From: Actinoplanes oblitus
Lineage (GTDB): Bacteria; Actinomycetota; Actinomycetes; Mycobacteriales; Micromonosporaceae
DNA length: 64,000 bases
Direction: 5' to 3'
NCBI RefSeq assembly: GCF_030252345.1
Contig: NZ_CP126980.1
Location: forward strand, 4,045,501-4,109,500
Shown here one piece after another: positions 1-64,000 of the stretch. The stretch's first letter is position 1. Each line of letters starts with the position of its first letter. Made by a program: the position numbers and the translations under genes. Under the pieces are notes generated by a model. The model had not been told where the DNA came from and did not search any database. It saw only the letters and a program-made list of their open reading frames with translations.

Positions 1-1
1 G

Positions 2-91
2 ACCGTGGTGGCGGGCGTGGCGCATCTGGAGCCGCCGATCCTGCCGGTGCGGGCGATGCTAGGCCGGTTCGCTGATCTGATGACGCCGTAG
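2..91 (+). CDS. 3' end of an unidentified gene (partial)
   Basis: The reading frame entering the left edge stays open for 29 codons and ends with TAG at 89-91. The residues read as ordinary coding sequence (for example HLEPPILPVRAMLGRFADLM). The gene runs convergently into the leftward small gene that ends at 108, leaving a 16-base gap. No family can be recognised from so short a tail. Confidence 0.5.
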   Translation, partial: TVVAGVAHLEPPILPVRAMLGRFADLMTP

Positions 92-107
92 AGGCTGCCC
101 GGCCAGC

Positions 108-362
108 TCAGTATGGCTGGGTGGGTTGAGCGGCCAGGATGGTGGTGACGGCCGGGTTGTCCAGCGCGGCGAGGCATTCGTCGGCGTAGGCGGAGAACCC
201 GGTCAGGGTGGCAGCCAGCCGCGGGTCGCTCAGGTCGATGTGGCTGCTGTCGACGTGCAAGTCCCGGTGGATACGCGCGCCGAGCCGGTCGAGGGCGGTC
301 GCCAGGACGGTAACCGCGTCGGCGTACGCGGTGTCGGTGCTGGTCGGCGGGTGTGAAGACAT
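108..362 (-). CDS. hypothetical protein, 84 aa, downstream of the HMUDK-domain gene
   Basis: This is an 84-residue acidic, Ala-rich protein without a recognised domain. The start was placed at the ATG at 360-362 because an AGGAGA Shine-Dalgarno sits about 6 bases upstream; the longer open frame above it overlaps the previous gene and is discarded. It lies 35 bases behind the stop of the HMUDK-domain gene on the same strand, so the two probably form one leftward transcript. A role linked to that enzyme is possible from position only. Confidence 0.65.
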   Translation of the reverse strand: MSSHPPTSTDTAYADAVTVLATALDRLGARIHRDLHVDSSHIDLSDPRLAATLTGFSAYADECLAALDNPAVTTILAAQPTQPY

Positions 363-397
363 CGGGTTCTCCTGGTGCTGGTCGGGCGAAGGTGTGA

Positions 398-1441
398 TCA
401 TGCCGGATTCGGTGGTGCCGCGGCGAGCCGGTCGTTGATGGCCCACTTCGGGGGAAACCACGCCGTGACTGGTGCGGTGTCCTGCCGGAAATGCTGCTTG
501 ATCTGGGTGCGGCCGCTGATCCCGGCGATGTCGGGGTGGGCCAGCCGGGCGTACTTGTCGACCTCGCAGAACAGGTTCTGGCAGTCGATCAGGTGCAGAC
601 GACGTCCCCCCAAGGTGGGAAACGACAGATTCAGGCGCGCGAAATGCTCTTCCTGGGTGTCGGTCACGTAGCGGATGATGTCGGTCTCGATCCCGTGGGC
701 TTGGGGGCCGAAGCACTTGCGGATGCCGTCACGGGCGCCGGGGCCGGCGACGACGTATTCCATCTCGTCGAAGGCGAGTTCGGCGGTGTAGTTCAGGTCG
801 ATGGCGAACTGGTAGGCGAGGAAGTTGCCCAAGGTCGGGAACGTGCGCAGCAGGGTGAACACTTCGCGCAGGCTTGCCGCCTCGGCGATTCGGGCCGGCG
901 CGGACGCGGCCATCATCATCTCGAGCAGCCGTAGATGGTTGCGGTGTTTACGAATCTCGCCTAGCTGGGGCGGCGGGATCACGTAGGCGGCGGAGTACAG
1001 CCGCTGTCCGCCGGTCATCGCCGCGCTCAGCACGCTGTCGTAGCGGTCGAACCGGTAGTCGTGCCACGACGGCGTGCCGATCGCCGCGGTCAGCAGCTGC
1101 CAGGTCGAGGAGCGGTTGAACAGTTTGAACAGCATTGTGCGGAAGAAGACTTCGTCCCAGTCCTGATCGCCGCGATAGATGACGTCGCGGATCAGGTGCT
1201 GGCTGACCCGGTCGGCTGCCCGGTAGCAGTTGGTGAACCGGTACTGGCTCAGGATCGGGTCGTGGGTCCAGGGGCGTGGGATGCCGTGCAGGCGGGCGAG
1301 GTACATCTGTTGCCGGGCGGCGGCGAAACGCCAGTAGGTGTCGAACACCGCAGTGGGTTTCAGGTGGCGGCCTGCTATCAGCGTTGTGGTGCGGGCGGCT
1401 TCCAGATGAGGTTCCACCTGGGCGGCTACCGCAACAGTCAT
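398..1441 (-). CDS. 5-hydroxymethyl-dU DNA kinase helical-domain protein (HMUDK_hel, nucleotide kinase domain)
   Basis: The 347-residue product matches the family annotated as nucleotide kinase domain / 5-hmdU DNA kinase helical domain (PF18723). Characteristic blocks occur in order: TNCYRAADRVSQHLI, VFFRTMLFKLFN, LYSAAYVIPPP, LGNFLAYQFAIDLNY, FDEMEYVVAGPGARDGIRKCF and LIDCQNLFCEVDKYARLAHP. In phages the domain belongs to enzymes that modify 5-hydroxymethyluracil in DNA; no Walker A motif is visible here, so catalysis is unproven and the bacterial role is inferred. The ATG at 1439-1441 lies inside a 26-bp palindrome and has no Shine-Dalgarno, which suggests leaderless translation and repression at the start site. 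An in-frame ATG at 1465 would add eight residues. The gene is divergent from a ribbon-helix-helix gene and probably co-transcribed with the 84-aa gene. Confidence 0.85.
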   Translation of the reverse strand: MTVAVAAQVEPHLEAARTTTLIAGRHLKPTAVFDTYWRFAAARQQMYLARLHGIPRPWTHDPILSQYRFTNCYRAADRVSQHLIRDVIYRGDQDWDEVFFRTMLFKLFNRSSTWQLLTAAIGTPSWHDYRFDRYDSVLSAAMTGGQRLYSAAYVIPPPQLGEIRKHRNHLRLLEMMMAASAPARIAEAASLREVFTLLRTFPTLGNFLAYQFAIDLNYTAELAFDEMEYVVAGPGARDGIRKCFGPQAHGIETDIIRYVTDTQEEHFARLNLSFPTLGGRRLHLIDCQNLFCEVDKYARLAHPDIAGISGRTQIKQHFRQDTAPVTAWFPPKWAINDRLAAAPPNPA

Positions 1442-1465
1442 GTATCTAATATATATTAGATACAT
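1440..1465. promoter_or_regulatory. perfect 26-bp AT-rich palindrome, probable operator
   Basis: Bases 1440-1465 are self-complementary, each half reading ATGTATCTAATAT toward the centre. It is an AT-rich island in high-GC DNA and contains the start codon of the leftward HMUDK-domain gene. It lies 25 bases before the start of the rightward ribbon-helix-helix gene. This is the expected position for an operator bound by that protein and controlling both genes; binding is inference. A related half-site (ATGTATCTATAT) occurs at 44003-44014. Confidence 0.7.
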
Positions 1466-1489
1466 ACTGCGATCCAGAGGGGCTGCGCG

Positions 1490-1786
1490 TTGGGTCTGCT
1501 GAAAGATTCGGACCGCCGGACGACCTCCGTGCAGTGGCCCGACGAAGTCGACGCCCACCTCGACCTGCTGGTGCGCCTGGCCGCCGGTGAGGGCATCCTG
1601 ATCAGTCGCGCGCAGATGCTCTCCGCTCTGGTGGCTGACGCGAACCTCGACAAGAACGTGGTCGCGACGATCGCCCGCCGCTACCTGAGCAATCTCAACG
1701 AGGGAGACTTGGCCCGCACCGCCCCACCGGAGCAACACCTGCCCGTGGTCCGGCACCGGGGACGTCAGCGCGCCCGGCCTGCATGA
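1490..1786 (+). CDS. ribbon-helix-helix type DNA-binding protein
   Basis: The product has 98 residues. Residues 9-50 follow the ribbon-helix-helix pattern: a short strand (RRTTSVQW), a helix (DEVDAHLDLLVRLAAG), then a second helix (SRAQMLSALVADANLD), followed by a basic Pro-rich tail. TTG at 1490 is taken as the start because AGAGGGG lies about 7 bases upstream. The gene diverges from the HMUDK-domain gene, with the 26-bp palindrome between them, so autoregulation and control of the modification gene are likely. The fold call rests on pattern, not on a database match. Confidence 0.6.
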   Translation: MGLLKDSDRRTTSVQWPDEVDAHLDLLVRLAAGEGILISRAQMLSALVADANLDKNVVATIARRYLSNLNEGDLARTAPPEQHLPVVRHRGRQRARPA

Positions 1787-1796
1787 CCGCCGGTGT

Positions 1797-2423
1797 CTAC
1801 CGGATGGCGCCGACTCGCATGGCAAGGCTGCGCAGGCCCGCCGGTGTCACCGTCGGCGCGTACAACATGCGGGTGATCAGCTCATGCGACGACGGGCGCC
1901 GCAACTCTTGCGGTGCCTGACTTTCGGCGGCCTGCAGTGCTTGTGACGCCCGATCGTGGCGGCCGTGCTGCTCCCAGGTTCGGGCGGTGTCGATGTAGTA
2001 CCGGGCATACCGTTCGGGGGTTTCTAGCAGCCGCATATCAACGGTGCTGGCATGATCGAGGGCTGCCGTGCTGTCACCTACCGCGGTGAAGGCGCTGATC
2101 TTGTAGACCGCGACGTGAGTGGGGCTGAACGTGATCTCCCCGGCATGAACCGGGGCGCGCAGCCGGCCAGCGGCAGCCGCCTCGTCGATCAGCGTCTGGG
2201 CCTGGGCTCGCCGACCGGCCTGGGCGCCGGCGTATGACGCGGTGCGCAGCAGCGAACCGTACGTGGCCAGTTCTGCGTCGCTGGCGTGCGGTCCCGGCTG
2301 TATGTCGGCCGCCGCAGCCGACAGCAAAGCGATCGCATCGTCGTGGTGCCCGGCGCGCCGCATTGCGATCGCGGTTGAGCGGCTGGCGTGAGCTACCGGC
2401 CTAGCTAGGACTGACCGGAGCTT
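1797..2423 (-). pseudogene. C-terminal fragment of an XRE/TPR-type actinobacterial regulator
   Basis: The frame encodes helical repeats typical of the C-terminal half of large actinobacterial XRE regulators, for example LLETPERYARYYIDTARTWEQHGRHDRASQAL and SHELITRMLY. Such proteins are about 400 residues with an N-terminal helix-turn-helix; here only about 190 residues from the first ATG (2363) remain. The frame is open only to 2423, where a stop blocks extension, so the DNA-binding domain is missing. It ends 10 bases from the convergent ribbon-helix-helix gene. It is probably a truncated remnant left by rearrangement. Confidence 0.6.
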
Positions 2424-2605
2424 CTACCCGCAAGATCAGAATTTCTCTTCTCTGTTCGGCCGGGTCCTGGGCCTTTGGTCCGTTTTGCCTTGGCAGGGCC
2501 TTTACCTGCGTTATCGGCGGCTTCACGTCTGCAGGCGTCGGCGTGAGCTCGGGCGATTACTCGCCAAAAGTCTGACCAGCACTGCTGTGCTGTTATTTTC
2601 GTCAT
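2405..2605 (-). CDS. small basic hypothetical protein, 66 aa
   Basis: The product has 66 residues, with a helical N-terminus (TAQQCWSDFWRVIARAHADACRREAAD) and a Lys/Arg/Gly-rich tail suggesting nucleic-acid binding. The ATG at 2603-2605 is preferred because GGAAGGGG lies about 10 bases upstream; two TTG codons just before it are alternatives. It lies 84 bases downstream of the Xis-like gene on the same strand and slightly overlaps the truncated regulator fragment. No family is recognised. Confidence 0.5.
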   Translation of the reverse strand: MTKITAQQCWSDFWRVIARAHADACRREAADNAGKGPAKAKRTKGPGPGRTEKRNSDLAGRSSGQS

Positions 2606-2689
2606 CAACAAGACCCCTTCCGTATTGGCCGGTAGGCAGCTGAAGGAATTTGCTTCCGGATCACATACATGTGCTCTGTAGGGTGTGCA

Positions 2690-2899
2690 TTAGTCGTCAG
2701 CGCAGGCTTCCCGATCGGCGACGAATCGCTCGACGCCGGACAGGCGGAAGCGCACATACTTCCCTAACCGGAATCCGGGCGGCGCTTCGCCTGCGGAGCG
2801 CCATTTTCTCAATGTTCCGACCGGAACTTTCAGAAGGTTGGCTACTTCGTCGATAGTGAGAATTTCGTCCTGGAGCTTCCTCGAGCCCTGTGTCGACAT
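2690..2899 (-). CDS. excisionase/BldC-family helix-turn-helix protein
   Basis: The 69-residue product has the MerR-like winged helix of the Xis/AlpA/BldC group. The recognition region is LTIDEVANLLKVPVGTLRKWRSAGEAPPG, followed by the wing FRLGKYVRFRLSGVERFV. The ATG at 2897-2899 has an AAGGAG site 6 bases upstream. Family members act as excisionases or as regulators that bind arrays of about 10-bp direct repeats cooperatively. Eighty bases upstream of this gene begins an array with exactly that period (2981-3042), which points to autoregulation and possibly control of the divergent primase gene. No integrase is present, so a role in excision cannot be tested here. Confidence 0.85.
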   Translation of the reverse strand: MSTQGSRKLQDEILTIDEVANLLKVPVGTLRKWRSAGEAPPGFRLGKYVRFRLSGVERFVADREACADD

Positions 2900-2980
2900 G
2901 CGCGCTCCTTGGGAACGTTGACCCGCCGCAAACGGCGATGCGCAATATGGATCCATGTTGCACGGTGGTTGGAGGTTCGG

Positions 2981-3042
2981 ATAGTTGTCTCCGGTTGTCT
3001 GCGGCGTAACACGACAACCAGAGACAATCAGAGACAACTTCT
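2981..3042. repeat. 10-bp-period GACAAC array A (inverted halves)
   Basis: The left half, read on the minus strand (3004 to 2981), contains AGACAACCGG then AGACAACTAT. The right half, on the plus strand from 3012, contains CGACAACCAG, AGACAATCAG and AGACAACTTC. The units are exactly 10 bases apart and the two halves point away from each other. The array lies between the divergent Xis-like and primase genes. Related arrays occur at 11141-11170 and 22418-22447. The likely role is an operator for the Xis/BldC-like protein, or an iteron-type replication site. Confidence 0.75.
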
Positions 3043-3186
3043 ACAATCCACGATTAGCTACAAGGCTCAATGCTGCACGCTAACGAACAGCTTGCGTAGC
3101 TTCCTCTTGCGCTGGGACGGCTTTTCGGGCGGCGGGTTGAAGGTAAGCCCTGCCCATCCGTTCTAGGGCTGGCCGGCCTGCGTGGT

Positions 3187-5709
3187 TTGGCCTGCGCTTC
3201 TGTTCCTGAGCCTGGATGGGGATACGTGGATCTTGAACCAGATATGGTTGCGGCCGCATTGGCTTGGCATGACGCTGGCTGTGCGGTCATTCCCATACGT
3301 GCTGATGGCAGTAAAGCGCCTCTGGTTCCGTGGCGGACCTATCAGAATGAGCGGGCGAGCCGCGATGAGGTTCGGCGATGGTTCGCGAAAGGGCCGCCCG
3401 GACTTGCGGTGCTGTGCGGTGAGGTATCGGGTCACTTGGAGATGCTGGAGTTGGAGGGCCGCGCTGTCGCCGAGGGATTAGCGCACGGGCTCGTCGAACT
3501 CGTCGAGGCCGCCGGCCTCCAAGAGCTTTGGCAGCGAGTGGCCGTTAACGGCTATGCCGAGCGCACTCCATCGGGTGGTGTGCATCTGCTGTATCGCATC
3601 GATGGCGGTGAGGTCGGGCGGAACTTCAAACTTGCTCGGCGCCTGGCTACCGAAGGCGAGTTGGCTCTCGATCCCGCTGACAAGATCAAAACCCTTGCCG
3701 AGACTCGGGGCGAAGGCGGCTACACGATCGTTGCTCCATCGCACGGCACGGTGCATGAAACGCGAAGGCCGTGGACGGCGATCAGCGGCTCGGTTCCTAA
3801 CCGGATCCCGACGCTGTCGGTGGAGGAACGCCACGCTCTGCATGCGATCGTTCGGTCGTTAGACGCCATGCCGCCTCCGGCCCCGATTCCGTCGAGCACG
3901 CGAAGGCCACCCACGGAGGGAGGGCTGAGTCCAGGCGACGACTTCGATCGGCGTACCGACTGGTCGGACATCTTGGTGCCGGCAGGCTGGACCCTGGTGT
4001 CCCGGATAGGGCGAACCCGGTATTGGCGGCGTCCGGGAAAACATACGGGTGTCTCGGCTACGACGGGTCGTGCCGATGATCGTGACCGCCTGTGGGTCTT
4101 CAGCTCCAACACGAGCTTCGACACCGAAGTTCCGATCACCAAGTTTCACGCCTATGCGACGCTGCACCATAGCGGTGACCACACGGCTGCGGCCCGAGCT
4201 CTACGCGGTGCCGGCTTCGGCAGACCGCTGGCACCGGACAACTGTGCGGCCGATACCCCGAAGGACTCGCCGCGGGCAGAACCTCCCCGACAAGCGCGGG
4301 ACGCCGGGACCACTGCTCGGGTAATCGAGGAGCCGATGCCGCACGTGGCGGCCTGGGGACCGACCGAGGACGGCTTGGCGCGTGCTTTGGTCGCCCATCA
4401 TGGACATGAGCTGCGCTACTGCCCGCAACGAGGTAAGTGGCTGTTGTGGGTCGGGCATCGCTGGGCATGGGATGACGCAGAACGGCATCGGGAGTTTGTG
4501 CGCGCGCTGGCGCGGGATCTGCCGTCGAGCGGTCCGTGGCGCCGGTTCCGCGGCAAGGCGCTGTCGGCCGGCGGGGTGTCGGGAGTGATCCGGCTCGCCC
4601 GGTCAGATCCGTCGATCACCGTGGGAATGCATGAGCTGGACGCGCGTCCGTACGAGTTGAACACGCCGCACGGTGTGGTCGATCTGCGGACCGCGAAGAT
4701 GCGGCCGTCGGATCCTGCGCTGTTGCACACCCGATGCGCTGCCGCGGCGCCGGACTTCGATCGGCGATCGGAGGCCTTCGACAGGTTCTTGCAGGACACC
4801 TTCGGTGACGACACCGCGTTGGCGGGATATGTGCAGCGGCTGCTCGGGGTGTCCGCGATCGGGGTGGTGCTGGAGCAGTTGCTGCCGTTCGCGGTGGGTC
4901 CTGGGGCCAACGGTAAGTCGACGCTGATGGAGGCGGCTATGCAGGCTCTGGGACGTGATGAGGGTGGCTACGCGGCCGCCGCGTCAGCCGAGATGTTGAT
5001 GGTGCGCAAGCACGTCGAACATCCTGCCGAACTGGCACAACTGGCTGGCGCCCGGTTGGTGGTGTGCACGGAGCTCGACGAGGGGCAGCGGTTCGCTGAG
5101 GCGCGGGTGAAGCAACTGACAGGCAAGGATTCCATCAACGCCCGGTTCATGCACCGCAATCCGTTCACCTTTGCTCCGACTCACACCTTGTGGCTGCTCG
5201 CTAACTATCTGCCTGCGGCGCGGGCAGGTGGGCCAGCGTTCTGGCGAAGGATCAGGGTCTTGCCGTTCCACCGGATCGTGCCGGCCGAGCGGCAGATCAA
5301 GCAGCTCGGGGAGATCCTGGCCCAGGACGCGCCGGCGGTGCTTGCGTGGATGGTGTCAGGAGCGGCGGCGTATCACACAGAGGGGCTACAGGAGCCGGCG
5401 TCGGTGTTGGCCGCGACCGAGGCCTATGCGCGGGATCAAGACACTGTGGGCCGTTTTGTCGAGGAGATGTGCCGTCACGGGCAGCAAGCCGCCACGCTGC
5501 GAGTGGCGACCACGGTCCTACGCGAGGCGTATGAGCAGTGGTGCGAGCAGGCCGGCGAGCGGCCCGTGCTGGCCAAGCGGCTGACTCAGGAGCTGCGTCG
5601 TTTCGAGGTCGTCGATGTCAGGGGCGGAAAGGGGCGCCGCTTCTACGAGGGCATCGCTCTGGTCGACGTAGAAGACGCTCAGCGGTCCCTGATGGGTCGG
5701 ACGGCATGA
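3187..5709 (+). CDS. bifunctional primase/polymerase with D5-type SF3 helicase (replication protein)
   Basis: The product is about 840 residues. The N-terminus is a Prim-Pol domain (ALAWHDAGCAVIPIRADGSKAP, the acidic LEMLELEG strand, and SGGVHLLYR). The C-terminal third is a D5/P4-type superfamily 3 helicase, with Walker A in GPGANGKST (about residues 573-581), LVVCTELDEG as Walker B region and LWLLANYLPAA as motif C. The tail RFVEEMCR...YEQWCEQAGERP is typical of phage/plasmid P4-family primases. Such proteins start plasmid or element replication. TTG at 3187 is the longest start; GTG at 3226, behind GGATGGGGA, is an equally good choice. Array A lies upstream and could be part of the origin. 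Confidence 0.9.
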   Translation: MACASVPEPGWGYVDLEPDMVAAALAWHDAGCAVIPIRADGSKAPLVPWRTYQNERASRDEVRRWFAKGPPGLAVLCGEVSGHLEMLELEGRAVAEGLAHGLVELVEAAGLQELWQRVAVNGYAERTPSGGVHLLYRIDGGEVGRNFKLARRLATEGELALDPADKIKTLAETRGEGGYTIVAPSHGTVHETRRPWTAISGSVPNRIPTLSVEERHALHAIVRSLDAMPPPAPIPSSTRRPPTEGGLSPGDDFDRRTDWSDILVPAGWTLVSRIGRTRYWRRPGKHTGVSATTGRADDRDRLWVFSSNTSFDTEVPITKFHAYATLHHSGDHTAAARALRGAGFGRPLAPDNCAADTPKDSPRAEPPRQARDAGTTARVIEEPMPHVAAWGPTEDGLARALVAHHGHELRYCPQRGKWLLWVGHRWAWDDAERHREFVRALARDLPSSGPWRRFRGKALSAGGVSGVIRLARSDPSITVGMHELDARPYELNTPHGVVDLRTAKMRPSDPALLHTRCAAAAPDFDRRSEAFDRFLQDTFGDDTALAGYVQRLLGVSAIGVVLEQLLPFAVGPGANGKSTLMEAAMQALGRDEGGYAAAASAEMLMVRKHVEHPAELAQLAGARLVVCTELDEGQRFAEARVKQLTGKDSINARFMHRNPFTFAPTHTLWLLANYLPAARAGGPAFWRRIRVLPFHRIVPAERQIKQLGEILAQDAPAVLAWMVSGAAAYHTEGLQEPASVLAATEAYARDQDTVGRFVEEMCRHGQQAATLRVATTVLREAYEQWCEQAGERPVLAKRLTQELRRFEVVDVRGGKGRRFYEGIALVDVEDAQRSLMGRTA

Positions 5710-5813
5710 GCGGTCGGGTGGCAGGGGTGGCAGGAGTGCCGGGACTTCCGGTAACCGCTCTTACGCGCGGGCGCGCGTGGTACAGGATGGCCAAGTATCG
5801 GATCCGGCTATAG
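5706..5813 (+). CDS. possible 35-aa peptide overlapping the primase stop
   Basis: An ATGA overlap at 5706-5709 joins the primase stop to an open frame of 35 codons beginning MSGRVAGVAGVPGLPV and ending with a basic tail (RAWYRMAKYRIRL). The coupling resembles translational reinitiation, but the first half of the peptide is simply the left arm of an inverted repeat. It may therefore be a by-product of the repeat. No family is known. Confidence 0.3.
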   Translation: MSGRVAGVAGVPGLPVTALTRGRAWYRMAKYRIRL

Positions 5814-5882
5814 ACCGCTTCCGCGCGTGCATGACGCGCCCGCGCAGGGGAAGGGCTCGGGAACTCCTGCCACCCCTGCCAC
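5718..5882. repeat. 20-bp inverted repeat after the primase gene
   Basis: GTGGCAGGGGTGGCAGGAGT at 5718-5737 is repeated as an exact reverse complement at 5863-5882, about 125 bases later. Each arm is itself a tandem of GGCAGGGGT units, and the right arm continues with another CCCCTGCC copy. It could be a long-range hairpin at the 3' end of the primase transcript or a protein-binding site. No T-tract is present, so a simple intrinsic terminator is unlikely. Confidence 0.7.
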
Positions 5883-6264
5883 CCCTGCCATTCTGTCTGT
5901 TCTCATGGCTTCTGCCCCGCTGCAGACCGGGCCGTAGGCCAGCGTATGGGTCCGGTGTATCGAACACCTGCGCTTAGCGGGTCGATGCGGAGCGCTATGG
6001 CCGCCTAAGAGGCGAACTGGCTAGTCATCGGCCTCTATGGGCGATAGCACGGCTTTGGTATAGATGAGTCGTAGCTGTCGGAGCGAAGATCGTAGATCTG
6101 GTTGGTGATGTACCGACGAGGGTGGCACCCGGCGGCCCGAGGTGCTCGAGGTGCTCGAGTCAAATGTGCCCTCGTGTCTAAGGGGATGCCGCGCTGGCCG
6201 AGCGTGCTGATACCGGGCTGTTCCGGTACGTCGGAACTGCGATCTGAGATATCGAGGACGGAAC
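5883..6264. other. intergenic region before the first methyltransferase gene
   Basis: No convincing gene is seen between the primase region and the methyltransferase start. Leftward open frames here have weak codon character. The stretch should contain the promoter of the downstream gene, but no clear -35/-10 pair stands out. GAGGACGGA just before 6265 is the ribosome binding site of the next gene. Confidence 0.4.
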
Positions 6265-7401
6265 GTGGCCAAAAAGTCGGAGTCCGCAGTGGGGCAGAAC
6301 AGCAAGCTGATGCAACTGCGTGAGGCGATGGCCAGTCCTGGCCGGGATGAGAAGGGCTGGTCACGCAGCGAAGTCGCTGACGCGGTGAACCAGGCGTTGG
6401 ACGACTTGTACCCCGGCGAGTCCACGACCGCGGATGAGGTCGATGGCCGATGGATCGGCAAACTCGAACGGGGACAACACAGTTGGCCATCCGAACGACG
6501 CCGTGCCGCCTTGCGGAGCGTGTTCGGAGTCGAGACCGACGCGGAACTCGGGCTGTACATCCGTAGGAAAAATGCCCCGGGGGCTGGGCGCGTCACACCG
6601 AAGTCATCGCAGCTTGACACCAGCACGCCGCATCCTGCGCGCCGGTACAACTATTGGCTGGGGGGCAAGGACAACTTTGCTGCGGATCGGCAGTCTGGAG
6701 ATGAGATCAGCAGGCTGTTCCCGACCGCGATGATCGCCGCGCGCGCCAACCGTGCCTTCCTGCGTCGAGCCGTCAGCTATCTAGCGCATCGGGGGATCCG
6801 GCAGTTTCTCGACATCGGCACCGGATTGCCGGCGCCCGACAACACTCACGAGGTTGCACAGCGCATTGCGCCGAGCTCCCGTGTGGTCTACGTGGACAAC
6901 GATCCGATCGTCATGGTCCATGCGCGTGCGTTGCTGCAAAGCCATCCGGAGGGCCGGACCGCCTACCTTGAGGGCGACTTGCGCGAGCCGCAGGCGATCC
7001 TTCGGCATCGTCTGCTCAAGCAGACGCTGGACATGACGGAGCCAGTTGCTCTGCTGCTCGTCGCTGTGTTGCATTTCATTCAGGACGATGACGAGGCCGT
7101 AGCTGTCGTGAAGAAGCTGCGAGACTCCTTGCCTTCGGGTAGCTATCTGGTTGTCAGCAATGCCACGACGGACTTCAACGCCCCGGAGGTGGTCGCCGCC
7201 TATGAGGGAATGGTGGCCGCCGGCAAGAACGATATCCGCTGCCGTCCTAAGGAGCAGTTCAGCAGGTTCCTGGATGGGCTAGAGCTTGTTGAGCCGGGCA
7301 TCGTTCCGGCCAACGATTGGCGTGCCGAGGATCTGGGGGATCCAGAGCGACCGTCGGCGGCAGATGTGTCTCTCTACGGGGCGGTCGGCCGGGTGCTGTG
7401 A
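6265..7401 (+). CDS. SAM-dependent methyltransferase (PF04672) with XRE-like N-terminal domain
   Basis: The product has 378 residues. Residues about 15-105 resemble the helix-turn-helix head of actinobacterial XRE regulators (WSRSEVADAVNQALDDLY, GRWIGKLERGQHSWPSERRRAALRSVFGV). Residues 118-378 form the PF04672 S-adenosylmethionine methyltransferase, with TPHPARRYNYWLGGKDNFAADR, the SAM-binding FLDIGTGLPAPDNTHEVAQ and VVYVDNDPIVMVHARALL. PF04672 proteins normally lack this head. Their substrates are mostly unknown. GTG at 6265 follows GAGGACGGA. A paralogue with the same two-part build follows at 7645, so the pair arose by tandem duplication. Confidence 0.85.
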   Translation: MAKKSESAVGQNSKLMQLREAMASPGRDEKGWSRSEVADAVNQALDDLYPGESTTADEVDGRWIGKLERGQHSWPSERRRAALRSVFGVETDAELGLYIRRKNAPGAGRVTPKSSQLDTSTPHPARRYNYWLGGKDNFAADRQSGDEISRLFPTAMIAARANRAFLRRAVSYLAHRGIRQFLDIGTGLPAPDNTHEVAQRIAPSSRVVYVDNDPIVMVHARALLQSHPEGRTAYLEGDLREPQAILRHRLLKQTLDMTEPVALLLVAVLHFIQDDDEAVAVVKKLRDSLPSGSYLVVSNATTDFNAPEVVAAYEGMVAAGKNDIRCRPKEQFSRFLDGLELVEPGIVPANDWRAEDLGDPERPSAADVSLYGAVGRVL

Positions 7402-7644
7402 GCGCCGTCCCAGCGGGCGGTCGGGGGATGACGTGGCAGATCTGCCTTCGGCTGGCCCGCGTTGCCAAGCTGAGCGGCGATTGGTGACCGAGGGGAGTGC
7501 GTGCCTTGCGTAGCTTGTAGCCGTCCGGGCCATCTCGGACAGTAAATCGGTATTCCGCACGCGACACGTCGGGGTTCACTATTGATCATGTTGTCTGGCG
7601 GTCGTCGACTGTCAGGGCGTTGGGACTACGGAGTGGGGGCAGCG

Positions 7645-8805
7645 ATGACGCCAGAACGCCCAAGCGTCAGGCGGCCGCGGCCGACCACGCGCAGGGCGAA
7701 CGTCAAGCTGATCAATAGGCGGAAGTCCATCCCGTCGCCGCACCGCCCTGATGATCACATGACACGAACTGAACTCGCCGCCGCGGTCAACCAGGCTATC
7801 GATGAGTTGTTCCCTGATCAGAACAACAAGGCCGATGAGGTCGACGGACGATGGATCGGAGCTCTTGAGCGAGGTGACCACAGTTGGCCGTCAGTCAAAC
7901 GCCGTGCTGGCTTGCGTGATGCCCTGGGCGTCTCTACCGATGCAGACATCGGGTTGCACATCGCTCGTGGTCAGAACCTTGCTGGTGCAACCGGTCTGCC
8001 GCGCCAGCCGGCCGTCATCGACACGTCAACCCCGCATCCGGCGCGGCGCTACAACTACTGGCTAGGCGGTAAGGACCACTTCGCGGCCGATCGAGAGTCC
8101 GGCGACGCGATCGCTGCAGCTTTCCCTACGGTGCCGACAGGGGCACGTGAGAACCGGGCTTTCCTGCGCCGTGTTGTCCGTTACCTAGCACGGAACGGTA
8201 TACGGCAGTTCCTTGACATCGGCACCGGTCTGCCGGTTCCAGACAACACTCATGAGATCGCGCAGCGGATCTCGCCCTTGTCTCGGGTTCTTTACGTAGA
8301 CAACGATCCGATCGTGCTTACTCACGCTCGGGCCTTGCTGACAGGTGATCCGCGTGGCCGCACTGGTTACCTGCAGGCCGACCTGCATGACCCGCAATCG
8401 ATTCTGACAAGTGTCGAGCTTAGGGAGACGCTGAGTCTCGATGAGCCGGTGGGCCTGCTGCTTGTCTCGGTTCTGCCCTTCCTCCACGACGACAACCAGG
8501 TGCTGGCTATCGTAAGGCAGCTTCTCGATGCATTACCTTCCGACAGCTACCTTGCCGTCAGTCATTTCACCATGGACTACGTGACAGGCGCGGCCCGAGC
8601 GGCTTACCAGAAAATGTATGACGAGGGTCGCGCCGACGCGCGAGCGCGACCAGAAGCAACCTTTCGCCAGTTCTTTCAAGGTCTTGATCTTATCGAGCCA
8701 GGGATCGTGTCAGTCAATGACTGGCATCCCGAGGATCTTGACAATCCGAACCGGCCGAGCGCTGCTGACCTGTTCAACCACGCTGCCGTAGGTCGCGTGC
8801 CGTAG
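7645..8805 (+). CDS. SAM-dependent methyltransferase (PF04672) with XRE-like N-terminal domain, second copy
   Basis: This is a tandem paralogue of the 6265 gene. It repeats the head (TRTELAAAVNQAIDELFPDQ, GRWIGALERGDHSWPSVKRRAGLRDALGV) and the PF04672 body (TPHPARRYNYWLGGKDHFAADR, FLDIGTGLPVPDNTHEIAQ, LYVDNDPIVLTHARALL), with a slightly longer basic leader. The ATG at 7645 is chosen because GGAGTGGGGG lies just upstream; an open frame from 7582 gives an alternative, longer start. Within the overlapping region the two proteins are clearly homologous but diverged, so the duplication is not recent. The motif GTTCACTATTGATCATG lies 54 bases upstream of the chosen start. Confidence 0.83.
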   Translation: MTPERPSVRRPRPTTRRANVKLINRRKSIPSPHRPDDHMTRTELAAAVNQAIDELFPDQNNKADEVDGRWIGALERGDHSWPSVKRRAGLRDALGVSTDADIGLHIARGQNLAGATGLPRQPAVIDTSTPHPARRYNYWLGGKDHFAADRESGDAIAAAFPTVPTGARENRAFLRRVVRYLARNGIRQFLDIGTGLPVPDNTHEIAQRISPLSRVLYVDNDPIVLTHARALLTGDPRGRTGYLQADLHDPQSILTSVELRETLSLDEPVGLLLVSVLPFLHDDNQVLAIVRQLLDALPSDSYLAVSHFTMDYVTGAARAAYQKMYDEGRADARARPEATFRQFFQGLDLIEPGIVSVNDWHPEDLDNPNRPSAADLFNHAAVGRVP

Positions 8806-9905
8806 CGGCTCATCTCTCCGTTGGCCTTCACTGTTGGCAGGAGACGGAAAGTTCTGCGGCTAAGCACCGGCGTTTTGCCTGGACGAGCTGTTTGCTGTTG
8901 CCGAGGTTACCGCGTCGCGCGGCGCGGCAGGCTAAGCTTCGTGCCATCATTTCGGCACCTGCCGTCAAGCCGCCTATAGTCGCGCCGAGCCGAGTGTGAT
9001 GGTCGGCATTCGAGCGCTGGCGAGACCTAGTATGCGCTGGACAGGACTCCGGCTCGAGTGACATGGGGACGGCGTAGCAGGCGATGCGGATACACCAGGT
9101 CGTCGTAGCCGACATTGACGGCACCTCGTGGCTTCGTGGCAATCGCCGGCGGTACCGACAGAGCTCATGACGTGCCAGCATTCTTTCGTGCAGAGGCGTA
9201 GCTGCATGGGCAACTTTAATCTGAGAGTGCCACTTTGGCGGTGCTAGCTGGCTCAGGAACACGCTATCGACAGTCTCGAAAACCCTCGAACAGGGCGGAG
9301 GTTAGATTGAGCGGCGTTCAATATTGACAATGCGGTACAGGCCCCTCGGAACTCGGGCTGATCGCATGTCAGACACTAAAACGGCATTCCTGACAGTGGA
9401 TCTAGGGTCCAGTATTGATCAGTGCAACTGCGCCACTGCTACCCGCTCCCGCGACGCTCCCGTCGCCGCCGACGGGAACTCAGCGACGGTAGTCGCAGCG
9501 TGCCGACCGACAGGATGGTCTCGCGCGGGAAGGATACCCGCCCGGTGGAAGGAGTTCCGGCGCTGAGCAACGTGACTGACCTGATGGCTCGCGGGCGGGC
9601 GAATACGCCCGCTAGCCGCGCCAACGAGAGACAGGTCAGTTCGGGTGCTTAAACAGAGTCTTGCCGGTAGGGCGCGATGGTTCCGGCCGCACCCGACGGG
9701 TTTTGACCGGGGCAGGCGGAGTTCATGGAGAGGAGACGGCGAATGCCGTGGTAGCGGCACTGTATCGATGACCACTAGCAGCCATGGGGGTGCCGTGGTG
9801 ACCGTATTCGTGGCCGACTCGGTCGGGTTGGCCCATCAGGAGAGGTACACGCAGGCCGCTGACGTCCTGAGCTGGGCGCCGCGCATGGGGGGAGACGAAC
9901 CGGCG
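8806..9905. other. 1.1-kb region without a convincing gene
   Basis: Open frames occur on both strands but have poor residue composition and no good ribosome binding sites. The region holds two copies of the ATTGA motif. From about 9640 it becomes open in the frame of the next gene, so the 9906 gene could start earlier (for example ATG 9885, or further upstream). It may hold degraded sequence. Confidence 0.4.
9316..9423. repeat. dispersed motif GTYCANTATTGAYMA (two copies here, one at 7574)
   Basis: GTTCAATATTGACAATG at 9316-9332 and GTCCAGTATTGATCAGT at 9407-9423 match GTTCACTATTGATCATG at 7574-7590. An AT-rich motif of this length occurring three times within 2 kb of GC-rich DNA is unlikely by chance. 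The 7574 copy lies just upstream of the second methyltransferase gene. The copies may be operators or -35-containing promoters, although no matching -10 boxes are evident. Confidence 0.45.
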
Positions 9906-10202
9906 ATGGACTTGTCCAGCAGCGAGGACCGTGATCCGGACTCTGGACTGAGCTTCGGCCGCCGGTTGCGAAGAGCTCGGATGCAGCGGCGGTGGACGCA
10001 ACTGCAGTTGGCCAGACGTATGGGGGAGGTCGCGGCTAAACATGGTGGTACGGCAGGGTCGCGCTCGCTGATCGAAATGATCAGCAAGTGGGAAAACGGG
10101 ATCAGGAAGCCGAGCCAGTACAACATGCATTTGTTAGCAGCCGCGCTTGATGTTGACGTCGCCAGCCTCGGGTTGCCAGTAGATCCCGACTTCTTCTGGT
10201 AG
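9906..10202 (+). CDS. XRE-family helix-turn-helix regulator
   Basis: The product has 98 residues and is mostly a single helix-turn-helix: FGRRLRRARMQRRWTQLQLARRMGEVA, then SLIEMISKWENGIRKPSQYNMHLLAAALDVDVASLG. The ATG at 9906 follows GGGGGAGACGA; ATG 9885 and longer starts are possible. Homologues are common single-domain transcriptional regulators. It stands alone on the plus strand, convergent with the gene ending at 10340. Its target is unknown. Confidence 0.75.
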   Translation: MDLSSSEDRDPDSGLSFGRRLRRARMQRRWTQLQLARRMGEVAAKHGGTAGSRSLIEMISKWENGIRKPSQYNMHLLAAALDVDVASLGLPVDPDFFW

Positions 10203-10339
10203 GCGGGAGGCCGGTTGCTGCAGCGAGCACTTTGGTGCTGTTGCGGTGGTCGTTCTCCTAGCCCAAGGGCCAAGTCTCTCCTACTTGCCCTCTCGGTGAG
10301 GATGACGCGGCGGTACCGGCCGGGCTGGTGCCGCCTAGG

Positions 10340-11011
10340 TCACCGGGTCTCGCTGAAAGCGGCGAGGGCAGCGGTCAAGACTGCAGCGTAGTGGTGCAAG
10401 GCTTCCGGAAATGCCGCTGATATGCCGTATGGCTCCCCGATGCCGGCTCTGACCGCGGCAGGATCGTCGTAGGCGAGCGGATTCTCGCCCTGCAGCTGTC
10501 GTGACGTAACCTGCCACAGCTCATGGTGGGCTGCCTCGACGTCCGCGTACTGCCCGTTGATGCCAGGGGCGTCTGATGGCGGAAATTCGATCTTCGGCAG
10601 GTACGCGTCGAGCGCGGTGATCAGGTCGGACGGCTTGACCATGGCGGAGGCTGGTAGCGGGGCCGCGCGGCCGGCTACCAGCTCTGCGGCGACGTGCGAG
10701 GCGTACGCCGCATAGCTGGCGGCTGCTCGAGTCAGGGCCACGAGTGCTTGGTCGTGGAAGCTGTCGGCGATGAGCTCCAGATCGCTGGTCACCTGTGCCC
10801 AAGCCGATGCCTTATCGGAGCCGGTCGTCCGGTCCTCGGCTGCCGCAATCAGCTTTTCGCGGTCGTTGGTGTATTGCACCACAAACGCGAAGGCGTGATT
10901 CACGGCGATAGCCGCCTGGTTGCAGGCGGCAGCCGCCTCGTTCAACGCGAGACGTACCGGCGCTGGAATGCCGGTGCCGGGCGGAAGGAGCCCGTGCGTT
11001 AACGCACTCAT
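10340..11011 (-). CDS. hypothetical alpha-helical protein, 223 aa
   Basis: The product has 223 residues, is very Ala-rich and is predicted helical throughout, with no signal peptide or membrane segment. GAGGGGCG sits 4 bases before the ATG at 11009-11011, a strong start. No family is recognised. The 10-bp-period array B lies 130 bases upstream of its start, so it may belong to the same regulon as the Xis-like and transfer genes. Confidence 0.65.
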   Translation of the reverse strand: MSALTHGLLPPGTGIPAPVRLALNEAAAACNQAAIAVNHAFAFVVQYTNDREKLIAAAEDRTTGSDKASAWAQVTSDLELIADSFHDQALVALTRAAASYAAYASHVAAELVAGRAAPLPASAMVKPSDLITALDAYLPKIEFPPSDAPGINGQYADVEAAHHELWQVTSRQLQGENPLAYDDPAAVRAGIGEPYGISAAFPEALHHYAAVLTAALAAFSETR

Positions 11012-11140
11012 GATCGCCCCTCGGTGCTCACAGTCGCGTCTGGGCTCGGTGACAGGACCCGGCGCTGGCCCCTATACGCCGCACGTTCGTGCGGCACTTT
11101 GAATCACTGCGGTATCTGTTCGGGAAGCCTCGTCAGCCAC

Positions 11141-11170
11141 CGACAACCAGAGACAACCTAAGACAACTAT
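11141..11170. repeat. 10-bp-period GACAAC array B
   Basis: Three contiguous units occur: CGACAACCAG, AGACAACCTA and AGACAACTAT, followed by CGATTG. Period and consensus match array A (2981-3042) and array C (22418-22447). The array lies upstream of the leftward gene starting at 11011. It is likely bound by the Xis/BldC-like protein. Confidence 0.75.
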
Positions 11171-12007
11171 CGATTGCTTCGCCAGTGCTCGAAGGTCGAA
11201 GGCGTGATCAAGGTTCTCCGAACTCTAGACGAGGGCGGCGTGCTGGGCCAGACGTACCCCGGGCTGCCTGGTGTGGCAAATTTCCGACAGAAGTTGGCCT
11301 TGCGTACCAGCCGTTTGCTCTGTCAGCTCCCCCTGTCGAAGCGGCGCAAGGTACAGCGAATCCGCCTGGTGGTCGCCTGCCGTCGTGCCGAGCGACACTC
11401 GCCTGCGCACATCGGGTCGTGACCGGATGCCGTCCATCGCCGATGGCGCGCGTGGCGTCCCGCAACCCGTCCGCTACAGCATCTCGAAAATGCCTCCGTC
11501 AGCGGACAGTGCCGGCCGGAGCGGCTTTTCCCGCGCAGGCCCGTAGGATCTCGGTTAGCTCCCATGCTGTTCACTGCAACGGGCTTACTCGTGCTCGCCT
11601 TATGGGCATGGCGGGTCGGCGGTTGGCCCCCACCCCGACCGGCGAACATTCCCGCTGGCCCCGATCCCCGGAGCAGGACAGAGCCCGGAAGCGCTGTCAC
11701 TCGTACTCGGCTGGCATTGCGTCGACGAGCCCGGTGGCGAGCCGGCGGCCATCGCCATCCACGCGTCGGCCGTCGGGCCTGACACCAAGCCGTGTGGTGC
11801 CTGCCTGCGACCGAACTCACGGTCTAGCCAGCGATGACCTGCCCGCCGTCCTCCCGCAGGCCTGGCTGCCACCGGTGACACGCCCACGTGAGCCTCCGTG
11901 CAACCAGCTGGCCGCCTCCCCGGTGCGCGGACGGTAGTTGCCTGACCGCCAAACCGGTACCTTCTCTTCCCCTTCTCGCCCCGGCACCCTCCAGGAGGTC
12001 ACCCGGC
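11171..12007. other. region without a confident gene upstream of the metabolic cluster
   Basis: Several overlapping frames are open but none has both good codon character and a start site. In one plus-strand frame, about 11610-11840, the residues look coding (PIPGAGQSPEALSLVLGW and EPAAIAIHASAVGPDT), yet the frame has no clear start and ends with TGA near 11836. This may be a decayed gene. AGGAGGT near 11994 is the ribosome binding site of the next gene. Confidence 0.35.
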
Positions 12008-13766
12008 ATGGGAATCATCGGATGGATCGACATTGCCCGCGACCTGCGCGAACATCAGCCGACCCTGCACGCCATGGCCGCCGCGCTCGGCCCGGCCACG
12101 GACGCACTCACCCAGCTGAGCCGGCACGCGGCGCTGGCCCGGCGCGGCCCCGTGACCAGCTACGCCGACTGGCGGCATGGCGGACGCCCCGATTTCGATC
12201 TGATGCTGCTCATCGACGGGCACCTGACCAACCGGATCCGCCTCGAGGAGCAGCTGTACCAGCGGGCCAGCGACGCCGAAGTCTTGCTGCACGCCTACCG
12301 GCAGTGGGGTGCCGGCCTGGCCGACCGGATCGACGGCACCTACACGATCGCGATCTGGGACAACCTCGCCCGGCAGCTGCTGCTGATCCGCGACCCGCTC
12401 AGCACCAGAACCCTCTACTGGTATCGCCAGCCAAACGGGCTGCTGTTCGCGAGTACCGCGACCGCCCTGCTGGCCCACCCGCAGGCGCCGGCGGTCGTTG
12501 ACGCTGGCGGCCTCAACGAATGGCTCACCCTCGGCCCGGCCCGCACACCCGGGCACGGTGTCATCCGGGACGTACGGGAGCTGCTGCCTGGGCAGCTGCT
12601 GCGTGCTACCCCGGCGGGGATCCGGCTGCACCGGTACGGGCAGCTACAGGCCGACCAGCACGGCCAGGACCTCGACGGCACCGTCCACCAGCTGCGGCAG
12701 GCCATCGCCGACAAGACCACCATCCTGCGGAAGCGTCCCGCTGGGGCCGTGCTGCTATCGGGGATCGCATCGGCCGCGGCCGCGGCAATCACCAACAAAC
12801 CCTCGCCCGACCGGCCCAGCGCCTGCTCACTGACCCTGACCGAACCAGGGAGTCAACCGCACGGAGTCGGCGCGGACATCACCGCCGCAGCCCGCACTGC
12901 CGCGCACCTGAACATGCCGTACACGATCATCGCGGCCGGCGCAGACCGGCTCCTGGACGCCGCAGCTCAGGCTCGCGAAGCCCTGGACTTCCCTGGACCG
13001 GCCAACCTCGACGCACCGCTGACGGCCCTGCTCAGGCATGCCGCTCACCGCGGCCACACCAGCATCGTGTCCGGGATCGGCGCTGACGCCGTCTTCGGCG
13101 GCTACCGGTGGCTCCACGGCCCGGAAGCGCTCGCCCACGACGAGTTCCCGTGGCTGCCATCCGGTCTGACGGCGACCGACCTGCTCACTGACGACGTCCG
13201 CTGGCACCTGATCCCCGGCGCCTACCGCAAGATGCGCTTCGAGCGCCACCGAAGACGTCAGCCGCCTCGACGGCGAAGATGTCATCGCCCACCGGCACCG
13301 CATCATGCACCACCTGACGCTAACCACCTACCTGCCGCGACAGCTGGTCCGCCTCGACCAGCTCGCGTCGACAGCCGGCGTCACCGTGCACACCCCCTTC
13401 GCGGACTGGCTGATCGCGCAGATGCTGTACAACACGCCGTGGCTGATGCGGCACCTGCTCGGCATCCCCAACGGCCTGCTGCGCCACACGACCGCCGGCT
13501 TGCTCCCGCCCGGGGTGACCTGGCTGCCACAGCGCTCGTTCCCCGGCGCACATCTGCTGCCCACGTGGGAGAACACCCAACGTGAACGTCTGCTGGCGAT
13601 CGTCGACAGCCGCGACGCGCCCATGCACGACCTGCTGCACCGCGACCGCGTCCGGCACGTGCTGCCCCGGCCGGCTACCACACCGGCCCGGGACTGGCAC
13701 ACCACCGTCTCCTAGCTGATCGAGACGAACGCCTGGCTTGCCCGGCACGGCATCACCATCAACTGA
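12008..13766 (+). pseudogene. asparagine synthetase-like gene, frameshifted and with an in-frame stop
   Basis: The N-terminus resembles the amidotransferase domain of AsnB-type enzymes, but position 2 is Gly rather than the catalytic Cys (MGIIGWID instead of MCGI). The ATP-binding SGG(I/L)DS motif is degenerate (LLSGIASAAA), while GIGADAVFGGY is kept. Near 13243 the frame shifts by one: the family-like sequence continues as ATEDVSRLDGEDVIAHRHRIMHHLTLTTYLPRQL in the frame ending at the TAG at 13713-13715. After that TAG the family C-terminus LIETNAWLARHGITIN continues in frame to TGA at 13766. Missing Cys2 is known in lasso-peptide cyclases and beta-lactam synthetases, but the lost motif plus two lesions suggest decay. 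AGGAGGT precedes the start. It leads a cluster with a P450 and a PLP decarboxylase. Confidence 0.75.
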
Positions 13767-13851
13767 CCCAGCCCTGCCGGCGCCCTGAGCGGCAGACATC
13801 AGCACCAGGGCATGAACCGGCGGCGCTCACACCCGCGGGGACCGCTTGACC

Positions 13852-15138
13852 ATGAAACTCGACCCGTTCGGCACTATCGATAGCACCTACAGCAACAACC
13901 CTGCCGCAACCTGGAAGAAGCTGCTCGGCTTCGGCGGCAGCCAGGTCTTTCATGATCCCGAGCTCGGTCTGTGGCTGATCGCCGGCTATGACAACGTGCG
14001 CTCCGCGCTGACCGACTCCCGGCGGTTCTCCAACGCCGCCACCCTGGCCCCGATCCGGCCCCTCAGCGACGCCACCGCCGAAGCACTGGCCGGCTTCGAC
14101 GCACCCGACGTTCTGGTCAGCGCCGACGCGCCGCAGCACACCCTGATCCGCGCCACGCTGCGCGCGCTGTTCCCGAACACCTCGGCACGCGCCGAGCACG
14201 CCTGGGCGGCACTGATCGCCGCCCGCGTCGACCAGCTCGTCGACGACCTCGCCGGCCAGGACAACACCGACCTGATGCGCACGGTCGCGGCGCGGCTGCC
14301 GCTGCTGGTGATCCTCGACATCCTCGGCATCGCCGCCGATGACCTGCACACCATCCCGGGCTGGGCCGACGGATTCCTCGACCTCGTCTGGGGCGACCTC
14401 GGGCCCGATGCCCAGCTGGCCGCCGCCCACGGCTTCGTCGACTTCTGGCACCTCTGCCGCAGCACCGTCACGACTCGCGCCAGCCAACCCGACCCCGGGC
14501 CCGGCCTGATCGGCGACCTGCTGCGCCATCAGCGCGGCAACGACGCCCGGCTGAGCATGGACAAGATCGCCGCCCTGGTCCTCAATCTCACCGTGGCCGG
14601 CTGGGAATCGACCACCGGCGCCCTCGGCCACGCCCTCGAACACGGCCTCACCGACCCGCACCGTTGGGCACAACTCGCCGACGACGAGCACTACCTCGCC
14701 ACCCACGTCGAAGAAAGCCTGCGGCACAGCCCCGCCGTCGATGGCTGGCCGCGAATCACCACTACCGAGGTCACCCTGGACGGCACCGTCATCCCGGCCG
14801 GATCCCGATGCCTGCTGCTGATCGGCAGCGCCAACCACGACCCCCGCGTCTACGGCACCCCCGACCGATTCGACCCCGGACGCGCCTGGCTCTCACAGCA
14901 CCTGTCGTTCGGTGCCGGCCCGCACTACTGCATCGGCGCCGCCCTGGCCCGCCTCGAAATCACCACCACCCTGCGCACTCTGGCCCGCCGGTTCCCACAC
15001 CTGCGCCTGGCCGATGACTACCAGCGCCGGTTCCGGCCCAACGTGGCCGCCCGCACCCACCAAAGCCTCCCAGCCACCACCGGGACGGCAACACGATGCC
15101 CGTACGGGCACGACACGAGCAGCGGCACCCGCCCATGA
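13852..15138 (+). CDS. cytochrome P450
   Basis: The 428-residue product has the landmarks of a bacterial class I P450: I-helix AGWESTT (residues 249-255), the ExxR pair E288/R291 (EESLR), and the heme loop FGAGPHYCIGAALARLE with the axial Cys at about residue 360. It needs a ferredoxin and reductase, neither of which is encoded nearby. The ATG at 13852 follows GCGGGGACC; TTG 13846 is an alternative. Its stop overlaps the start of the PLP decarboxylase (ATGA at 15135), so the two are translationally coupled and probably act on the same product. Substrate unknown. Confidence 0.92.
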   Translation: MKLDPFGTIDSTYSNNPAATWKKLLGFGGSQVFHDPELGLWLIAGYDNVRSALTDSRRFSNAATLAPIRPLSDATAEALAGFDAPDVLVSADAPQHTLIRATLRALFPNTSARAEHAWAALIAARVDQLVDDLAGQDNTDLMRTVAARLPLLVILDILGIAADDLHTIPGWADGFLDLVWGDLGPDAQLAAAHGFVDFWHLCRSTVTTRASQPDPGPGLIGDLLRHQRGNDARLSMDKIAALVLNLTVAGWESTTGALGHALEHGLTDPHRWAQLADDEHYLATHVEESLRHSPAVDGWPRITTTEVTLDGTVIPAGSRCLLLIGSANHDPRVYGTPDRFDPGRAWLSQHLSFGAGPHYCIGAALARLEITTTLRTLARRFPHLRLADDYQRRFRPNVAARTHQSLPATTGTATRCPYGHDTSSGTRP

Positions 15139-16268
15139 CCAGTTACCTGACCACATCCAGCCCCCGGTTCTCGGCCGCTCCCGCGATGGCCCCGCGTTAC
15201 CAGGACCTGCTGCACCGGCTCACCACCGCAGCCCGCACCAGCATCGGCTTCCCCTGCGCCGTCGACATCGACTACCGGCCCCTCGGCCCGCTGCTGGGCG
15301 TGTTGCTTAACAACCTCGGCGACCCGCAGGTCGATGGCATCCAACCGATGCACGCCAAAGACATCGAACGCGACGTCCTCGACTTCTTCGCCGCGCTGTT
15401 CCGTGCGCCGGCCGGCTGGAGCGGGTACGTGACCAGCGGCGGCACCGAAGGCACCCACTACGGCCTCTGGCTCGGCCGAACCCGCCTGCCCAACGCCGTC
15501 GCCTTCCACAGCGCTGCAGCCCACTATTCGGTCGGCAAAGCCGAACACCTGCTGGGCCTGCCCAGCGTCACCGTCGCGACTCTGACCAACGGTGAGATCG
15601 ACTACGCCGATCTGCACCGCCAGGCCGCCCGCTTCCGGGGGCGCCCGGCGATCGTGACCGCCAATATCGGCACCACCATGACGGAAGCCGTCGACGACCT
15701 ACACCGCATCCACCAGGCGCTCGACGACGCCGGGATCATCCACCGATACGTGCACGCCGACGCCGCGCTCGCCGGCGTGCCCCTGGCCGTCACCGCCGAC
15801 CGGCCGGCCTTCGACCTCGCCGACGGCGCCGACAGCATCTCCATCAGCGGCCACAAGTTTTTCGGCACTCCGCTCGTCTGCGGCGTCGTGATCGTGCGCC
15901 GCGGCATCGACGAACCGCCCGCAGCGATCCGGTACACCGGCGCACCGGACACCTCGATCAGCGGGTCCCGCACCGGCCTCGGCGCCGTCATGCTCGCCCA
16001 TGCCCTGGACGTGCTCGGCCCCTCCGGACTGTCCGAACGCACCCGGCAAGCCAGAGCCGTCGCCGCGTACACCTGCCGGTGCCTGCAGCAGATCGGCTGG
16101 CCACACTGGCGCAACCGCGACGCCTTTACCGTCATGCTGCGCGAACCACCTGCCAGCGTGCGGGTCCGATGGCGGCTACCCTCCAGCAACGGGTGGAGTC
16201 ACATCATTTGCGTGCCCGGGATCACCACTCACCAGATCGACGACTTCATCAGCGATCTCGACGCCTAG
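15135..16268 (+). CDS. PLP-dependent group II (histidine-type) decarboxylase
   Basis: The 377-residue product resembles pyridoxal-phosphate histidine/aromatic amino-acid decarboxylases. Visible are YVTSGGTEGTHYGLW (phosphate and ring contacts), FHSAAAHYSVGKAEHLL, the cofactor aspartate in HADAALAG (about residue 210) and the Schiff-base lysine in SISGHKFFG (K241). The best resemblance is to the histidine decarboxylase branch, but substrate cannot be fixed from sequence. The start overlaps the P450 stop by ATGA; the longer frame inside the P450 is rejected. With the P450 and the decayed AsnB-like gene it forms a small orphan biosynthetic cluster. Confidence 0.88.
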   Translation: MTSYLTTSSPRFSAAPAMAPRYQDLLHRLTTAARTSIGFPCAVDIDYRPLGPLLGVLLNNLGDPQVDGIQPMHAKDIERDVLDFFAALFRAPAGWSGYVTSGGTEGTHYGLWLGRTRLPNAVAFHSAAAHYSVGKAEHLLGLPSVTVATLTNGEIDYADLHRQAARFRGRPAIVTANIGTTMTEAVDDLHRIHQALDDAGIIHRYVHADAALAGVPLAVTADRPAFDLADGADSISISGHKFFGTPLVCGVVIVRRGIDEPPAAIRYTGAPDTSISGSRTGLGAVMLAHALDVLGPSGLSERTRQARAVAAYTCRCLQQIGWPHWRNRDAFTVMLREPPASVRVRWRLPSSNGWSHIICVPGITTHQIDDFISDLDA

Positions 16269-16530
16269 GTTGACGTCTTCGTCTACGAGACTCCAGCCTT
16301 CGGTCTCAATGCGCCCGTCAGCGATGATTCTGACGGTCATCAGTGGCCCCACCTGAGCGGAGGCGGATTTAGGCGGTCGTCGCAATACTGCCGGTGAACG
16401 ACTACAACGCTGAGCCTGCGAGTACTGCAGCAGCGCCATCAGCGACGGCCCGCCACGGCTTGCCGGGCATACGGATTGCGGCATGTGAGGGCGTTGCGGG
16501 CAGCGCTACCCGGATTGGGAAATAAGTGTG

Positions 16531-17520
16531 TCAAGGCGCATCTACGTGCAGACTATCTGATCCAAGGGGATGGGTTGCAGAGTCAAAAAAGAGAACATTC
16601 TGGGGAGCTAGTCTCTCGCGTAAGCCTACTTGCTCCGATTCCGTTGCTGAAGCCGCCCTCATCCCGATAGCAACGTTTCGGCGGGCTCCCATTTGGATTG
16701 CCTTCACAATGTGATCATCCCACTCCTTAGATAAGCTATGCCCAAAGATGACCACATTGCTACTGTCGGCGATCAACGCCTCGAAAGCCATTCGAAGATA
16801 GTCCGACTCTCGAATAGCTTCAGCCTTCTTCCTGGCGCTAGCTTCTGAAATCAACAAAGGTACGCGGTCTGGATGAGCCGAAAGGTGCGATGCGTCGAGA
16901 AGCGAGTCTCCGCTCAAGACCCACTTGCCGGTAACTCCACTGACCGGATTGGCCCACAAGTGAATTCCACCATGCAAATAATGCACTACGGTCGCATCGC
17001 CTATCACTGCAATATTTGATGGATCAAATGTGTGGTCTGCCGTCCAGAACCGGTCCTTTATCCGTCGCCTAGAATCATCTGTCGCCATGGTTGCCCAGTA
17101 GGGCAGAAGATCGTAGTTTGTCGTGTATACGTCACGGTAGCGATTCAGCGCTACAGCTATGTCCGCGAGTAGATCGATGCTCAGCAACCCGTGCGGAACA
17201 TGCACGCCTCGCACCGCATCGAATAATGACTGACGTATTTCGGCATGCAGCGCCTTCGTTGCAGCCTCATCGCGCCCAAGCGCCCTATCGGTTAGCGCTG
17301 CATAGTGGGTAACCTTCAGTATCTGTTCGAAGTTGGTCGTTGCGAGAGCCTCGAAGATTGACTTTGCCCCTCCGCTCAAATTCGGCTTGGCCTTCTCGAA
17401 GAGGGAGTCATACTTGAATGCAGGCCATACATTGATACTGAAACCGTTTCCGAGGATCAATGATCCCCATGTTGTTGCCTTTGCTAGATCACTCCAGTCC
17501 AGTAGCGAAGCGCCTGCCAC
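16531..17520 (-). CDS. DUF4917 / SIR2-like protein, possible defence gene
   Basis: The 329-residue product carries the DUF4917 pattern: LILGNGFSIN near the N-terminus (nucleotide-binding-like glycine loop), ALATTNFEQIL, VYTTNYDLLPYW and VVHYLHGGIHLW, then a C-terminal block VVIFGHSLSKEWDDHIVKAI. These blocks resemble the SIR2-like fold, which in bacterial defence proteins hydrolyses NAD; activity here is inference. GTG at 17518-17520 follows a strong AAGGAGGG. The gene is visibly AT-richer than its neighbours, a sign of separate transfer. It stands alone between the metabolic cluster and a regulator. Confidence 0.75.
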   Translation of the reverse strand: MAGASLLDWSDLAKATTWGSLILGNGFSINVWPAFKYDSLFEKAKPNLSGGAKSIFEALATTNFEQILKVTHYAALTDRALGRDEAATKALHAEIRQSLFDAVRGVHVPHGLLSIDLLADIAVALNRYRDVYTTNYDLLPYWATMATDDSRRRIKDRFWTADHTFDPSNIAVIGDATVVHYLHGGIHLWANPVSGVTGKWVLSGDSLLDASHLSAHPDRVPLLISEASARKKAEAIRESDYLRMAFEALIADSSNVVIFGHSLSKEWDDHIVKAIQMGARRNVAIGMRAASATESEQVGLRERLAPQNVLFFDSATHPLGSDSLHVDAP

Positions 17521-17865
17521 TTTCCCTCCTTGGCGTTACGGATCTTGATGCACAATTCTCTCTCAGGTGAGTACCTATCGCGGCTGTTTCAGGTAAGGGG
17601 CACCAAGCTCATCCTGCTGTGATACGTTGGAGGCGGTTCGAGCTACTCAAAAGAGCTACGTGGCGATTTTCTTGCTGGACTCCGGCACTGAATCGATCGC
17701 CAATGCGCGAGTTCATGCTGCCATCTCACAGGCATAGCGATTTTCGGTCCGTCATCGCGTCGAAATAGTGGAAGCCCATCGGTGGGCGCAACGAGTAGAA
17801 CCAGCTGCAAAGTCCCAGACGGTCTCGCTGTCATCATGCCGCCGCTCTCGGGTGCTGGGATGGAT
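17521..17865. other. intergenic region, no gene seen
   Basis: This region lies between the DUF4917 start and the end of the leftward XRE regulator. It carries the AAGGAGGG ribosome binding site of the DUF4917 gene and, presumably, its promoter. Open frames here are shadows with poor composition. Confidence 0.4.
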
Positions 17866-19491
17866 TCATAAGCCGACTCCCATCTGTTCGGCCAGCTCTG
17901 CGATGGGCGCCGGTGGGGTTCCCCGCGTGCGTCGCAGCACCTCGGAGAGGACTTCGTGGGCAAGCGGGCGACATCGGATTTCGGACGGGGCGAGCCGGTC
18001 GCCCTCCAGCAGCATTTCGCTGGCCTTCTCGATGTCACCGACCTGGGTGTACCCGCGGGCGATGTCGAGGTAGTGGCGCGCGCGGCGTTCGGGCAAAATG
18101 GCCGACAATTTTTCTTGGTCGAGACGTTCGTGGCACTCCACCGCCGACCGCCCATCGCCGAGCTCGACCGCGGCCGCCGCCCGGTGCAGTTGCACGTTGA
18201 TCGGGCCGAAGCTGGTCCAGTAATCGTCCTGCCCGCCACCCAGCTCCTGGGCGGCCTCCTCGGCCCCGGCGATCAAGTCGCGCACGGTGGCGCTGTGGCC
18301 GATCCGGGCTGCCGCCATCGCCCCGTTGAGCAGCAGCATCCCGTAGACGCTGAGCCGTTCCTGGGCGCGGTCCTGACTGCTTACGGCCAGCCGGTTAGCG
18401 ATGTTGACGTTGACGTCCAGCGCCGGTCGCACCCGGCCGAGTGAGAGCAGCGCACTCGCCACCCGGTGGCTGGCCCGGCCGGACAGCAGTTGGTCGCCGG
18501 CCCGCTGGGAAACCGCGATCGACCGGTCCGCGGCCAGCCAGGACAGCTCGTGCTCACCGACCTTGCGCAGGACCGACGAGGCGATCTGGTAGACCTGGCC
18601 GAGCAGATGGGCAGCCACGCTGGCCTCCTGGCCGTTGGCGTAGGCGCTGTCAGCCCCCTGGGCGTCGCGCAGAAGTTTCGGCAGCGACCGGGCCAGGTCG
18701 ACGTACTTCGCATGCTGGTATCTCAGCCAGGCATAGCAGACGGCCTTGCGAAGCTCTGCCAACGGCGGCGAGGGCGGAGGCTCCTGGCAGAATGCGCTCA
18801 TCTGGTCGTAGCGTTCCAGGGCGGCGCGGATCTCTTCGACCTCGACCTGGTCGATGCAGTTCAGCATCTCAGGCCGCCGTTCGGCATCGTTGCCCAGAAG
18901 AGCTTCGACGTCGACTTGGAGCACCTCGGCGATGTCGTAGACCACGGAGAACTTGTCGAGCCGGCGAACTCCCCGTTCCACCTTGTCGACCCAGGCCTTG
19001 GATTTACCCAGCCGGTCCGCGAAAACCTGTTGGGACATCATTCGTCGACATCGCCAGTAAGCAACACGGCGCCCGATCGGCAAGCCATCGGGCCGGGTGC
19101 GGGAACGGGTGGACCACGTCGTTGCGACGGTGCCGGTGACACCCGCCTTGACAACGCTTCGTTTGCGGCGGGCCGGCGAGGCGAGATGGAGAGTCTCCAA
19201 GACGGGCTCCGGAACACCGAAGTAGCGATCAGCCAAGAGGACGGCCAAGTCTGCAGGTGGGGGTGTCGAGAAAGTCGCCTTTCCCTGGGACAGGTGGGTA
19301 TACCAGTTCAACAGCCACCGGTGGAAGTGATCTTCGTGTGTGAACAGGATGAGGCGGCGAAGCAAAGCGCTGAGCGTTGACCGGTGTGCGGCGGTGAGTG
19401 CCGCCCGGCCGTTGAGCCAAGCGTTATCACGGAGATCGTGTCCTGGGTGCGACCTGGCCTGAAAGCGTCCTTCATGGCACGCCAAGAGCAC
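17866..19491 (-). CDS. XRE-family regulator with C-terminal TPR-like repeats; N-terminus uncertain
   Basis: From about 19115 leftward the product is a typical actinobacterial regulator: a helix-turn-helix (IGRRVAYWRCRRMMSQQVFADRLGKSKAWVDKVERGVRRLDK), then LDKFSVVYDIAEVLQVDVEALLG, then about 300 residues of helical repeats ending SEVLRRTRG...ELAEQMGVGL. No ATG or GTG lies just before the domain. The frame stays open a further 115 residues to GTG 19491 (HRSTLSALLRRLILFTHEDHFHRWLLNWYTHLSQG), and this extension has good codon character but does not look like a regulator. It may be the tail of a neighbouring gene fused in frame by a deletion. The coordinates give the whole open frame. Confidence 0.7.
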   Translation of the reverse strand: MLLACHEGRFQARSHPGHDLRDNAWLNGRAALTAAHRSTLSALLRRLILFTHEDHFHRWLLNWYTHLSQGKATFSTPPPADLAVLLADRYFGVPEPVLETLHLASPARRKRSVVKAGVTGTVATTWSTRSRTRPDGLPIGRRVAYWRCRRMMSQQVFADRLGKSKAWVDKVERGVRRLDKFSVVYDIAEVLQVDVEALLGNDAERRPEMLNCIDQVEVEEIRAALERYDQMSAFCQEPPPSPPLAELRKAVCYAWLRYQHAKYVDLARSLPKLLRDAQGADSAYANGQEASVAAHLLGQVYQIASSVLRKVGEHELSWLAADRSIAVSQRAGDQLLSGRASHRVASALLSLGRVRPALDVNVNIANRLAVSSQDRAQERLSVYGMLLLNGAMAAARIGHSATVRDLIAGAEEAAQELGGGQDDYWTSFGPINVQLHRAAAAVELGDGRSAVECHERLDQEKLSAILPERRARHYLDIARGYTQVGDIEKASEMLLEGDRLAPSEIRCRPLAHEVLSEVLRRTRGTPPAPIAELAEQMGVGL

Positions 19492-19835
19492 GCCACACCA
19501 ATCTCACCTTCAACACCAGCGGTGGTGATCGCCAGGCGGCGGCCGCTCACTGACTCAATATTCAGGGCGGGAATCCCATGCCGTGCGGCGGGAACGGCTT
19601 CGCCTGCCGTCAGCGAGCTGGCGAACATCGGCTCCACACCGTCCGGGACGTGAAGTGTCAGACCCGCTGCTGACGGCCGTACCGCCCGGATGCCGAACAC
19701 CATCGTCCCGCTCACCGGCGACCGCTGCCAGGCCATGCAGCACAGCATGCGATGCAGAAAGATTGCCTCGATCCACTCCTGGTCGCTACCAGCGGCGTCA
19801 GGGATCAACCGTTGCCCTGCCCCAAAGGGTTCCAT
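19308..19835 (-). pseudogene. hypothetical gene, probably frameshifted near 19490
   Basis: From ATG 19835 (behind GGCGGGTGGGGA) the frame encodes plausible protein down to about GVEGEIGVA near 19490. After that its own frame, ending at 19308, has poor composition, while the overlapping frame (LACHEGRFQARSHPGHDLRDN...) reads well. The simplest view is a single-base frameshift joining these two halves. The family is not recognised. It lies 62 bases behind the small membrane protein gene and is probably in one operon with it. Confidence 0.4.
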
Positions 19836-19897
19836 TTCCCCACCCGCCTCCCGGTACTGCTCACCGGTGAAAATGCCCCGACGACGAACGGAGCGCC

Positions 19898-20125
19898 TCA
19901 CCGTTGCCGCATCCCGGCAGTTGAGCCGATCACGTCGCAGCTCCACGTGCGAAGCTCACGCACCAATTTCAAACCGAGGTCGCCGTGCGTTGCGGGGCGT
20001 ACCACTGCCGTGATCCACACCAGAGTTGCGGAACACGCAATGACCAGAACAGGAATGTGAGCAATCGCCACGATCAGTGGGCGGAAAACCGCACCAGACA
20101 AGGGTAAAGGGCCGAACGTGGGCAT
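19898..20125 (-). CDS. small membrane protein, 75 aa
   Basis: The product has 75 residues with one strong transmembrane segment (LIVAIAHIPVLVIACSATLVWITAV, about residues 17-41), then a charged cytoplasmic-type tail (LGLKLVRELRTW). The ATG at 20123-20125 follows GGAGCGGAGAT, a good ribosome binding site. It precedes the frameshifted gene on the same strand. No family name can be assigned. Confidence 0.55.
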   Translation of the reverse strand: MPTFGPLPLSGAVFRPLIVAIAHIPVLVIACSATLVWITAVVRPATHGDLGLKLVRELRTWSCDVIGSTAGMRQR

Positions 20126-20242
20126 GAATATCTCCGCTCCGCTTTACCCGGTCAGCGGCTTTGAGATCTGCCAGATATCGACCACCATTGCGAGTTCACA
20201 CTGCGGAGAGCTGTTAACACTTGGGCTGCCATGTAGGGAACC

Positions 20243-20560
20243 ATGTCCGGGAGCTCCCGACAGCCGGGCCGCCGCAACGGCCATGCAGACAGAGTACCAA
20301 GGTCGTCGATTCGCGTACTAGTCAACGACACGTATGAGGTACACCGGCGAAGTGGCCTGCTGGTCAAAGCGAGGCTCCAGCCCAAATCGCGCCCTCTCAT
20401 CGGCAGTTCAGGATGCCGGCGGGCCGAGCAACGGCAGGAGGTGGCCAGCCAGGGTGTGGGTGTTCATCTCCTGGGTACTCGGCTGGTGCACGAAGAGCAC
20501 CCGCCTGGTTTCGACGGAGATGTCGTGATGGGCGCCGACGGGCTGGAGGTGAACCTATGA
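20243..20560 (+). CDS. possible hypothetical protein coupled to the DUF4262 gene
   Basis: This frame of 105 codons ends in an ATGA overlap with the DUF4262 start. Its second half reads reasonably (VHLLGTRLVHEEHPPGFDGDVVMGADGLEVNL), while its first half is basic and weak. No good ribosome binding site precedes ATG 20243, so a real gene may start later. The overlap is the main support. Confidence 0.28.
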   Translation: MSGSSRQPGRRNGHADRVPRSSIRVLVNDTYEVHRRSGLLVKARLQPKSRPLIGSSGCRRAEQRQEVASQGVGVHLLGTRLVHEEHPPGFDGDVVMGADGLEVNL

Positions 20561-21024
20561 CGGCCGGACAGCAAGAAATTGGGCTTGGCCAGATCGGCGA
20601 GGATATCAAGTGTACCGGTGTCCATCTGCAGTTCGTGCCGCAGCCGATTCTGCTGGAAACGTGCTGGTACACGATCGGTCTCACTGGCCACGGACTTCCT
20701 GAAATGATCTTGTTCGGGCTACCGCCTGATATCTCCCGACCTGTCCTGCGCGTCGTCGCCTCTGAGGTCATCGCGGGTCGGCGAACATTCACTCCCGGCC
20801 AGTGTGCCGACGACGTAATCGAGGGCCACCCGGTTCAGTTCGTCGCAGTGACCGAGCCCGCCCGCCACCTGCCCGTTGCCGCTCTGTTCTACGGCGGCAC
20901 AGACTTCGCCGTTGAGGCCTTGCAGATCGTATGGCCCGACCGGTACCTCCGCTGGCCCTGGCAACCCGGCACGCACCTGAACGACATGCCGGTGCTCGGC
21001 CGGCCAACCTCGTTCGGCTCGTAG
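20557..21024 (+). CDS. DUF4262 domain protein
   Basis: The 155-residue product matches DUF4262: CWYTIGLTGHGLPEMILFGLPPD near the N-terminus, a central EVIAGRRTFTPGQ, and the closing ALQIVWPDRYLRWPWQPG. Function is unknown; such genes are frequent singletons on actinobacterial and proteobacterial accessory DNA. GGAGGTGA precedes the ATG at 20557, ruling out the longer upstream frame. It is followed by transposase debris on the other strand. Confidence 0.82.
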   Translation: MTAGQQEIGLGQIGEDIKCTGVHLQFVPQPILLETCWYTIGLTGHGLPEMILFGLPPDISRPVLRVVASEVIAGRRTFTPGQCADDVIEGHPVQFVAVTEPARHLPVAALFYGGTDFAVEALQIVWPDRYLRWPWQPGTHLNDMPVLGRPTSFGS

Positions 21025-21058
21025 GACCGCCGCAAAGAGGGCGTAACAGTAAGTGTGA

Positions 21059-21225
21059 TCATGCGGCTTTGGCGAGTAGGCGGGTGAACCGCTGAGCAGG
21101 GGTGTCGCAGTCGAGGATCTTGCGGGGCGGTTGTTGAGTTCGCTGGTCACCGCGGTCAGGTCCTCGGGGGTGTGCACGCTCAGGTCGTTGCTCTTGGGAA
21201 GTACTGGCGGAACAGGCCGTTAGTG
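21059..21225 (-). pseudogene. IS30-family transposase 3' remnant with frameshifts
   Basis: Leftward from about 21225 the three frames together spell the conserved end of IS30 transposases. These are NGLFRQYFP, then SNDLSVHTPEDLTAVTSELNNRP, then RKILDCDTPAQRFTRLLAKAA ending at 21059. At least two frame changes separate the pieces, and the catalytic part is absent. It is a decayed insertion sequence fragment. Upstream sequence to about 21440 shows no further recognisable transposase. Confidence 0.8.
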
Positions 21226-21481
21226 TTTTAGTTGGAGCTGCGTTGCCGAGGGCTGCTGCCAGCTGCCCTATGCGGCGCCTATCGAGGACAAGCCGATCGG
21301 TCCGTCCCGTACTCGGCGAGTAGGTCGGCGGCCGGGACCGTGGGTCCGGCCGGCGCTGGTCGGCGTGCCGGGTAGGGGTTGGCGGCTTTGCCCACAACGT
21401 GCTCGCCGTGGGAACGGCGCCGGTCAGCGTGTGACGGGCCTCCACGCTGACCGGCGGACGAACTGTCGCGTCACTGTGGTG

Positions 21482-22213
21482 TCAGTTGATGCGCTGGCCG
21501 TCGAGGAAGATCACGCCGCTCGGTCCGTCGCCGGGCAGGGTCGCGGCCTTCGCGATCCAGCCGGCCGCCACCGAGGGCGGCGCGTCCTGCTCGTCGGTTC
21601 CGAGTTCGGGGTGGGTGTCGGCCCGGCCGGGGTCGACCGCGTTGACGAGGACGTTCGTGTTGCGGAACGCGGCCGCGAGCATCACGGTGAGGTGGTTGAG
21701 CGTGTACTTGGCGAATGAGTAGGCCGGCGCTCCGACGTCGCCGGGCTGTTGCGCCAGGTACGTGATCTGCTGATAGGCGCCGCTGGAGATGTTGACGACG
21801 CGCGCCGCGGGCGCGGCCTCGAGCAGGTGGCGCAGCGCCACGGTGAGCGCCCACGGGCCGACGACGTTGACGTCGAACGCGGCCTGGATGTCGTCGGTAG
21901 GCGCGTCGAGCGCGGTGCCCGTGTTCATGTCGGGGAACACGCTTGCGTTGTTGATCAGGGCGTCGAGGTGGCCGTGGTCCTTCTGGATGTGCTCGGCCAA
22001 GCTCGGGACTTCGTCGGTCGCGCGCAGGTCGAGTCGGCGGCCTTCAGCGCTGTGCCCCTCGGCGCGCAGCGTGCTCGCCTGCTCCTGTGCCTGGGCGTCG
22101 GTCCGTGCGGTCACGATGACGTGAAATGCCTGCTGGGCGAGCGCGTGGGCGGTGGCAAAGCCAATGCCTTGGGCCCGGCCGACGCCGGTGACGAGTGCGA
22201 TCTTCTGGCTCAT
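21482..22213 (-). CDS. short-chain dehydrogenase/reductase
   Basis: The 243-residue product is a classical SDR: the nucleotide-binding TGVGRAQGIGFATA, the NNAS motif (LINNASVFPD), the serine in VVNISSGAYQ, the catalytic pair YSFAK, and the post-catalytic VNAVDPGRADT. It would catalyse an NAD(P)-dependent oxidoreduction of an unknown substrate in the cytoplasm. AGAGGAAGAG precedes the ATG at 22211-22213. It stands alone as cargo beside the IS30 remnant. Confidence 0.92.
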   Translation of the reverse strand: MSQKIALVTGVGRAQGIGFATAHALAQQAFHVIVTARTDAQAQEQASTLRAEGHSAEGRRLDLRATDEVPSLAEHIQKDHGHLDALINNASVFPDMNTGTALDAPTDDIQAAFDVNVVGPWALTVALRHLLEAAPAARVVNISSGAYQQITYLAQQPGDVGAPAYSFAKYTLNHLTVMLAAAFRNTNVLVNAVDPGRADTHPELGTDEQDAPPSVAAGWIAKAATLPGDGPSGVIFLDGQRIN

Positions 22214-22417
22214 GCGACTCTTCCTCTGGTGGTGATGCCGGCGGCGCTTAAGCTCCAGGAGAATTGATCATGCTCGGCTGCCGAACGCGGCGCTGAGGCT
22301 TACTGACCTTCGGCGCCGATACCCACTAACGAGATCACAGGGCAGACGGCGCTGACGGCTGGGGTGCTGCCAGATCCCGAGGGAAAGTGCAGGCCAGGCC
22401 CACGTTGGCTTGGAGGG

Positions 22418-22447
22418 CGACAACCGGCGACAACCGCAGACAACTAT
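22418..22447. repeat. 10-bp-period GACAAC array C upstream of the transfer operon
   Basis: Three contiguous units occur: CGACAACCGG, CGACAACCGC and AGACAACTAT, followed by CGGTTGG. The array lies 305 bases before the first transfer gene. The last unit is identical to the last unit of array B and to the outer unit of array A. This suggests that the Xis/BldC-like protein controls conjugation genes. Confidence 0.75.
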
Positions 22448-22751
22448 CGGTTGGTGTTGATCGACGGCATCGTCGATCTCGTGATCGTCGCTTGTTCGAG
22501 GCGGTAGCCGGTCGCTCGGGGGAGCGCTGGCGATGTGCCGGGCGGCTGTGCCGGAGGGGTGCGCAGCCGTACCGACGGCTACCGGCCGAGCGGGACTCGG
22601 CCAGGTGAGGGCCTTCGCGGGAATGTCCCGGAGCTGATGATCACCGGTCGCCGTTGGAGGCGGCCGTTGTCAGGTGCTGGCTGGCGGCTTTCGTCCCTGT
22701 TCGATCGCCGCCGGCCTGCTACCGCGGTCATCGACCAGCTCCGGGGGACGC
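22448..22751. other. leader region of the transfer operon
   Basis: No gene is seen. The region should contain the operon promoter; no clear consensus boxes are visible. GGGGGA just before 22752 is the ribosome binding site of the first gene. An in-frame upstream ATG at 22674 gives a longer but poorer start. Confidence 0.4.
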
Positions 22752-23798
22752 ATGACTCTGCCCGATCCACCGTCTTTCATCACTCGTGATCGGCGCCGCG
22801 CGGTGGCAGCTTCGACCGAGCCGCTGGACCCCAATCTTGCCGGAGGGCAGGCTGTCGCCGCGTCGTCCACCGCACCTCTGCTCCTGCCGCCTGCCGAGGC
22901 GGCACCGGTGCCGCCTCTCGGCCGCGCCGTAATACACGAGCCCCGGCCCGTGCCGAACCAGTTCGGGCCGGCCGACGTGGCCGAGCGGGCCTGGATCAAT
23001 GCTGCCGCCCTGCGGCCCGGCGCGCTGGTAGCAGTCTCGTCTGCTGACGGCGGAGTTGGCCGGTCCACCCTTGTCGCGGCTCTCGGCGGTCTACTGGCGC
23101 TCGCCGTGCCCGAGCCGGTTCTCGCCGTGGACATGGTCTCGGCCCCGTGGGGTGGGCTCGGAGCGCGGGTCGGGCGGCAGAACCGGGCGACGGTCTGGGA
23201 CACCGTCGACAATCTGAAGTCCTTGACCAGCCGCAGCGACGTCGAACACTTCGCGCAACGCGGCCCGTCGGGGCTGCTCGCGCTGGTCGGCGAGACCGAG
23301 GGCCGGGAACGCCGGCCGCCTCGCCATGACGAAGCGGCGGCGCTGGCGGACCGGCTGCGATGGCTGTTCCCGCTGACTGTCTGTGATCTCTCCCCGGCCG
23401 TGAGCAGTGCGGTGTGGCGCACCGTGGTTGCGGCCACCGTCCCCGTGCTGGTTGCCCGGGCGACCACAGACGGCCTGCGGCACGCCATGCGTCTGCTGAC
23501 ACAGCTGACGGCTGCCGGACATGCACAGCCGGCGCAGGCCTGCGTGCTGGTCGTGATGGCCACGTCGCCGTCGGTTCCCCGGCAGGTCCGTGCGTTGGTC
23601 CGGCAGGCCGACGACATCGCGGGGGCGGTGCTCGAGGTGCCGTACGACCCGAGCCTTGCCCAACCCGAGCCGATCGATCCGCGGCTGCTGCGCCGGCGCA
23701 CTCGTACCGCGCTGGTGCACGTCGCGGACGCGGTGCTGTCGCGGTGCGCGGTGCAGCGGCCGGCGTCGGCTCTCTCCCACCAGGAGCGTGCCTCATGA
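22752..23798 (+). CDS. ParA/MinD-like ATPase of the transfer operon
   Basis: The 348-residue product begins with a disordered, Pro/Ala-rich stretch of about 90 residues. A deviant Walker A (SADGGVGRSTL, about residues 97-107) follows, then AVDMVSAPWGGLGARV and a switch-like LTVCDLSPAVSSAV. Such MinD/ParA-like proteins open conjugation operons in many actinobacterial plasmids and are thought to help place or energise the transfer machinery; that role is inferred. GGGGGA precedes the ATG at 22752. Its stop overlaps the next start by ATGA. Confidence 0.8.
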   Translation: MTLPDPPSFITRDRRRAVAASTEPLDPNLAGGQAVAASSTAPLLLPPAEAAPVPPLGRAVIHEPRPVPNQFGPADVAERAWINAAALRPGALVAVSSADGGVGRSTLVAALGGLLALAVPEPVLAVDMVSAPWGGLGARVGRQNRATVWDTVDNLKSLTSRSDVEHFAQRGPSGLLALVGETEGRERRPPRHDEAAALADRLRWLFPLTVCDLSPAVSSAVWRTVVAATVPVLVARATTDGLRHAMRLLTQLTAAGHAQPAQACVLVVMATSPSVPRQVRALVRQADDIAGAVLEVPYDPSLAQPEPIDPRLLRRRTRTALVHVADAVLSRCAVQRPASALSHQERAS

Positions 23799-24172
23799 CC
23801 TTGACGACCATCGGCTATGACGTGGCGGCCCGGTTGCACACGGCGGTGCTGCAGGCGCCAGCCGACCCGACACCGACGCCAAAGTCGACGGGCACGCCGT
23901 TCGACTTCGACTGGAACCAAATTCACCCCGATCCGGGTGCTGTTGGGCCGAAGGCCGGGCTGTTCTACGAAATGGCCAATGCTCTGCTCTTCATAGGCGT
24001 CATCGCGGCGCTCAGCGGCCTGGTAGCCGGTGCGATCGCCTTCGGTGTCGGTCCCATTTTCGGCGCTCACATCATCAGCGACCGCGGCAAAAGCATGATG
24101 TGGAAGGCCGGCTTGGTCGCCGTCATCGTCGGGTCAGCGACCAGCATCGTCGCCTGGCTGCTGAGTAAGTGA
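23795..24172 (+). CDS. small two-helix membrane protein of the transfer operon
   Basis: The product has 125 residues with two transmembrane segments: ANALLFIGVIAALSGLVAGAIAF (about residues 62-84) and WKAGLVAVIVGSATSIVAWLL at the C-terminus. They are separated by a Gly-rich turn, after a Pro-rich N-terminal part. The layout resembles the small pilin-like or DUF6112-like proteins that follow the ATPase in actinobacterial type IV systems. ATGA overlap with the preceding stop and GTGA overlap with the next start show tight coupling. Confidence 0.7.
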   Translation: MTLTTIGYDVAARLHTAVLQAPADPTPTPKSTGTPFDFDWNQIHPDPGAVGPKAGLFYEMANALLFIGVIAALSGLVAGAIAFGVGPIFGAHIISDRGKSMMWKAGLVAVIVGSATSIVAWLLSK

Positions 24173-26355
24173 CGGCCGCCGTGATGAACCGTCGTCGACC
24201 TGCTGCCGAGGGCCGGCCGAGGTGGTCCTACCTGGCGCGCGGCCTGCTTGCTCTGCTCGGCATCGTCGCCGTCCTACTGGCCTGTGCCGGAGTTGGTTAC
24301 GCGGCGCCGCGGGCACCTGCGGTGGACGCCACCTGCGCGCAGAAAGCAGCCGGCTCGGTTGCCTGGTGCATGCCCTGGGCTGTCCATGTCGACACCCCGC
24401 CGGCTGGTGGCAGTTCGCACTGGGTCACCCAGTGCAGCAAAGCCACGACTGATGACGATCGTCAAGCGTGCGATGCGGCGTCGGTGACCCTGGACGCGCC
24501 GCCGCCGGACGGCACCCCGTCGGTGCTGATGGACGGCCCGAGCAGCAAGGACGGCCTGACAGCCCTAGTCAAGTGCGGGTTGTTCGGCGAGCAGCAGACA
24601 AACGAGAAGAACCCCACCCGCTTCATCCTCTGGCGCGACAAACACACCCGCTGCGCCCAGCAGGTCGGCGTCTGGACCGCGGCCGCGTTCGAACCGAACC
24701 CGCAGAAAGAGGCATGCGGCAAGGTCAACTACACGTGCCAGATCAAGGAGGGCACGAAGGACGCCGTCGCCAGCGGCATCCGCTCCGGCATCCAAGGGCT
24801 CGTCGACGCCATCGTGCAGGGCGAGGTGTTCCTGCTCAGCAAGCTGGCCGGGCTGGTCTTCACCGAGACGTCGATCGCCAGCCCCAGCACGGCGTTCTAC
24901 AGCGTCTACAACTCCGTCGCCGGCGTCGTGGTCATATTGATCTTCTTATTCTTCATCGTCTCGACGATTATCAACGGCCTGCGATTCCGGGGCGGCCGGA
25001 CACCCCTAGCAACCATCGGCGGACTGGTGAAAGCCATTCTCGGCGTGACCTTCGCCGGCGGCATCGCCTACATGATCGTGTACGCCTGGGACCAGGCAGC
25101 CGTCGCGGTGCTGAACGCGAACGCCAGCAAGCCGATGGACGCCTCCCACATGGTCACCGCCATGACCAACCTCTCCGGCAGCGCAGCAACGCTGCTGCTC
25201 GCCGGACTGTTCGGACTGCTCGGGATCTTCGGCCTGGTCCTGCTGCTTTTCATCATGATGTTCCGTGGACTCCTCGCGACCGGCGCGGCACTGTTCGGCG
25301 CGGTGGCGATGGCCGGGTTCGCCTACGACGAAACTCAGCACTGGCCCCGCAAATGGTTCTGGACGACCAACGCGCTCGCGTCCAGCAAGGTCTGGATCGT
25401 CGAGTTCTGGATCTACGGAGGCCGCGCCACCTACGGCAGCGACGACCTGACCACCGTCCTGCAATCGATGCTGATGATCTGGCTGATGGTCGCCGCCCCG
25501 TTCATCCTGCTGAGAACCACCTCGATCTGGGACGGCTACCTGTCGGACATCAACGCCCACGGCATGCTGTCCGCCCTCGGCGGACCACTGATGATCGGCT
25601 CGAACATCGCCGACGGTCTGCGGAGCGGCTGGCAGGGCGGTGGCGAAGCAGCGGATGACGCCGTCGCAATGATGGACGCCAACACCGCCACGACACCCAC
25701 CAACCCCGCCGGCCCGATCGGGCAGGCGACTGGCATCGGCAACGGTCCCGGCCAGGACGTGGCCGAAGCCGCCAGCCGCGGCCAGGACGGCGAGGACGTC
25801 GGCGAGCCGCTGCCTGAAGCATCCGGCACCCAGGGCGAGGACACTGGGACCGAGGACACCGACAGCGAGCAGGGCCCGAACGCGCAGGAAGCCGACGGAA
25901 TCCGCGCCGCCCACAGCAGCGGCGAGCAAGCCATGAGCACCGGGGAATTGACCGCACCCGGCGACAGCAGCGGCGACGGCGGGACCTTGCCGCTCACGCC
26001 CCAGGCGGCAGCCGGAACCGACCCGGCCGGCCTCGCCCACGGTGACGACAGCCCTGCCGGCGACACCGGCGATCCGGCTACCGCCGCGGTTCTCGGCGAA
26101 CCACAAACAGATACCGGCGGCGGCCCGGGAAGTCCCGACTCCGGGGTCGCCGCCAACGGCGATCCCGCCGCCGCGGCGCCAGACGCGAAGGGCGCCGGGA
26201 TGCCGGCATCCAGGTCCGCCGCGGGCGAGAACGCCACCGACCGCGAGCACAGCGATGACCACGCCTCCGTCTCCGGCCAGTCCGGCAGCGAGGCAGCCAC
26301 CGGTGGAGCACAGGGCGCGTCCGCAGTCGCCGACGTCCCGATCGTGCCGCTCTGA
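24169..26355 (+). CDS. VirB6/TrbL-like multispanning membrane protein
   Basis: The 728-residue product has an N-terminal signal/anchor (LARGLLALLGIVAVLLACAGVGYAA) and an extracytoplasmic Cys-containing region. About five hydrophobic spans follow between residues 245 and 450 (VVVILIFLFFIVSTII, AILGVTFAGGIAYMIVYAW, LLLAGLFGLLGIFGLVLLLFIMMF, LMIWLMVAAPFILL). A 250-residue Gly/Asp/Thr-rich disordered tail ends the protein. This is the architecture of the inner-membrane channel subunit of type IV secretion. GTG 24169 overlaps the previous stop; an ATG five codons later is a possible start. Confidence 0.8.
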   Translation: MTAAVMNRRRPAAEGRPRWSYLARGLLALLGIVAVLLACAGVGYAAPRAPAVDATCAQKAAGSVAWCMPWAVHVDTPPAGGSSHWVTQCSKATTDDDRQACDAASVTLDAPPPDGTPSVLMDGPSSKDGLTALVKCGLFGEQQTNEKNPTRFILWRDKHTRCAQQVGVWTAAAFEPNPQKEACGKVNYTCQIKEGTKDAVASGIRSGIQGLVDAIVQGEVFLLSKLAGLVFTETSIASPSTAFYSVYNSVAGVVVILIFLFFIVSTIINGLRFRGGRTPLATIGGLVKAILGVTFAGGIAYMIVYAWDQAAVAVLNANASKPMDASHMVTAMTNLSGSAATLLLAGLFGLLGIFGLVLLLFIMMFRGLLATGAALFGAVAMAGFAYDETQHWPRKWFWTTNALASSKVWIVEFWIYGGRATYGSDDLTTVLQSMLMIWLMVAAPFILLRTTSIWDGYLSDINAHGMLSALGGPLMIGSNIADGLRSGWQGGGEAADDAVAMMDANTATTPTNPAGPIGQATGIGNGPGQDVAEAASRGQDGEDVGEPLPEASGTQGEDTGTEDTDSEQGPNAQEADGIRAAHSSGEQAMSTGELTAPGDSSGDGGTLPLTPQAAAGTDPAGLAHGDDSPAGDTGDPATAAVLGEPQTDTGGGPGSPDSGVAANGDPAAAAPDAKGAGMPASRSAAGENATDREHSDDHASVSGQSGSEAATGGAQGASAVADVPIVPL

Positions 26356-26371
26356 CCTGGGGAGACTTTCC

Positions 26372-27886
26372 ATGACGAAGTTCGAATTCCCGCCTCGTTC
26401 CAGCCGCGGCGCCGTGCTCGGGTTCGCCTGGTCACAGATCGGCATGGTGGTCGCCGGACTGATCGCGGCGGTCGTCGGCCTCAACCTGCTCGCCATCAAC
26501 AAGGCCGCGTCGGCCGGCATGTTCGTGCTGGCCGCGGTCCTGTTCATCTTCGGGCTGCTGCGCGTCAAAGGGCGGCGGATCACCGAGTGGACGCCGGTGG
26601 TGATCGCAGCGTTGCTGCAGCGCCGGGCCCGCCAGCATCAGTACCGCGGCGGACCGTACGGGCCGAACGCGGCCGGGCAGCATCTGGACCTGCCCGGCCC
26701 GGCAGCCGCCTACCGGTGGCTGTCCGCGGTCGCCGCGGACGGCACCACCGAGATCGGACTGCTGCATCACCGCAAAGAGAAGACCGTCACCGCGGCGCTG
26801 CTCTGTTACGGCACCAACCTGATCCTGGCCGACCGGGACGTGCAGACACAGCGGCTGACCGACTGGGCGCAGGTCCTCAACATCCTCGGCTCCGAGTACG
26901 CCGACGCCGGTCTGGTGCGCTGGTCGGTCACGGCCCGGGCCGTCCCGGACAGCGGCAACCGGGCACAGCGGTTCCTCATCCACAGGGCTGTGGAAACCAC
27001 CAGCACCGCGTACCAGTCTCTCGCCGAACTGACCGCGGCGGCGGCGCCGGCGGCGCAACGCCACGAGATCTACCTGTCGGTCGTCTTCGACATCGCCAAG
27101 CTGTCCGGGGAGATCGCCGACGCCGGTGGCACCGACACCGCGATCGCCACGGTCATCCTGGACCGGCTGTCCGGGATCGAAGCGGCCATCAACGAGGCCG
27201 GTGTCACCACCGGCGGCTGGCTGTCGCCGCGCGCCTACGCCGCCGTCCTACGTACCCAGTTCGACCCCGACGACCAGGAAGTCGTCGACCTGCGCGGCAG
27301 CATCCCGTCCGGCGGCGGCCGCACCCCGGCCGGGGCGGCGCCCCGCCTGGCCGGTCCAGTGGCGGCACGCACGCTGGGCTGGCACACCTACCAGCACGAC
27401 TCCGCCTACTCCCGCACGCTGTGGGTGGCGCAGATGCCCCGCCAGCAGGTCCCGCCGACCTGGCTGACACCGCTGTACATGCGCACCACGTGCCGGCGCA
27501 CGGTCACCCTCGTCGCGCAGCCGGTACCCCCGCAACTGGCCGCGCTGGCAACTCGACGCGACAAGGTAGCCCGTGCCGGCGACGAGGTCACCAAACGCAA
27601 GCTACGCCTGGTCCAGACCGCAGCCGAGCGGGAAGAGGCCCGGGCGGTCGAGCAGATCGACGCCGAGCAGGCCCGCGGCCACGTCCGCTACCGGTACGCG
27701 CTGCTGGTCACCGTCACCGCCACCAGCGAAGCCGACCTCGACCGTGACGTCCGGTCGGTCAAGCGGATCCTGTCGCGTTCCGGCTGCGAAGCTGTCTCTC
27801 TTGCCGGTGAGCAGGACCAGGCTTTCCTAGCGGGCGCACTGCCGCTGGCGCGTGGGCTGAAGCCGATGCGGGGGTGGGCGGCATGA
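26372..27886 (+). CDS. PrgI/SCO6880-family conjugation membrane protein
   Basis: The 504-residue product starts with two transmembrane helices (MVVAGLIAAVVGLNLLAI and MFVLAAVLFIFGLLRV), as in PrgI-type proteins. A large soluble domain follows, with VTAALLCYGTNLILADRDVQTQRLTDW and a coiled, charged stretch VTKRKLRLVQTAAEREEARAVEQIDAEQ. This is the SCO6880-like protein that pairs with the VirB4-like ATPase in actinobacterial systems, replacing the VirB3/VirB4 N-terminal part. TGGGGAGA precedes the ATG at 26372. The 16-base gap before it is the only real gap in the operon. Confidence 0.8.
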   Translation: MTKFEFPPRSSRGAVLGFAWSQIGMVVAGLIAAVVGLNLLAINKAASAGMFVLAAVLFIFGLLRVKGRRITEWTPVVIAALLQRRARQHQYRGGPYGPNAAGQHLDLPGPAAAYRWLSAVAADGTTEIGLLHHRKEKTVTAALLCYGTNLILADRDVQTQRLTDWAQVLNILGSEYADAGLVRWSVTARAVPDSGNRAQRFLIHRAVETTSTAYQSLAELTAAAAPAAQRHEIYLSVVFDIAKLSGEIADAGGTDTAIATVILDRLSGIEAAINEAGVTTGGWLSPRAYAAVLRTQFDPDDQEVVDLRGSIPSGGGRTPAGAAPRLAGPVAARTLGWHTYQHDSAYSRTLWVAQMPRQQVPPTWLTPLYMRTTCRRTVTLVAQPVPPQLAALATRRDKVARAGDEVTKRKLRLVQTAAEREEARAVEQIDAEQARGHVRYRYALLVTVTATSEADLDRDVRSVKRILSRSGCEAVSLAGEQDQAFLAGALPLARGLKPMRGWAA

Positions 27887-29457
27887 GCCCCCGCAAACTG
27901 CGCCGCGAGGGCTCACTCGCGGACTGCATCCAGCAGGCCGCCGAGATCCATGATCTGAAACGGGCCGAAGCGGCCTGGCGGCGTGCCCAGAGTGCCCTCG
28001 ACCAGGACATCGAGCGATTCCTCGGCCCCGCCCCGGCCGGCTGGCGCGGCCAGCCAGGCCGTGCCGCCGGTCGGGTGTTCTGGCGCCTGCGGCTGCCGCC
28101 ACTGGTGACCACCAGCGCCCAACTCTGCTCGGTGTATCCGTTCGTCACCGATCCGGGTCTGCCGATCGACGGCCCGCTGATCGGCATGGAGGTCTACAGC
28201 CGCAGCGCGTTCACGTACTCCCTGCACGAGCTGTACCGGGCCAAAGCGGTGACCGCACCCAACATGGTGGTGACCGGAGAGATCGGCACGGCGAAAAGTT
28301 CGCTGCTCAAGTGCCTCGCGTTCCGCGGTGTGCCGTTCGGCGCCCGGTTCTACATCTGCGACGTGAAGGGCGAGTACGAGAAGCTCGCCGCGCTGGCCGG
28401 CATCCCACCGGTGCGGCTCGGTCCGGGACTTGGTGTGGTGATGAACCCGCTCGCCGGGATTCGGCGGCATCCCGAGCAGACCGAGCAGCAGTGGCTACAG
28501 CTGCAGCGCTCCCGGCGGCTGCTGCTGCTGGAAGGGCTCCTCGAGATCCAGCTCGGCGGGCCGCTGCAGGAAGCCGAGCGCAGTCTCATCGAGTACGCCG
28601 TGGACGCGGTCACCCGGGAGGGCGATGCGACTGCGGGCCGGCTGGCGACCCCGACGCTGAGCACGGTGCTCGCCGCAGCGGGCAACCCCAGCCTGTGGCA
28701 GCACCGCCTTGACCACCTGCACTATCCCGTCGACACGTTCGTGGCGGACTCCCGGCGGGTCCGGCTCGCTCTGGAACGGCTCATCGGCGGGGCGCTCGGC
28801 GGGGTCTTCGACGGGCCGGCCGAGTCATCGGCCCGGCTGGACTTCGCGCAGCCCGGGGCGATCCTGGATTTGCGGACGATCCGCGCCTCGGACGCGATGA
28901 CCGCGATGGCGATGACCTGCGCCCAGAGCTGGCTGGAGACCGAACTGTCGGCGCCGGACGCACCACCGCGGGTCTGCATCTACGACGAATTCGCGCTGGT
29001 CGCCCGCCATTTGCCGTTGATCCGGCGGATGCGTGAGCAGTTGAAGTTGGCTCGTGCGTTCGGGATCGCCAACGTCCTGGCCTTCCACCGGTTCAGCGAT
29101 CTGGCCGCTTCTGGTGGCGCGGACTCTGAGCAGGTCCGCATCGCCCGCGGCCTGATCGAGGACTGCGGGGTGCGGGTCTCCTACCGGCAGGCCACCGGCA
29201 GCCTGGAGCAGGCTCGCGAATTCTTGGGCACGTCCGACGTCGAAACGGATCTGCTGCGGTACCTGCGGCAAGGCGTTGGCTTGTGGAAGATCGGCACGCG
29301 CTCCTACGTGGTCAAGCATCAGTTGTCGACGGCGGAGACGGCGATGGTGCATACCGACAGCCGGATGGAGGCCACCGAGCCGGCCGACAAGCTCACCCAG
29401 CAGGAGTACGACGATCGCCTGGAAGCGGTCGCCGCCGGCGACGGGGGAAGCCGATGA
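27883..29457 (+). CDS. VirB4-like ATPase of the type IV secretion system
   Basis: The 524-residue product carries Walker A in VVTGEIGTAKSSLLKC (about residues 129-144), followed by YICDVKGEYEKLAALAG. Walker B is VCIYDEFALVARHLP, and the C-terminal arginine-finger/sensor region is VLAFHRFSDLAASGG and ARGLIEDCGVRVSYRQ. It is the energy-providing ATPase of the channel and probably assembles with the preceding PrgI-like protein. The start overlaps the upstream stop by ATGA. Confidence 0.88.
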   Translation: MSPRKLRREGSLADCIQQAAEIHDLKRAEAAWRRAQSALDQDIERFLGPAPAGWRGQPGRAAGRVFWRLRLPPLVTTSAQLCSVYPFVTDPGLPIDGPLIGMEVYSRSAFTYSLHELYRAKAVTAPNMVVTGEIGTAKSSLLKCLAFRGVPFGARFYICDVKGEYEKLAALAGIPPVRLGPGLGVVMNPLAGIRRHPEQTEQQWLQLQRSRRLLLLEGLLEIQLGGPLQEAERSLIEYAVDAVTREGDATAGRLATPTLSTVLAAAGNPSLWQHRLDHLHYPVDTFVADSRRVRLALERLIGGALGGVFDGPAESSARLDFAQPGAILDLRTIRASDAMTAMAMTCAQSWLETELSAPDAPPRVCIYDEFALVARHLPLIRRMREQLKLARAFGIANVLAFHRFSDLAASGGADSEQVRIARGLIEDCGVRVSYRQATGSLEQAREFLGTSDVETDLLRYLRQGVGLWKIGTRSYVVKHQLSTAETAMVHTDSRMEATEPADKLTQQEYDDRLEAVAAGDGGSR

Positions 29458-31316
29458 GCAGCCGTTCACCGCTGTCCGCGCCCGGGCACCGGCCGCCGCA
29501 GCAAGGCCACATGCGCGCCGACATCCAGGTCCGGATCGCCCTGCTGGTCGTCATGGTGATCGTCACCGCCACCGCCATCCTGTCGCTGTGGTTGGCCGGC
29601 CAGCTCGGCGGAGTGCTCGCTCACCTGGCCTGGCCGGACTCCGGCCTGCCCGATGCGCCCGGCATCGCGTTGCGGATCATGGCGCACCTCGACGATCCCG
29701 CGCAGGCATGGCCGCGGCCGGCTCGCAGCGATGTCGCACCGGCCTGGCTGCTCTACCTGCTGTGGCTGATCCTCCTGCTAGGCATGCTGGCGGGCTGGAT
29801 CTTCGGCCTGGCCCGCATCGCCGGTCCGCGGGTGCGCCGCGCCGGCTTCGTCCGCAAGAAGGACCTCGATGAGAGCTTGTCCGCCGACGCGGTCCGCGCC
29901 CGGATCGACGTTGTCCGGCCGGGGCTGACCGTCACCGAAGCCGACGACGCCGCCACCCGAGCCGCTAAGCAGAAACGGCGCGCCGACCCGCTCGAAGTGG
30001 CCCGGATCCTGGGCTACGACGCGGTGTCCGGCCGGCCGTTGTATCTGGCCAACGAGTACACCCGGCTGGCGGCGGCCGTGCCGCGGGTTGGCGGTAAGAC
30101 GACCCGGCTGGTCATTCCCACGGTGATCGACGCGCGCGGCGCGGTCCTGACCACCTCCACCCGCCTTGACGTCGCCGAGATCACCTACCAGCAGCGCTCG
30201 GCCATCGGTCCCACCCACATCTTCGAGCCGCAAGGCGAAATCCCGGGCGTTCCGCGGCTGCGCTGGTCACCGATCGAGGGCGCCGACGATCAGATCGTGG
30301 CCATGCTGCGCGCCCAAGGCTTCGCCGACGGCTCCGGCATCGGCGCCGAATCGGTGGAGAACGGCCGCTGGTTCCGCGACCAAGCCGCCACTATCCTGCG
30401 CGGTCTGCTGCACGCGGCCGCGCTCGACGAACACGCCACCATGATTGACGTTCTGGCCTGGTCACAGAACCCGAACAACGCCCGGCCCGAGCGGATCCTG
30501 CGCCACCACGGCGTGCACTCCTGGGCTGACCGGCTCACCCGGCACCGCGAAACCACCGGCCGGGCCCGCGACACCGTCCAATCGGTCGTCGCCGGAGCAC
30601 TCGACTGCTTCAACGACCCGCGCGTGCTGTTGGCCTGCTCACCACCACGCGGCACGCAGTTCAAGCCGGTCGAATGGCTGCACGAATCCGGCACGCTTTA
30701 CCTGGTCGGCACCCGCGACGCCCAGGCACTGATCGCCCCGCTGATGGCCGCGGTCACCGAGGACATCCTGTACCAGGCACGCCGGCTGGCCCTGCACGCT
30801 CCCGGCGGCCGGATCGAACCAGCGCTGTATTTCGTCGGCGACGAGATCGCCAACATCGCTCCGATCCCCAGCTTGCCGAGCTTGATGACCGAAGGCGGCG
30901 GCTCCGGCATCGTCGTTGACATCCTCACCCAGAATCGTCACCAGCTGCGCGAGCGCTGGGGTGACAAGGGCGGGCAGGCCATCGCTGACAGCGCCAACGC
31001 GTGGCTGCTGATGGGTGGCTCCACCGACGCTGGTGCACTCAAGGACGCGCAAGCCGTGGCCGGGCAGGTCATCGACGTCAGCTCCGGCGCCTCCTGGGGC
31101 AGCGGACGCGCCAGCGTCAACGAGTCCGCGCGCCGGGAGAATCTGCTCGACCCAGCGGACCTGCGAACGCTGCCCGAAGGGCGGGCCTTCGCCCTGGTCC
31201 GCAACCTGCCGCCGATGGAACTGACGATCCCGGCTTGGTGGGAACGCCCGGATGCCGACGAGCTCAAGCAAGGCCGTGACGCGTTTCGCCGGATGCTCGC
31301 GGAGGGCAGCCGATGA
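29454..31316 (+). CDS. VirD4/TraG-type coupling protein
   Basis: The 620-residue product has two N-terminal transmembrane segments (IALLVVMVIVTATAILSLWLAG and LLYLLWLILLLGMLAGWIFGLA), then a RecA-like motor. A compact Walker A (VPRVGGKTTRLVIP, about residue 213), Walker B PALYFVGDEIANIAP, and the sensor regions SGIVVDILTQNRHQLRERWG and ALVRNLPPMELTIPAWW are visible. It would recruit the relaxase-DNA complex to the channel. The Walker A differs from the classical GxxxxGKT but is usual in actinobacterial TraG proteins. The ATG at 29454 overlaps the VirB4-like stop; the longer upstream frame is rejected. Confidence 0.88.
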   Translation: MSSRSPLSAPGHRPPQQGHMRADIQVRIALLVVMVIVTATAILSLWLAGQLGGVLAHLAWPDSGLPDAPGIALRIMAHLDDPAQAWPRPARSDVAPAWLLYLLWLILLLGMLAGWIFGLARIAGPRVRRAGFVRKKDLDESLSADAVRARIDVVRPGLTVTEADDAATRAAKQKRRADPLEVARILGYDAVSGRPLYLANEYTRLAAAVPRVGGKTTRLVIPTVIDARGAVLTTSTRLDVAEITYQQRSAIGPTHIFEPQGEIPGVPRLRWSPIEGADDQIVAMLRAQGFADGSGIGAESVENGRWFRDQAATILRGLLHAAALDEHATMIDVLAWSQNPNNARPERILRHHGVHSWADRLTRHRETTGRARDTVQSVVAGALDCFNDPRVLLACSPPRGTQFKPVEWLHESGTLYLVGTRDAQALIAPLMAAVTEDILYQARRLALHAPGGRIEPALYFVGDEIANIAPIPSLPSLMTEGGGSGIVVDILTQNRHQLRERWGDKGGQAIADSANAWLLMGGSTDAGALKDAQAVAGQVIDVSSGASWGSGRASVNESARRENLLDPADLRTLPEGRAFALVRNLPPMELTIPAWWERPDADELKQGRDAFRRMLAEGSR

Positions 31317-31933
31317 GCACCTTCGACTTCGACCTGCCGCCCGACGCCTCACCGGACATGGTCGCGATCGCCGAGCTCGGCGCCGGCCTGCAACAACTCA
31401 CCGACGCAGTCGACGTACTGCACCAGCAGCACCTGGAACTACGCGCCGCCGTCACCACTCGTGCCGCAGCCGGAGGCGGGCCCCGGAAAGCACCAGCGGG
31501 GATGCCGTGGCCGGTGCGCTGGCGCGACCTGGACCGCGACAACGCCGCGCAGGCGTGGGCATGGCTGATCGACTGGGTCGGCTGGCTCGTCGACCGATAC
31601 GAGATCGCCGAAGAAATCCCGGCCTGCTGGCACCGGCACGGCCCACTGGTCGAAGAACTGACCGCGCTGGCGGCCGGCTGGCACACCGCCTACGACGACC
31701 AGGCACGCGGTGACGAACCGCTGATCTGGCACGAACGGCTCGCCCGCGCCCGCGATCGGCTGCGCGGATGGGATGACTTCACCCGCTGCCGCAACGGCCA
31801 ACACACCGGTCACACCCTCGACCTGCGCTGGCCCGACGCCTGGACGGACGCCGCCACCGAATCGGCCAACGCCGACCTGGTCACCCGGCCGACAACTGCA
31901 TCCGCCACACCCGCGGGCGAGGAGGCGCCATGA
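31313..31933 (+). CDS. DUF4913 family protein
   Basis: The 206-residue product matches DUF4913 in its centre: PWPVRWRDLDRDNAAQAWAWLIDWVGWLVDRYEIAEEIPACWHRHGPLVEEL, then WHTAYDDQ, LIWHERLARARDRLRGW and a closing Cys/His block CRNGQHTGH. These proteins accompany actinobacterial conjugation genes but have no proven role. The N-terminal part is acidic with a helical stretch. Both ends overlap neighbours by ATGA. Confidence 0.8.
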   Translation: MSTFDFDLPPDASPDMVAIAELGAGLQQLTDAVDVLHQQHLELRAAVTTRAAAGGGPRKAPAGMPWPVRWRDLDRDNAAQAWAWLIDWVGWLVDRYEIAEEIPACWHRHGPLVEELTALAAGWHTAYDDQARGDEPLIWHERLARARDRLRGWDDFTRCRNGQHTGHTLDLRWPDAWTDAATESANADLVTRPTTASATPAGEEAP

Positions 31934-32253
31934 GCACCCAACCCGCACCGGTCACCTCGGACGCCGACTGGGACCGCCTGATCGGCAACGTGCGGCTGGT
32001 CCTCGCCGACGTCGTCAACCTCTACGACCGGATCACCGGCGAAGAAGAGCCCGAGCCAGAGCCCGACCTGGAGGAAGAACTCGTGCCCGACCCTGACTAC
32101 GACCTTGACCTCGACCCTGCTGATGACCCGGACGAGCAAAACCTGCACGAGGAGCAACGCCGGCAACGCCTCGAGCAGGAGGTCGACGGCGAACCCGACG
32201 GCGACTACGACCCCGAGCCGACCGACCCCGGCGACCCGGAGATGGACGCCTGA
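31930..32253 (+). CDS. acidic low-complexity protein, 107 aa
   Basis: The first 40 residues are helical (WDRLIGNVRLVLADVVNLYDRITG). The rest is dominated by Glu, Asp and Pro (EPEPEPDLEEELVPDPDYDLDLDP), so the net charge is strongly negative. It is linked to its neighbours by ATGA and by a one-base overlap (TGATG). Its role is unknown. An acidic, DNA-mimic-like or chaperone-like partner of the transfer machinery is conceivable but unsupported. Confidence 0.7.
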   Translation: MSTQPAPVTSDADWDRLIGNVRLVLADVVNLYDRITGEEEPEPEPDLEEELVPDPDYDLDLDPADDPDEQNLHEEQRRQRLEQEVDGEPDGDYDPEPTDPGDPEMDA

Positions 32254-32507
32254 TGACCACGACCACGAGCGCCGACCAGACGATGCCCGCCAGCCGCATC
32301 AGCGACGACGACAGCTACTACGTCGCGCTCCGGGCCGTCAGCACCCGGGCGGAGACCGCCAAAGCCGCAATGCTCGACGCGCACCTGGCCACCACAGCGC
32401 AGCAGCGCACCGCGGCGCTCACCACCTTGCACACCCAGCTGCGCACCATGGCCGGCATCATCAACGCCGAGCTGAGCGGCCTATGCCCGCTGGCGGAGCA
32501 GCGATGA
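32253..32507 (+). CDS. small helical protein of the transfer operon, 84 aa
   Basis: The 84-residue soluble product is predicted helical (YYVALRAVSTRAETAKAAMLDAHLATTAQQRTAALTTLHTQLRTMAGIINAEL), with no membrane segment. The start shares one base with the preceding stop and the stop lies within an ATGA overlap with the lipoprotein gene. The placement is strongly supported, but the family is not recognised. Confidence 0.68.
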   Translation: MTTTTSADQTMPASRISDDDSYYVALRAVSTRAETAKAAMLDAHLATTAQQRTAALTTLHTQLRTMAGIINAELSGLCPLAEQR

Positions 32508-33001
32508 AGCGTATCTGCGCGCAGGCGATCACGCTGGCCCTGACCCTGGCCCTGGTCTCCGTTGCCAGCTGCGGGCGTACCTCAACTCCGCAGCCGACTC
32601 CGCCGGCGACAGCAGGCACAGCCCTGACGATCGACGATCAAGCTGAACAGGAACACGGCGACGACCCCGGCGCCGCGCCCAGCGCTACCCCCGCCCCGGC
32701 CGCGGTCGACGCCGCCACCGGCTACGTGCAGGCGTGGGCACACCCGAGCCTCGACCGGGCCGCCTGGTACGCCCAGCTGCAGCCGCTGGTCACTCCGGAA
32801 TACGCGGAGCTGCTCGCCGACACCGACCCGGCCAACGTTCCCGCCACCACGGTCACCGGCGCACCGCGCGTGGTGAGGTCAACCACCGACATGGTCGTCG
32901 CCGATGTTCTCACCGACGCTGGCGGGATCCGCGTGACGGTCGTCAACCGCGACGGCCGGTGGCTGATAGCCACCGTCGTCCCCGCGCCGGAGTCACCATG
33001 A
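32504..33001 (+). CDS. lipoprotein of the transfer operon
   Basis: The 165-residue product begins with a lipoprotein signal (ITLALTLALVSVASC, lipobox SVASC at residues 16-20). A Thr/Pro-rich linker and a C-terminal NTF2-like region (ATGYVQAWAHPSLDRAAWYAQLQPLVTPEYAELL ... VTVVNRDGRWLI) follow. The build resembles the VirB8/TcpC-like outer-face proteins of Gram-positive transfer systems; this is inference from layout. ATGA overlaps occur at both ends. Confidence 0.75.
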   Translation: MKRICAQAITLALTLALVSVASCGRTSTPQPTPPATAGTALTIDDQAEQEHGDDPGAAPSATPAPAAVDAATGYVQAWAHPSLDRAAWYAQLQPLVTPEYAELLADTDPANVPATTVTGAPRVVRSTTDMVVADVLTDAGGIRVTVVNRDGRWLIATVVPAPESP

Positions 33002-34101
33002 AGGCGCCCGGCTGGGCCGCCGCCATCGCCAGCGTGCCGCTGATGCTGTGCACGGCCGGCTTACTCGTGGCTGCCAGCGACGACACCGTAGACGTCGGCT
33101 GCGCGACGACGGCCGCCTCCGGACAGGTGAACATCCGCAACCACGTCGGCGCGGTCGGAAACTGGAGCTCCACGGCGGTCGACAACGCCACCATCATCGT
33201 GACCGTCGGCCAGCAGAAACGGGTCCCGGCGCGCGGCTGGGTCATCGCGGTCGCCACAGCGATGACCGAATCCCGGCTCGTCAACAGCAGTAAAGTCACC
33301 GACCACGACTCAGTCGGGCTATTCCAGCAGCGGCCCAGCCAAGGTTGGGGAACGCCAGCTCAGCTCATCGACCCGGTATACACCGCCGGCAAATTCTATG
33401 ACGCTCTCGTCAAGGTTAAGAACTGGGACAACCTGCCACTGACCGTCGCCGCGCAACGGGTGCAGCGGAGCGCTTTCCCGGATCGCTACGCAGCTTTCGA
33501 GAGCGACGCCACCTTGCTAGTCCAACGGAGCGCTGCCGGTAGCAAGATGGCGCTGCCATCGAGCATCGTTCAGTGCGCGGATCCCTGCCCGTCGACGACG
33601 GCCAACGACACAGGAACTGGCGGGCGGTCCGCAAGCGCTGCCACGGACTGCTCGAACCTGGCGCTCGGCGCTGCGGATCCTGTTCGCCGTAACGCTGACG
33701 GATCCTGGCCGACCGAAAGGTGCTCGATCCGACCAGATCCGACCACCGGTGACGGCTGCGTCACTCCCCGCCTGCACCATCTTGTCCAGCAGGCCACGGC
33801 AGCGGGCTTCCCGAGGCCCGGCTGCTACCGGCCGAGCGACCACGGCGAGCACCCCAAGGGCCGCGCCTGCGATTTCATGATGACGCCCGGAGAGAAAGCA
33901 ACCGATGCGCAGAAGGCTCGCGGCGACCGGATGGCCGCGTGGGCGGTCTCCAACGCCAACCGCCTCGGCATCATGTACGTCATCTGGTTCCGCCGCATCT
34001 GGACCAACGACGGCCGCGGATGGCACGCCTACGACAACAAGTACGGCGGCAACACTTCCAACGGCTGGCACACCAACCACGTCCACATCAGCGTCTACTG
34101 A
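32998..34101 (+). CDS. lytic transglycosylase with C-terminal peptidase-like domain (VirB1/TraG-like wall hydrolase)
   Basis: The 367-residue product has an N-terminal signal/anchor (AAIASVPLMLCTAGLLVAA). A lysozyme-like domain follows, with VIAVATAMTESRLVNSSK (putative catalytic Glu in TES), HDSVGLFQQRPSQGWGTPAQLIDPVYTAGKFYDAL and PLTVAAQRVQRSAFPDRYAAFE. After a linker comes a domain related to LAS-type D-Ala-D-Ala peptidases (GCYRPSDHGEHPKGRACDFMM ... HTNHVHISVY, probable zinc ligands). It would open the peptidoglycan for the conjugation channel. It is the last gene of the overlapping transfer operon. Confidence 0.88.
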   Translation: MKAPGWAAAIASVPLMLCTAGLLVAASDDTVDVGCATTAASGQVNIRNHVGAVGNWSSTAVDNATIIVTVGQQKRVPARGWVIAVATAMTESRLVNSSKVTDHDSVGLFQQRPSQGWGTPAQLIDPVYTAGKFYDALVKVKNWDNLPLTVAAQRVQRSAFPDRYAAFESDATLLVQRSAAGSKMALPSSIVQCADPCPSTTANDTGTGGRSASAATDCSNLALGAADPVRRNADGSWPTERCSIRPDPTTGDGCVTPRLHHLVQQATAAGFPRPGCYRPSDHGEHPKGRACDFMMTPGEKATDAQKARGDRMAAWAVSNANRLGIMYVIWFRRIWTNDGRGWHAYDNKYGGNTSNGWHTNHVHISVY

Positions 34102-34357
34102 TTTTGACAAGAGTTTCATCAGATGATGGATTCGCGCCGTTGACCAACGGGCGGCGAAGCCTTCACCAGCGGGAACTCTGTCAGTGAGAGGATCCTACAG
34201 TGATGGTCCTGGTCGATGGTTCACCAGGGTGTCGGCCATATCACTTGAACACCCTCTCTGCCCGGAACTCCGCGCCCTTCAATGACGAGGAATAGGTAAC
34301 AAGGCCATGACAAGAAACTGCCTATGCCGACGCTCGCAATCAGGTGGCAACGAATCG
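34102..34357. other. end of the transfer operon
   Basis: This short region lies between the last transfer gene and the convergent membrane-protein gene. No gene is seen. It should contain the operon terminator, but no perfect hairpin followed by a T-run was found. Confidence 0.35.
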
Positions 34358-34891
34358 CTACTCGACAAGTCCACGGCTATGAATTTCGGCCCGGATACTT
34401 GCGGCCCCGGGGATCATCCCCGCAGTTGGAATCGAAAAACGCAGCTGACCGTCCTTACGCTTGAGCAACGGCTGGCGCCCCCCGCGGCTAAGCCAAGCCA
34501 CCTGCGATTCGTCAGCCGCATTAACGACGATCTCGAGCACCGTGATAGGCCACAACCAGCGCACACGGGCTCTCGCTACGGTCGCATACGCCACCCGGAC
34601 CCCGTCGTGGCGTGCGGCAGCCAGCTCGATCCCCTCGTCGTCGAACCTCAACCACGGCGGCCGGCCACGCGAAAACAGTACGGAGAAAATTGCGAAAGCG
34701 CACGTATACACGCCCGCGAAAGAGGCTGGTGGGAGGCTCCATGTCCCATCGATCGCGATGGACAGCACGGAAAAGAGGATCCAAGCCGTGATGGCCCCAA
34801 AGCCGCCCATAGCGGCCATCGCGAACGCGAAGCGCCACAGCGACCATTGATACACGAAAGTGCCCGGCGTGGGGGAATAACCATCAGCCAT
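34358..34891 (-). CDS. hypothetical membrane protein with PH-like region
   Basis: The 177-residue product has two N-terminal transmembrane segments (FAMAAMGGFGAITAWILFSVL and FAGVYTCAFAIFSVLFS). A soluble part follows with the strand pattern of small bacterial PH-like domains (WLRFDDEGIELAAARHDGVRVAYATVARARVRWLWPITVLEIVV). The start at CAT 34889-34891 lacks a strong Shine-Dalgarno. It runs convergently toward the transfer operon and has no clear partners. Confidence 0.6.
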   Translation of the reverse strand: MADGYSPTPGTFVYQWSLWRFAFAMAAMGGFGAITAWILFSVLSIAIDGTWSLPPASFAGVYTCAFAIFSVLFSRGRPPWLRFDDEGIELAAARHDGVRVAYATVARARVRWLWPITVLEIVVNAADESQVAWLSRGGRQPLLKRKDGQLRFSIPTAGMIPGAASIRAEIHSRGLVE

Positions 34892-35406
34892 AAAGCGATC
34901 ATGGCACTTTCACCGGTGAGCGATGCACTCGACCGTCACTAATCAAGTCACACATCACCCCGATCGCGCAGACCTCACCGCACGACCGAGTCAGTCGTGA
35001 TCTCCATCGACGCCGAGGCGGTCTGCCGCGGCAACCCGAGCCGTCCGGCACTGCGAGGCGGACAGCGTGCTGGTGGCTACGAAGTGTGAGGCTATACGGA
35101 TTGCCAGTCACTGAGCCTGACCCATTCACACCGTTGGAATACCTGTACTGCCCCGGCACAGCCTTCATGATCATCGTGCGTTGGTGTAGCTGTTCGAAGG
35201 ACGTCCGGGATGCGGCGGCGAACACTTCTGAGCCGCGAGTCAACGATTCTTGTCGGCTCCCGAGCGCGTCCAAACGCTCGACCGATCGGCCTGTGTCCGT
35301 TGGCCATGCGATGTGCCGACCGCAGTGGGAGAGCCATGAGCCGCCGTTCCGGTCGCCTCGGCTGGCAAGCAACGGGCCGAACACGCTCGTCCAGATCGGA
35401 GTCTGC
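34892..35406. other. intergenic region upstream of the MarR gene, no gene seen
   Basis: Frames on both strands are open in part, including one continuous with the MarR gene back to 35086, but their composition is poor and they lack ribosome binding sites. Promoters for the divergent flanking genes must lie here. No repeat or clear operator was found. Confidence 0.4.
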
Positions 35407-35880
35407 ATGACCCCTGAGTACGACACCAGAGATGCTTTGGAGACGCGGGAGGCCGCCGCATTGCACCGCATGGCCGTCCTGTGTCGCGCAGGCAACCTCA
35501 TGAAGCGCCACCTTGAACGAGCCGTCCTGCGAAAGGAACGCCTGACCTGGAGCAGCTACGACGTCCTGCAACTTGCGGTGAGCCGGCGACCAATCGACAC
35601 ACGAACCATCGCGGAGATCGCCTGTATCTCCAAAGCGACCGTGTCGATCTCCGCCAACGATCTGGAAAATCGCGGCCTGATCCGCCGTGGGTGCTATGCC
35701 GAAGACCGCCGCAGGATCCAGGTGTACCCGACTGCCGAAGGGCTGCGCCTCATCGAGGACCTCCGTCCCCGGCTCGCAACCGCAGCAGAGCACCTGTTCC
35801 GACATCCGCGGACCGGGGCCAGCAACGACGCCGTCGCCTTAATCCTGTACGTCGTAGGTGCCATGAAAGACCCCGCGTAG
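35407..35880 (+). CDS. MarR-family transcriptional regulator
   Basis: The 157-residue product has the MarR winged helix-turn-helix: LTWSSYDVLQLAVSRRPIDTRTIAEIACISKATVSISANDLENRGLIRRGCYAEDRRRIQVYPTAEG, with helical dimerisation ends. GGAG lies 6 bases before the ATG at 35407; the extended upstream frame is rejected. Its ligand and targets are unknown, and it has no adjacent enzyme or pump gene on the same strand. Confidence 0.85.
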   Translation: MTPEYDTRDALETREAAALHRMAVLCRAGNLMKRHLERAVLRKERLTWSSYDVLQLAVSRRPIDTRTIAEIACISKATVSISANDLENRGLIRRGCYAEDRRRIQVYPTAEGLRLIEDLRPRLATAAEHLFRHPRTGASNDAVALILYVVGAMKDPA

Positions 35881-36214
35881 CGAAGTCCCCGGGCCGTGCT
35901 GCCGCGCCCATTCGACGGCCACTGGGCACGGCCGCAACTCCTCCGCCGTTCCGCAGCGCTGAGGTTACGACGGGGCCTCATGCACGCGACTCCCGTCACC
36001 GACTCGGGGAAGCCAGCAGGCGCCGTGATGCTGATGATGAGCGCCACCGCACGTCATGTGATGGCGCAACTGGCGGCTGACTGACCGTAGGTCCGCACGG
36101 CCGTGTGCTGACCCGCCTCATGCGGACCCAGGGCAACCCATTTGTCCATACCGGTCTGTCCGCGACGCTACGATGATCGCGAATGCGTTGGAAAGAGTGC
36201 CTACAGGGGAACCG
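35881..36214. other. intergenic region, no gene seen
   Basis: This region lies between the MarR gene and the lipoprotein gene. A short open frame at about 35896-36084 has poor composition and no ribosome binding site. CTACAGGGGA just before 36215 is the ribosome binding site of the lipoprotein gene. Confidence 0.4.
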
Positions 36215-36898
36215 ATGCGCGCATTACGTCGCATGGTCGCAGCAGTGTCGATCGTCGCAGTCGCCGGCTGCGGCAGCACTGGCCGGGATCGCGCTGGCAC
36301 CGTTGAGCGCCCGGACCCAGTCAGCCCTGTGCATCAGAACCAAGGCGGGACTTTGTCCGCCGAGCAGGCCAGAGCCGCGCTTCTGACGGTCATGGACTTG
36401 CCGACCGGCTGGAGCGCCAAGCCGGACACCGGTGCGGCGAAGAAGGACTCGTCCGACGACTATCAAGAGTGTCCGAAGTTAGCTGCGGTGTTCAAGAAGG
36501 CCGACTCGGCGGATGACATCTCCGCAGGTTTTACTTCGCCCAGCGATTCGGATCTCAGTGAGGCGATCCTGCCGATGACGCTGTCGGCAGCCGAAAGCTT
36601 GGTGGCTGAATTCTCGGACGTCGTCACGACGTGTAAGCGACTCAGCAGCAATACCGACGACGGCATGCCGTTCGACATGTACATGACGGCGCTGTCGTTT
36701 CCGAAGCTCGCCGACGAGACGTTTGCTTTCCGCACGACAGCGACGCTGATGGGCGCGACCGTCAACGCTGACATGGTGCTGGTGCGCCGCAGCGGCGTCC
36801 TGTGCTTCATCGTTCACACGGCGCGGGGGCGGATTGACACGGCAGCGACCGAAGACGTGGCGCAGCGCGCTTTTGCGAAGATCGAAAAAGGACTCTGA
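36215..36898 (+). CDS. secreted lipoprotein, 227 aa
   Basis: The product begins with a lipoprotein signal (MRALRRMVAAVSIVAVAGCGS, lipid-modified Cys at about residue 19). A soluble domain of about 190 residues follows, with two conserved-looking Cys (YQECPKL and VVTTCKRL), resembling sensor-type lipoproteins of actinobacteria. GGGGA sits just before the ATG at 36215; the frame from 36173 lacks such a site. It would be anchored outside the membrane. Function is not known. Confidence 0.72.
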   Translation: MRALRRMVAAVSIVAVAGCGSTGRDRAGTVERPDPVSPVHQNQGGTLSAEQARAALLTVMDLPTGWSAKPDTGAAKKDSSDDYQECPKLAAVFKKADSADDISAGFTSPSDSDLSEAILPMTLSAAESLVAEFSDVVTTCKRLSSNTDDGMPFDMYMTALSFPKLADETFAFRTTATLMGATVNADMVLVRRSGVLCFIVHTARGRIDTAATEDVAQRAFAKIEKGL

Positions 36899-37101
36899 CG
36901 GCTTGCGTACGCTGCGTCTGGCACCTTCGACCTCCGACGATCTGGCCTGTTGGCCTTCGGTGAGGCCACGACAGCTCACGAAGTTGATCTACCCAGCGGC
37001 ATCGGAAGGTAACGACCTAACAGCCGTACGCCCGTGACACGAATCGAGTATTCGGTGCCCCGAAACTAAATCAGGAGTCTGGTCCCGGACGGGTGGAGGT
37101 G

Positions 37102-38118
37102 TCAGTCGATGGTCAGTTCGGAGGGCAGGGGCGCGGCGATCTCCGGTTCCGATTGGTCGAGCTGGGGTTGCTGGCCGAGTGCCCGCACGGCTGACATCGG
37201 CTGCTGCGCTGACTGCTGGATTCGTGCGGTCAGGCCCTGGACGGTGCGGTTCAGTTCCGTTGCCTGGCGCGCAATCTGCTGTCGGGCGAGCGCTTGGCTG
37301 GCCGCCTCAACCTGCTGAAGGAGATTGTCGAAGAAATAGCCCGGCCCTCGGCTGAGGTTAGTCGTGCCGCCGTTCAAGGTATAGAATCGCTGTGACGACA
37401 AAGATGCTTGAGCGTTTGGGCTCAGGTGTCCGGGGCCGCGTTCGCCGTTGGGTAGAGCGGCCCTGTCGTGTTCCAGGGACAGTTTATGGCCTGTCTGGGC
37501 GTCGATCACGGTGGAGATGTCGGTGATGCGGCTGATCCATTGCTGCTCGTCGTAGCCGAGCCCACGCTGGAATGCCCATGCGGCGACGTCAGCCATCCAC
37601 AGCCCGGGCTGCCTGCGGTCGTCGGCGTGCATCAGCCGCATCCGCGAGCTGATCTGCTGGGTGCGCACGAGCCTGCTGTACGTGGTCATGTCCGGCGTGT
37701 CGGATCCCGCGACCTTCTCTCCCAGCAGCTGTGTCTGGACTTGCTCGCGTTGACTAGCACGGGTGTCGAGGACGACGTCACTGACTTTCTGCCCGTCGAG
37801 CTGTTTCAGCAGCTGAGTGAGCGCGGCCTGGCGGGCAGCTTCCTGCGTACCGGTGATCGGCGCCTGCGCGACGATGAACGTCCAGCCGGCATGGGCACGA
37901 ACCGTGTCGAGCATGTCCTCGATCGGAGTGATATGACCTCGGTGGTAGAGCGCGGAGGCATGGAACGGCTGGTGCTGGCCGGCAGCGAAGCGAGCGGCAT
38001 TCATGACGGTGACCAAATCATCACTGTCGACAACGACGCCAGTGAACACGTAAACCCCGGGATGTCCGCGCCCGGTGAGGAATGCCTCATCGGCAAAGGC
38101 AACGGGATAGTTACTCAT
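37102..38118 (-). CDS. DUF3800-like protein next to the relaxase
   Basis: The 338-residue product starts VAFADEAFLTGRGHPGVYVFTGVVV, like the Asp-Glu strand of DUF3800 RNase H-fold proteins. It continues with KVSDVVLDTRASQREQ and LMHADDRRQPGLWMADVAAWAFQRGL, matching the later acidic motifs of that group. The C-terminal 90 residues form a Gln-rich coiled-coil-like tail. GGGGAGGATTTAG precedes the ATG at 38116-38118. It lies 93 bases downstream of the relaxase on the same strand, so it probably belongs to the mobilisation operon. The DUF3800 assignment is moderate. Confidence 0.6.
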   Translation of the reverse strand: MSNYPVAFADEAFLTGRGHPGVYVFTGVVVDSDDLVTVMNAARFAAGQHQPFHASALYHRGHITPIEDMLDTVRAHAGWTFIVAQAPITGTQEAARQAALTQLLKQLDGQKVSDVVLDTRASQREQVQTQLLGEKVAGSDTPDMTTYSRLVRTQQISSRMRLMHADDRRQPGLWMADVAAWAFQRGLGYDEQQWISRITDISTVIDAQTGHKLSLEHDRAALPNGERGPGHLSPNAQASLSSQRFYTLNGGTTNLSRGPGYFFDNLLQQVEAASQALARQQIARQATELNRTVQGLTARIQQSAQQPMSAVRALGQQPQLDQSEPEIAAPLPSELTID

Positions 38119-38211
38119 CTAAATCCTCCCCACCGTGCAGGCGTGTACGGCTGGCCCGGTGACGTCGGATCCGGATGGCGACGAGGCAGCTCGCTGCGGT
38201 AGGGCGACGGG

Positions 38212-41200
38212 TCAGTCACGGTCGAACTCCATCTCGTGATCTGGCTGCTGCGCTCCGTTCTCGGCGAACTCGGTGGTGCGCTCGTACGCGGCGCGCGCGT
38301 CGTCGTCGAGGTGAGCGGGGATCGGTGTGCTGTGCCGGTTCGGCCGGGTGTTGTCGACGGCGCGGACGCGAGCGGTTGTGGCGCGAACGTGCTGAGCCAG
38401 CTCTTTCGTGCCGTCGGCGAGACGTTGCGCGCGACGGGCGGCCTCTGCGGCGGCGGCGAGTCCGGCGTACCGGGTGGGCAGCTGCTGTTGATACCAGCGG
38501 TTCCAGTCGTGGTGGGCTTCCTCGAGGCCGGTGACCTCGTCGCGGGCGGAGGTCACCCGGGCTCGGGCGTCAACTAGCTGCCGCTGGAGCTCTTCCACGG
38601 TGATAGAGGCCCGCAGAGCGGCTACGCGGGCGGCGTGGCGGTCGGCCGCCGCGCGGGCACGGCCGGGGGCGGCCTGCCACCACCGAGGCGTGCCGGTCTG
38701 TGTGATCGCGGCGGATCGGGCGGCCTCATGCTGGGCGCCGGCGAGGGTCAGGCGGGTGTCGCGCAGGTGCTGTTCGGCGGCGACGAGCCGGGTGTGCGCG
38801 CTGCGTAGGTCGCCGGCGACGTAGGGCGGTGCGGCGTTGTCCGCAGCGCGTTGTGCGTTGATCAGCTCGCGCAGCCGGTTGTCGGTCGCGGCACTGATCT
38901 GGCCGGCGAGGGTGGCGACACCGAGCACTATCTGGGCCCGGTGCCAGGCGGCCCAGCGTGCTGGGTCGCGGGTGGAAGGCTGCGGGCCGATGGGTTCGTC
39001 GCCGCTGATGGCGTATCGGTCGCGGTAGGCGGCGACGACAGCGGCACCGGCGAGCCACTGCCGGCGCCCGGCCGTGTCTGCGGGCAGTGCGCCGAGCGCA
39101 GTGCTCCAGGCGGGCTGATGCTGGGCGGCCTGGACGGCGAGTGCTTCGACGCGTCGGTCGCAGATCGCGGCGACATCGCGTAGCGCGTTGCCGATGTCGC
39201 GGTCGGCCTGGGGGAAGCGGTCGGTGTAAGTGCCCGCTTGCGGGCCGCTGACGGCGACGGCAGGGTCGGGTTCGATGTCGCGGTAGACCTGATCGATGCG
39301 CCAGGCGAGGACCGCGGCGGTGTCGCGGGCGCTGTGCAGCTCCCGTGCGGAGGCGACCGCGGCGAGGACAGCTTCGGGGTCGTAGCCGGCTGCGGCGAGG
39401 TTCTGCAGCCGTGCGGCGAGCGCGGGAAGGGCCGGATCGGCGGCGAAGTCCGCAGCGACTGCCGGGCCGGCGACCTTCCGGATGACCTGGGTATAGCGGG
39501 GTGCCATAGCTCGGCCGCGCAGGTCGTCGTAGACCGGCCCCCACTGCCGGAGGGCGTCGACGTCGGCCCACAGACTCTGTTCGACCTCGGTGGCGGATCG
39601 GTCGGTGGTGTCGGTCCGCAGGATCTCAGCGAGGGTGGTGACGCCTGCAGACGGGTCTCGGGCCGGGTGGCCTTCGGGTGGTTCGTCGCTGGTGATGACG
39701 GCGATCTGGTTGAGCAGCCGGCCGCGGGTGGCCATCACGTACAGACGGGCGCGGCTGGTGGCGGCGTTGACGAGAGCGCGGCCGACATCAACGGTGCGGC
39801 CTTGCGCGGAGTCGACGGTGGCGGCATAGGCCAACTGGACGTGCTCGGCCACGTAGTCACCGGGCAGGACGATGCGCCGGCCAGTGACGGTGTGCTCAAC
39901 GTTCAGGGACCCGGTGGCGCCGATCGAAACGACCCGCCACTGGTCGCGGTTGGCGACGAACCGGTCAGCCATGACGAGGTCGCGGTTGTTGCGGCGGGTC
40001 ACGACCAGGTCGCCGGCACCGGCATGGGTGCCGTTGGCCAGCTCGACGCTGGCGCCGGGTTCTACAAGCCCGGCGTTGATCAGTATCTGGCGGGCTCGGG
40101 CGGACAGGTCGGCGGCTTCGGCCTCGGTTTCGACCATGATGAGGCTGCTGCGGCCCTGGACGATGTCGGCGGCCCAGGCGTCCAGGACATGCTGGGTGAG
40201 GTCCTGGCGGTGGCCGCCGAGGATTCGGCCACGCCGGTCGTACTCGGCGAGGACGGTCGTGTCGCCGATCCGCAGCCGTAGCGAGGCGGGCCCTTCCCAC
40301 GCATCGGTGAACCGGCGAACCTCGCGCAGGTCGGTTGTCGCGCCGAGTGAGGCCAGGTAGCGGAACGCACCGCCGGGCCCGACAGCGGAGATCTGTTCCG
40401 GGTCGCCGACGAGAATGAGCTTCCCGCCGACCGGTTCGAGCAGCTGAGCAAGGCGGACCAGGTCGATAGTGCAGGCCTGGGACGCTTCGTCGATGATCAC
40501 CCACTGGCCCGGCTGGAACGCCCAATCCGCGCGCGTGGTGCCCTCCGGCGGGAAGTCCTGGGCGTGCAGCCACATTGCCACGTTCTCGGTCCGGATGCCC
40601 GGCGAGCCGCCTTCGCGGGTGGCGGCGGCGAGCACGTTCGCGGCGTTCTGCCCCACGGTGAGCCCCAGGATCGGAACGCCGGCGCGTTGGGCGGCGATGC
40701 CGACGGCCCGCTGCAGGTAGGTTTTGCCGGTGCCGGCCGGCCCGACGATTCCGGTGATGCGCCGGTCGTCGCCGACCGCGAAAAGCAGTGCGGCCCGTTT
40801 CTCGTCGCTGAGATCAAGCTCGGTGGCGACCTGGTCGAGGAGCGCCTTGGGGGCGGTGGCAGCGCCACGCCTGGTGCTGTAGGCGATGAGTTCCTTCTCC
40901 GCGGCGAGCACGGGTTCGGTCGAAAGTTTGAGGTCGCGGTGGCGGCTGTAGATGCTCTGCCGGTCGCTGCCGCGCAGCAAGGTGTCGCCCCACTCCAGCA
41001 GCGCGGATGGAGTCAAGACGCGCAGGCCGCTGCTATGGGTGCGGACGGCTTCGGCGGCGAGACGCTGGACCCGCCGCCAGTCCTGGTCCCGGCCATCGGC
41101 CGGGTCGACGTGCAGGATCCGGCCGATGGCCAGTTCGAGATGGTCGATGCCGAAGACCGCTTTGCTGGCGGACAGCTCGGCGACAGCGTGTTCGACCGCG

Positions 41201-42507
41201 AGCCGCGGGACGCGCCGGACTGCCGCGGTGACGGCGGCTGTGCGCTGCTGGTCGTCGGTGATGCCGAGATCCAGGGTGGCACGGTGGAGGTCATCGACGG
41301 TGATCGATCGGCCGGGCCGGCGTGCCGTCGCATGCCGGATCAGCTGCCGGGCGCGCTGGTCGACATGGTCCGGGACCTGCCCGGCCGCGATCCTGCGCAC
41401 CTCGCTGGCGGTGTTGAGGCCGGCGCGGCGGTCCTCGTACTGCCACCGTGTGACGGCCTGATTGGTGGATTCACCGCCGTCCTTGTCGGGCCGCGAGCGC
41501 AGGGTCGCGATCTGGGCGCGGTGGCGCCACCGGCCGATCTGCATGCGCTCGCGGCCGGCGGCCGGGTCGGTCAGCTGGCTTTGCATGTCGGTTTCGATGG
41601 CGGCACGCCGCTTCGAGTACTGCGCGATGGCGCGGGTGCTGAACCCGACGATCTCACGGATCGGTGACCCTTCGCGGGCGGCGAACCGGACACCGAGGCT
41701 GCGTCCGAGTTCGACTTCGACGGCGCGTTCGTACGCGACCCGGGCGCCGATGGTGGCCTGGTAGAAAGCCTTGCTGTCGAGGGAGAGCCAGTCTTCGCGG
41801 CCGTTGCGGGTGACGCGAACTTTGCTGGAGACGACGATGTGCGAGTGCAGCTGCGGGTCCTTCTCCCGTGACATCCGATGATCGAAGACGGCGGCGGCCA
41901 AGCCGTCGGTGTCGACCTGCACGATCCCGTCAGTGCCCAGCCGGGTGAACGCACCGTGCCGGCGCAGGTGCTCCAGGGTGGCGCGCACGCCCGCGTGGTG
42001 GGCGGCCATCACCTGCGCCTTGATGCGGTCGTCGCCGAAGGCCCAAAACAGGCTGACGCTTTTCACGGGAGAAACGGTGACGTCGAATCCGGCTACCGGC
42101 TGCCGTTCCGGGGCAGTCCAAATGCGTAGCCACACCTGCGCTATCTGCTCGTAGGTGGCGTCCTTGGGCAGCTCATCCCACGCCTTTTCGACGGCAGCCT
42201 GCCGCGCGCTGTCATCTAGCGTCTTATAGCGTCGCCATAGGCGACCGAGCTGCTTCCCGCTGACCGGGTGCTTTCCCTCACCGATGAGTTTCTGCAACTG
42301 CTCGGTGGATACCTCCCCGCCAATGCCGAAAAGAACGCCGGTCTGGCCGGCCCACCAGCCCGGTGCTTCGCCGCGGGCCTTCGGGTCGGTGTGGTAGGCG
42401 ACCGCGAAGGAACCCTCAGCTGGACGGAAGTCGTGCTTGCCGGCAGCCACCTGCCGGGTCAGGTAGGCGATCCCGGCCCCCGGCGCGATGCGAGCAACCG
42501 TGAGCAT
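38212..42507 (-). CDS. MobF (TrwC/TraA-type) conjugative relaxase-helicase
   Basis: The 1431-residue product has an N-terminal relaxase domain with the three-histidine metal site: H210 in VFDHRMSREKDP, and H221 and H223 in QLHSHIVVSSKV. The nicking Tyr is probably near the N-terminus (Y15 in GIAYLTRQV). A superfamily 1 helicase follows, with Walker A GPAGTGKT at 589-596, Walker B IIDEASQA at about 671-678 and QGRTVD-type motifs later. A coiled, Arg/Ala-rich C-terminal region of about 400 residues ends it. It would nick oriT, stay covalently bound and unwind the transferred strand. The ATG at 42505-42507 has only a weak ribosome binding site. A divergent AT-hook-like gene lies 210 bases away. 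Confidence 0.95.
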   Translation of the reverse strand: MLTVARIAPGAGIAYLTRQVAAGKHDFRPAEGSFAVAYHTDPKARGEAPGWWAGQTGVLFGIGGEVSTEQLQKLIGEGKHPVSGKQLGRLWRRYKTLDDSARQAAVEKAWDELPKDATYEQIAQVWLRIWTAPERQPVAGFDVTVSPVKSVSLFWAFGDDRIKAQVMAAHHAGVRATLEHLRRHGAFTRLGTDGIVQVDTDGLAAAVFDHRMSREKDPQLHSHIVVSSKVRVTRNGREDWLSLDSKAFYQATIGARVAYERAVEVELGRSLGVRFAAREGSPIREIVGFSTRAIAQYSKRRAAIETDMQSQLTDPAAGRERMQIGRWRHRAQIATLRSRPDKDGGESTNQAVTRWQYEDRRAGLNTASEVRRIAAGQVPDHVDQRARQLIRHATARRPGRSITVDDLHRATLDLGITDDQQRTAAVTAAVRRVPRLAVEHAVAELSASKAVFGIDHLELAIGRILHVDPADGRDQDWRRVQRLAAEAVRTHSSGLRVLTPSALLEWGDTLLRGSDRQSIYSRHRDLKLSTEPVLAAEKELIAYSTRRGAATAPKALLDQVATELDLSDEKRAALLFAVGDDRRITGIVGPAGTGKTYLQRAVGIAAQRAGVPILGLTVGQNAANVLAAATREGGSPGIRTENVAMWLHAQDFPPEGTTRADWAFQPGQWVIIDEASQACTIDLVRLAQLLEPVGGKLILVGDPEQISAVGPGGAFRYLASLGATTDLREVRRFTDAWEGPASLRLRIGDTTVLAEYDRRGRILGGHRQDLTQHVLDAWAADIVQGRSSLIMVETEAEAADLSARARQILINAGLVEPGASVELANGTHAGAGDLVVTRRNNRDLVMADRFVANRDQWRVVSIGATGSLNVEHTVTGRRIVLPGDYVAEHVQLAYAATVDSAQGRTVDVGRALVNAATSRARLYVMATRGRLLNQIAVITSDEPPEGHPARDPSAGVTTLAEILRTDTTDRSATEVEQSLWADVDALRQWGPVYDDLRGRAMAPRYTQVIRKVAGPAVAADFAADPALPALAARLQNLAAAGYDPEAVLAAVASARELHSARDTAAVLAWRIDQVYRDIEPDPAVAVSGPQAGTYTDRFPQADRDIGNALRDVAAICDRRVEALAVQAAQHQPAWSTALGALPADTAGRRQWLAGAAVVAAYRDRYAISGDEPIGPQPSTRDPARWAAWHRAQIVLGVATLAGQISAATDNRLRELINAQRAADNAAPPYVAGDLRSAHTRLVAAEQHLRDTRLTLAGAQHEAARSAAITQTGTPRWWQAAPGRARAAADRHAARVAALRASITVEELQRQLVDARARVTSARDEVTGLEEAHHDWNRWYQQQLPTRYAGLAAAAEAARRAQRLADGTKELAQHVRATTARVRAVDNTRPNRHSTPIPAHLDDDARAAYERTTEFAENGAQQPDHEMEFDRD

Positions 42508-42717
42508 GCGGGCAAGAGTATGGCGCGCCGCACCCCCATCTCGACATTTGAATGCCAGGGGGTGTGCTTGCTTCTAGAAGAAGTGAGAGAGGGGCCGCGT
42601 AAGCGCCCTGGTCATGCATGGTGTGACGAATAGTAAACGAGTCAGGAACGATTTCCGGCTATTCATAAACGACCAGTAGAGCTAGTCCTGTGGGTGCGGG
42701 AAAGGTAGCGTGGGTGG
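42508..42717. other. candidate origin of transfer between relaxase and its divergent neighbour
   Basis: MobF oriT sites usually lie beside the relaxase gene. This 210-base divergent gap is AT-richer than its surroundings and contains the palindrome CTTCTAGAAG around 42570, with direct GAGAG and AAGTG elements next to it. It is bordered by the relaxase start and by a gene for a basic, AT-hook-like protein that could be a relaxosome accessory factor. No nick site could be identified. Confidence 0.4.
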
Positions 42718-43176
42718 ATGGCTAGCAAGGCAACTAATGAGCAGGTGGAAAGGCTTGCGCGGCGGCACGCGGCGGAGAAATCCGCGCTGGTCGGCGCGCT
42801 CGGCGCGGCAGAGGCGGTGAAGCAGGCCCAAGCTGTCGTCGCGTCGGCTGAGGCGGAGCTCGATCTCGCGTTGGCGACGCTGGCGGCGCTGATGCCGAGT
42901 GACAGTGCGGCGGAACTGGCGGAGGTCGGGGCGGCGCGCGTTGTGCAGGCCGTACGGCGGGCTCCGGTGGAGGCGGTGACCGGGCGGGTGGCGGAGTTGA
43001 CCGGCAGCGTTCCTGCGAAGCCGCGCCGAGGTCGGCCTCCGGGCTCGGGCATGTCGCACCCGGCGAATCGGGGCGGCGGTGCTCCGGAACGGGGTGATTC
43101 GGGGGTGAGCGTCGGATCGTCAGCAGCGGGAGTTCCTGCGGCTGCGGGGGCGTTCAGCGGAGAAAGGCCAGGGTGA
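42718..43176 (+). CDS. coiled-coil protein with AT-hook-like motif, possible relaxosome accessory
   Basis: The 152-residue product has a helical N-terminal part (NEQVERLARRHAAEKSALVGALGAAEAVKQAQAVVASAEAELDLALATLAAL). A basic patch KPRRGRPPGSG follows, which fits the AT-hook core (RGRP), and then a disordered Gly/Ala tail. GTGGGTGG lies before the ATG at 42718. It is divergent from the relaxase across the oriT candidate. This position and a DNA minor-groove motif fit an accessory DNA-binding protein for nicking, although this is inference. Confidence 0.6.
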   Translation: MASKATNEQVERLARRHAAEKSALVGALGAAEAVKQAQAVVASAEAELDLALATLAALMPSDSAAELAEVGAARVVQAVRRAPVEAVTGRVAELTGSVPAKPRRGRPPGSGMSHPANRGGGAPERGDSGVSVGSSAAGVPAAAGAFSGERPG

Positions 43177-43309
43177 AGACCAACAGGGCGGCGGCCAGAA
43201 TTGCCAGGGCGGTGGCGGGCGTGGCGTTGTTGAGGGTTGTGGCGTGGGCTTGGTGTTGATCGGAGGCGGTACGCGCGTTAGCGTTGGCGCTGGCCTCCGC
43301 TGGGCGCAT
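43154..43309 (-). CDS. possible 51-aa single-pass membrane protein
   Basis: From ATG 43309 the frame encodes 51 residues ending in a transmembrane helix (ATALAILAAALLVFTLAFLR). The open frame continues upstream to 43588 with poor composition. There is no good ribosome binding site before 43309, and the 3' end overlaps the convergent AT-hook gene by 23 bases. The clean hydrophobic tail is the main support. Confidence 0.35.
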   Translation of the reverse strand: MRPAEASANANARTASDQHQAHATTLNNATPATALAILAAALLVFTLAFLR

Positions 43310-43379
43310 TTGCGCCGTGGTGGTGTGTCGGTGTTGGGTCGGCGGACTTGCCCGTACACCTTCTTGAAGGTGTCCCCGT

Positions 43380-43399
43380 GAGGGGCCGTCGGCCCTCTC
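43380..43399 (+). terminator. probable intrinsic terminator
   Basis: GAGGGGCCG and CGGCCCTC form a hairpin with one bulged G, followed on the plus strand by CAATTTT. It would end the rightward transcript of the AT-hook-like gene about 200 bases after its stop. Confidence 0.5.
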
Positions 43400-43565
43400 A
43401 ATTTTCCTGGGCCCTGCGCGGGGTTCTGGCCTGTGGTGTGTGGCCGCGAGCGGTGGGAGCGGCAGCCCGTACCGGCGTGCTCGATGCGCGCCGGTACGGT
43501 CGCGATGCCGGGCGCACGACTGCCCGGGGCGCGTGCGGTGCGCCCCGGCCAGTCCGTTGTGGTGC

Positions 43566-43916
43566 TTAGAACGGGATCGGGACCTCATCCCAGTTGATCG
43601 CCTCGCGCTCGGGCTCGATCCCGTTCATAAGCTGTACGGCGAGCGGCATCTCGTGCATACCCTCCCGGGCGGCGTCGGCGTTGAGGGTGGCCGCGAGGTC
43701 GGCGGGAATGCGTGCGTACTGGGCGGCGAACTTGATGACCTGCTCCGGGTCGGTGATCTCCATCAGGTCGCCCCCGCGTTCGAAGTCGGGAGCGTCGCAC
43801 TCGCTGTCGTTGGTGGTGAGGTAAACCTGAGCGAAGAACGTGCCGAGCGGGGCTTCCCACCCGACGAAGACGCAGGAGACGTTGTCGGCGGACGGTTCGA
43901 GTTCGTGACGGCTCAC
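43566..43916 (-). CDS. hypothetical protein, 116 aa
   Basis: The 116-residue acidic product begins MSRHELEPSADNVSCVFVGWEAPLGTFFAQVYL and continues with helices (DPEQVIKFAAQYARIPADLAATLNADAARE). The GTG at 43914-43916 follows AGGGAAAGG. A 7-bp-stem hairpin (GTCAGGG/CCCTGAC, 43955-43976) and an AT-rich promoter-like stretch lie upstream. The family is not recognised; its size and context are those of plasmid accessory proteins. Confidence 0.65.
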   Translation of the reverse strand: MSRHELEPSADNVSCVFVGWEAPLGTFFAQVYLTTNDSECDAPDFERGGDLMEITDPEQVIKFAAQYARIPADLAATLNADAAREGMHEMPLAVQLMNGIEPEREAINWDEVPIPF

Positions 43917-43976
43917 GTGACGGCCTTTCCCTGTGGTGTTGTGTTGTCGGTGTCGTCAGGGCTTGCCCTCCCTGAC

Positions 43977-44437
43977 AGGAAAATCATACCGCAAAAATCC
44001 ATATGTATCTATATCATCCCCTGGTTTTTACGGAACTATTTTTCGCCTTTTGTTTCAAAAAGATGGGCGCGGCGGGCTGTTATGCCTGGTCACGGCCGTG
44101 CGATAAAGGTTCTGCCGCTTTTTCGGCCGTGGGGGGCGAGCTTGCTCGCCAGGTTGCGGACGGCTGGAGCCAAATGCGGTGCGGGGGTTTCGAATAAAAG
44201 ATTATGCGGGGTTTGCATAATGTTTTATGAGCCCGCGGCGGATTTGGTGGAAGCCGGGAGCGACCTACACTCGTAGCGTCAGCCACGGCCGGGAAAGCGG
44301 CTTTTTGCAGCGCGGCCGCAGGCCGCTCCGCTTTACCGGCCCGCTAGGGCCGGCCGGGCTGAGTTCGCCGAAGCATCGGGCCTGGTGCTGGCGGTGCTTC
44401 GGTGCGGAGGACCGGATGGTCCTCCGCACCGGGAGGA
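43977..44437. other. AT-rich, hairpin-rich intergenic region
   Basis: From 43980 to about 44060, and again near 44190-44225, the base composition is much richer in A+T than anywhere nearby. It contains ATGTATCTATAT (44003-44014), which resembles half of the 1440-1465 palindrome. It also contains the inverted repeat ATTATGC/GCATAAT around 44200-44222 and GC-rich hairpins (GCGAGCTTGCTCGC near 44138; GCGGCCGCAGGCCGC near 44310). No gene is convincing. The stretch could be a promoter region or a vegetative origin. Confidence 0.45.
44401..44430 (-). terminator. perfect hairpin after the 56-aa gene
   Basis: GGTGCGGAGGACC (44401-44413) and GGTCCTCCGCACC (44418-44430) pair perfectly over 13 bases with a 4-base loop. 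It begins 7 bases after the stop of the leftward 56-aa gene, the usual place for a terminator. No T-run follows, so it may act as a 3'-stabilising hairpin instead. Confidence 0.6.
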
Positions 44438-44608
44438 TCAGCGCCGGCTGTAGTTCAGGACCGTGCGGTACTCGCGGAAGTCCTCGGGGCTGCGCGGGTT
44501 GTAGAAGTCCTTCTCCCCGGCGAGGGCCGGCCGGGGGCCGCGGCGGCGGTGGTTGAGACCGGAGTGCTGGCGGGTGCGGCGGTCGGTGAAGTCGAGGTCG
44601 TGGAACAT
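44438..44608 (-). CDS. small basic protein, 56 aa
   Basis: The 56-residue product is basic and aromatic, beginning MFHDLDFTDRRTRQHSGLNH and ending DFREYRTVLNYSRR. GGGAGG lies 8 bases before the ATG at 44606-44608, the codons are strongly GC3-biased and a perfect hairpin follows the stop, so the gene is probably real. Structured element 1 begins 57 bases upstream of its start. No family is known. Confidence 0.6.
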   Translation of the reverse strand: MFHDLDFTDRRTRQHSGLNHRRRGPRPALAGEKDFYNPRSPEDFREYRTVLNYSRR

Positions 44609-44665
44609 CGTGGCGCCTCCCTGGCGGTGAAACCGGTGCGGCTACCGCCGGTTGGTGCCGTGGTA

Positions 44666-44820
44666 GCCGCGCTGACAGGACCGTGAAGGACCGGGTCGGC
44701 CTGCCGGCGGGCAAGCCATCAGGAGAAAAGATCTTGGACGCGCAGTTCTGCTGCCGTTCCTTGATCACCGGCGCTGCGCGTCCAAGATGTTTTGCCGGCT
44801 TGCCCGCCGCCGGACGGCCC
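44666..44820. ncRNA. structured element 1 (putative leader RNA / regulatory hairpin)
   Basis: An outer stem pairs CCGGCGGGCAAGCC (44704-44717) with GGCTTGCCCGCCG (44797-44809). An inner 20-base stem pairs AAAAGATCTTGGACGCGCAG (44726-44745) with its complement at 44774-44793, with a single G-G mismatch after the A-run. The motif AAAGATCTTGG ... CCAAGATGTTT, including that mismatch, and the left flank GCCGCGCTGACAGGACCG recur in elements 2 (49186-49357) and 3 (52983-53154). All three lie 50-75 bases upstream of leftward genes. Whether it acts as RNA or as a DNA cruciform is not known. Confidence 0.6.
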
Positions 44821-45013
44821 GGTCACCACGTGAGGACTGGCCAGCGCGGTACCCGGCATCGACGGCCAGCCGCATCCGTCACCGCCGGGGGCTCCGCTGT
44901 TCCCAGCCTCGACGCCGACCGCCAGCGCCAGCGCTCTGGGCGAACCGCAGCCCGGAAGCCAGGCGGGATCCGGGAGAAGGGCGGCGGAGACACGCCTACA
45001 GGCTTGGCTGGCG

Positions 45014-45421
45014 TCAGGATGCCCACCGGTCTTGGCCGATGGCGTCACGGATCCGCCGGGGTAGTGGGTCCAGCCAGAGCGAGCGGCGGCGATTCAAGCG
45101 GCGGTGTCCGTGATGCGACGGCGCTACCTCAGCACGGCTCCACGACATCAGCTTGTAGTCGTCGACGGCGGCATCGCAAACGTCTCGCACCCAGCGGATT
45201 CGGTGCACCTTGTCTCGGATGATGTCCAGCAGCGGTGATCCATGCCCAAGCCGAACAGTCCAGATCTCCGCCCGTCGCTGATCGGCGAGGTTGCCGAAGC
45301 CGTCGCCGGTGTAGACGACGACTGTTACGCCGTCGGTTTCGGGGCGAACCCAGACCACGGTGAAGCCGCAGTCGATGATGCGGATGAACTTCGACGAGCC
45401 GGGGCTCCAGCGGTGACTCAC
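45014..45421 (-). CDS. hypothetical protein, 135 aa
   Basis: The 135-residue product begins MSHRWSPGSSKFIRIIDCGFTVVWVRPETDGVTVVVYTGDG and ends in a basic stretch (HGHRRLNRRRSLWLDPLPRRIRDAIGQ). The GTG at 45419-45421 follows GGGAGACTC. A 15-codon reading frame (ATG 45465 behind GGCAGGAGATCGC) ends by overlapping this start as GTGA, suggesting coupling to a short leader peptide. The frame is open further upstream, but no start there is supported. No family is recognised. Confidence 0.5.
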   Translation of the reverse strand: MSHRWSPGSSKFIRIIDCGFTVVWVRPETDGVTVVVYTGDGFGNLADQRRAEIWTVRLGHGSPLLDIIRDKVHRIRWVRDVCDAAVDDYKLMSWSRAEVAPSHHGHRRLNRRRSLWLDPLPRRIRDAIGQDRWAS

Positions 45422-45834
45422 GAGTCTCCCTTCGATCGCCGGAATGGCGAGGTAGATAGGCGCATGCGATCTCCTGCCTTCGCGGCCAGGACGATAGGTG
45501 AGCGGGGCACCAGCGGCGGTGATCCGGCGTAGGAGCGGCCTAGCCACGGAGCTCAATTGCGTATGCGCGGGATGCCAGCTGCAGAGCGGCTGTTCTGTGT
45601 TCGTGCGAGGGCAGGGACGACTAGAGGTTGCCCGGCCTGTAGACATCTGGTGGCGAGCCGGTCTATGTCCCGTCCATGCTCGGTTTCTGGTCGAGGCGGG
45701 TGCTGATGACCGTAGCCAGCAGCTCGGCCGACAACGCCCGGTTTGTGGATGCCCTGCCGGTGGCGAGCCGATGGTGCAGGCTCGTGACGGCTCGGCTGCT
45801 GCGGGCGGCCCGGTCTCGTACGGCCTGAAGGGCG
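45422..45834. other. region with short leader frame, otherwise no gene seen
   Basis: It contains the 15-codon frame 45418-45465 described with the 135-aa gene. The remainder, to the stop of the next leftward gene at 45835, has open frames on both strands of poor composition. No hairpin or repeat stands out. Confidence 0.35.
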
Positions 45835-46314
45835 TTACCGCACCTCGCCCGCTCCGTCCCGCTGTACGACATTGCCGTACTGGTCCTTCGGCACGGTCGG
45901 ATCAATGAGGTCGGCGGCCCAGGCCACACCTTCGCGCCGGTATCGCGACGGCACCGAGACCTCGTTGCATCGGGCCCGGAGAAGGTCCGCGAAGTCCTTG
46001 CCCGCCTCCCGATAGACCCGCCGGGTCTCGGCTCGCGCATCCTTGGCTGTCTGCTCGGCGGTCTCCCGCTGCAGGCGGTCCAGCGCGCTGGTGTCGTAGA
46101 GGTGGCGGGCATATCTCTCGGTGGTAAGGCCTTCGCCACGTAGCAGGCGTTCCTGGGAGTTCTCGTCGGTGGGCCGGAATCCCAGCGTCCGGCGCAGCGC
46201 CTCGGCATAGAAGTCGGTGCCGTACCGCTTCTCCGGCTCGTGGTGGATGAGGTTCGCCATCTCAGCTTGGAATCGTTCGGCGATGCGATCCCAGTTCACG
46301 GAGTCGTTCGACAT
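45835..46314 (-). CDS. hypothetical protein, 159 aa
   Basis: The 159-residue, highly charged helical product begins MSNDSVNWDRIAERFQAEMANLIHH. It contains a long coiled-coil-like stretch (DRLQRETAEQTAKDARAETRRVYREAGKDFADLLRARCNE), and the end (GVAWAADLIDPTVPKDQYGNVV) reads like a short globular tail. AAGGA lies 10 bases before the ATG at 46312-46314. No family is recognised. Confidence 0.62.
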   Translation of the reverse strand: MSNDSVNWDRIAERFQAEMANLIHHEPEKRYGTDFYAEALRRTLGFRPTDENSQERLLRGEGLTTERYARHLYDTSALDRLQRETAEQTAKDARAETRRVYREAGKDFADLLRARCNEVSVPSRYRREGVAWAADLIDPTVPKDQYGNVVQRDGAGEVR

Positions 46315-46610
46315 GGCGGTCGTGTCCTTAATGGTTCAGCGGATGGTCGGGCAGAGCCGGTAGGCGCCGCCGGTGTGCACGGTCGGCAGATCGGGCCCAG
46401 AGCGGCCTGATATCCGGCGTCACGCGGGAGTAGTCGAGGTGGTGCAGTAGGCCGACGCGACGCAGAACGGCACCTGGTTCGGCAGAGACGAGGCATCACC
46501 GAGGGCAGGCCGACTTCCGGTCAGCGGAAGCTACCGGTGCGCATCCGGAATGCTCCGGCCTAGGTGACGGGTCCTGTGATTACGTCGGCGAGAATGAGGG
46601 CCGTTTCTAA

Positions 46611-47533
46611 GTGAGTGTTTGAGAGGGCTGTTAGCCGGGCGTGCTGGACACTCGGCGGCGCTGGCGGGTGGCGGGTCGGGCGCGATCGAGGCGGCGGATC
46701 ATGGTGTTGATCGCAGCCCAGCGGATTAGCGCTTCGGAGACTGCGGGATCATGCTCGTAGTCGCGGGCCAGGCGCCGGTGGGCAGTCAGCCAGGCGAGGC
46801 TGCGCTCGACAACCCACCGTTTCGGATGCACGACGAACCCACGCTGTTCCGCGGGCTTGCGGACGATCTCGACACTGATCTTGAGCGTGTCGGCAGCCCA
46901 GTCAACCAGCCGTCCGGCGAAGCCCTGGTCAGCGAACACGTGTCGGATCGGGGTGAACAGGTAGGTGCTGAGCAGGGTGGTCTTGGCGCCGTCGCGGTCT
47001 TGCCAGGACGCCGACATCACGCAGACCACGACCAGTAGGCCTAGGTGTCGGTGACGATGAACCGTTTGCGGCCGTTGATCTTCTTCCCGGCGTCGTAGCC
47101 GCGGCTGTCCCTGCCGACGGTGTCGGCTGCCTTGACCGATTGGGAGTCCATGACGCCGGCCGATGGCTGCGCCTCGCGGTCCTCGGCCAGCCGCACTTGC
47201 TCGCGTAGTTCTCAAGGATCCGTTCGGTGACCTCGCATTTCTCCCACTGCTGGAACTGCCAGTACACGGTCTGCCAGGGCGGGAAGTCGATCGGGAGCTG
47301 ACGCCATGAACAGCCGCTACGGACCCCATACAAGATCGCGTCAACGATCGCCCTGCGTGGATGCTTCGGGACCCGCCCTGGCGACTTGATCAACGGAAGC
47401 ATCGGCTCGACCAAGTCCCACTGCCCATCGGTCAGGTCAGACGGATACCGCCGCTCACGCTCCACCGGACCAGCTTCAGACCGCCCTCGCCGCGTCCAGG
47501 GACACACCGTGCGACAGCACTCTCAAACACTCA
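46611..47533. mobile_element. IS5-family insertion sequence, degenerate
   Basis: The left end GTGAGTGTTTGAGAG (46611) and the right end, read in reverse (CTCTCAAACACTCAC up to 47533), form a 15-bp perfect inverted repeat that extends imperfectly. Directly repeated TAA flanks the element on both sides (46608-46610 and 47534-47536), a probable target duplication. Just outside the right end GTGAGTTTGAGAG imitates the terminal repeat. The body encodes one leftward IS5-type transposase broken by frameshifts. Confidence 0.85.
46631..47465 (-). pseudogene. IS5-family transposase with two frameshifts
   Basis: The N-terminus (YPSDLTDGQWDLVEPMLP, RAIVDAILYGVRSGCSWRQLPIDFPPWQTVYWQFQQW) is in one frame. 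The middle (LREQVRLAEDREAQPSAGVMDSQSVKAADTVG, GYDAGKKINGRKRFIVTDT) is in a second, and the end (LGLLVVVCVMSASWQDRDGAK ... KRWVVERSLAWLTAHRRLARDYE) in a third. Each junction, near 47212 and 47041, is explained by loss of a single C from a CC pair. Programmed frameshifting exists in some IS5 groups, but two separate shifts point to inactivation or sequencing error. The DDE residues are otherwise present. Confidence 0.85.
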
Positions 47534-47727
47534 CTAAGTGAGTTTGAGAGCCAGTTGGAGCGGGTCGGCTTGATCAATGTCGGTGAGATCGAGCGCCACT
47601 TTCGTGCGGGTCGGCCGTCTGTCGAGATCGTGATCCGTTGAGTTCGGCGGAGGTCTCGAGGAGGTCAGCGCGCTGTCATCGTGCTGACCTTCGGCGGCGA
47701 ATCACGGCGGGTGAGGCATGCCAAGGG

Positions 47728-48243
47728 TTACTCGGGGAAGCCTGCGGAGGGCGTCAGCCGCTCAATGAGCCCGCGGAAGTTGGGTGCGAGCAGCAGTTCA
47801 TGGTCCATCTCGTTGTCGATCCAGACGACCGGTGGATCTCCTGCGGAGCCGCAGTCTCGGTAGTCGAGGGCAATCCAGTAATGCCCTTCTCCGCCGAGTA
47901 ATACAACTGGCGAGGGGAGGTCCCATTCCTGCACCAGATATGGGGTGTCGAGCAGCGTCGTCGTCGTGGCCTGCCCGGCCGGTCCGATCCCGCAGAGTTG
48001 CTCGAAGGGAACGTGATCATCCGCGTAGAAGTTCGTTTCAACCGGACATGCGTCCCATGCCTCGGCGACGACACCACCGTTCTGAATCTTGAGTAGGCGG
48101 ATGAGGTCGAGGGGCAAGGTGACCCCGAGCTGGGTTTCTGCGTCGGCGACCAGGTCATCCGTCAGGGGAGGCAGCCGAAGATACTCAATGTCCGGGTGCC
48201 AGAAGCCGGCCACGACCCGATCGAACGACGCCATGCCGATCAT
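47728..48243 (-). CDS. SMI1/KNR4 (SUKH) family protein
   Basis: The 171-residue product shows the SUKH pattern: TDDLVADAETQLGVTLPLDLIRLLKIQNGGVV near the N-terminus, and GEGHYWIALDYRDCG followed by PPVVWIDNEMDHELLLAPNFRGLIERL at the end. SUKH proteins are commonly immunity proteins against polymorphic nuclease toxins; no toxin gene lies nearby, so this may be an orphan immunity gene. The start at 48243 lacks a strong ribosome binding site; the ATG at 48234 is an alternative. It follows the IS5 element. Confidence 0.85.
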   Translation of the reverse strand: MIGMASFDRVVAGFWHPDIEYLRLPPLTDDLVADAETQLGVTLPLDLIRLLKIQNGGVVAEAWDACPVETNFYADDHVPFEQLCGIGPAGQATTTTLLDTPYLVQEWDLPSPVVLLGGEGHYWIALDYRDCGSAGDPPVVWIDNEMDHELLLAPNFRGLIERLTPSAGFPE

Positions 48244-48490
48244 GGTGCCATGCGCGGCTACGGACGTTGATGGAGATCATGACCCGGTCGACGACCGAGG
48301 TGTGGCCAGCCGGTCCAGACGGGTGGCGCTGAAACTCACCGACACGGACCTGCGCCGAAAGTCGGCGGCGCTCGAAGTCACCTACACCTGGCGCTGACAT
48401 TCACCGACAGAACCAGTCCTGAGCCGCTGTGCACTGATCGCCGCCCAGATGCAGTGGAACTGACGGTGGGATGCGAGATCGTTTAGGCAG

Positions 48491-48528
48491 CACGCTGCCC
48501 GGCCGATGCGAACCGGCCGGGCAGCGTG
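48491..48528 (-). terminator. strong hairpin after the 48535 gene
   Basis: CACGCTGCCCGGCCG (48491-48505) pairs perfectly over 15 bases with 48514-48528, with an 8-base loop. It begins 6 bases after the stop of the leftward gene that ends at 48535, so it should terminate that transcript. Confidence 0.75.
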
Positions 48529-48534
48529 TCATGA

Positions 48535-49134
48535 CTACGGCATCAGCGTGGCGGTGGCCTCCTCGGCGGACGCGACCGAGACGGCGAAGCCCGCCACGGT
48601 CGCGTTGCGCAGGACGTACGCCATGCCCGCCTGGTCAGCTGCTCGCCCGCGCAGCTGCTCATCCGTGACGGTGAAGGTGACCGTGTAAGTGCGAACCGGA
48701 AGCGGAACCTCGTCCAGCTCGTAAGCATCGACCAGCTCGCGGTACAGGCTCCGATACTCCTCCGCGTCGTAGCCGAGGTCGATGGCCTTACGGATGGCCG
48801 TCTTCAGGCGGGCTTTGGTGATGAACGGATCGGTGGAGTCAGCCGCGGTGAACCGCTCGTCGGCCACGTCAGCGGCAGCGTCGCCATTGCAGATCCGGCA
48901 GGACTGGCTGCATCGCCCGCTGCGCACGGGCTTGAACGACAGCCCTTCATTCAAGGCCTGCAAGGTGACGGACTCGGCGGTACCGCACCAGCTGTTGTCG
49001 TTGGCGTGCTGGCGTACGCGGGCGAGGACGTCGGAGAGGTAGACCGAGCCTTCCGGAGCGGCCGGCCGCCCCACGGCGGAGTCCTGATCGTCCGGAGTGG
49101 CGCTGGTGATCTGGTCGGTGACGTTCTCCGTCAT
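48535..49134 (-). CDS. hypothetical protein, 199 aa, downstream of structured element 2
   Basis: The 199-residue product has a Cys cluster (GRCSQSCRICNGDAA) that could bind metal. A helical charged part (RLKTAIRKAIDLGYDAEEYRSLYRELVDAYE) follows, then a C-terminal alpha/beta segment (VRTYTVTFTVTDEQLRGRAADQAGMAYVLRNATVAGFAVSV). GGAGG lies 8 bases before the ATG at 49132-49134. Structured element 2 starts 52 bases upstream, probably in its leader. No family is recognised. Confidence 0.65.
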   Translation of the reverse strand: MTENVTDQITSATPDDQDSAVGRPAAPEGSVYLSDVLARVRQHANDNSWCGTAESVTLQALNEGLSFKPVRSGRCSQSCRICNGDAAADVADERFTAADSTDPFITKARLKTAIRKAIDLGYDAEEYRSLYRELVDAYELDEVPLPVRTYTVTFTVTDEQLRGRAADQAGMAYVLRNATVAGFAVSVASAEEATATLMP

Positions 49135-49185
49135 GGTGCATGCCTCCATCAGGCTGTATCCGATGCGGCACCGCTTGCGAGATCG

Positions 49186-49357
49186 AGTGATCCCGGCGCT
49201 GGGGTGCCGCGCTGACGGGGCCGGTCAGAGCCCACCCATGGGCCTGGGGGTGCAAGCCCCCGTTCAGCGGAAGATCTTGGCGGGCGAGCGCAGCGAGACC
49301 TGGGGCCAAGATGTTCGGCTGGGGGCTTAGCGCCCTCGGCCCGGGTGGGCTGACCTC
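49186..49357. ncRNA. structured element 2 (putative leader RNA / regulatory element)
   Basis: The outer stem pairs GGTCAG-AG-CCCACCC (49223-49237, AG bulged) with GGGTGGGCTGACC (49343-49355). Inside are a hairpin GGGGG/CCCCC (49246-49261), a long stem CAGCGGAAGATCTTGGC (49265-49281) with GCCAAGATGTTCGGCTG (49305-49321), and a small hairpin at 49322-49336. The GTCAG arm can alternatively pair with CTGAC at 49212-49216, so two exclusive folds exist. Element 3 is about 85 percent identical and has compensatory changes in two stems. It lies in the presumed leader of the leftward 48535-49134 gene. Confidence 0.65.
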
Positions 49358-49380
49358 GGATCCCTCAGCGAGCGGCTCCA

Positions 49381-49739
49381 GACGCCGTAGTGATTGATCG
49401 CTGGAGTGTGGGCGGGCGTCCTGAGTGAGCACGCGGGATGGCGGCGTCCACTGGGCAAACGGAATCACGCCCGCGACGGGCACAACGACCGGCGCAACTG
49501 GCCGGAGCCAAGCGTCACGGGCGTCAGCGACGCCCGCCTCTGCGCTACTCCCTGACAGGCAGCACCGCACGATGGCGCCCGGCGCCCGGTCCTCGGCTAC
49601 GTACGCGAAGGCGTCCGGACACTCTCCGACGTCGTATCCGGGCCCGCCCGGGCACGTTGTCGATACCGATGGCACGCCCATCGAGATGGAGGATCAGCTC
49701 GATGCGATTTGCCGCGAGAGGCCGCACCACCGGCGGCAT
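49381..49739 (-). pseudogene. possible frameshifted hypothetical gene
   Basis: An ATG at 49737-49739 with a strong AGGAGG site begins MPPVVRPLAANRIELILHLDGRAIGIDNVPG. In that frame the sequence then turns Arg-rich and stops at 49545. A neighbouring frame continues more plausibly (GYDVGECPDAFAYVAEDRAPGAIVRCCLSGSSAEAG). A single-base shift near 49645 would join them. No family is recognised and the downstream end is uncertain. Confidence 0.3.
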
Positions 49740-49906
49740 GGCAGGGATCCTCCTGGCGCTGCCCGGTCCCGGCGGCCCCCGGTTGTGGGCGTCGGCTTCG
49801 AAGGCCGCGTTGACCGGCTCGTCGGTACCGTCGTTCGACGCGCTCGGTCGCCATCGCCGTTGGGACTGCGGCTTATCTGTCTCGAACCATTGCGTGTGAG
49901 CCGGCG

Positions 49907-50755
49907 TCAGGCAGGCTGGCTCGGAAGAGCTGCTCTGCGGCGTAGTTCGCGGAGCGGTAGTGGGTAGCTCACGCCCTGGCGACGTTCCTTGAGGATCGCG
50001 ACGGTGCCCAGTTGGGCGCGGAGTTTCTCTTCCTCGGCTTCGGCAGCCAGGTACCGATCGGGTGCGACTTGTAGTAGGTGCCGCCACTGGCGCTGACCAG
50101 CCCGGACGCACACACCGTGGCAGTTGTTATGGCTGAAGCCTTGCTCGTAGAGCCGTGGCGGCCGTAGTCCTTCGGCGCACGCCCAATCAAGCATCTGCTG
50201 TTTATTCAGGTGCGGTTCGTCGCACATCGGGAACCGTACGATCCACGGCGCCCAGCCCTTTTCGATGGCCAGCACGCGGCGCTGTTCACTCCAGTCGATA
50301 CCGACGTACAGGATCGTGTTGGCCGGGTCGGCGTTGGCGTCCAGCCAGGCCCGGCATGGCTTCTGCTTCAGATGAACCGAGCATGGAGCAATGCGAGAAT
50401 TCCCCACGAACCGCTGGTCGGCGAAGACCTGCCATGGGCTGCGTCCGTCAGCGACCACGACCGGGTCGACACCCAGCAGTGCACTGGAGTCGGCGACGAA
50501 TCTCCACAGGTCGGGATCTTCGGCTTTGGTGTCGGCGATGAGAAGGACAAGGTTGTCGGTGCCGTGTTCGGCTTTGACTCGCATGGCGGTCGCCCAGCTG
50601 CCGATCCCTCCGGAGTACTGCACGACGTGCTTGATCGGTCCCGTAGCGCGTGGTGGGTGTGCGGCGGTATCCGGCTCGGCTCTCTCGCTGGCAGAGGTGT
50701 GCCGAGTATCCCGGTGGTCTGCTGCGGAAGGACCGGCGACGCAGGGGCCGTTCAC
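49907..50755 (-). CDS. PP-loop ATPase of the PAPS-reductase/adenine nucleotide hydrolase superfamily
   Basis: The 282-residue product has a disordered N-terminal tail of about 40 residues, then the pyrophosphate loop HVVQYSGGIGSWATAM (SGGxxS-type), NLVLLIADTKAEDPDLWRFV and a CSVHLKQKPCRAW pair. Later blocks are YVGIDWSEQRR, RFPMCDEPHLNKQQMLDWACAEGLRPPRLYEQGFSHNNCHGVCVRAGQ. The family adenylates substrates, including sulfate donors and, in DndC-like relatives, steps of DNA sulfur modification. Mobile-element members are mostly uncharacterised. Its GTG start overlaps the stop of the preceding gene (GTGA at 50752-50755), so both are translated together. Confidence 0.8.
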   Translation of the reverse strand: MNGPCVAGPSAADHRDTRHTSASERAEPDTAAHPPRATGPIKHVVQYSGGIGSWATAMRVKAEHGTDNLVLLIADTKAEDPDLWRFVADSSALLGVDPVVVADGRSPWQVFADQRFVGNSRIAPCSVHLKQKPCRAWLDANADPANTILYVGIDWSEQRRVLAIEKGWAPWIVRFPMCDEPHLNKQQMLDWACAEGLRPPRLYEQGFSHNNCHGVCVRAGQRQWRHLLQVAPDRYLAAEAEEEKLRAQLGTVAILKERRQGVSYPLPLRELRRRAALPSQPA

Positions 50756-51297
50756 GGCTTCGCTCCGGTGCGCAGAGCGGCCGCACGGTTGAGCACGCCG
50801 CGGTCGGGGACGCTCCAGCCGTCACTGCAGTGAGTGCTCCGCGTGCCATCAGCATCGATACGTTCGGACCAGCCGTGGTCGCCGCGCTGTTGCCGGCCGA
50901 GGTCCACTGGACCGTACGTGGCGAGGTAGGCGGGGGTCTGGTCGGCGGCTTGTGCGCGTAGCCGGGTTACCCATTCGCATGCCGCGCTTGCGGCCCAGCC
51001 GGGGTGTTCGCGGGACTGGTAGGTCAGTGATGCGGCGGCCATGGTGACGACTTCGGGATCGATGCGCCCGGGGTAGGGCCGGTACTGGTAGGTGTCGACG
51101 TCGTTGTCGCGGAAGTCGCAGGGGCCGGGCCGGTCACCGTCGTGGTCGTTCGGGTATCGGTGGGCGACGCTGGTGAGGTTTTCCTTCCACAGCATCCGAC
51201 CGGTGCTGTCGGCTTGTTCGGCGGTGATGAGCTTCCATTGCACGGCGGCGGTGAGGAGCAGGTCGATGTGATCGCGGTTGACGATCCAAGCGCTCAT
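50752..51297 (-). CDS. hypothetical plasmid protein, 181 aa, coupled to the PP-loop gene
   Basis: The 181-residue product begins MSAWIVNRDHIDLLLTAAVQWKLITAEQADSTGRMLWKENLTSVAHRY. It contains TYQYRPYPGRIDPEVVTMAAASLTYQSREHPGWAASAACEWVTRL, which has the look of a conserved actinobacterial plasmid family. No function is known. The ATG at 51295-51297 has no strong Shine-Dalgarno. Its stop overlaps the PP-loop gene start, suggesting the two work together. Confidence 0.72.
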   Translation of the reverse strand: MSAWIVNRDHIDLLLTAAVQWKLITAEQADSTGRMLWKENLTSVAHRYPNDHDGDRPGPCDFRDNDVDTYQYRPYPGRIDPEVVTMAAASLTYQSREHPGWAASAACEWVTRLRAQAADQTPAYLATYGPVDLGRQQRGDHGWSERIDADGTRSTHCSDGWSVPDRGVLNRAAALRTGAKP

Positions 51298-51343
51298 GAG
51301 GGGTCCGATCTGGTCAGCTGATGGGCGGGGCGCTGTAGCGGGA

Positions 51344-51381
51344 CGCTGGTGGGACACCCGGTGTGCGGTGTCCCACCAGCG
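51344..51381 (-). terminator. strong hairpin after the small membrane-protein gene
   Basis: CGCTGGTGGGACACC (51344-51358) and its perfect complement (51367-51381) form a 15-bp stem with an 8-base loop. It begins 6 bases after the stop of the leftward gene at 51388, as expected of a terminator. Confidence 0.75.
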
Positions 51382-51387
51382 GGCGGC

Positions 51388-51603
51388 TCAGTGCAGGCCG
51401 AGGATGATCAGCAGCGGGGTCTTGTCCAGGACGGTGAGAGCGACGATGTGCGCGCCGATGAGTCCGGAGACGTGCGCGACCGGGTGGGCCGCGTGCTTGC
51501 GGACGGTGCGCAGAACCGTCCGGCGCCGGCTGGCGCTGACCGCCGTGGTGGTGGTCGCCGTGGTGTCGGCGGAGGCGGTCGCGGTGGCGTCGTTCTCGAG
51601 CAT
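51388..51603 (-). CDS. small membrane-associated protein, 71 aa
   Basis: The 71-residue product has a Thr/Ala-rich start (MLENDATATASADTTATTTTA), a basic stretch (SRRRTVLRTVRKHAAHPV) and a hydrophobic end (VSGLIGAHIVALTVLDKTPLLIILGLH) that could span the membrane. AAAGGTGA precedes the ATG at 51601-51603. No family is recognised. A terminator hairpin follows directly. Confidence 0.55.
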   Translation of the reverse strand: MLENDATATASADTTATTTTAVSASRRRTVLRTVRKHAAHPVAHVSGLIGAHIVALTVLDKTPLLIILGLH

Positions 51604-51658
51604 GGGATTCACCTTTCGTCGGTGGGTTCCGTGGTCGGGGTGCGCTATCGGATGGCCG

Positions 51659-51916
51659 TTACCGGCCGGCGTCGGCGATGGGATGGCCGGGCCAGCGGGC
51701 TGCGTCAGGGCTGAGCAGGTCGGAGGAGTCGAACTCGGGCTCCGGCCAGTGCCAGGAGCAGGTGTGCTGGTTGTGTTCGGTGCCGGCCGTTGCGTCGCAG
51801 TCACTGCACGGGCGGGGAATGGTCGGCGTCGGGCAGTCGGGGGTGTGTTCGAAGTACCAGCCGGTGCAGCAGGACCGGGGTAGAGAGATGTGGATGGGCG
51901 GCGACGTGTCGCGCAC
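51659..51916 (-). CDS. small Cys/His-rich protein, 85 aa
   Basis: The 85-residue product has paired cysteines and histidines spaced for metal binding (RSCCTGWYFEHTPDC, RPCSDCDATAGTEHNQHTCSWHW). The GTG at 51914-51916 follows GGGAGTC. A zinc-ribbon-like fold is likely but the family is not recognised. It lies between the small membrane protein gene and the first SSB gene. Confidence 0.5.
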   Translation of the reverse strand: MRDTSPPIHISLPRSCCTGWYFEHTPDCPTPTIPRPCSDCDATAGTEHNQHTCSWHWPEPEFDSSDLLSPDAARWPGHPIADAGR

Positions 51917-51947
51917 GCGGTGACTCCCTGGGCGGCGGGGGATTTTG

Positions 51948-51980
51948 CGTCTGGTCCCGGGCGGGTCCCGGGACCAGACG
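51948..51980 (-). terminator. hairpin after the first SSB gene
   Basis: CGTCTGGTCCCGG (51948-51960) pairs with CCGGGACCAGACG (51968-51980). It lies 14 bases beyond the stop of the leftward SSB gene at 51994. Confidence 0.65.
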
Positions 51981-51993
51981 ATGCGCGGCGGGA

Positions 51994-52431
51994 TCAGCGG
52001 CGGCGGTGCACGGTTTCGAGGTCACCGATGACCTCGGGCCACGCTTCGGCGGCGATGCTCTCGCCGTACGGGCTGGTGACCACGTCGCCGCTGCGCTGGG
52101 CACGGCCGTTCGCGGAGGTGGCGTCGCGCAGGGTCACGCTCAGGTCGCGGGCGAACATCTTCAGGCTCAGGGTGCCGTTGTTGTCGTAGGGGATCAGGCG
52201 GCTGCCGTTGACGACGACGGTGGTGCGCGGGGCGAGGTTGAGGGCCTGGCGGGCGAGTTCGCCCCAGCAGACGATGTCGAACACCATCGGTTCGGATCGG
52301 CGGGTCTTGCCGTTCTCGACCCAGGTGCGGTAGTTGCTGATCTCGAACTGGGTGTACCGCTTACCACCGCCGGTGACGCCGGACTCGGGGCGGCGGGTGA
52401 TGACGCCTTCGACGATGAACATGGCCTGCAT
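51994..52431 (-). CDS. ssb: single-stranded DNA-binding protein
   Basis: The 145-residue product has the SSB OB-fold pattern: MFIVEGVITRRPESGVTGGGKRYTQFEISNYRTWVENGKTRRSEPMVFDIVCWGELARQALNLAPRTTVVVNGSRL. It has a short Arg-rich rather than the usual acidic C-terminus, so it may not recruit replication partners in the normal way. AAGGAGT lies 6 bases before the ATG at 52429-52431. It could protect the transferred strand during conjugation. A second SSB gene lies directly upstream. Confidence 0.85.
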   Translation of the reverse strand: MQAMFIVEGVITRRPESGVTGGGKRYTQFEISNYRTWVENGKTRRSEPMVFDIVCWGELARQALNLAPRTTVVVNGSRLIPYDNNGTLSLKMFARDLSVTLRDATSANGRAQRSGDVVTSPYGESIAAEAWPEVIGDLETVHRRR

Positions 52432-52472
52432 GCGCGACTCCTTGGTCAGAAAAGATCGGGGGCGGGTGCGCG

Positions 52473-52495
52473 GGGCCGGCCGGGTGGGCCGGCCC
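52473..52495 (-). terminator. hairpin after the second SSB gene
   Basis: GGGCCGGCC (52473-52481) pairs with GGCCGGCCC (52487-52495). It lies 14 bases after the stop of the leftward SSB gene at 52509. Confidence 0.55.
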
Positions 52496-52508
52496 TGCGG
52501 CGGGTCGG

Positions 52509-52928
52509 CTAGAAGGAGGGCTCCAGGACCTTGGAGGTCTCGGGCTCGTCGATCGCCCACGGCTCGGTGGTGGGCTGGATGACCTCGGCGGGCTTGAATC
52601 GCAGGCTCAGCGCGACGTTCGCGGCGGTCACCTCCAACAAGGCGCCGGGCTGGCCGTTGTCGTTGCGCAGGTACGCCCAGGGCCGCAGGTCGTCGCGGCA
52701 GGTGACCAGGACCGTGTTGCCCTTCTTGAGCTGGGAGCACCGCTCGGCGAGGCCCTCCCACGCGGTGACGGCGACCCACATGGTCGGCCCGTTCTCCCAC
52801 TCGCCGTCCTTGTTGCGGCGGCGCGTGTTGTGCCCGACCTTGAGCTGGCAGTACGTGGTGCCGGATTCGGTGATCTTCAGCTCGGCGTCGGCGGCGAGGT
52901 TGCCCTCGAACTCGAAGGTGAAGAGCAT
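52509..52928 (-). CDS. ssb: single-stranded DNA-binding protein, second copy
   Basis: The 139-residue product has an OB-fold: MLFTFEFEGNLAADAELKITESGTTYCQLKVGHNTRRRNKDGEWENGPTMWVAVTAWEGLAERCSQLKKGNTVLVTCRDDL. Its tail is Pro/Glu-rich and ends LEPSF, closer to the acidic-tipped tails of housekeeping SSBs. GGGAGCC lies just before the ATG at 52926-52928. Only distantly related to the other SSB here. Structured element 3 starts 55 bases upstream. Confidence 0.85.
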   Translation of the reverse strand: MLFTFEFEGNLAADAELKITESGTTYCQLKVGHNTRRRNKDGEWENGPTMWVAVTAWEGLAERCSQLKKGNTVLVTCRDDLRPWAYLRNDNGQPGALLEVTAANVALSLRFKPAEVIQPTTEPWAIDEPETSKVLEPSF

Positions 52929-52982
52929 GGCGTGGCTCCCATCAGGTGGTGCGGGTGCGGCCGTCTCGGCGGTCCGGATCGG

Positions 52983-53154
52983 GTGATCCGGGAGCGTCGG
53001 GGTGCCGCGCTGACGGGGCCGGTCAGAGTCCGCCCGGGGCTGGGGGTGCAAGCACCCGTTCAGCGAAAGATCTTGGCGGGCGAGCGCAGCGAGACCCGGG
53101 GGCCAAGATGTTTCGCTGGGGGCTTAGCGCCCTCGGCCCGGGTGGACTGACCTT
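52983..53154. ncRNA. structured element 3 (putative leader RNA / regulatory element)
   Basis: This is homologous to element 2. The outer stem pairs GGTCAG-AG-TCCGCCCGGG (53021-53038) with CCCGGGTGGACTGACC (53137-53152). The long stem is CAGCGAAAGATCTTGGC (53061-53077) with GCCAAGATGTTTCGCTG (53102-53118). Relative to element 2, a C-G pair of the outer stem is T-A here, and a G-C pair of the long stem is A-T, so pairing is kept while sequence changes. CTGAC at 53010-53014 can compete for the GTCAG arm. It lies in the presumed leader of the second SSB gene. Confidence 0.65.
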
Positions 53155-53553
53155 CGGGCCTCTCAGCAGCGGACACCTCTGGCCGCCTACCGGTTCGCAC
53201 GACATCCGGCATCCGGCGAAGCACACGGGTGCCAGCCGGAGTGGGCAGCGACATGACTACTGCCGGCGGGCAGGCCGAGTCATGCCCGTGAACTGCTGGA
53301 GCGTCGGCCGTGACTGAACCGCAGCGCAGGCGCACGGGGGCATTTGCGCGCCTGCGCGCTGTGCAGGTCGATGTAAGGGGGAGGGGCTTGCCAGCCCGGG
53401 TGCCGCGCTGCTGGGATTCGTGCTGACGAGGTGAATGATCGGCAGGGCCGAACGAGTGCCCGCCCGGATAGGCGCAGGACGTAGCTAGGCGCGGTCGCCG
53501 CAGTGCCAGCCTGGCCTGGCCGGACGGCACCGCGGCGGTACGCGGCTGAATAT
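53155..53553. other. region between element 3 and the Prim-Pol gene, no gene seen
   Basis: Open frames are present but have poor composition. An imperfect hairpin (GCAGCGCAGGCGC, 53321-53333, with GCGCCTGCGCGCTG, about 53348-53361) could terminate the leftward Prim-Pol transcript. The promoter for the SSB gene and element 3 must also lie here. Confidence 0.4.
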
Positions 53554-54480
53554 CTAGCGGCGCGGCCGTGGACGGGCTCGGCCGGCTTGCCATCCGGAGT
53601 CGATGGTGCGTTCGGCTTCGGTCCGGCTCAGCCCGACGCCGACGGCGGCGTCGGCGAGCTGGCGCCGTACCGCCGCCTCGTCGATGGCGCTGTCCGTAGC
53701 TAGTTGACCGAGTCGGAACGCTGCGAGGTGCACAGTGTTGTTGCGTTCGCCGCCGCTGATGCGCTGCCCGCCGGAGTACACCGGGCGCGGTGCGTGCTGG
53801 ATGCGCCGCAGCTCGCCGGCGAGCGCGGCGTGCAGGTAGCGGTCGAGGTGATCGATCGGGCCGACGGGGGTGACGGCTGTTTCGGTCGCTGGCACGGCGA
53901 CGAGTTCGGCCAGAGGCTCCGGGCAGGCTGGTAGCTGCCGGCGGTCCCACGGCTGCTGGAACCGATAGCTGGCGCCGCTGGCGTGGCGCGACGGCGGCGC
54001 GACAACCATGCCGCCGGTGCCGCGCCAGTCCACGCCGGGCAGTAGTCCGATCCGGCTTGGCAGGCCAGTGGAGGCGTACCAGATGTGCCAGCCGTTGCCA
54101 GTACGCACCAGCGGCGCGGCCGGTTTGACAACGTCGAGGACGTTGAGCACCGCGGCCAGGCCGGCGCCGGTGTCCATGTCGCAGACGTCGAGCCCGGTTC
54201 CGGTGGCCAGGCCCACGTTCGCGTCGGGCCAGCGTTGCCACCAGTCGCGGATCTGATCCGGGTCTCGGGACGAGTCATGAATCCCGTGTTCGAGCCGGGG
54301 GTGTTTGCCCGGTGATCCGCAATCGGCCGGGTGCCGGCAGCTGCACGTCCCGTCGGCTGCCGGGGTGTGCAGCGGCAGCACGGGGATTCCGGCTCGGGCG
54401 TACCACAGTGCTGCCCGTCGTAGGTTCGGGTCGGCTGGGCGTGACTGACGCGTGCTTGCAGTGGTGACAGAAGCAGTCAT
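53554..54480 (-). CDS. stand-alone bifunctional DNA primase/polymerase (Prim-Pol)
   Basis: The 308-residue product has the Prim-Pol pattern: AALWYARAGIPVLPLHTPAADGTCSCRHPADCGSPGKHPRLEHG, the acidic catalytic strand GLDVCDMDTGAG, and RTGNGWHIWYASTG with GTGGMVVAPPSRHASGASYRF. A helical C-terminal part lacks any helicase domain. It may prime the complementary strand in the recipient or assist replication, beside the two SSBs. The ATG at 54478-54480 lies 5 bases after the preceding gene's stop, indicating an operon. Confidence 0.88.
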   Translation of the reverse strand: MTASVTTASTRQSRPADPNLRRAALWYARAGIPVLPLHTPAADGTCSCRHPADCGSPGKHPRLEHGIHDSSRDPDQIRDWWQRWPDANVGLATGTGLDVCDMDTGAGLAAVLNVLDVVKPAAPLVRTGNGWHIWYASTGLPSRIGLLPGVDWRGTGGMVVAPPSRHASGASYRFQQPWDRRQLPACPEPLAELVAVPATETAVTPVGPIDHLDRYLHAALAGELRRIQHAPRPVYSGGQRISGGERNNTVHLAAFRLGQLATDSAIDEAAVRRQLADAAVGVGLSRTEAERTIDSGWQAGRARPRPRR

Positions 54481-54485
54481 TGGGG

Positions 54486-54986
54486 TCACTGATCCGGGCC
54501 TGGCGGAGACGCCGGGGGCAGCCGGCGCCAGTCCTGGCTCAGCTTCTGGCGCAGCATGGTTTCCTGATCGTCGATGAGTGCACCTTCGAGGGCTTCGTAA
54601 TGGGTGCTGGCGTCGGCGAGGTCGATCGGCGGCAGGTCGGCCAGTTTCCACATGCGGGCGTACAGCCCGGCGGCGCTGGTGTTGAGCGGGACGCGCAGGC
54701 TGACTTCGCACAGCGCGACGCAGCATTCCGCGGCGGTGCCGGGCCGAGTGTCTGCGCCTGCGGCGACCCGGTCGAGCAGTTCCCGGCAGTGCGCGCGGTA
54801 GACCAGGTCGTTGCGGGTCAGGGCGTCGGTGGGTGGCCGCAGCAGCAGGAAGCTGCGCCAGATCCGGTCGGCGGCCTTCGGGTGGCGGCGCTGTGCCGTG
54901 GTGATTTCTTCCTCGGCGATATCGATCGCGTCGAACACGCTCCGCAGGTCGTGCTGCAGATCGGCCAGCAGCTGTGCTGGTTGCAT
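54486..54986 (-). CDS. hypothetical protein, 166 aa, upstream of Prim-Pol
   Basis: The 166-residue helical product begins MQPAQLLADLQHDLRSVFDAIDIAEEEITTAQRRHPKAADRIWRSFLLLRPP. It contains AECCVALCEVSLRVPLNTSAAGLYARMWKLADLPPIDL. AAAGGACC precedes the ATG at 54984-54986. Only 5 bases separate it from the Prim-Pol gene, so it is probably a partner in the same process. No family is recognised. Confidence 0.62.
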   Translation of the reverse strand: MQPAQLLADLQHDLRSVFDAIDIAEEEITTAQRRHPKAADRIWRSFLLLRPPTDALTRNDLVYRAHCRELLDRVAAGADTRPGTAAECCVALCEVSLRVPLNTSAAGLYARMWKLADLPPIDLADASTHYEALEGALIDDQETMLRQKLSQDWRRLPPASPPGPDQ

Positions 54987-55369
54987 GGCTTGGTCCTTTC
55001 AAAGTTATGGACGCGGCGGTGCGGTGCCAGGGCCAGGGATGTCGTGGACAGCGGGGTTGCGGATACAAAGAAGGCCCGGCTTCCTTCGTGGAAGCCGGGC
55101 CATACGGAGTGCGGGTGCGATGGGTAATGCCGTTTGAGCGGGGCGCTCGTGGCTGTGTTGCTGGAACGCTGGGCGCACTGCGGATGTCGAGCGCCTGGGC
55201 GCGTCGGTTTCTATGCTGATGACTTCGTGAGGCTGCTGAAGTCGGTCGGCGCCCTCGGCTGGCGTGCTGACGGCCACGGAATGTCACGGCGCATCGCCGC
55301 GGTTTCAGCGTTCGTCGATGGTGAGAGCGTTTGGTGGCGGTGCGCCGCAGCGGATCCGCACGAGGAGTT
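54987..55369. other. intergenic region with terminator, no gene seen
   Basis: It contains the hairpin at 55073-55101. Rightward and leftward frames here have poor composition or lack ribosome binding sites. AAAGGACC near 54990 belongs to the gene starting at 54986. Confidence 0.4.
55073..55101 (-). terminator. intrinsic terminator
   Basis: GGCCCGGCTTCC (55073-55084) and GGAAGCCGGGCC (55090-55101) form a perfect 12-bp stem with a 5-base loop. On the minus strand it is followed by TTCTTTGT, so it fits an intrinsic terminator for the leftward gene ending at 55370. Confidence 0.8.
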
Positions 55370-55849
55370 TCATGCGGTGTCTGTTGGCAACTCGTCGTTG
55401 AAGGAGGTGCCGTCGTTGCCGAGTTCGCGCAGACGCCCGGGGACCTCGGCGTCGGGGATCGCGACGGTGTGTTCGGCGGTTACGGCGCCGACGCTGTGAC
55501 CGTTGTTCGTTTCGGTCAGCGCCGTGAAAAGGTCGGCTGGTCGCTGGGCGAAGGGGTGCAGCACGGTGAAGGTGTAGGTGGTGGCGCTGATACTGCTGGC
55601 CTCGATTGGGGTGGCACCGTCCGGGCTCTTGGTGCGCGGGGCCGTGCATGCTTGGATTTCACGCGCGATGACCTGGCACGCGTCGTGGCCAAATTCGAAG
55701 GCGACTCGGTGTAGAACTGCGGCTGCGTCCGAGGACACGGCCCCGCCGAGGGCATCGATGATGAACTGGGCGTAGCGACGTGCGTAGTCCTTTGCTAGCC
55801 GCTGGAAGTGCTGTCGGCGCTGCTCGTCGTTCATGAGTGCGGGGTCCAT
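55370..55849 (-). CDS. hypothetical protein, 159 aa
   Basis: The 159-residue product has a helical N-terminal half (DEQRRQHFQRLAKDYARRYAQFIIDALGGAVSSDAAAVLHRVAFEFGHDACQVIAREI). A more beta-like C-terminal half (SSISATTYTFTVLHPF) follows. AAAGGGATT precedes the ATG at 55847-55849. A strong terminator lies downstream. No family is recognised; it belongs to the series of leftward plasmid genes. Confidence 0.62.
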   Translation of the reverse strand: MDPALMNDEQRRQHFQRLAKDYARRYAQFIIDALGGAVSSDAAAVLHRVAFEFGHDACQVIAREIQACTAPRTKSPDGATPIEASSISATTYTFTVLHPFAQRPADLFTALTETNNGHSVGAVTAEHTVAIPDAEVPGRLRELGNDGTSFNDELPTDTA

Positions 55850-55972
55850 GAAGAGAATCCCTTTCAGGGATCGATGTCTGCCACCGTGACAGGTTCAGCA
55901 CCGCGAATCCTGATTCGGCCCGGGCTCATTCCGGATGTGGGCTCGGGGCTTACGGTGACAGTGACGGACCGT

Positions 55973-56338
55973 TCAGGGCTGGGGAGTGCTGTCGGCCTGT
56001 ACGCCGACGAGGACGGTGACTCCGCGTACCGCGGGCCGTCCGTGTGAGCGGCCAGGGGCGCTCTGGTCGAAGGCCTCGTAGCGAACCCCGTTTTCCATGC
56101 CGAAGACGCTGGAGCGTGCGACCTGCTCGTCGACGAAGGCGTGGACGTCCATGCACAGGTGCTCGTTGTCACCGTCAGCGGCTAAGCCCATGAACTGCAC
56201 GATCGCCTTCTTTGCCCCGCCGGCATAGGACACGATCATGGTGTAGCGCTGCTGGCCGGCGGTGTCGAGGTCGATGACCGGGTACTCGCGGTCCGGTCGG
56301 CTGTAGCGGGCCAGATACTCGGTGAAGGTTTCTGCCAT
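55973..56338 (-). CDS. hypothetical protein, 121 aa
   Basis: The 121-residue product begins MAETFTEYLARYSRPDREYPVIDLDTAGQQRYTMIVSYAGGAKKAIVQFMGLAADGDN, followed by DEQVARSSVFGMENGVRYEAFDQ. The pattern suggests an alpha/beta protein. AAAGGTTG lies about 9 bases before the ATG at 56336-56338. No family is recognised. Confidence 0.6.
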   Translation of the reverse strand: MAETFTEYLARYSRPDREYPVIDLDTAGQQRYTMIVSYAGGAKKAIVQFMGLAADGDNEHLCMDVHAFVDEQVARSSVFGMENGVRYEAFDQSAPGRSHGRPAVRGVTVLVGVQADSTPQP

Positions 56339-56495
56339 GACGTGCAACCTTTCGATGGAGGACGGTCACGGTGTGTCTGCCGGACCGTCGCGGTAAGGGG
56401 GTGTGCGGAGGACGCCGAATCCAGACAGAGCAGAGCGGCCGACGTGGGGCTACATCGGTGCGCCGCAGTTCGTTGGGTGGGCCCGCGGTAGTCGG

Positions 56496-56876
56496 TCAGC
56501 AGTGGTGTCCGGCGCAGGCCGGGCGTCGGCCGCTGTCACCGTCATTGCTGGTGGCGTCATACACGCGAGCGCAGTCGTCGCTGCTGTCGGCCGTGGCGAC
56601 GGGGATACATACGGCGGGTTGGGCCAAGCCATAAAGGTCGGCGGCGGGCTCGATGCGATCGCCGTTGATCATGTCGGCGCCGAGGACCGGCTGAGCTGGA
56701 TCGTCGATGCCAACGGTGAGCGTCATAGTCGTCACCTCGATTCCGTCGACCCCGGCGATGATGAGCCCATCGCCGGGCGGGTAGAGGGCGCCGCTGGTGA
56801 GCAGGCCTACCGCGTCTGGCAGCGCGGCGGTGGTGGTGATGGTCGCGGTCAGAGTCGCGATGAACACGGTGGTCAT
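56496..56876 (-). CDS. hypothetical protein, 126 aa
   Basis: The 126-residue product begins MTTVFIATLTATITTTAALPDAVGLLTSGALYPPGDGLIIAGVDGIEVTTMTLTVGID and is probably beta-rich. Cysteines near the end (VCIPVATADSSDDCARVY, ACAGHHC) could bind metal. AGAAAGAA precedes the ATG at 56874-56876. No family is recognised. Confidence 0.55.
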   Translation of the reverse strand: MTTVFIATLTATITTTAALPDAVGLLTSGALYPPGDGLIIAGVDGIEVTTMTLTVGIDDPAQPVLGADMINGDRIEPAADLYGLAQPAVCIPVATADSSDDCARVYDATSNDGDSGRRPACAGHHC

Positions 56877-56928
56877 GGTGGTTCTTTCTGCCGGGATCGA
56901 CGGTGACGCCGCCGCGGTAAGGCGGCGG

Positions 56929-57684
56929 TTAGTGCGGTCGGTCGTCGCGTTGACCGCCCAAGCAGACGGCTTCCGGCGGCAGGGTGCGCACGAGCCGGTG
57001 CAGCGACGGCCCGTCGGGGTAGCGGCGGTAGAAGTCCAGCTGCGCGGCGTGGGCTGCCAGCTCGGTGTAGGGGTGCTCGGCGAGCCGGTGGATCGACGCG
57101 ATGACGTGGTTGAGGAAGTAGGCGGGCCAGCTGAACATGCGCATCGCGGCGATGCGGCCGGTGTCGGCGTGCACCAGGAACGTCGCCACGCGGGTGTGCG
57201 TGCCGCGTGGCAGCGGCTGCAGGGTAGACGGTGTGGTGAGCCGTTGCGGGTTGAACGGTGCGTCGTTCCACGGTGAGTCGCCGTACCTGAACAGCAGGAA
57301 CCCGTTAACGCCCTGTTCGGTCCAGCCGAAGCGGGCTTTGCCGGTCTGCACTGCGGCGATCTCCTGCCGGCTGGGGCGGGTCAGGAAGATGCCCAGCCGG
57401 ATCTGGTGATCGTCGTCAATCCAGAGGTGCGGTCCTTGCGGCCACCTAATGCGTTCGTCGTTGAACAGGCCGCCGACACGGTAGGCGTGCCCGTCGCTGA
57501 ACGTGGCCTCGACCTGGGCATGGTGGGTGGCGCACGCGACGCCGTGGCCGTTGGCCCAGCCGCGGCTGGGATCGGTGATCCGCCACCACTGCTCGCCCGG
57601 CTGCAACGGGTGCTGCCCGACGTCGCAGCGACGCACCGTGGGTGAAGCGGCGAACGGGCCGCTGACCGTCACGACGGTATCCAT
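56929..57684 (-). CDS. hypothetical protein, 251 aa
   Basis: The 251-residue product begins MDTVVTVSGPFAASPTVRRCDVGQHPLQPGEQWWRITDPSRGWANGHGVACATHHAQVEATFSDGH, where Cys and His are spaced like a zinc-binding site. It continues with LWIDDDHQIRLGIFLTRPSRQEIAAVQTGKARFGW and FLLFRYGDSPWNDAPFNPQRL. AGGAAGGAC precedes the ATG at 57682-57684. It is probably one operon with the gene that ends 14 bases upstream. No family is recognised. Confidence 0.65.
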   Translation of the reverse strand: MDTVVTVSGPFAASPTVRRCDVGQHPLQPGEQWWRITDPSRGWANGHGVACATHHAQVEATFSDGHAYRVGGLFNDERIRWPQGPHLWIDDDHQIRLGIFLTRPSRQEIAAVQTGKARFGWTEQGVNGFLLFRYGDSPWNDAPFNPQRLTTPSTLQPLPRGTHTRVATFLVHADTGRIAAMRMFSWPAYFLNHVIASIHRLAEHPYTELAAHAAQLDFYRRYPDGPSLHRLVRTLPPEAVCLGGQRDDRPH

Positions 57685-57698
57685 CGCGGTCGTCCTTC

Positions 57699-58130
57699 CT
57701 AGGGTTGCGGCCGGGTGGTGCCGGTATCGAAGAGGTTCTGGATCAACTTGTGTGCCGGAGCCCAGTCGCTGTCGAGGTTGCCGTCGCTGCCGATGCCGAA
57801 TTCGTCCGGTAGCAGCAGGTGACAGCGCAGCAGGGTGGCGGTGACCGCGAGGTCGTAGGGCCGGCGCTCGGTTTTGCAGAATCCCCACGGCCGATCGCTG
57901 GCGCCGGGCGGGGCCAGGTCGAAAGTCTCGAAGTCGTCGGGGCGGGCGCCGTTGTAGGCGATGCCCTCGGTGAGGTCGAGCAGCGGTGTGCCGGTGCCGT
58001 CGGGGCCGGCCAGCGCGATCGTCGTGCCGATCTCGGTGAGGATGCGGCGAGTGTCGGCGACGATGCGCGGCCATACGGCCGCGTAGGCGGCGCTGGCGGG
58101 CTGGTATTGCCAGTAATGGGTGTAACCCAT
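57699..58130 (-). CDS. conserved hypothetical protein, 143 aa (MGYTHYW family)
   Basis: The 143-residue product starts MGYTHYWQYQPASAAYAAVWPRIVADTRRILTEIG and contains IAYNGARPDDFETFDLAPPG and WGFCKTERRPYDLAVTATLLRCHLLL. This opening and the later blocks recur in a widespread phage and plasmid protein family of unknown function. GAGGAGC precedes the ATG at 58128-58130. It ends 14 bases before the 251-aa gene. Confidence 0.7.
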   Translation of the reverse strand: MGYTHYWQYQPASAAYAAVWPRIVADTRRILTEIGTTIALAGPDGTGTPLLDLTEGIAYNGARPDDFETFDLAPPGASDRPWGFCKTERRPYDLAVTATLLRCHLLLPDEFGIGSDGNLDSDWAPAHKLIQNLFDTGTTRPQP

Positions 58131-58166
58131 GGTGAAGTAGCTCCTCGGTGCGTGCGGAAGTAGGGC

Positions 58167-58208
58167 GGGGCGTGATCGCAGGGTCGGGGGTCACGGCGAT
58201 CACGCCCC
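58167..58208 (-). terminator. hairpin between leftward genes
   Basis: GGGGCGTGATCGC (58167-58179) pairs perfectly with GCGATCACGCCCC (58196-58208). A second hairpin (GCGCCCGG with CCGGGCGC, about 58212-58242) follows. Both lie between the stop of the leftward gene at 58256 and the next gene, so they probably end that transcript. Confidence 0.65.
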
Positions 58209-58255
58209 GCGTGCGCCCGGCGCAGGGGGCAGCGAAACCGGGCGCGTGAGGAAGG

Positions 58256-59110
58256 TCAGTGCGGTGCGGCGGCCGGCGGTGGCTGCGCGTTGATGCCGCG
58301 CAGCGTGGTGACGGCATCACACAGCAGGCGGTGTGCGGTGCCGAGCTCGGTCGCGGCGTGCTGGGTTCGGTTGGTGAGGGTGTCCCGCAGCCGGTCAGGG
58401 TCTGTGCCGTCGGTAGTGGTGAGGAACCGGCCGGACAACCGTTGTTCCAGCGCCGGCGGCCAGGTGGCAGTCACGGCCCGGGTCCTGCCGGTGAACAGGG
58501 CAAGGTTGGCTAGCAGGGTAGTGGCGTGGTCGACGGGGACCGGGGCTCGCAGTGCGCTGAGACTGCTCTGCAGACTGTTTCGGATGTCGTCGGCAGGGCG
58601 CTTCGGTGTGACCGGGATGGTGGCGGCGGTGATGCTGGCGGGCCGGACACATCTGAGGTCGGCGCCGTCGCCGAAAAGCAGGGACAGGCGAATCCGGTCG
58701 CCGCGGTGCAGACAGCGGCGGCAGTCGCAGGGACCGGCGAGGGCGTGTAGTCCGTGCCGGGTGGCGATGCTGCCGTGGTACTGCACCGGCTCCATGGTGG
58801 GGAGCACCAGCAGTGCCTGCCCGGCGACGGCTCGAATGATGTCGGCTGTGGTGGTGAGCTGCTGGCCGGCTCGCCCGGTGAGGTGTTGAAGGTGACGCCA
58901 GCGCGGCCCGGTGCGGGACGGTTCAACCTCGGATGCCGGGCAGATCTTGCGGTCGAGGGCGGCGACGGCTTCAGCGAATGCGGTGATGGCGCCGGCGAGC
59001 TGGGCCAGGCTGGCGCTGCGGTCCGCCGCGGTGGCGGTCAGTTCGGGGTTCAGGTTGGCGCGCAGCCGGTTGAGCAGGTCGAGGGTGGCGCAGGCGCGCA
59101 GGCCCGGCAT
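58256..59110 (-). CDS. hypothetical protein, 284 aa
   Basis: The 284-residue, mostly helical Ala/Arg-rich product has a cysteine cluster in its centre (LAGPCDCRRCLHRGDRIRLSLLFGDGADLRCV) that may bind metal. GGAAGGAAG precedes the ATG at 59108-59110. No family is recognised. It is one of the series of leftward plasmid genes. Confidence 0.6.
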   Translation of the reverse strand: MPGLRACATLDLLNRLRANLNPELTATAADRSASLAQLAGAITAFAEAVAALDRKICPASEVEPSRTGPRWRHLQHLTGRAGQQLTTTADIIRAVAGQALLVLPTMEPVQYHGSIATRHGLHALAGPCDCRRCLHRGDRIRLSLLFGDGADLRCVRPASITAATIPVTPKRPADDIRNSLQSSLSALRAPVPVDHATTLLANLALFTGRTRAVTATWPPALEQRLSGRFLTTTDGTDPDRLRDTLTNRTQHAATELGTAHRLLCDAVTTLRGINAQPPPAAAPH

Positions 59111-59159
59111 GGTGCTTCCTTCCGGCAGATGGCCAGGTTACGGACGGGCAGTGGGTTCC

Positions 59160-59191
59160 GCGGTGCACCGCGAGACGGTGCGGTGCACCGC
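59160..59191. repeat. two copies of the 12-bp palindrome GCGGTGCACCGC
   Basis: GCGGTGCACCGC occurs at 59160-59171 and 59180-59191, 20 bases centre to centre, just after the stop of the leftward gene at 59199. Each copy is a palindrome, and the two can also pair with one another. They may act as a terminator-like hairpin or as tandem operators for the next gene. Confidence 0.55.
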
Positions 59192-59198
59192 TGACGGG

Positions 59199-59828
59199 TC
59201 AGAACGGCGCGGTCTCGTGCCGCACGCGGCCGGTGGGCTCGACGGTGACGCCGGCGAGCGCGGCGACGGCGGTCACGGCCTCGTCGGCGATCGTGGAAGC
59301 GCGGTCGGCGGCGGTAGTGCTGTCGGCGGCGGTCACGTCGATGTTCACCTTGATGGCGATGAGCGCCCGTAAGGTCAGGCCGCGACGCTTGATCGGCCAG
59401 TCGGCTGGCGTCGGGGGATACGGGAAGACGCCGCTGAGATGGTCGAGGCGCGCTGTCATCTGGTCGACGGTGCGGGCGAGTTTCGCCCGGGCGCCAGCGG
59501 GTGTGAGCGCGGTTGCGGTGACCGTCGCGGCCAGCGCGAAGTCGAAGTAGAAGAGCCGTTCGCGGACCGGCAAGGGGATCGTCAGTTGCTGGTTGAGCTC
59601 CTGGACGACCCTGTCGTAGATGCTGCACCAGCCACGCTCGGTGGCTTCGTCGCGCAGGCGCCCGCCGATCAGAGCGATGTCCGCCTCGTGGACGGCACGC
59701 TGCTGCTCGTGGGAGTCGCGCAGCAACGCCAGCTCTTCCTTGGCGTCGTGCAGCTGTACGGTCAGGGCCTGTACCGCTTCGAAGGTCTGGCCGGGCACGA
59801 GCGGTGAGGGGGCCAGGTAGGTGGTCAT
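59199..59828 (-). CDS. hypothetical protein, 209 aa
   Basis: The 209-residue product has a coiled-coil-like N-terminal part (TVQLHDAKEELALLRDSHEQQRAVHEADIALIGGRLRDEATERG). A helical middle (VVQELNQQLTIPLPVRERLFYFDFALAATVTATALTPAGARAKLARTVDQMTARL) and an Ala/Thr-rich end follow. AAAGTGAG precedes the ATG at 59826-59828. No family is recognised. Confidence 0.58.
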   Translation of the reverse strand: MTTYLAPSPLVPGQTFEAVQALTVQLHDAKEELALLRDSHEQQRAVHEADIALIGGRLRDEATERGWCSIYDRVVQELNQQLTIPLPVRERLFYFDFALAATVTATALTPAGARAKLARTVDQMTARLDHLSGVFPYPPTPADWPIKRRGLTLRALIAIKVNIDVTAADSTTAADRASTIADEAVTAVAALAGVTVEPTGRVRHETAPF

Positions 59829-59909
59829 GATCGGGTCTCACTTTCGGCAGATGCAGGCGGCGTTCGCTGACCCGTGGCGCGGTCAGGACGCGGTGATGAG
59901 TCGAGGGGT

Positions 59910-60540
59910 TCAGCGGTCAGTGGTGTCGTTCTCGATGTGCCAGGCGCCGGGCTGCGGGCCGGCGAACGGATAGCCGGGCTCGTGCTGGTGCGCAGCCACG
60001 TTGCTCGCGGTGGGCGTCCACTGGACCTCGGTGGATGTCGGCGGCTGGCAGGTGGCCCACGCGCCGCAGCCGGGAATAGTGCAGCGCCACCGGCCGCCGT
60101 GGAACACGACCCGCGCGGCTCCCGGCGGCGTCAGTGATCTGCAGCGACAGCGGTCCGCAGGCCTGCACGTCGGTGTGGGCGGTGCGCCAGCCGGCTAGCA
60201 GTCGGGCCAGGGCGGTGCGCCAGGTGTTCGCGGCACGCAGGTAGTGCTCGGAGCCGGGGCCGTAGGCGTCGCGAAGTGCCTCGATGTGATTCTCGGCGGC
60301 GTTGATCGTGGCGGCGGCGCTGCGGGTCAGCGCGATGCTGGAACGGTAGGGCCGTCCGTCGGGCGGCCCGAGCTGTGGCGTGCTGATCGATGGGTCGTGA
60401 TACCAGCGCGGCAGCCGCTGCCGCACCAGCGTTTCGGCGGTGATCGTCAGATGCCAGTCACGGGCGCGCTCGATGACGGCCGCAACGATTCCTTCCACTG
60501 CGTGTCGGGAATAGCGAGCCGAAGTGATTCTGAGGGCCAT
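59910..60540 (-). pseudogene. hypothetical gene with a frameshift near 60118
   Basis: From ATG 60540 the frame encodes LRITSARYSRHAVEGIVAAVIERARDWHLTITAETL and a helical middle to ACGPLSLQITDAAG. It then turns into Arg-rich out-of-frame sequence and stops at 59917. In the neighbouring frame the protein continues convincingly as VVFHGGRWRCTIPGCGAWATCQPP ... HQHEPGYPFAGPQPGAWHIENDTTDR, ending at 59910, with a Cys pattern suited to metal binding. A single-base change near 60118 would restore one protein of about 210 residues. It is a real lesion or a sequencing error. Confidence 0.55.
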
Positions 60541-60686
60541 GGGTGGCCCCAGTGTGACTGGGCTCCGACTGGCTCCACCGCGGCTGATGCGGCAAAGGGA
60601 TGGGACGGCCTGGAATGGCCCGACCTCATGGTCAAGACTTCATGCGCGCTGTCACGCGCTGTAGCCCGTGGGGATAGGGCGCCGCC

Positions 60687-61484
60687 ATGGTCACGCATCT
60701 GCTTCTGGCCGAGAAGAGTACGTTCGATGCCCCCGGTGACAAGCGTTGCGAGCCGATCTTGTCAGACCCTACTGGAACGATCACCGGTGTGATTCATGAA
60801 GACGATCTTGCTTTCGAGGCGGCGCGTGCGCGTGTTCGAGCTGGTGAGTACCTGGACTCGATGCCCGGCCTGCCCGGGGAAGACACCGAGGGCGGTGGCG
60901 TCTTCCAATACGCACCTGATGGGCGACTGCAGCGCGTCTACTCCCGGTGGCATGTCGGGTTCCGGGAGGCACGAGACTTAGGGTGCATTCCGGACCTGCC
61001 GCCGCTCCATCCGGCGTCGCCCGATGCTGTCGAGGCCTGCGAAACGGCGATCGGTCGCTCCTTGCCGCCCCTGCTGCGGCGTTGCTACCTGGAACTGGGT
61101 AACGGTGGTTTCGGACCGAGCTACGGCTTGATGTCCATCGAGGAACTGGCGCACGCCGTTCCCGACAGAGACAGCTGGCCGATGTCTCTCGCCCCCGCCT
61201 GCACATTCCTGCTGCCCGTATCGTCCTGGGGCTGCGGAATCGAGTCGTGCATCGACTTGTGCAGCCAAGACGCCCAAATGTGGGTCATAGACCCGAACTA
61301 CGGGCCTGACAACGAAGCCGACCCTGTGCAGTTCCCACATGGCACGGCCAGCCTGGTCCTGTATCCGCACGGGATGACATTCGCATCCTGGCTGCACCGA
61401 TGGGCGCGGCAAGACCTCTCACTTCCGTTGGTAGTCGAGGACGAAGAAACGGGCGCATGGCGCCACGCGACCGATACTGACTAG
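60687..61484 (+). CDS. SMI1/KNR4 (SUKH)-like protein, 265 aa
   Basis: The C-terminal half shows the SUKH pattern: DAVEACETAIGRSLPPLLRRCYLELGNGGFGPSYGLMSIEEL, followed by LLPVSSWGCGIESCIDLCSQDAQMWVIDPN and GMTFASWLHRWARQDL. The N-terminal 90 residues are acidic and not recognised. The family includes immunity proteins of toxin systems, but no toxin gene is adjacent. GGGGATAGGG lies before the ATG at 60687. It is the only rightward gene in this part and marks a change from plasmid genes to cargo. Confidence 0.75.
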   Translation: MVTHLLLAEKSTFDAPGDKRCEPILSDPTGTITGVIHEDDLAFEAARARVRAGEYLDSMPGLPGEDTEGGGVFQYAPDGRLQRVYSRWHVGFREARDLGCIPDLPPLHPASPDAVEACETAIGRSLPPLLRRCYLELGNGGFGPSYGLMSIEELAHAVPDRDSWPMSLAPACTFLLPVSSWGCGIESCIDLCSQDAQMWVIDPNYGPDNEADPVQFPHGTASLVLYPHGMTFASWLHRWARQDLSLPLVVEDEETGAWRHATDTD

Positions 61485-61652
61485 GCACCGCCAACCCAGC
61501 CGAAGAAATCATCCTTCAGGCGGACCGAGCAATCTCGCGGCTCCGGGCAGTTCACTCTCGTGCCGCCGATCGTGCGCACCGGCCAGCGACGAGGCATCAC
61601 GCTCGGTGGCCCACCCATACCAGCGCCTTGACCTACCGAAATCAGTGCGTCT

Positions 61653-62255
61653 TTACGGCTTCTCCATCAACCCACGAAGCTTCTGTGTGCTCTCATCAGC
61701 GTCCATCGCCGCCTGGGCCGCCTGGGCCGCCTCGAACTCGCGCTCCCACGCTGCGATCTGTTCCTCGGTCGGCTCCGCGACGAAGTACTCATAGGGGCCT
61801 ACCGAGACGCCCTCACAAACGGATCGCGAAGCGCCCTCCACAACCTCCAGCCCCAAGTCTTCGGCCGTACGCGATCCCATTGAGAAGAGTACGAAGCCCG
61901 CTTCGAACAAGAAGCTCGACGGCTCCTCCTGTTCGTATCGGTAGCCCTTCGCAACCAAGTCCGCGACCACGTCGGCCAGCAACCGCCAGGTCAGCTGCAC
62001 CCCGTCGAGAAATGCCTCGTGACCCCGGCCCGCATCATGCGGAAGCTCAACGAGTTCCACGAGATCGTCACCGGTATAGGAGATCACGAGCAACCGACCG
62101 ATGTCGTAGACCGCCCGGCTGTCCTTCCCGGGATGCATCGGAGGCCCGAGCCGACTCTCCACAGCCTCCCGGGTCTCACCGATTCGCGCTGCGGCTACCC
62201 CCCTACCGGGTTGGATCTCCATATGGTGATCGTGCCCGAACCCCACCACAACCAT
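61653..62255 (-). CDS. hypothetical protein, 200 aa
   Basis: The 200-residue acidic product contains MEIQPGRGVAAARIGETREAVESRLGPP and YDIGRLLVISYTGDDLVELVEL, a pattern seen in SmpA-like or immunity-type proteins. A long helical Glu/Ala tail (TEEQIAAWEREFEAAQAAQAAMDADES) ends it. Its start is uncertain: ATG 62255 is used, ATG 62222 is possible, and neither has a good ribosome binding site. It may be an immunity-type cargo gene. Confidence 0.55.
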   Translation of the reverse strand: MVVVGFGHDHHMEIQPGRGVAAARIGETREAVESRLGPPMHPGKDSRAVYDIGRLLVISYTGDDLVELVELPHDAGRGHEAFLDGVQLTWRLLADVVADLVAKGYRYEQEEPSSFLFEAGFVLFSMGSRTAEDLGLEVVEGASRSVCEGVSVGPYEYFVAEPTEEQIAAWEREFEAAQAAQAAMDADESTQKLRGLMEKP

Positions 62256-62357
62256 CTGCCCGGGGGCGTGGTCTAAGAGTTCGGCCCAGGCGTAGTGCTT
62301 CGACGTACTGATCTGCCGCCGACCTGGCAGCCAGGTACCGCATACATCGCGAACGCG

Positions 62358-62762
62358 CTACTGTCCGGCTTCTGGCCGCGAGCCTCCCGCCTCGCGGGCA
62401 AGGAGTTCGTCCCACCGGCCGACGAAAACAACATCGGCGCCAGGTGGAAGACGTTCAACCACCATCGCGACAGCTTCTCTTGCGGTTGCCGCTGGTCCGA
62501 CAGTCTGACTTCGACTAGGTCCGGCAACTCGATAGGCGCCTCCCGGCGCCGGCTCGATGTACGGGATGTCCCACCCCCAGGGCCACTCGGTGCAGCGACT
62601 GAAATGCAGCTCGCCCATCCCGGTCCAGGGAAACAGACATCGCAAGCGAGGCTCGGCATAGGCGGCTTTCAGCAGGTCCGCGTGCACTCGCCCATCTGCA
62701 CGTACTGTTTGCCAGCCCGCTTCGACCAGGTCCTTTACCGCATGTTCCATCGAGGCCATCAT
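62358..62762 (-). CDS. DUF6193-like protein
   Basis: The 134-residue product contains AAYAEPRLRCLFPWTGMGELHFSRCTEWPWGWDIPYIEP followed by AYRVAGPSRSQTVGPAATAREAVAMVVERLPPGADVVFVGRW. This is the pattern of actinobacterial DUF6193 proteins of unknown function, often found beside other small cargo genes. ATG 62762 and ATG 62759 are equally possible starts and the ribosome binding site is weak. It lies in the same leftward series as the 61653 and 63083 genes. Confidence 0.68.
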   Translation of the reverse strand: MMASMEHAVKDLVEAGWQTVRADGRVHADLLKAAYAEPRLRCLFPWTGMGELHFSRCTEWPWGWDIPYIEPAPGGAYRVAGPSRSQTVGPAATAREAVAMVVERLPPGADVVFVGRWDELLAREAGGSRPEAGQ

Positions 62763-63082
62763 GCACGACGAAAAGCTCTGCTGCTCTTACTCATTTGCCG
62801 CGATCCGCGTGCTGGCTGCCCGCGTGATGATGACAATCCGTAGTCGCTGGCTGGGGCGTCTGGTGGGCCAGTTGAGAGCGTCACGCCGTTCGTCGCGCGG
62901 CCACCGACCGGGGCCAGGTCGGGCCGTCCGGGTGGGGCGAGGGAGACCGTCAGAATCAAACCGAAGCTTGTCCACGTCGGCAGCAACACTCCTGTCCTTT
63001 GTCAGTGAACTGTGCCCTCGTGCCAATGAAGGATGTCCGACGCGTGGTTTGCACCAGTGGACCGTGTCTGCTGGGTGGGTAG
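62763..63082. other. intergenic region, no gene seen
   Basis: A rightward frame from 62761 and leftward frames are open but have poor composition. Around 62996-63030, on the minus strand, is GGCACGAGGGCACAGTTCAC, similar to the repeats near 63615-63690, suggesting insertion-element debris. Confidence 0.35.
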
Positions 63083-63514
63083 TCAGAGGTCGAAGAGCGA
63101 TTCGCGTTGCGGCGGGTCGAGTACTTTGCGCAGCTCAGAGATGGTCTGGCGCCATGCTGGGCCGTGGGGTGTCGCGTCCCAGTGCTCGGCGAGCCAGGTA
63201 GGTGTCGTGATTACGCGGTCCAGGGCGTCAATGGCGAGGTTCCGGAGATAGGCCGGGAACTCGGGCATCGGCGTGGTCGGGCCGTGAGCCGAGGTGATGG
63301 GTGCGCCGCCTGGGTACTGCGCGGCGATCAGGGCAGCGGCGGCGACGGCTCGCGGGGCGTCCGAGAGCCGGGGGTCATTGTCGGCTGGACTGGCGACGCG
63401 TTCGAGGACGGCGCCGATCATTTCGATGCGGGTGTGTGCTGGTCCGTCGTCCAGTTCGAAGGCGAAGTCGGCGGCGTCGTCGTTGTCGAACGGGCCGACG
63501 TCCCAGGTTCCCAT
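63083..63514 (-). CDS. DUF4259 domain protein
   Basis: The 143-residue product starts with the DUF4259 signature MGTWDVGPFDNDDAADFAFELDDG. It continues with MIGAVLERVASPADNDPRLSDAPRAVAAAALIAAQYPGG and LAIDALDRVITTPTWLAEHWDATPHGPAWRQTISELRKVLDP. GGGGAGGTCAAGG precedes the ATG at 63512-63514, separating it from the in-frame sequence upstream. Function is unknown; the family is common among actinobacterial accessory and immunity-like genes. Confidence 0.85.
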   Translation of the reverse strand: MGTWDVGPFDNDDAADFAFELDDGPAHTRIEMIGAVLERVASPADNDPRLSDAPRAVAAAALIAAQYPGGAPITSAHGPTTPMPEFPAYLRNLAIDALDRVITTPTWLAEHWDATPHGPAWRQTISELRKVLDPPQRESLFDL

Positions 63515-63608
63515 GGCTGCCTTGACCTCCCCGATTGTGCCGGGTGATCTTCGCATCATGAGTCGGTGTTCGAGGGAGGCGGCTCGTTCACAGGCTGATC
63601 GTCTCGAG

Positions 63609-63690
63609 CCCGCGGACAAAGTTCGATGGCACAAACCCGCACGGGGACAAAGTTCGCTGGCACGAGGGGCACACCTCGATGGCAAAGGAC
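63609..63690. repeat. imperfect direct repeats, possible insertion-sequence end
   Basis: GGACAAAGTTCGATGGCAC at about 63615 and GGACAAAGTTCGCTGGCAC at about 63643 are direct repeats 28 bases apart, followed by GGCACACCTCGATGGCAAAGGACAA. A related inverted stretch lies at about 62996-63030. Multiple short repeats like these are typical of the ends of some insertion sequences, but no transposase is present. Confidence 0.35.
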
Positions 63691-63871
63691 AACTTCCGGC
63701 CTGGTCACGGCCTGCGGTCAGTGCCGTGAAGACCGCTGTAGTAGTGACCTGGCCGAGATCGGCGACGTCGCTGTGCAAACTTGTGCGGATCGTCTGCAGC
63801 TCCGCGTCGGTGAGCGGACGGCGTACGCAAAAAACGCCATGGCCGGTGCCGGGAGACGAGGGTGTAAGCAT
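63690..63871 (-). pseudogene. truncated small gene interrupted by repeat debris
   Basis: The ATG at 63869-63871 has a strong GAGGAGG site. The frame begins MLTPSSPGTGHGVFCVRRPLTDAELQTIRTSLHSDVADLGQVTTTAVFTALTAGRDQAG, which reads as real protein. After about 63690 it runs into Cys/Arg/Ser-rich sequence over the GGACAAAGTTCG repeats and stays open into the DUF4259 gene. The original 3' end seems to have been lost. Confidence 0.35.
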
Positions 63872-63896
63872 GTGGCCTCCTCGGGCATGAGGATCA

Positions 63897-63923
63897 CCCC
63901 GGACACCGCGACGGTGTCCGGGG
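63897..63923 (-). terminator. hairpin after the gene entering from the right edge
   Basis: CCCCGGACACC (63897-63907) and GGTGTCCGGGG (63913-63923) form a perfect 11-bp stem with a 5-base loop. It lies 12 bases after the stop of the leftward partial gene at 63936. Confidence 0.7.
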
Positions 63924-63935
63924 TAATGAGGTGCG

Positions 63936-63998
63936 TTACGCGGATCGCTGGAAGACGGCGATGTCACCGCGCGGCAGCGCGATGGCATGGGCCTGGTC
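63936..63998 (-). CDS. 3' end of an unidentified leftward gene (partial)
   Basis: The frame entering from the right edge reads DQAHAIALPRGDIAVFQRSA and ends with TAA at 63936. The residues look coding, and a strong hairpin follows. The gene starts outside the window, so no family can be given. Confidence 0.5.
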   Translation of the reverse strand, partial: DQAHAIALPRGDIAVFQRSA

Positions 63999-64000
63999 AG

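Follow-up and report, generated by a model that had tools for sequence, protein, structure and literature searches.

In the F plasmid, the single-stranded promoter Frpo2 lies upstream of ssb and is required for early expression, as described in the passages of PMC9849209 that treat it. The promoter search in the study of leading-region anti-defence islands, as set out in the search description of Samuel et al. 2024 (PMC11541004), started from five known Frpo/ssi sequences plus a -35/-10 consensus. For the Gram-positive establishment genes of the pLS20 family, which carry the regulatory sequences EGeRS, a single-strand promoter was argued against in the corresponding part of PMC8708921, the transferred strand being the non-template strand there.

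Analyzing a 64,000-nt stretch of the Actinoplanes oblitus genome (hereafter the window; contig NZ_CP126980.1, positions 4,045,501 to 4,109,500), we found a family of imperfect hairpins that resembles these systems in several respects. Like Frpo1 and Frpo2 of F and ssi of ColIb-P9, the hairpins occur in more than one copy on the (here predicted) transferred strand, in template orientation, in a MobF leading region and upstream of ssb and other establishment genes; they differ in having a mismatch core and no clear -35/-10 pair, in numbering up to six copies per locus and in their actinobacterial host. With the anti-defence islands, as these are outlined in PMC11541004, they share SSB, methyltransferase and ArdC-type genes and a T-strand, here a predicted one, that serves as template. 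Regulatory sequences are repeated at establishment operons both here and in the EGeRS system as presented in PMC8708921, but whereas the transferred strand is the non-template strand there, the one predicted here serves as template. We take it as somewhat more probable than not that these hairpins serve as promoters, or as promoter-like sites, on single-stranded DNA, and that the leading region holding them belongs to a MobF conjugative element in integrated form.

Elements and genes of the window

The original prediction described three related structured elements, and all three were found where it placed them, with cores on the plus strand and a G-G mismatch in each: element A at 44662..44834 (core 44728-44791) and two class B elements at 49203..49360 (core 49271-49315) and 53001..53157 (core 53067-53112), the last of which precedes a gene for a single-strand binding protein (SSB). 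The stem AAAGATCTTGG/CCAAGATGTTT is present in the first and third elements, its outermost A-T pair being G-C in the second, and the C-G to T-A change predicted between the outer stems of the second and third is likewise present. The window family has a fourth, smaller member that had gone unnoticed, element D at 44158..44264 (plus strand), a small hairpin with a long outer stem, a G-G mismatch and the core AAGATTATGC-7 nt-GCATAATGTT (44198-44224). Every element of the window lies upstream of leftward genes, including two SSB genes, and 5' of the relaxase gene. Measured from the left edges of the original three, 52-58 nt separate them from the starts at 44608, 49134 and 52928 (taken from our follow-up gene calls), within the predicted 50-75 bases. 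The genes had been called plasmid genes, a location left unsupported by their position on a 9.8 Mb chromosome contig.

The genes of the window described here are all on the minus strand. A TrwC (MobF) relaxase-helicase is encoded at 38212..42507 (PF08751, E = 1.7e-65; PF13604, E = 2.3e-39). The next antisense gene after element D encodes a 116-aa protein (43566..43916), conserved in relatives and without a Pfam match; element A is followed by a gene for a 56-aa protein (44438..44608), also without a Pfam match, and the first B element by one for a 199-aa protein (48535..49134), which has relatives in other loci and no Pfam match above its cut-off. The SSB gene after the second B element (52509..52928; PF00436, E = 1.9e-15) is accompanied by a gene for a second SSB-like protein (51994..52431; PF00436, E = 5e-7), and SSB pairs follow B elements across loci. 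Upstream of the second B element lies a gene for a Prim-Pol protein (53554..55287, the longest open reading frame, with its start uncertain; PF09250, E = 8e-32). Across the loci, ArdC is encoded by the next gene after one class C element, an N6 methyltransferase gene lies downstream of one B element, and a ParB-like gene lies within 3 kb.

From an alignment of relaxase upstream regions we read off a conserved block that constitutes a candidate oriT/nic site, placed in the window at 42542..42571 (plus strand) by its likeness to the F nic region and consisting of a short CATT/AATG repeat (with a 2-nt loop here) followed by GGGGGTGTG. All ten aligned relaxase genes have the motif GGGGTGT in their upstream region, on the same strand as the elements, and all five distant ones have a GGTGTG form there; the F-plasmid nic region, used as a control, contains GGGGTGT in a geometry that matches these blocks. 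The hairpin of the candidate is short, and a scan for a hairpin plus GGGTGTG also matches many other places. The conjugative element may be a working one; the window yielded no integrase, attachment sites or complete secretion system, the one trace of the last being a sub-threshold TrwB match.

Placement and the predicted transferred strand

An antisense start codon was found downstream of all 61 scanned elements (18 loci), at 118-126 nt for class A (n = 20), 123-147 nt for class B (n = 28), 268-289 nt for class D (n = 10) and 121-286 nt for the others (n = 3), as compared to 30% of random intergenic positions (n = 8916) with an antisense start within 320 nt. Elements of one locus always shared a strand (15 loci with at least two elements), and 152 of the 163 genes within element spans were antisense to them. 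Before the placement, folding and promoter counts, two class D rows (L081 and L087) that represent the same palindromic hairpin on the opposite strand were removed. In the 16 stretches that hold a relaxase start, 47/47 elements are oriented such that the predicted transferred strand would be the template, and 44 of them are located 5' of the relaxase gene, which would be the leading region if oriT is placed as predicted; the three exceptions, all from Pseudonocardiaceae, are found past the 3' end of that gene and would hence enter late.

On the promoter reading, the relaxase would cut the plus strand at about 42565 and carry the resulting 5' end across to the recipient cell, with the region of 42.6-53 kb thus entering first. 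Each plus-strand element could then fold in the cell into a long imperfect hairpin, the right arm serving as the non-template strand against the left arm. The duplex so formed would be a place where the RNA polymerase of the host could bind, and its A+T-rich core would contain a flaw, usually G-G. Polymerase bound there would start transcription and move left on the transferred strand, so that establishment genes, that of SSB included, would yield mRNA while the complementary strand is still to be made. Once the DNA becomes double-stranded, the hairpins would disappear and this early expression with them. A G-T pair had earlier been seen to favor the plus strand while position favored a minus-strand leader; this puzzle resolves if the plus strand is the transferred single strand, which would then both fold and serve as template, with the minus-strand RNA leader giving way as the main reading. 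The DNA option raised in the original prediction fits best, in the form of single-stranded transferred DNA and not of the cruciform proposed.

No -35 box is conserved. A -35-like TTGATC, TTGATG or TTGACC at 16-nt spacing occurs in 7 of the 20 class A elements and in nearly none of classes B-D; the core contains a loose -10-like hexamer, CAAGAT (CATAAT or CATGAT in class D), that agrees with the consensus at 3-5 of 6 positions and is altered in distant copies. A strict scan for a classical minus-strand promoter gave an uncalibrated count of 0/65 elements, a point in favor of the single-stranded reading.

More tentatively, at just under an even chance, we propose that the elements form an actinobacterial family of single-stranded-DNA promoters not recognizably homologous to Frpo/ssi (the sequence comparison being with F Frpo only), that several early operons each have their own hairpin, that an establishment program is run off the incoming strand, and that the mark for polymerase is a flawed A+T core within a stem instead of a full -35/-10 pair. 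In that comparison the best element match covered 29/34 nt (E = 0.009), in the class D elements of L085 and L088 only, and a place outside any element gave E = 0.03. The promoter search described in PMC11541004, seeded as it was from Frpo/ssi, would probably pass over the present elements, and Frpo-seeded searches for leading regions of this kind would probably fail. In the literature considered, single-stranded promoters come from plasmids of enterobacteria. If a second family, recognizable by its structure, does exist in high-G+C Gram-positives, this would suggest that genes are quite generally expressed early from the strand that enters.

Structure, strand preference and alternative readings

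Conserved structure, as originally proposed, is borne out by covariation and by many further copies: 10 pairs in class B and 12 in class D were changed on both sides, as compared to 0/500 shuffles in a control covering these two classes. A proposed switch, in which the GTCAG arm would pair with either of two CTGAC segments, finds no support: in one homologue, which makes for a weak test, the GGTCAG arm and the right CTGACC change together without a matching change in the left CTGAC copy (L090:11833-12037).

The folding data bear on an unlikely alternative, in which each element would be copied into the minus-strand 5' leader of its operon and function at the RNA level, by cis antitermination or translation control, for instance. 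Such a leader would need no regulator, would also be found near operon starts, and is consistent with the fixed distance to the start codon. The put antiterminator RNAs, structured elements near the operon starts of a mobile element that act as coding-strand RNA, are alike in structure, position and setting, but the opposite strand is favored here. Element 3 folds beyond chance on both strands (z = -6.5 on the plus and -5.1 on the minus strand; 0/200 shuffles each), a point in favor of the leader, whereas across elements the plus strand folds better in 65/65, beyond shuffles. We weigh this energy test lightly, much of it being base composition: with the G+C skew, the plus strand already folds better in 88-97% of shuffles, and its folding excess of ~2-4 sd over shuffles is only 1-2 sd over neighboring windows. 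Among pairs predicted from both strands, G-T cells outnumber A-C cells by 27 to 12, mainly in class D, where 8 columns of the shared pairs contain G-T but not one contains A-C, which argues against an RNA leader; class A is nearly even (12 versus 10), as a leader would allow, and class B with DNA parameters is reversed (1 versus 3). Also against it stand the lack of a conserved upstream promoter in the strict scan and the lack of any Rfam 15 match, either in the whole window at gathering scores or in 44400-53500, a range outside which element D lies, at E<=1.

A slightly more doubtful alternative takes the elements as folded DNA sites for a protein encoded by the conjugative element itself (single-strand binding, priming or regulatory), serving as operators or as priming sites for the complementary strand. 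The core is conserved over differing outer stems, partly by construction of the search, and the conjugative element codes for two SSBs and a Prim-Pol protein; the three copies in the late-entering region and the weak promoter boxes point the same way. Loops between the arms range from 7 to 45 nt, and a fixed-spacing double-strand operator is therefore disfavored. Against the promoter reading, the G-G flaw varies: two class D copies have a pair in its place, two more (L085 and L088) carry a change there, and among eight distant copies four lack it and a fifth has a bulge in addition; the scan behind the loop and paired-flaw counts passes over strongly changed copies, such as a copy in L083 near 3833 and the class D elements of L085 and L088. 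Against this alternative, priming gives no reason to place copies before several operons at a constant spacing, and newly entered DNA would at first meet host proteins only, unless donor proteins accompany it.

That the elements are recombination or mobility sites (attC-like or REP-like hairpins) that shuffle gene modules is very improbable. In favor of this, they are imperfect hairpins with conserved ends and a single orientation, the genes between copies vary, and in one relative two elements flank a gene of the phage integrase family (L087:10936-13254); against it, the spacing from copy to start codon is fixed, and from locus to locus a given class of element mostly goes with a given type of gene.

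Distribution and further copies

An exact-core scan of genome contigs returned 40 stretches, 21 from Micromonosporaceae, 4 from Pseudonocardiaceae and 15 unrelated; the unrelated stretches and five viral matches lacked the outer stem as judged by eye and were excluded from the analysis. The invariance of class A and B cores is partly a selection effect of this exact search, and relaxed and model-based searches reveal variation. In a survey of the genus, 16 of 67 genomes encode the relaxase (E<=1e-60), and elements are present in all 16: 14 have the exact core, and the other two (G042 and G049) carry either element D or a B element of variant form. The exact core was found in none of the 51 relaxase-negative genomes.

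When elements 1 and 3 were compared by blastn with 72,556 plasmid records, no matches appeared. In a class-wide sample of 394 genomes, a relaxed pattern was found in three (the genome studied here, one with a Pseudonocardiaceae-type copy and one that is probably a chance match) and a control pattern in one, and the form is therefore rare outside Micromonosporaceae. A generic scan for AAG-stem-GTT gave 59 real matches, two of them beyond the known core types, as compared to 6 in reversed sequence.

Two covariance models built for finding further copies offer a means to locate leading regions and their establishment genes, unknown conserved ones included. The first (R1) recovered seven held-out class D copies (E<1e-16), and the second (R2) found eight diverged loci, in 7 of which ssb is the next gene, starting 68-81 nt from the edge of the match.

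Hairpin classes and their spread

The three structured elements of the original prediction were all present where it had placed them, on the + strand of the window (class A at 44662-44834, class B at 49203-49360 and 53001-53157), and a relaxed search added a fourth, of class D, at 44158-44264; its loop measures 7 nt and its core is AAGATTATGC/GCATAATGTT. As the genome holding the window is a single contig of 9.8 Mb, this DNA is chromosomal, and the elements presumably sit in an integrated element. The exact core pattern occurred 45 times in 18 of 354 family genomes, while the reversed pattern, used as a control, gave no match in the same 354. In a named collection, 40 stretches carried the exact core: 21 from Actinoplanes or other Micromonosporaceae, 4 from Pseudonocardiaceae and 15 unrelated, apparently chance matches. 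Between elements A and B of the window, 25-bp inverted repeats (46607-46631/47514-47538) surround reading frames that on visual inspection resemble transposase genes, and 46607-47538 is perhaps an insertion sequence.

An element scan yielded four classes told apart by loop: A (31-45 nt, 20 copies), B (24-27 nt, 28 copies), D (7 nt, 10 copies after removal of two palindromic double readings) and C (variable, the seven remaining copies). All share two stems, an outer one and an A+T-rich core that is flawed, mostly by G-G. The + strand consensus folds comprised 48 pairs in class B, 58 in class A and 36 in class D, of which 10, 12 and 12, respectively, had changed on both sides. In B and D this count was reached by 0/500 shuffles, and that of further pair types by 2/500 in each; since kinship alone can beat shuffles without any structure, we also slid the structure along the alignment, where 36-54% of cells paired versus 97-98% in the true structure. 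Compensatory changes reached the core itself, from C-G to T-A in class D and from T-A to A-T, with G-G retained, in the related stretch L132. The mismatch was replaced by a C-G pair in two class D copies from other genomes (L081:3339-3445 and L087:456-562), and the core was altered in two more (L085:14887-14996, right arm GCAGAATTTATTTACCC; L088:15141-15249). Among eight distant copies the G-G flaw was lost in four and accompanied by a bulge in a fifth. With the flaw this variable, what is kept is an imperfect stem, not a set sequence.

Trained on ten class D copies, a covariance model recovered seven more of that class at E<1e-16; at weaker scores, E 1e-5 to 0.7, it picked up many elements of classes A and C. 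Each of its 56 matches was a known element (16 of them hairpins read a second time, from the opposite strand), with none in an included F plasmid stretch or ten unrelated contigs. The class B model matched 25/354 family genomes at E<=0.001. It also led to eight diverged loci, seven of which carry an antisense ssb whose start lies 68-81 nt from the edge of the match; ssb was not found in the eighth, L160. Weak class B matches (L132:1934-2077, L083:3777-3932, L134:1567-1771) each lie just 5' of a gene of a 53-56 aa family, which suggests that this gene often has its own element.

Folding strand

With DNA parameters, the + strand folded better in 65/65 elements. The controls favoured it too because of G+C skew (88-97% of shuffles, 62-89% of neighbouring windows), and the observed energy difference between strands lay ~2-4 sd above shuffles and 1-2 sd above neighbours. 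Among pairs predicted by both strands, RNA parameters gave 27 G-T to 12 A-C cells (raw counts; B 5:2, A 12:10, D 10:0), with 15 columns holding G-T alone and 4 A-C alone; DNA parameters gave 24 to 13 (raw counts; B 1:3, A 13:10, D 10:0). If the elements were RNA leaders of the genes that follow them, the reverse would be expected, yet G-T exceeds A-C, a lead that stems mainly from class D.

Relaxase and predicted leading region

The window encodes a TrwC relaxase-helicase at 38212-42507, and the same relaxase was found at E<=1e-60 in 16/67 genomes of the genus. The exact core was present in 14 of these 16; the other two hold an element D (G042) and a variant B before ssb (G049). None of the 51 relaxase-negative genomes had an exact core or a class B match at E<=0.001. 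In Pseudonocardiaceae, three copies sit beyond the 3' end of the relaxase gene, where entry would be late. Genome G029 carries two relaxase copies, and its contig 10 (L131) forms with L130 of G042 a sister element lineage, in which elements of class D type stand before some operons, 276-283 nt ahead of starts, apart from one copy at 311 nt, which runs into a short called gene.

A conserved block (window form CGACATTTGAATGCCAGGGGGTGTGC) lies 5' of the relaxase gene on the element-bearing strand. All ten aligned loci contain GGGGTGT there, and all five distant loci a GGTGTG form. The accompanying hairpin is a short one, and the loci show GGGTGTG close to small repeats at other places as well. 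The nic region of the F plasmid, its nick site, has a hairpin and GTGGGGTGTGGTGC on the template strand of the leading genes. Because the block resembles this region, the + strand is by likeness the predicted transferred strand, with its 5' end near 42565 and a predicted leading region at 42.6-53 kb. Among ten further window proteins, the only additional sign of conjugation machinery was a sub-threshold match to a coupling protein.

Genes behind the elements and a possible promoter role

Genes were called by a codon-usage script, so that their starts are estimates. An antisense start lay downstream of 61/61 elements in 18 loci, at class-specific distances, compared with 30% of random intergenic positions within 320 nt (n=8916); one element of class C runs into a short called gene. 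The four Pseudonocardiaceae copies are likewise followed by antisense starts, at 136-312 nt. Within element spans, 152/163 genes are antisense to the elements, including 14/14 in the window.

SSB pairs lie behind class B elements, with an N6 methyltransferase farther along one class B operon, and ArdC adjoins a class C element. Behind a class A element of many relatives stands a 374-383 aa gene (L081:4431-5582, L079:28-1170, L083:4175-5314 and others), FAD monooxygenase-like by FAD_binding_3 in the L081 copy, the one scanned against Pfam; the window lacks this gene, and its class A element faces a 56-aa gene instead. Several further products have no family.

These elements resemble Frpo, the single-stranded-DNA promoter of F, in their constant distance from the operon they precede, in standing before ssb, and in folding on the (here predicted) transferred strand in template orientation. 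PMC9849209 places Frpo2 upstream of ssb, with -10/-35 boxes in its stem-loop and a requirement for early expression. For the 300 commonest leading-region families, PMC11541004 reports that those of anti-defence, methyltransferases and SSB all have their genes on the T-strand; its promoter search started from five known Frpo/ssi sequences. For pLS20, PMC8708921 argues against single-strand promoters. Among the matches listed from open-licence PMC full text, none dealt with single-strand promoters in Actinobacteria. Our elements lack a conserved -35, and their -10-like hexamer is only loosely kept. F Frpo2 and the class D copies of L085/L088 share 29/34 nt (E 0.009), but a non-element place reaches E 0.03, and we therefore do not claim homology. 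We firmly regard the elements as hairpins of the leading region; that they act as promoters is somewhat favoured.

The leading region also holds an SspD-like gene at 49907-50755 (-) (PADLOC SspD, E 2.7e-12; no Pfam match), with a similar protein at L081:7253-8098 (-); its role is possibly in counter-defence or DNA modification. A ParB-like protein lies 3 kb outside the outermost element of L081. Two other stretches carry such inserted genes between two elements: a phage-integrase-family gene at L087:10936-13254 and, as cargo at L079:6050-12709 (-), a 2219-aa protein whose SpvB and TcdB_toxin_midN domains give it a resemblance to a Tc-type toxin subunit.
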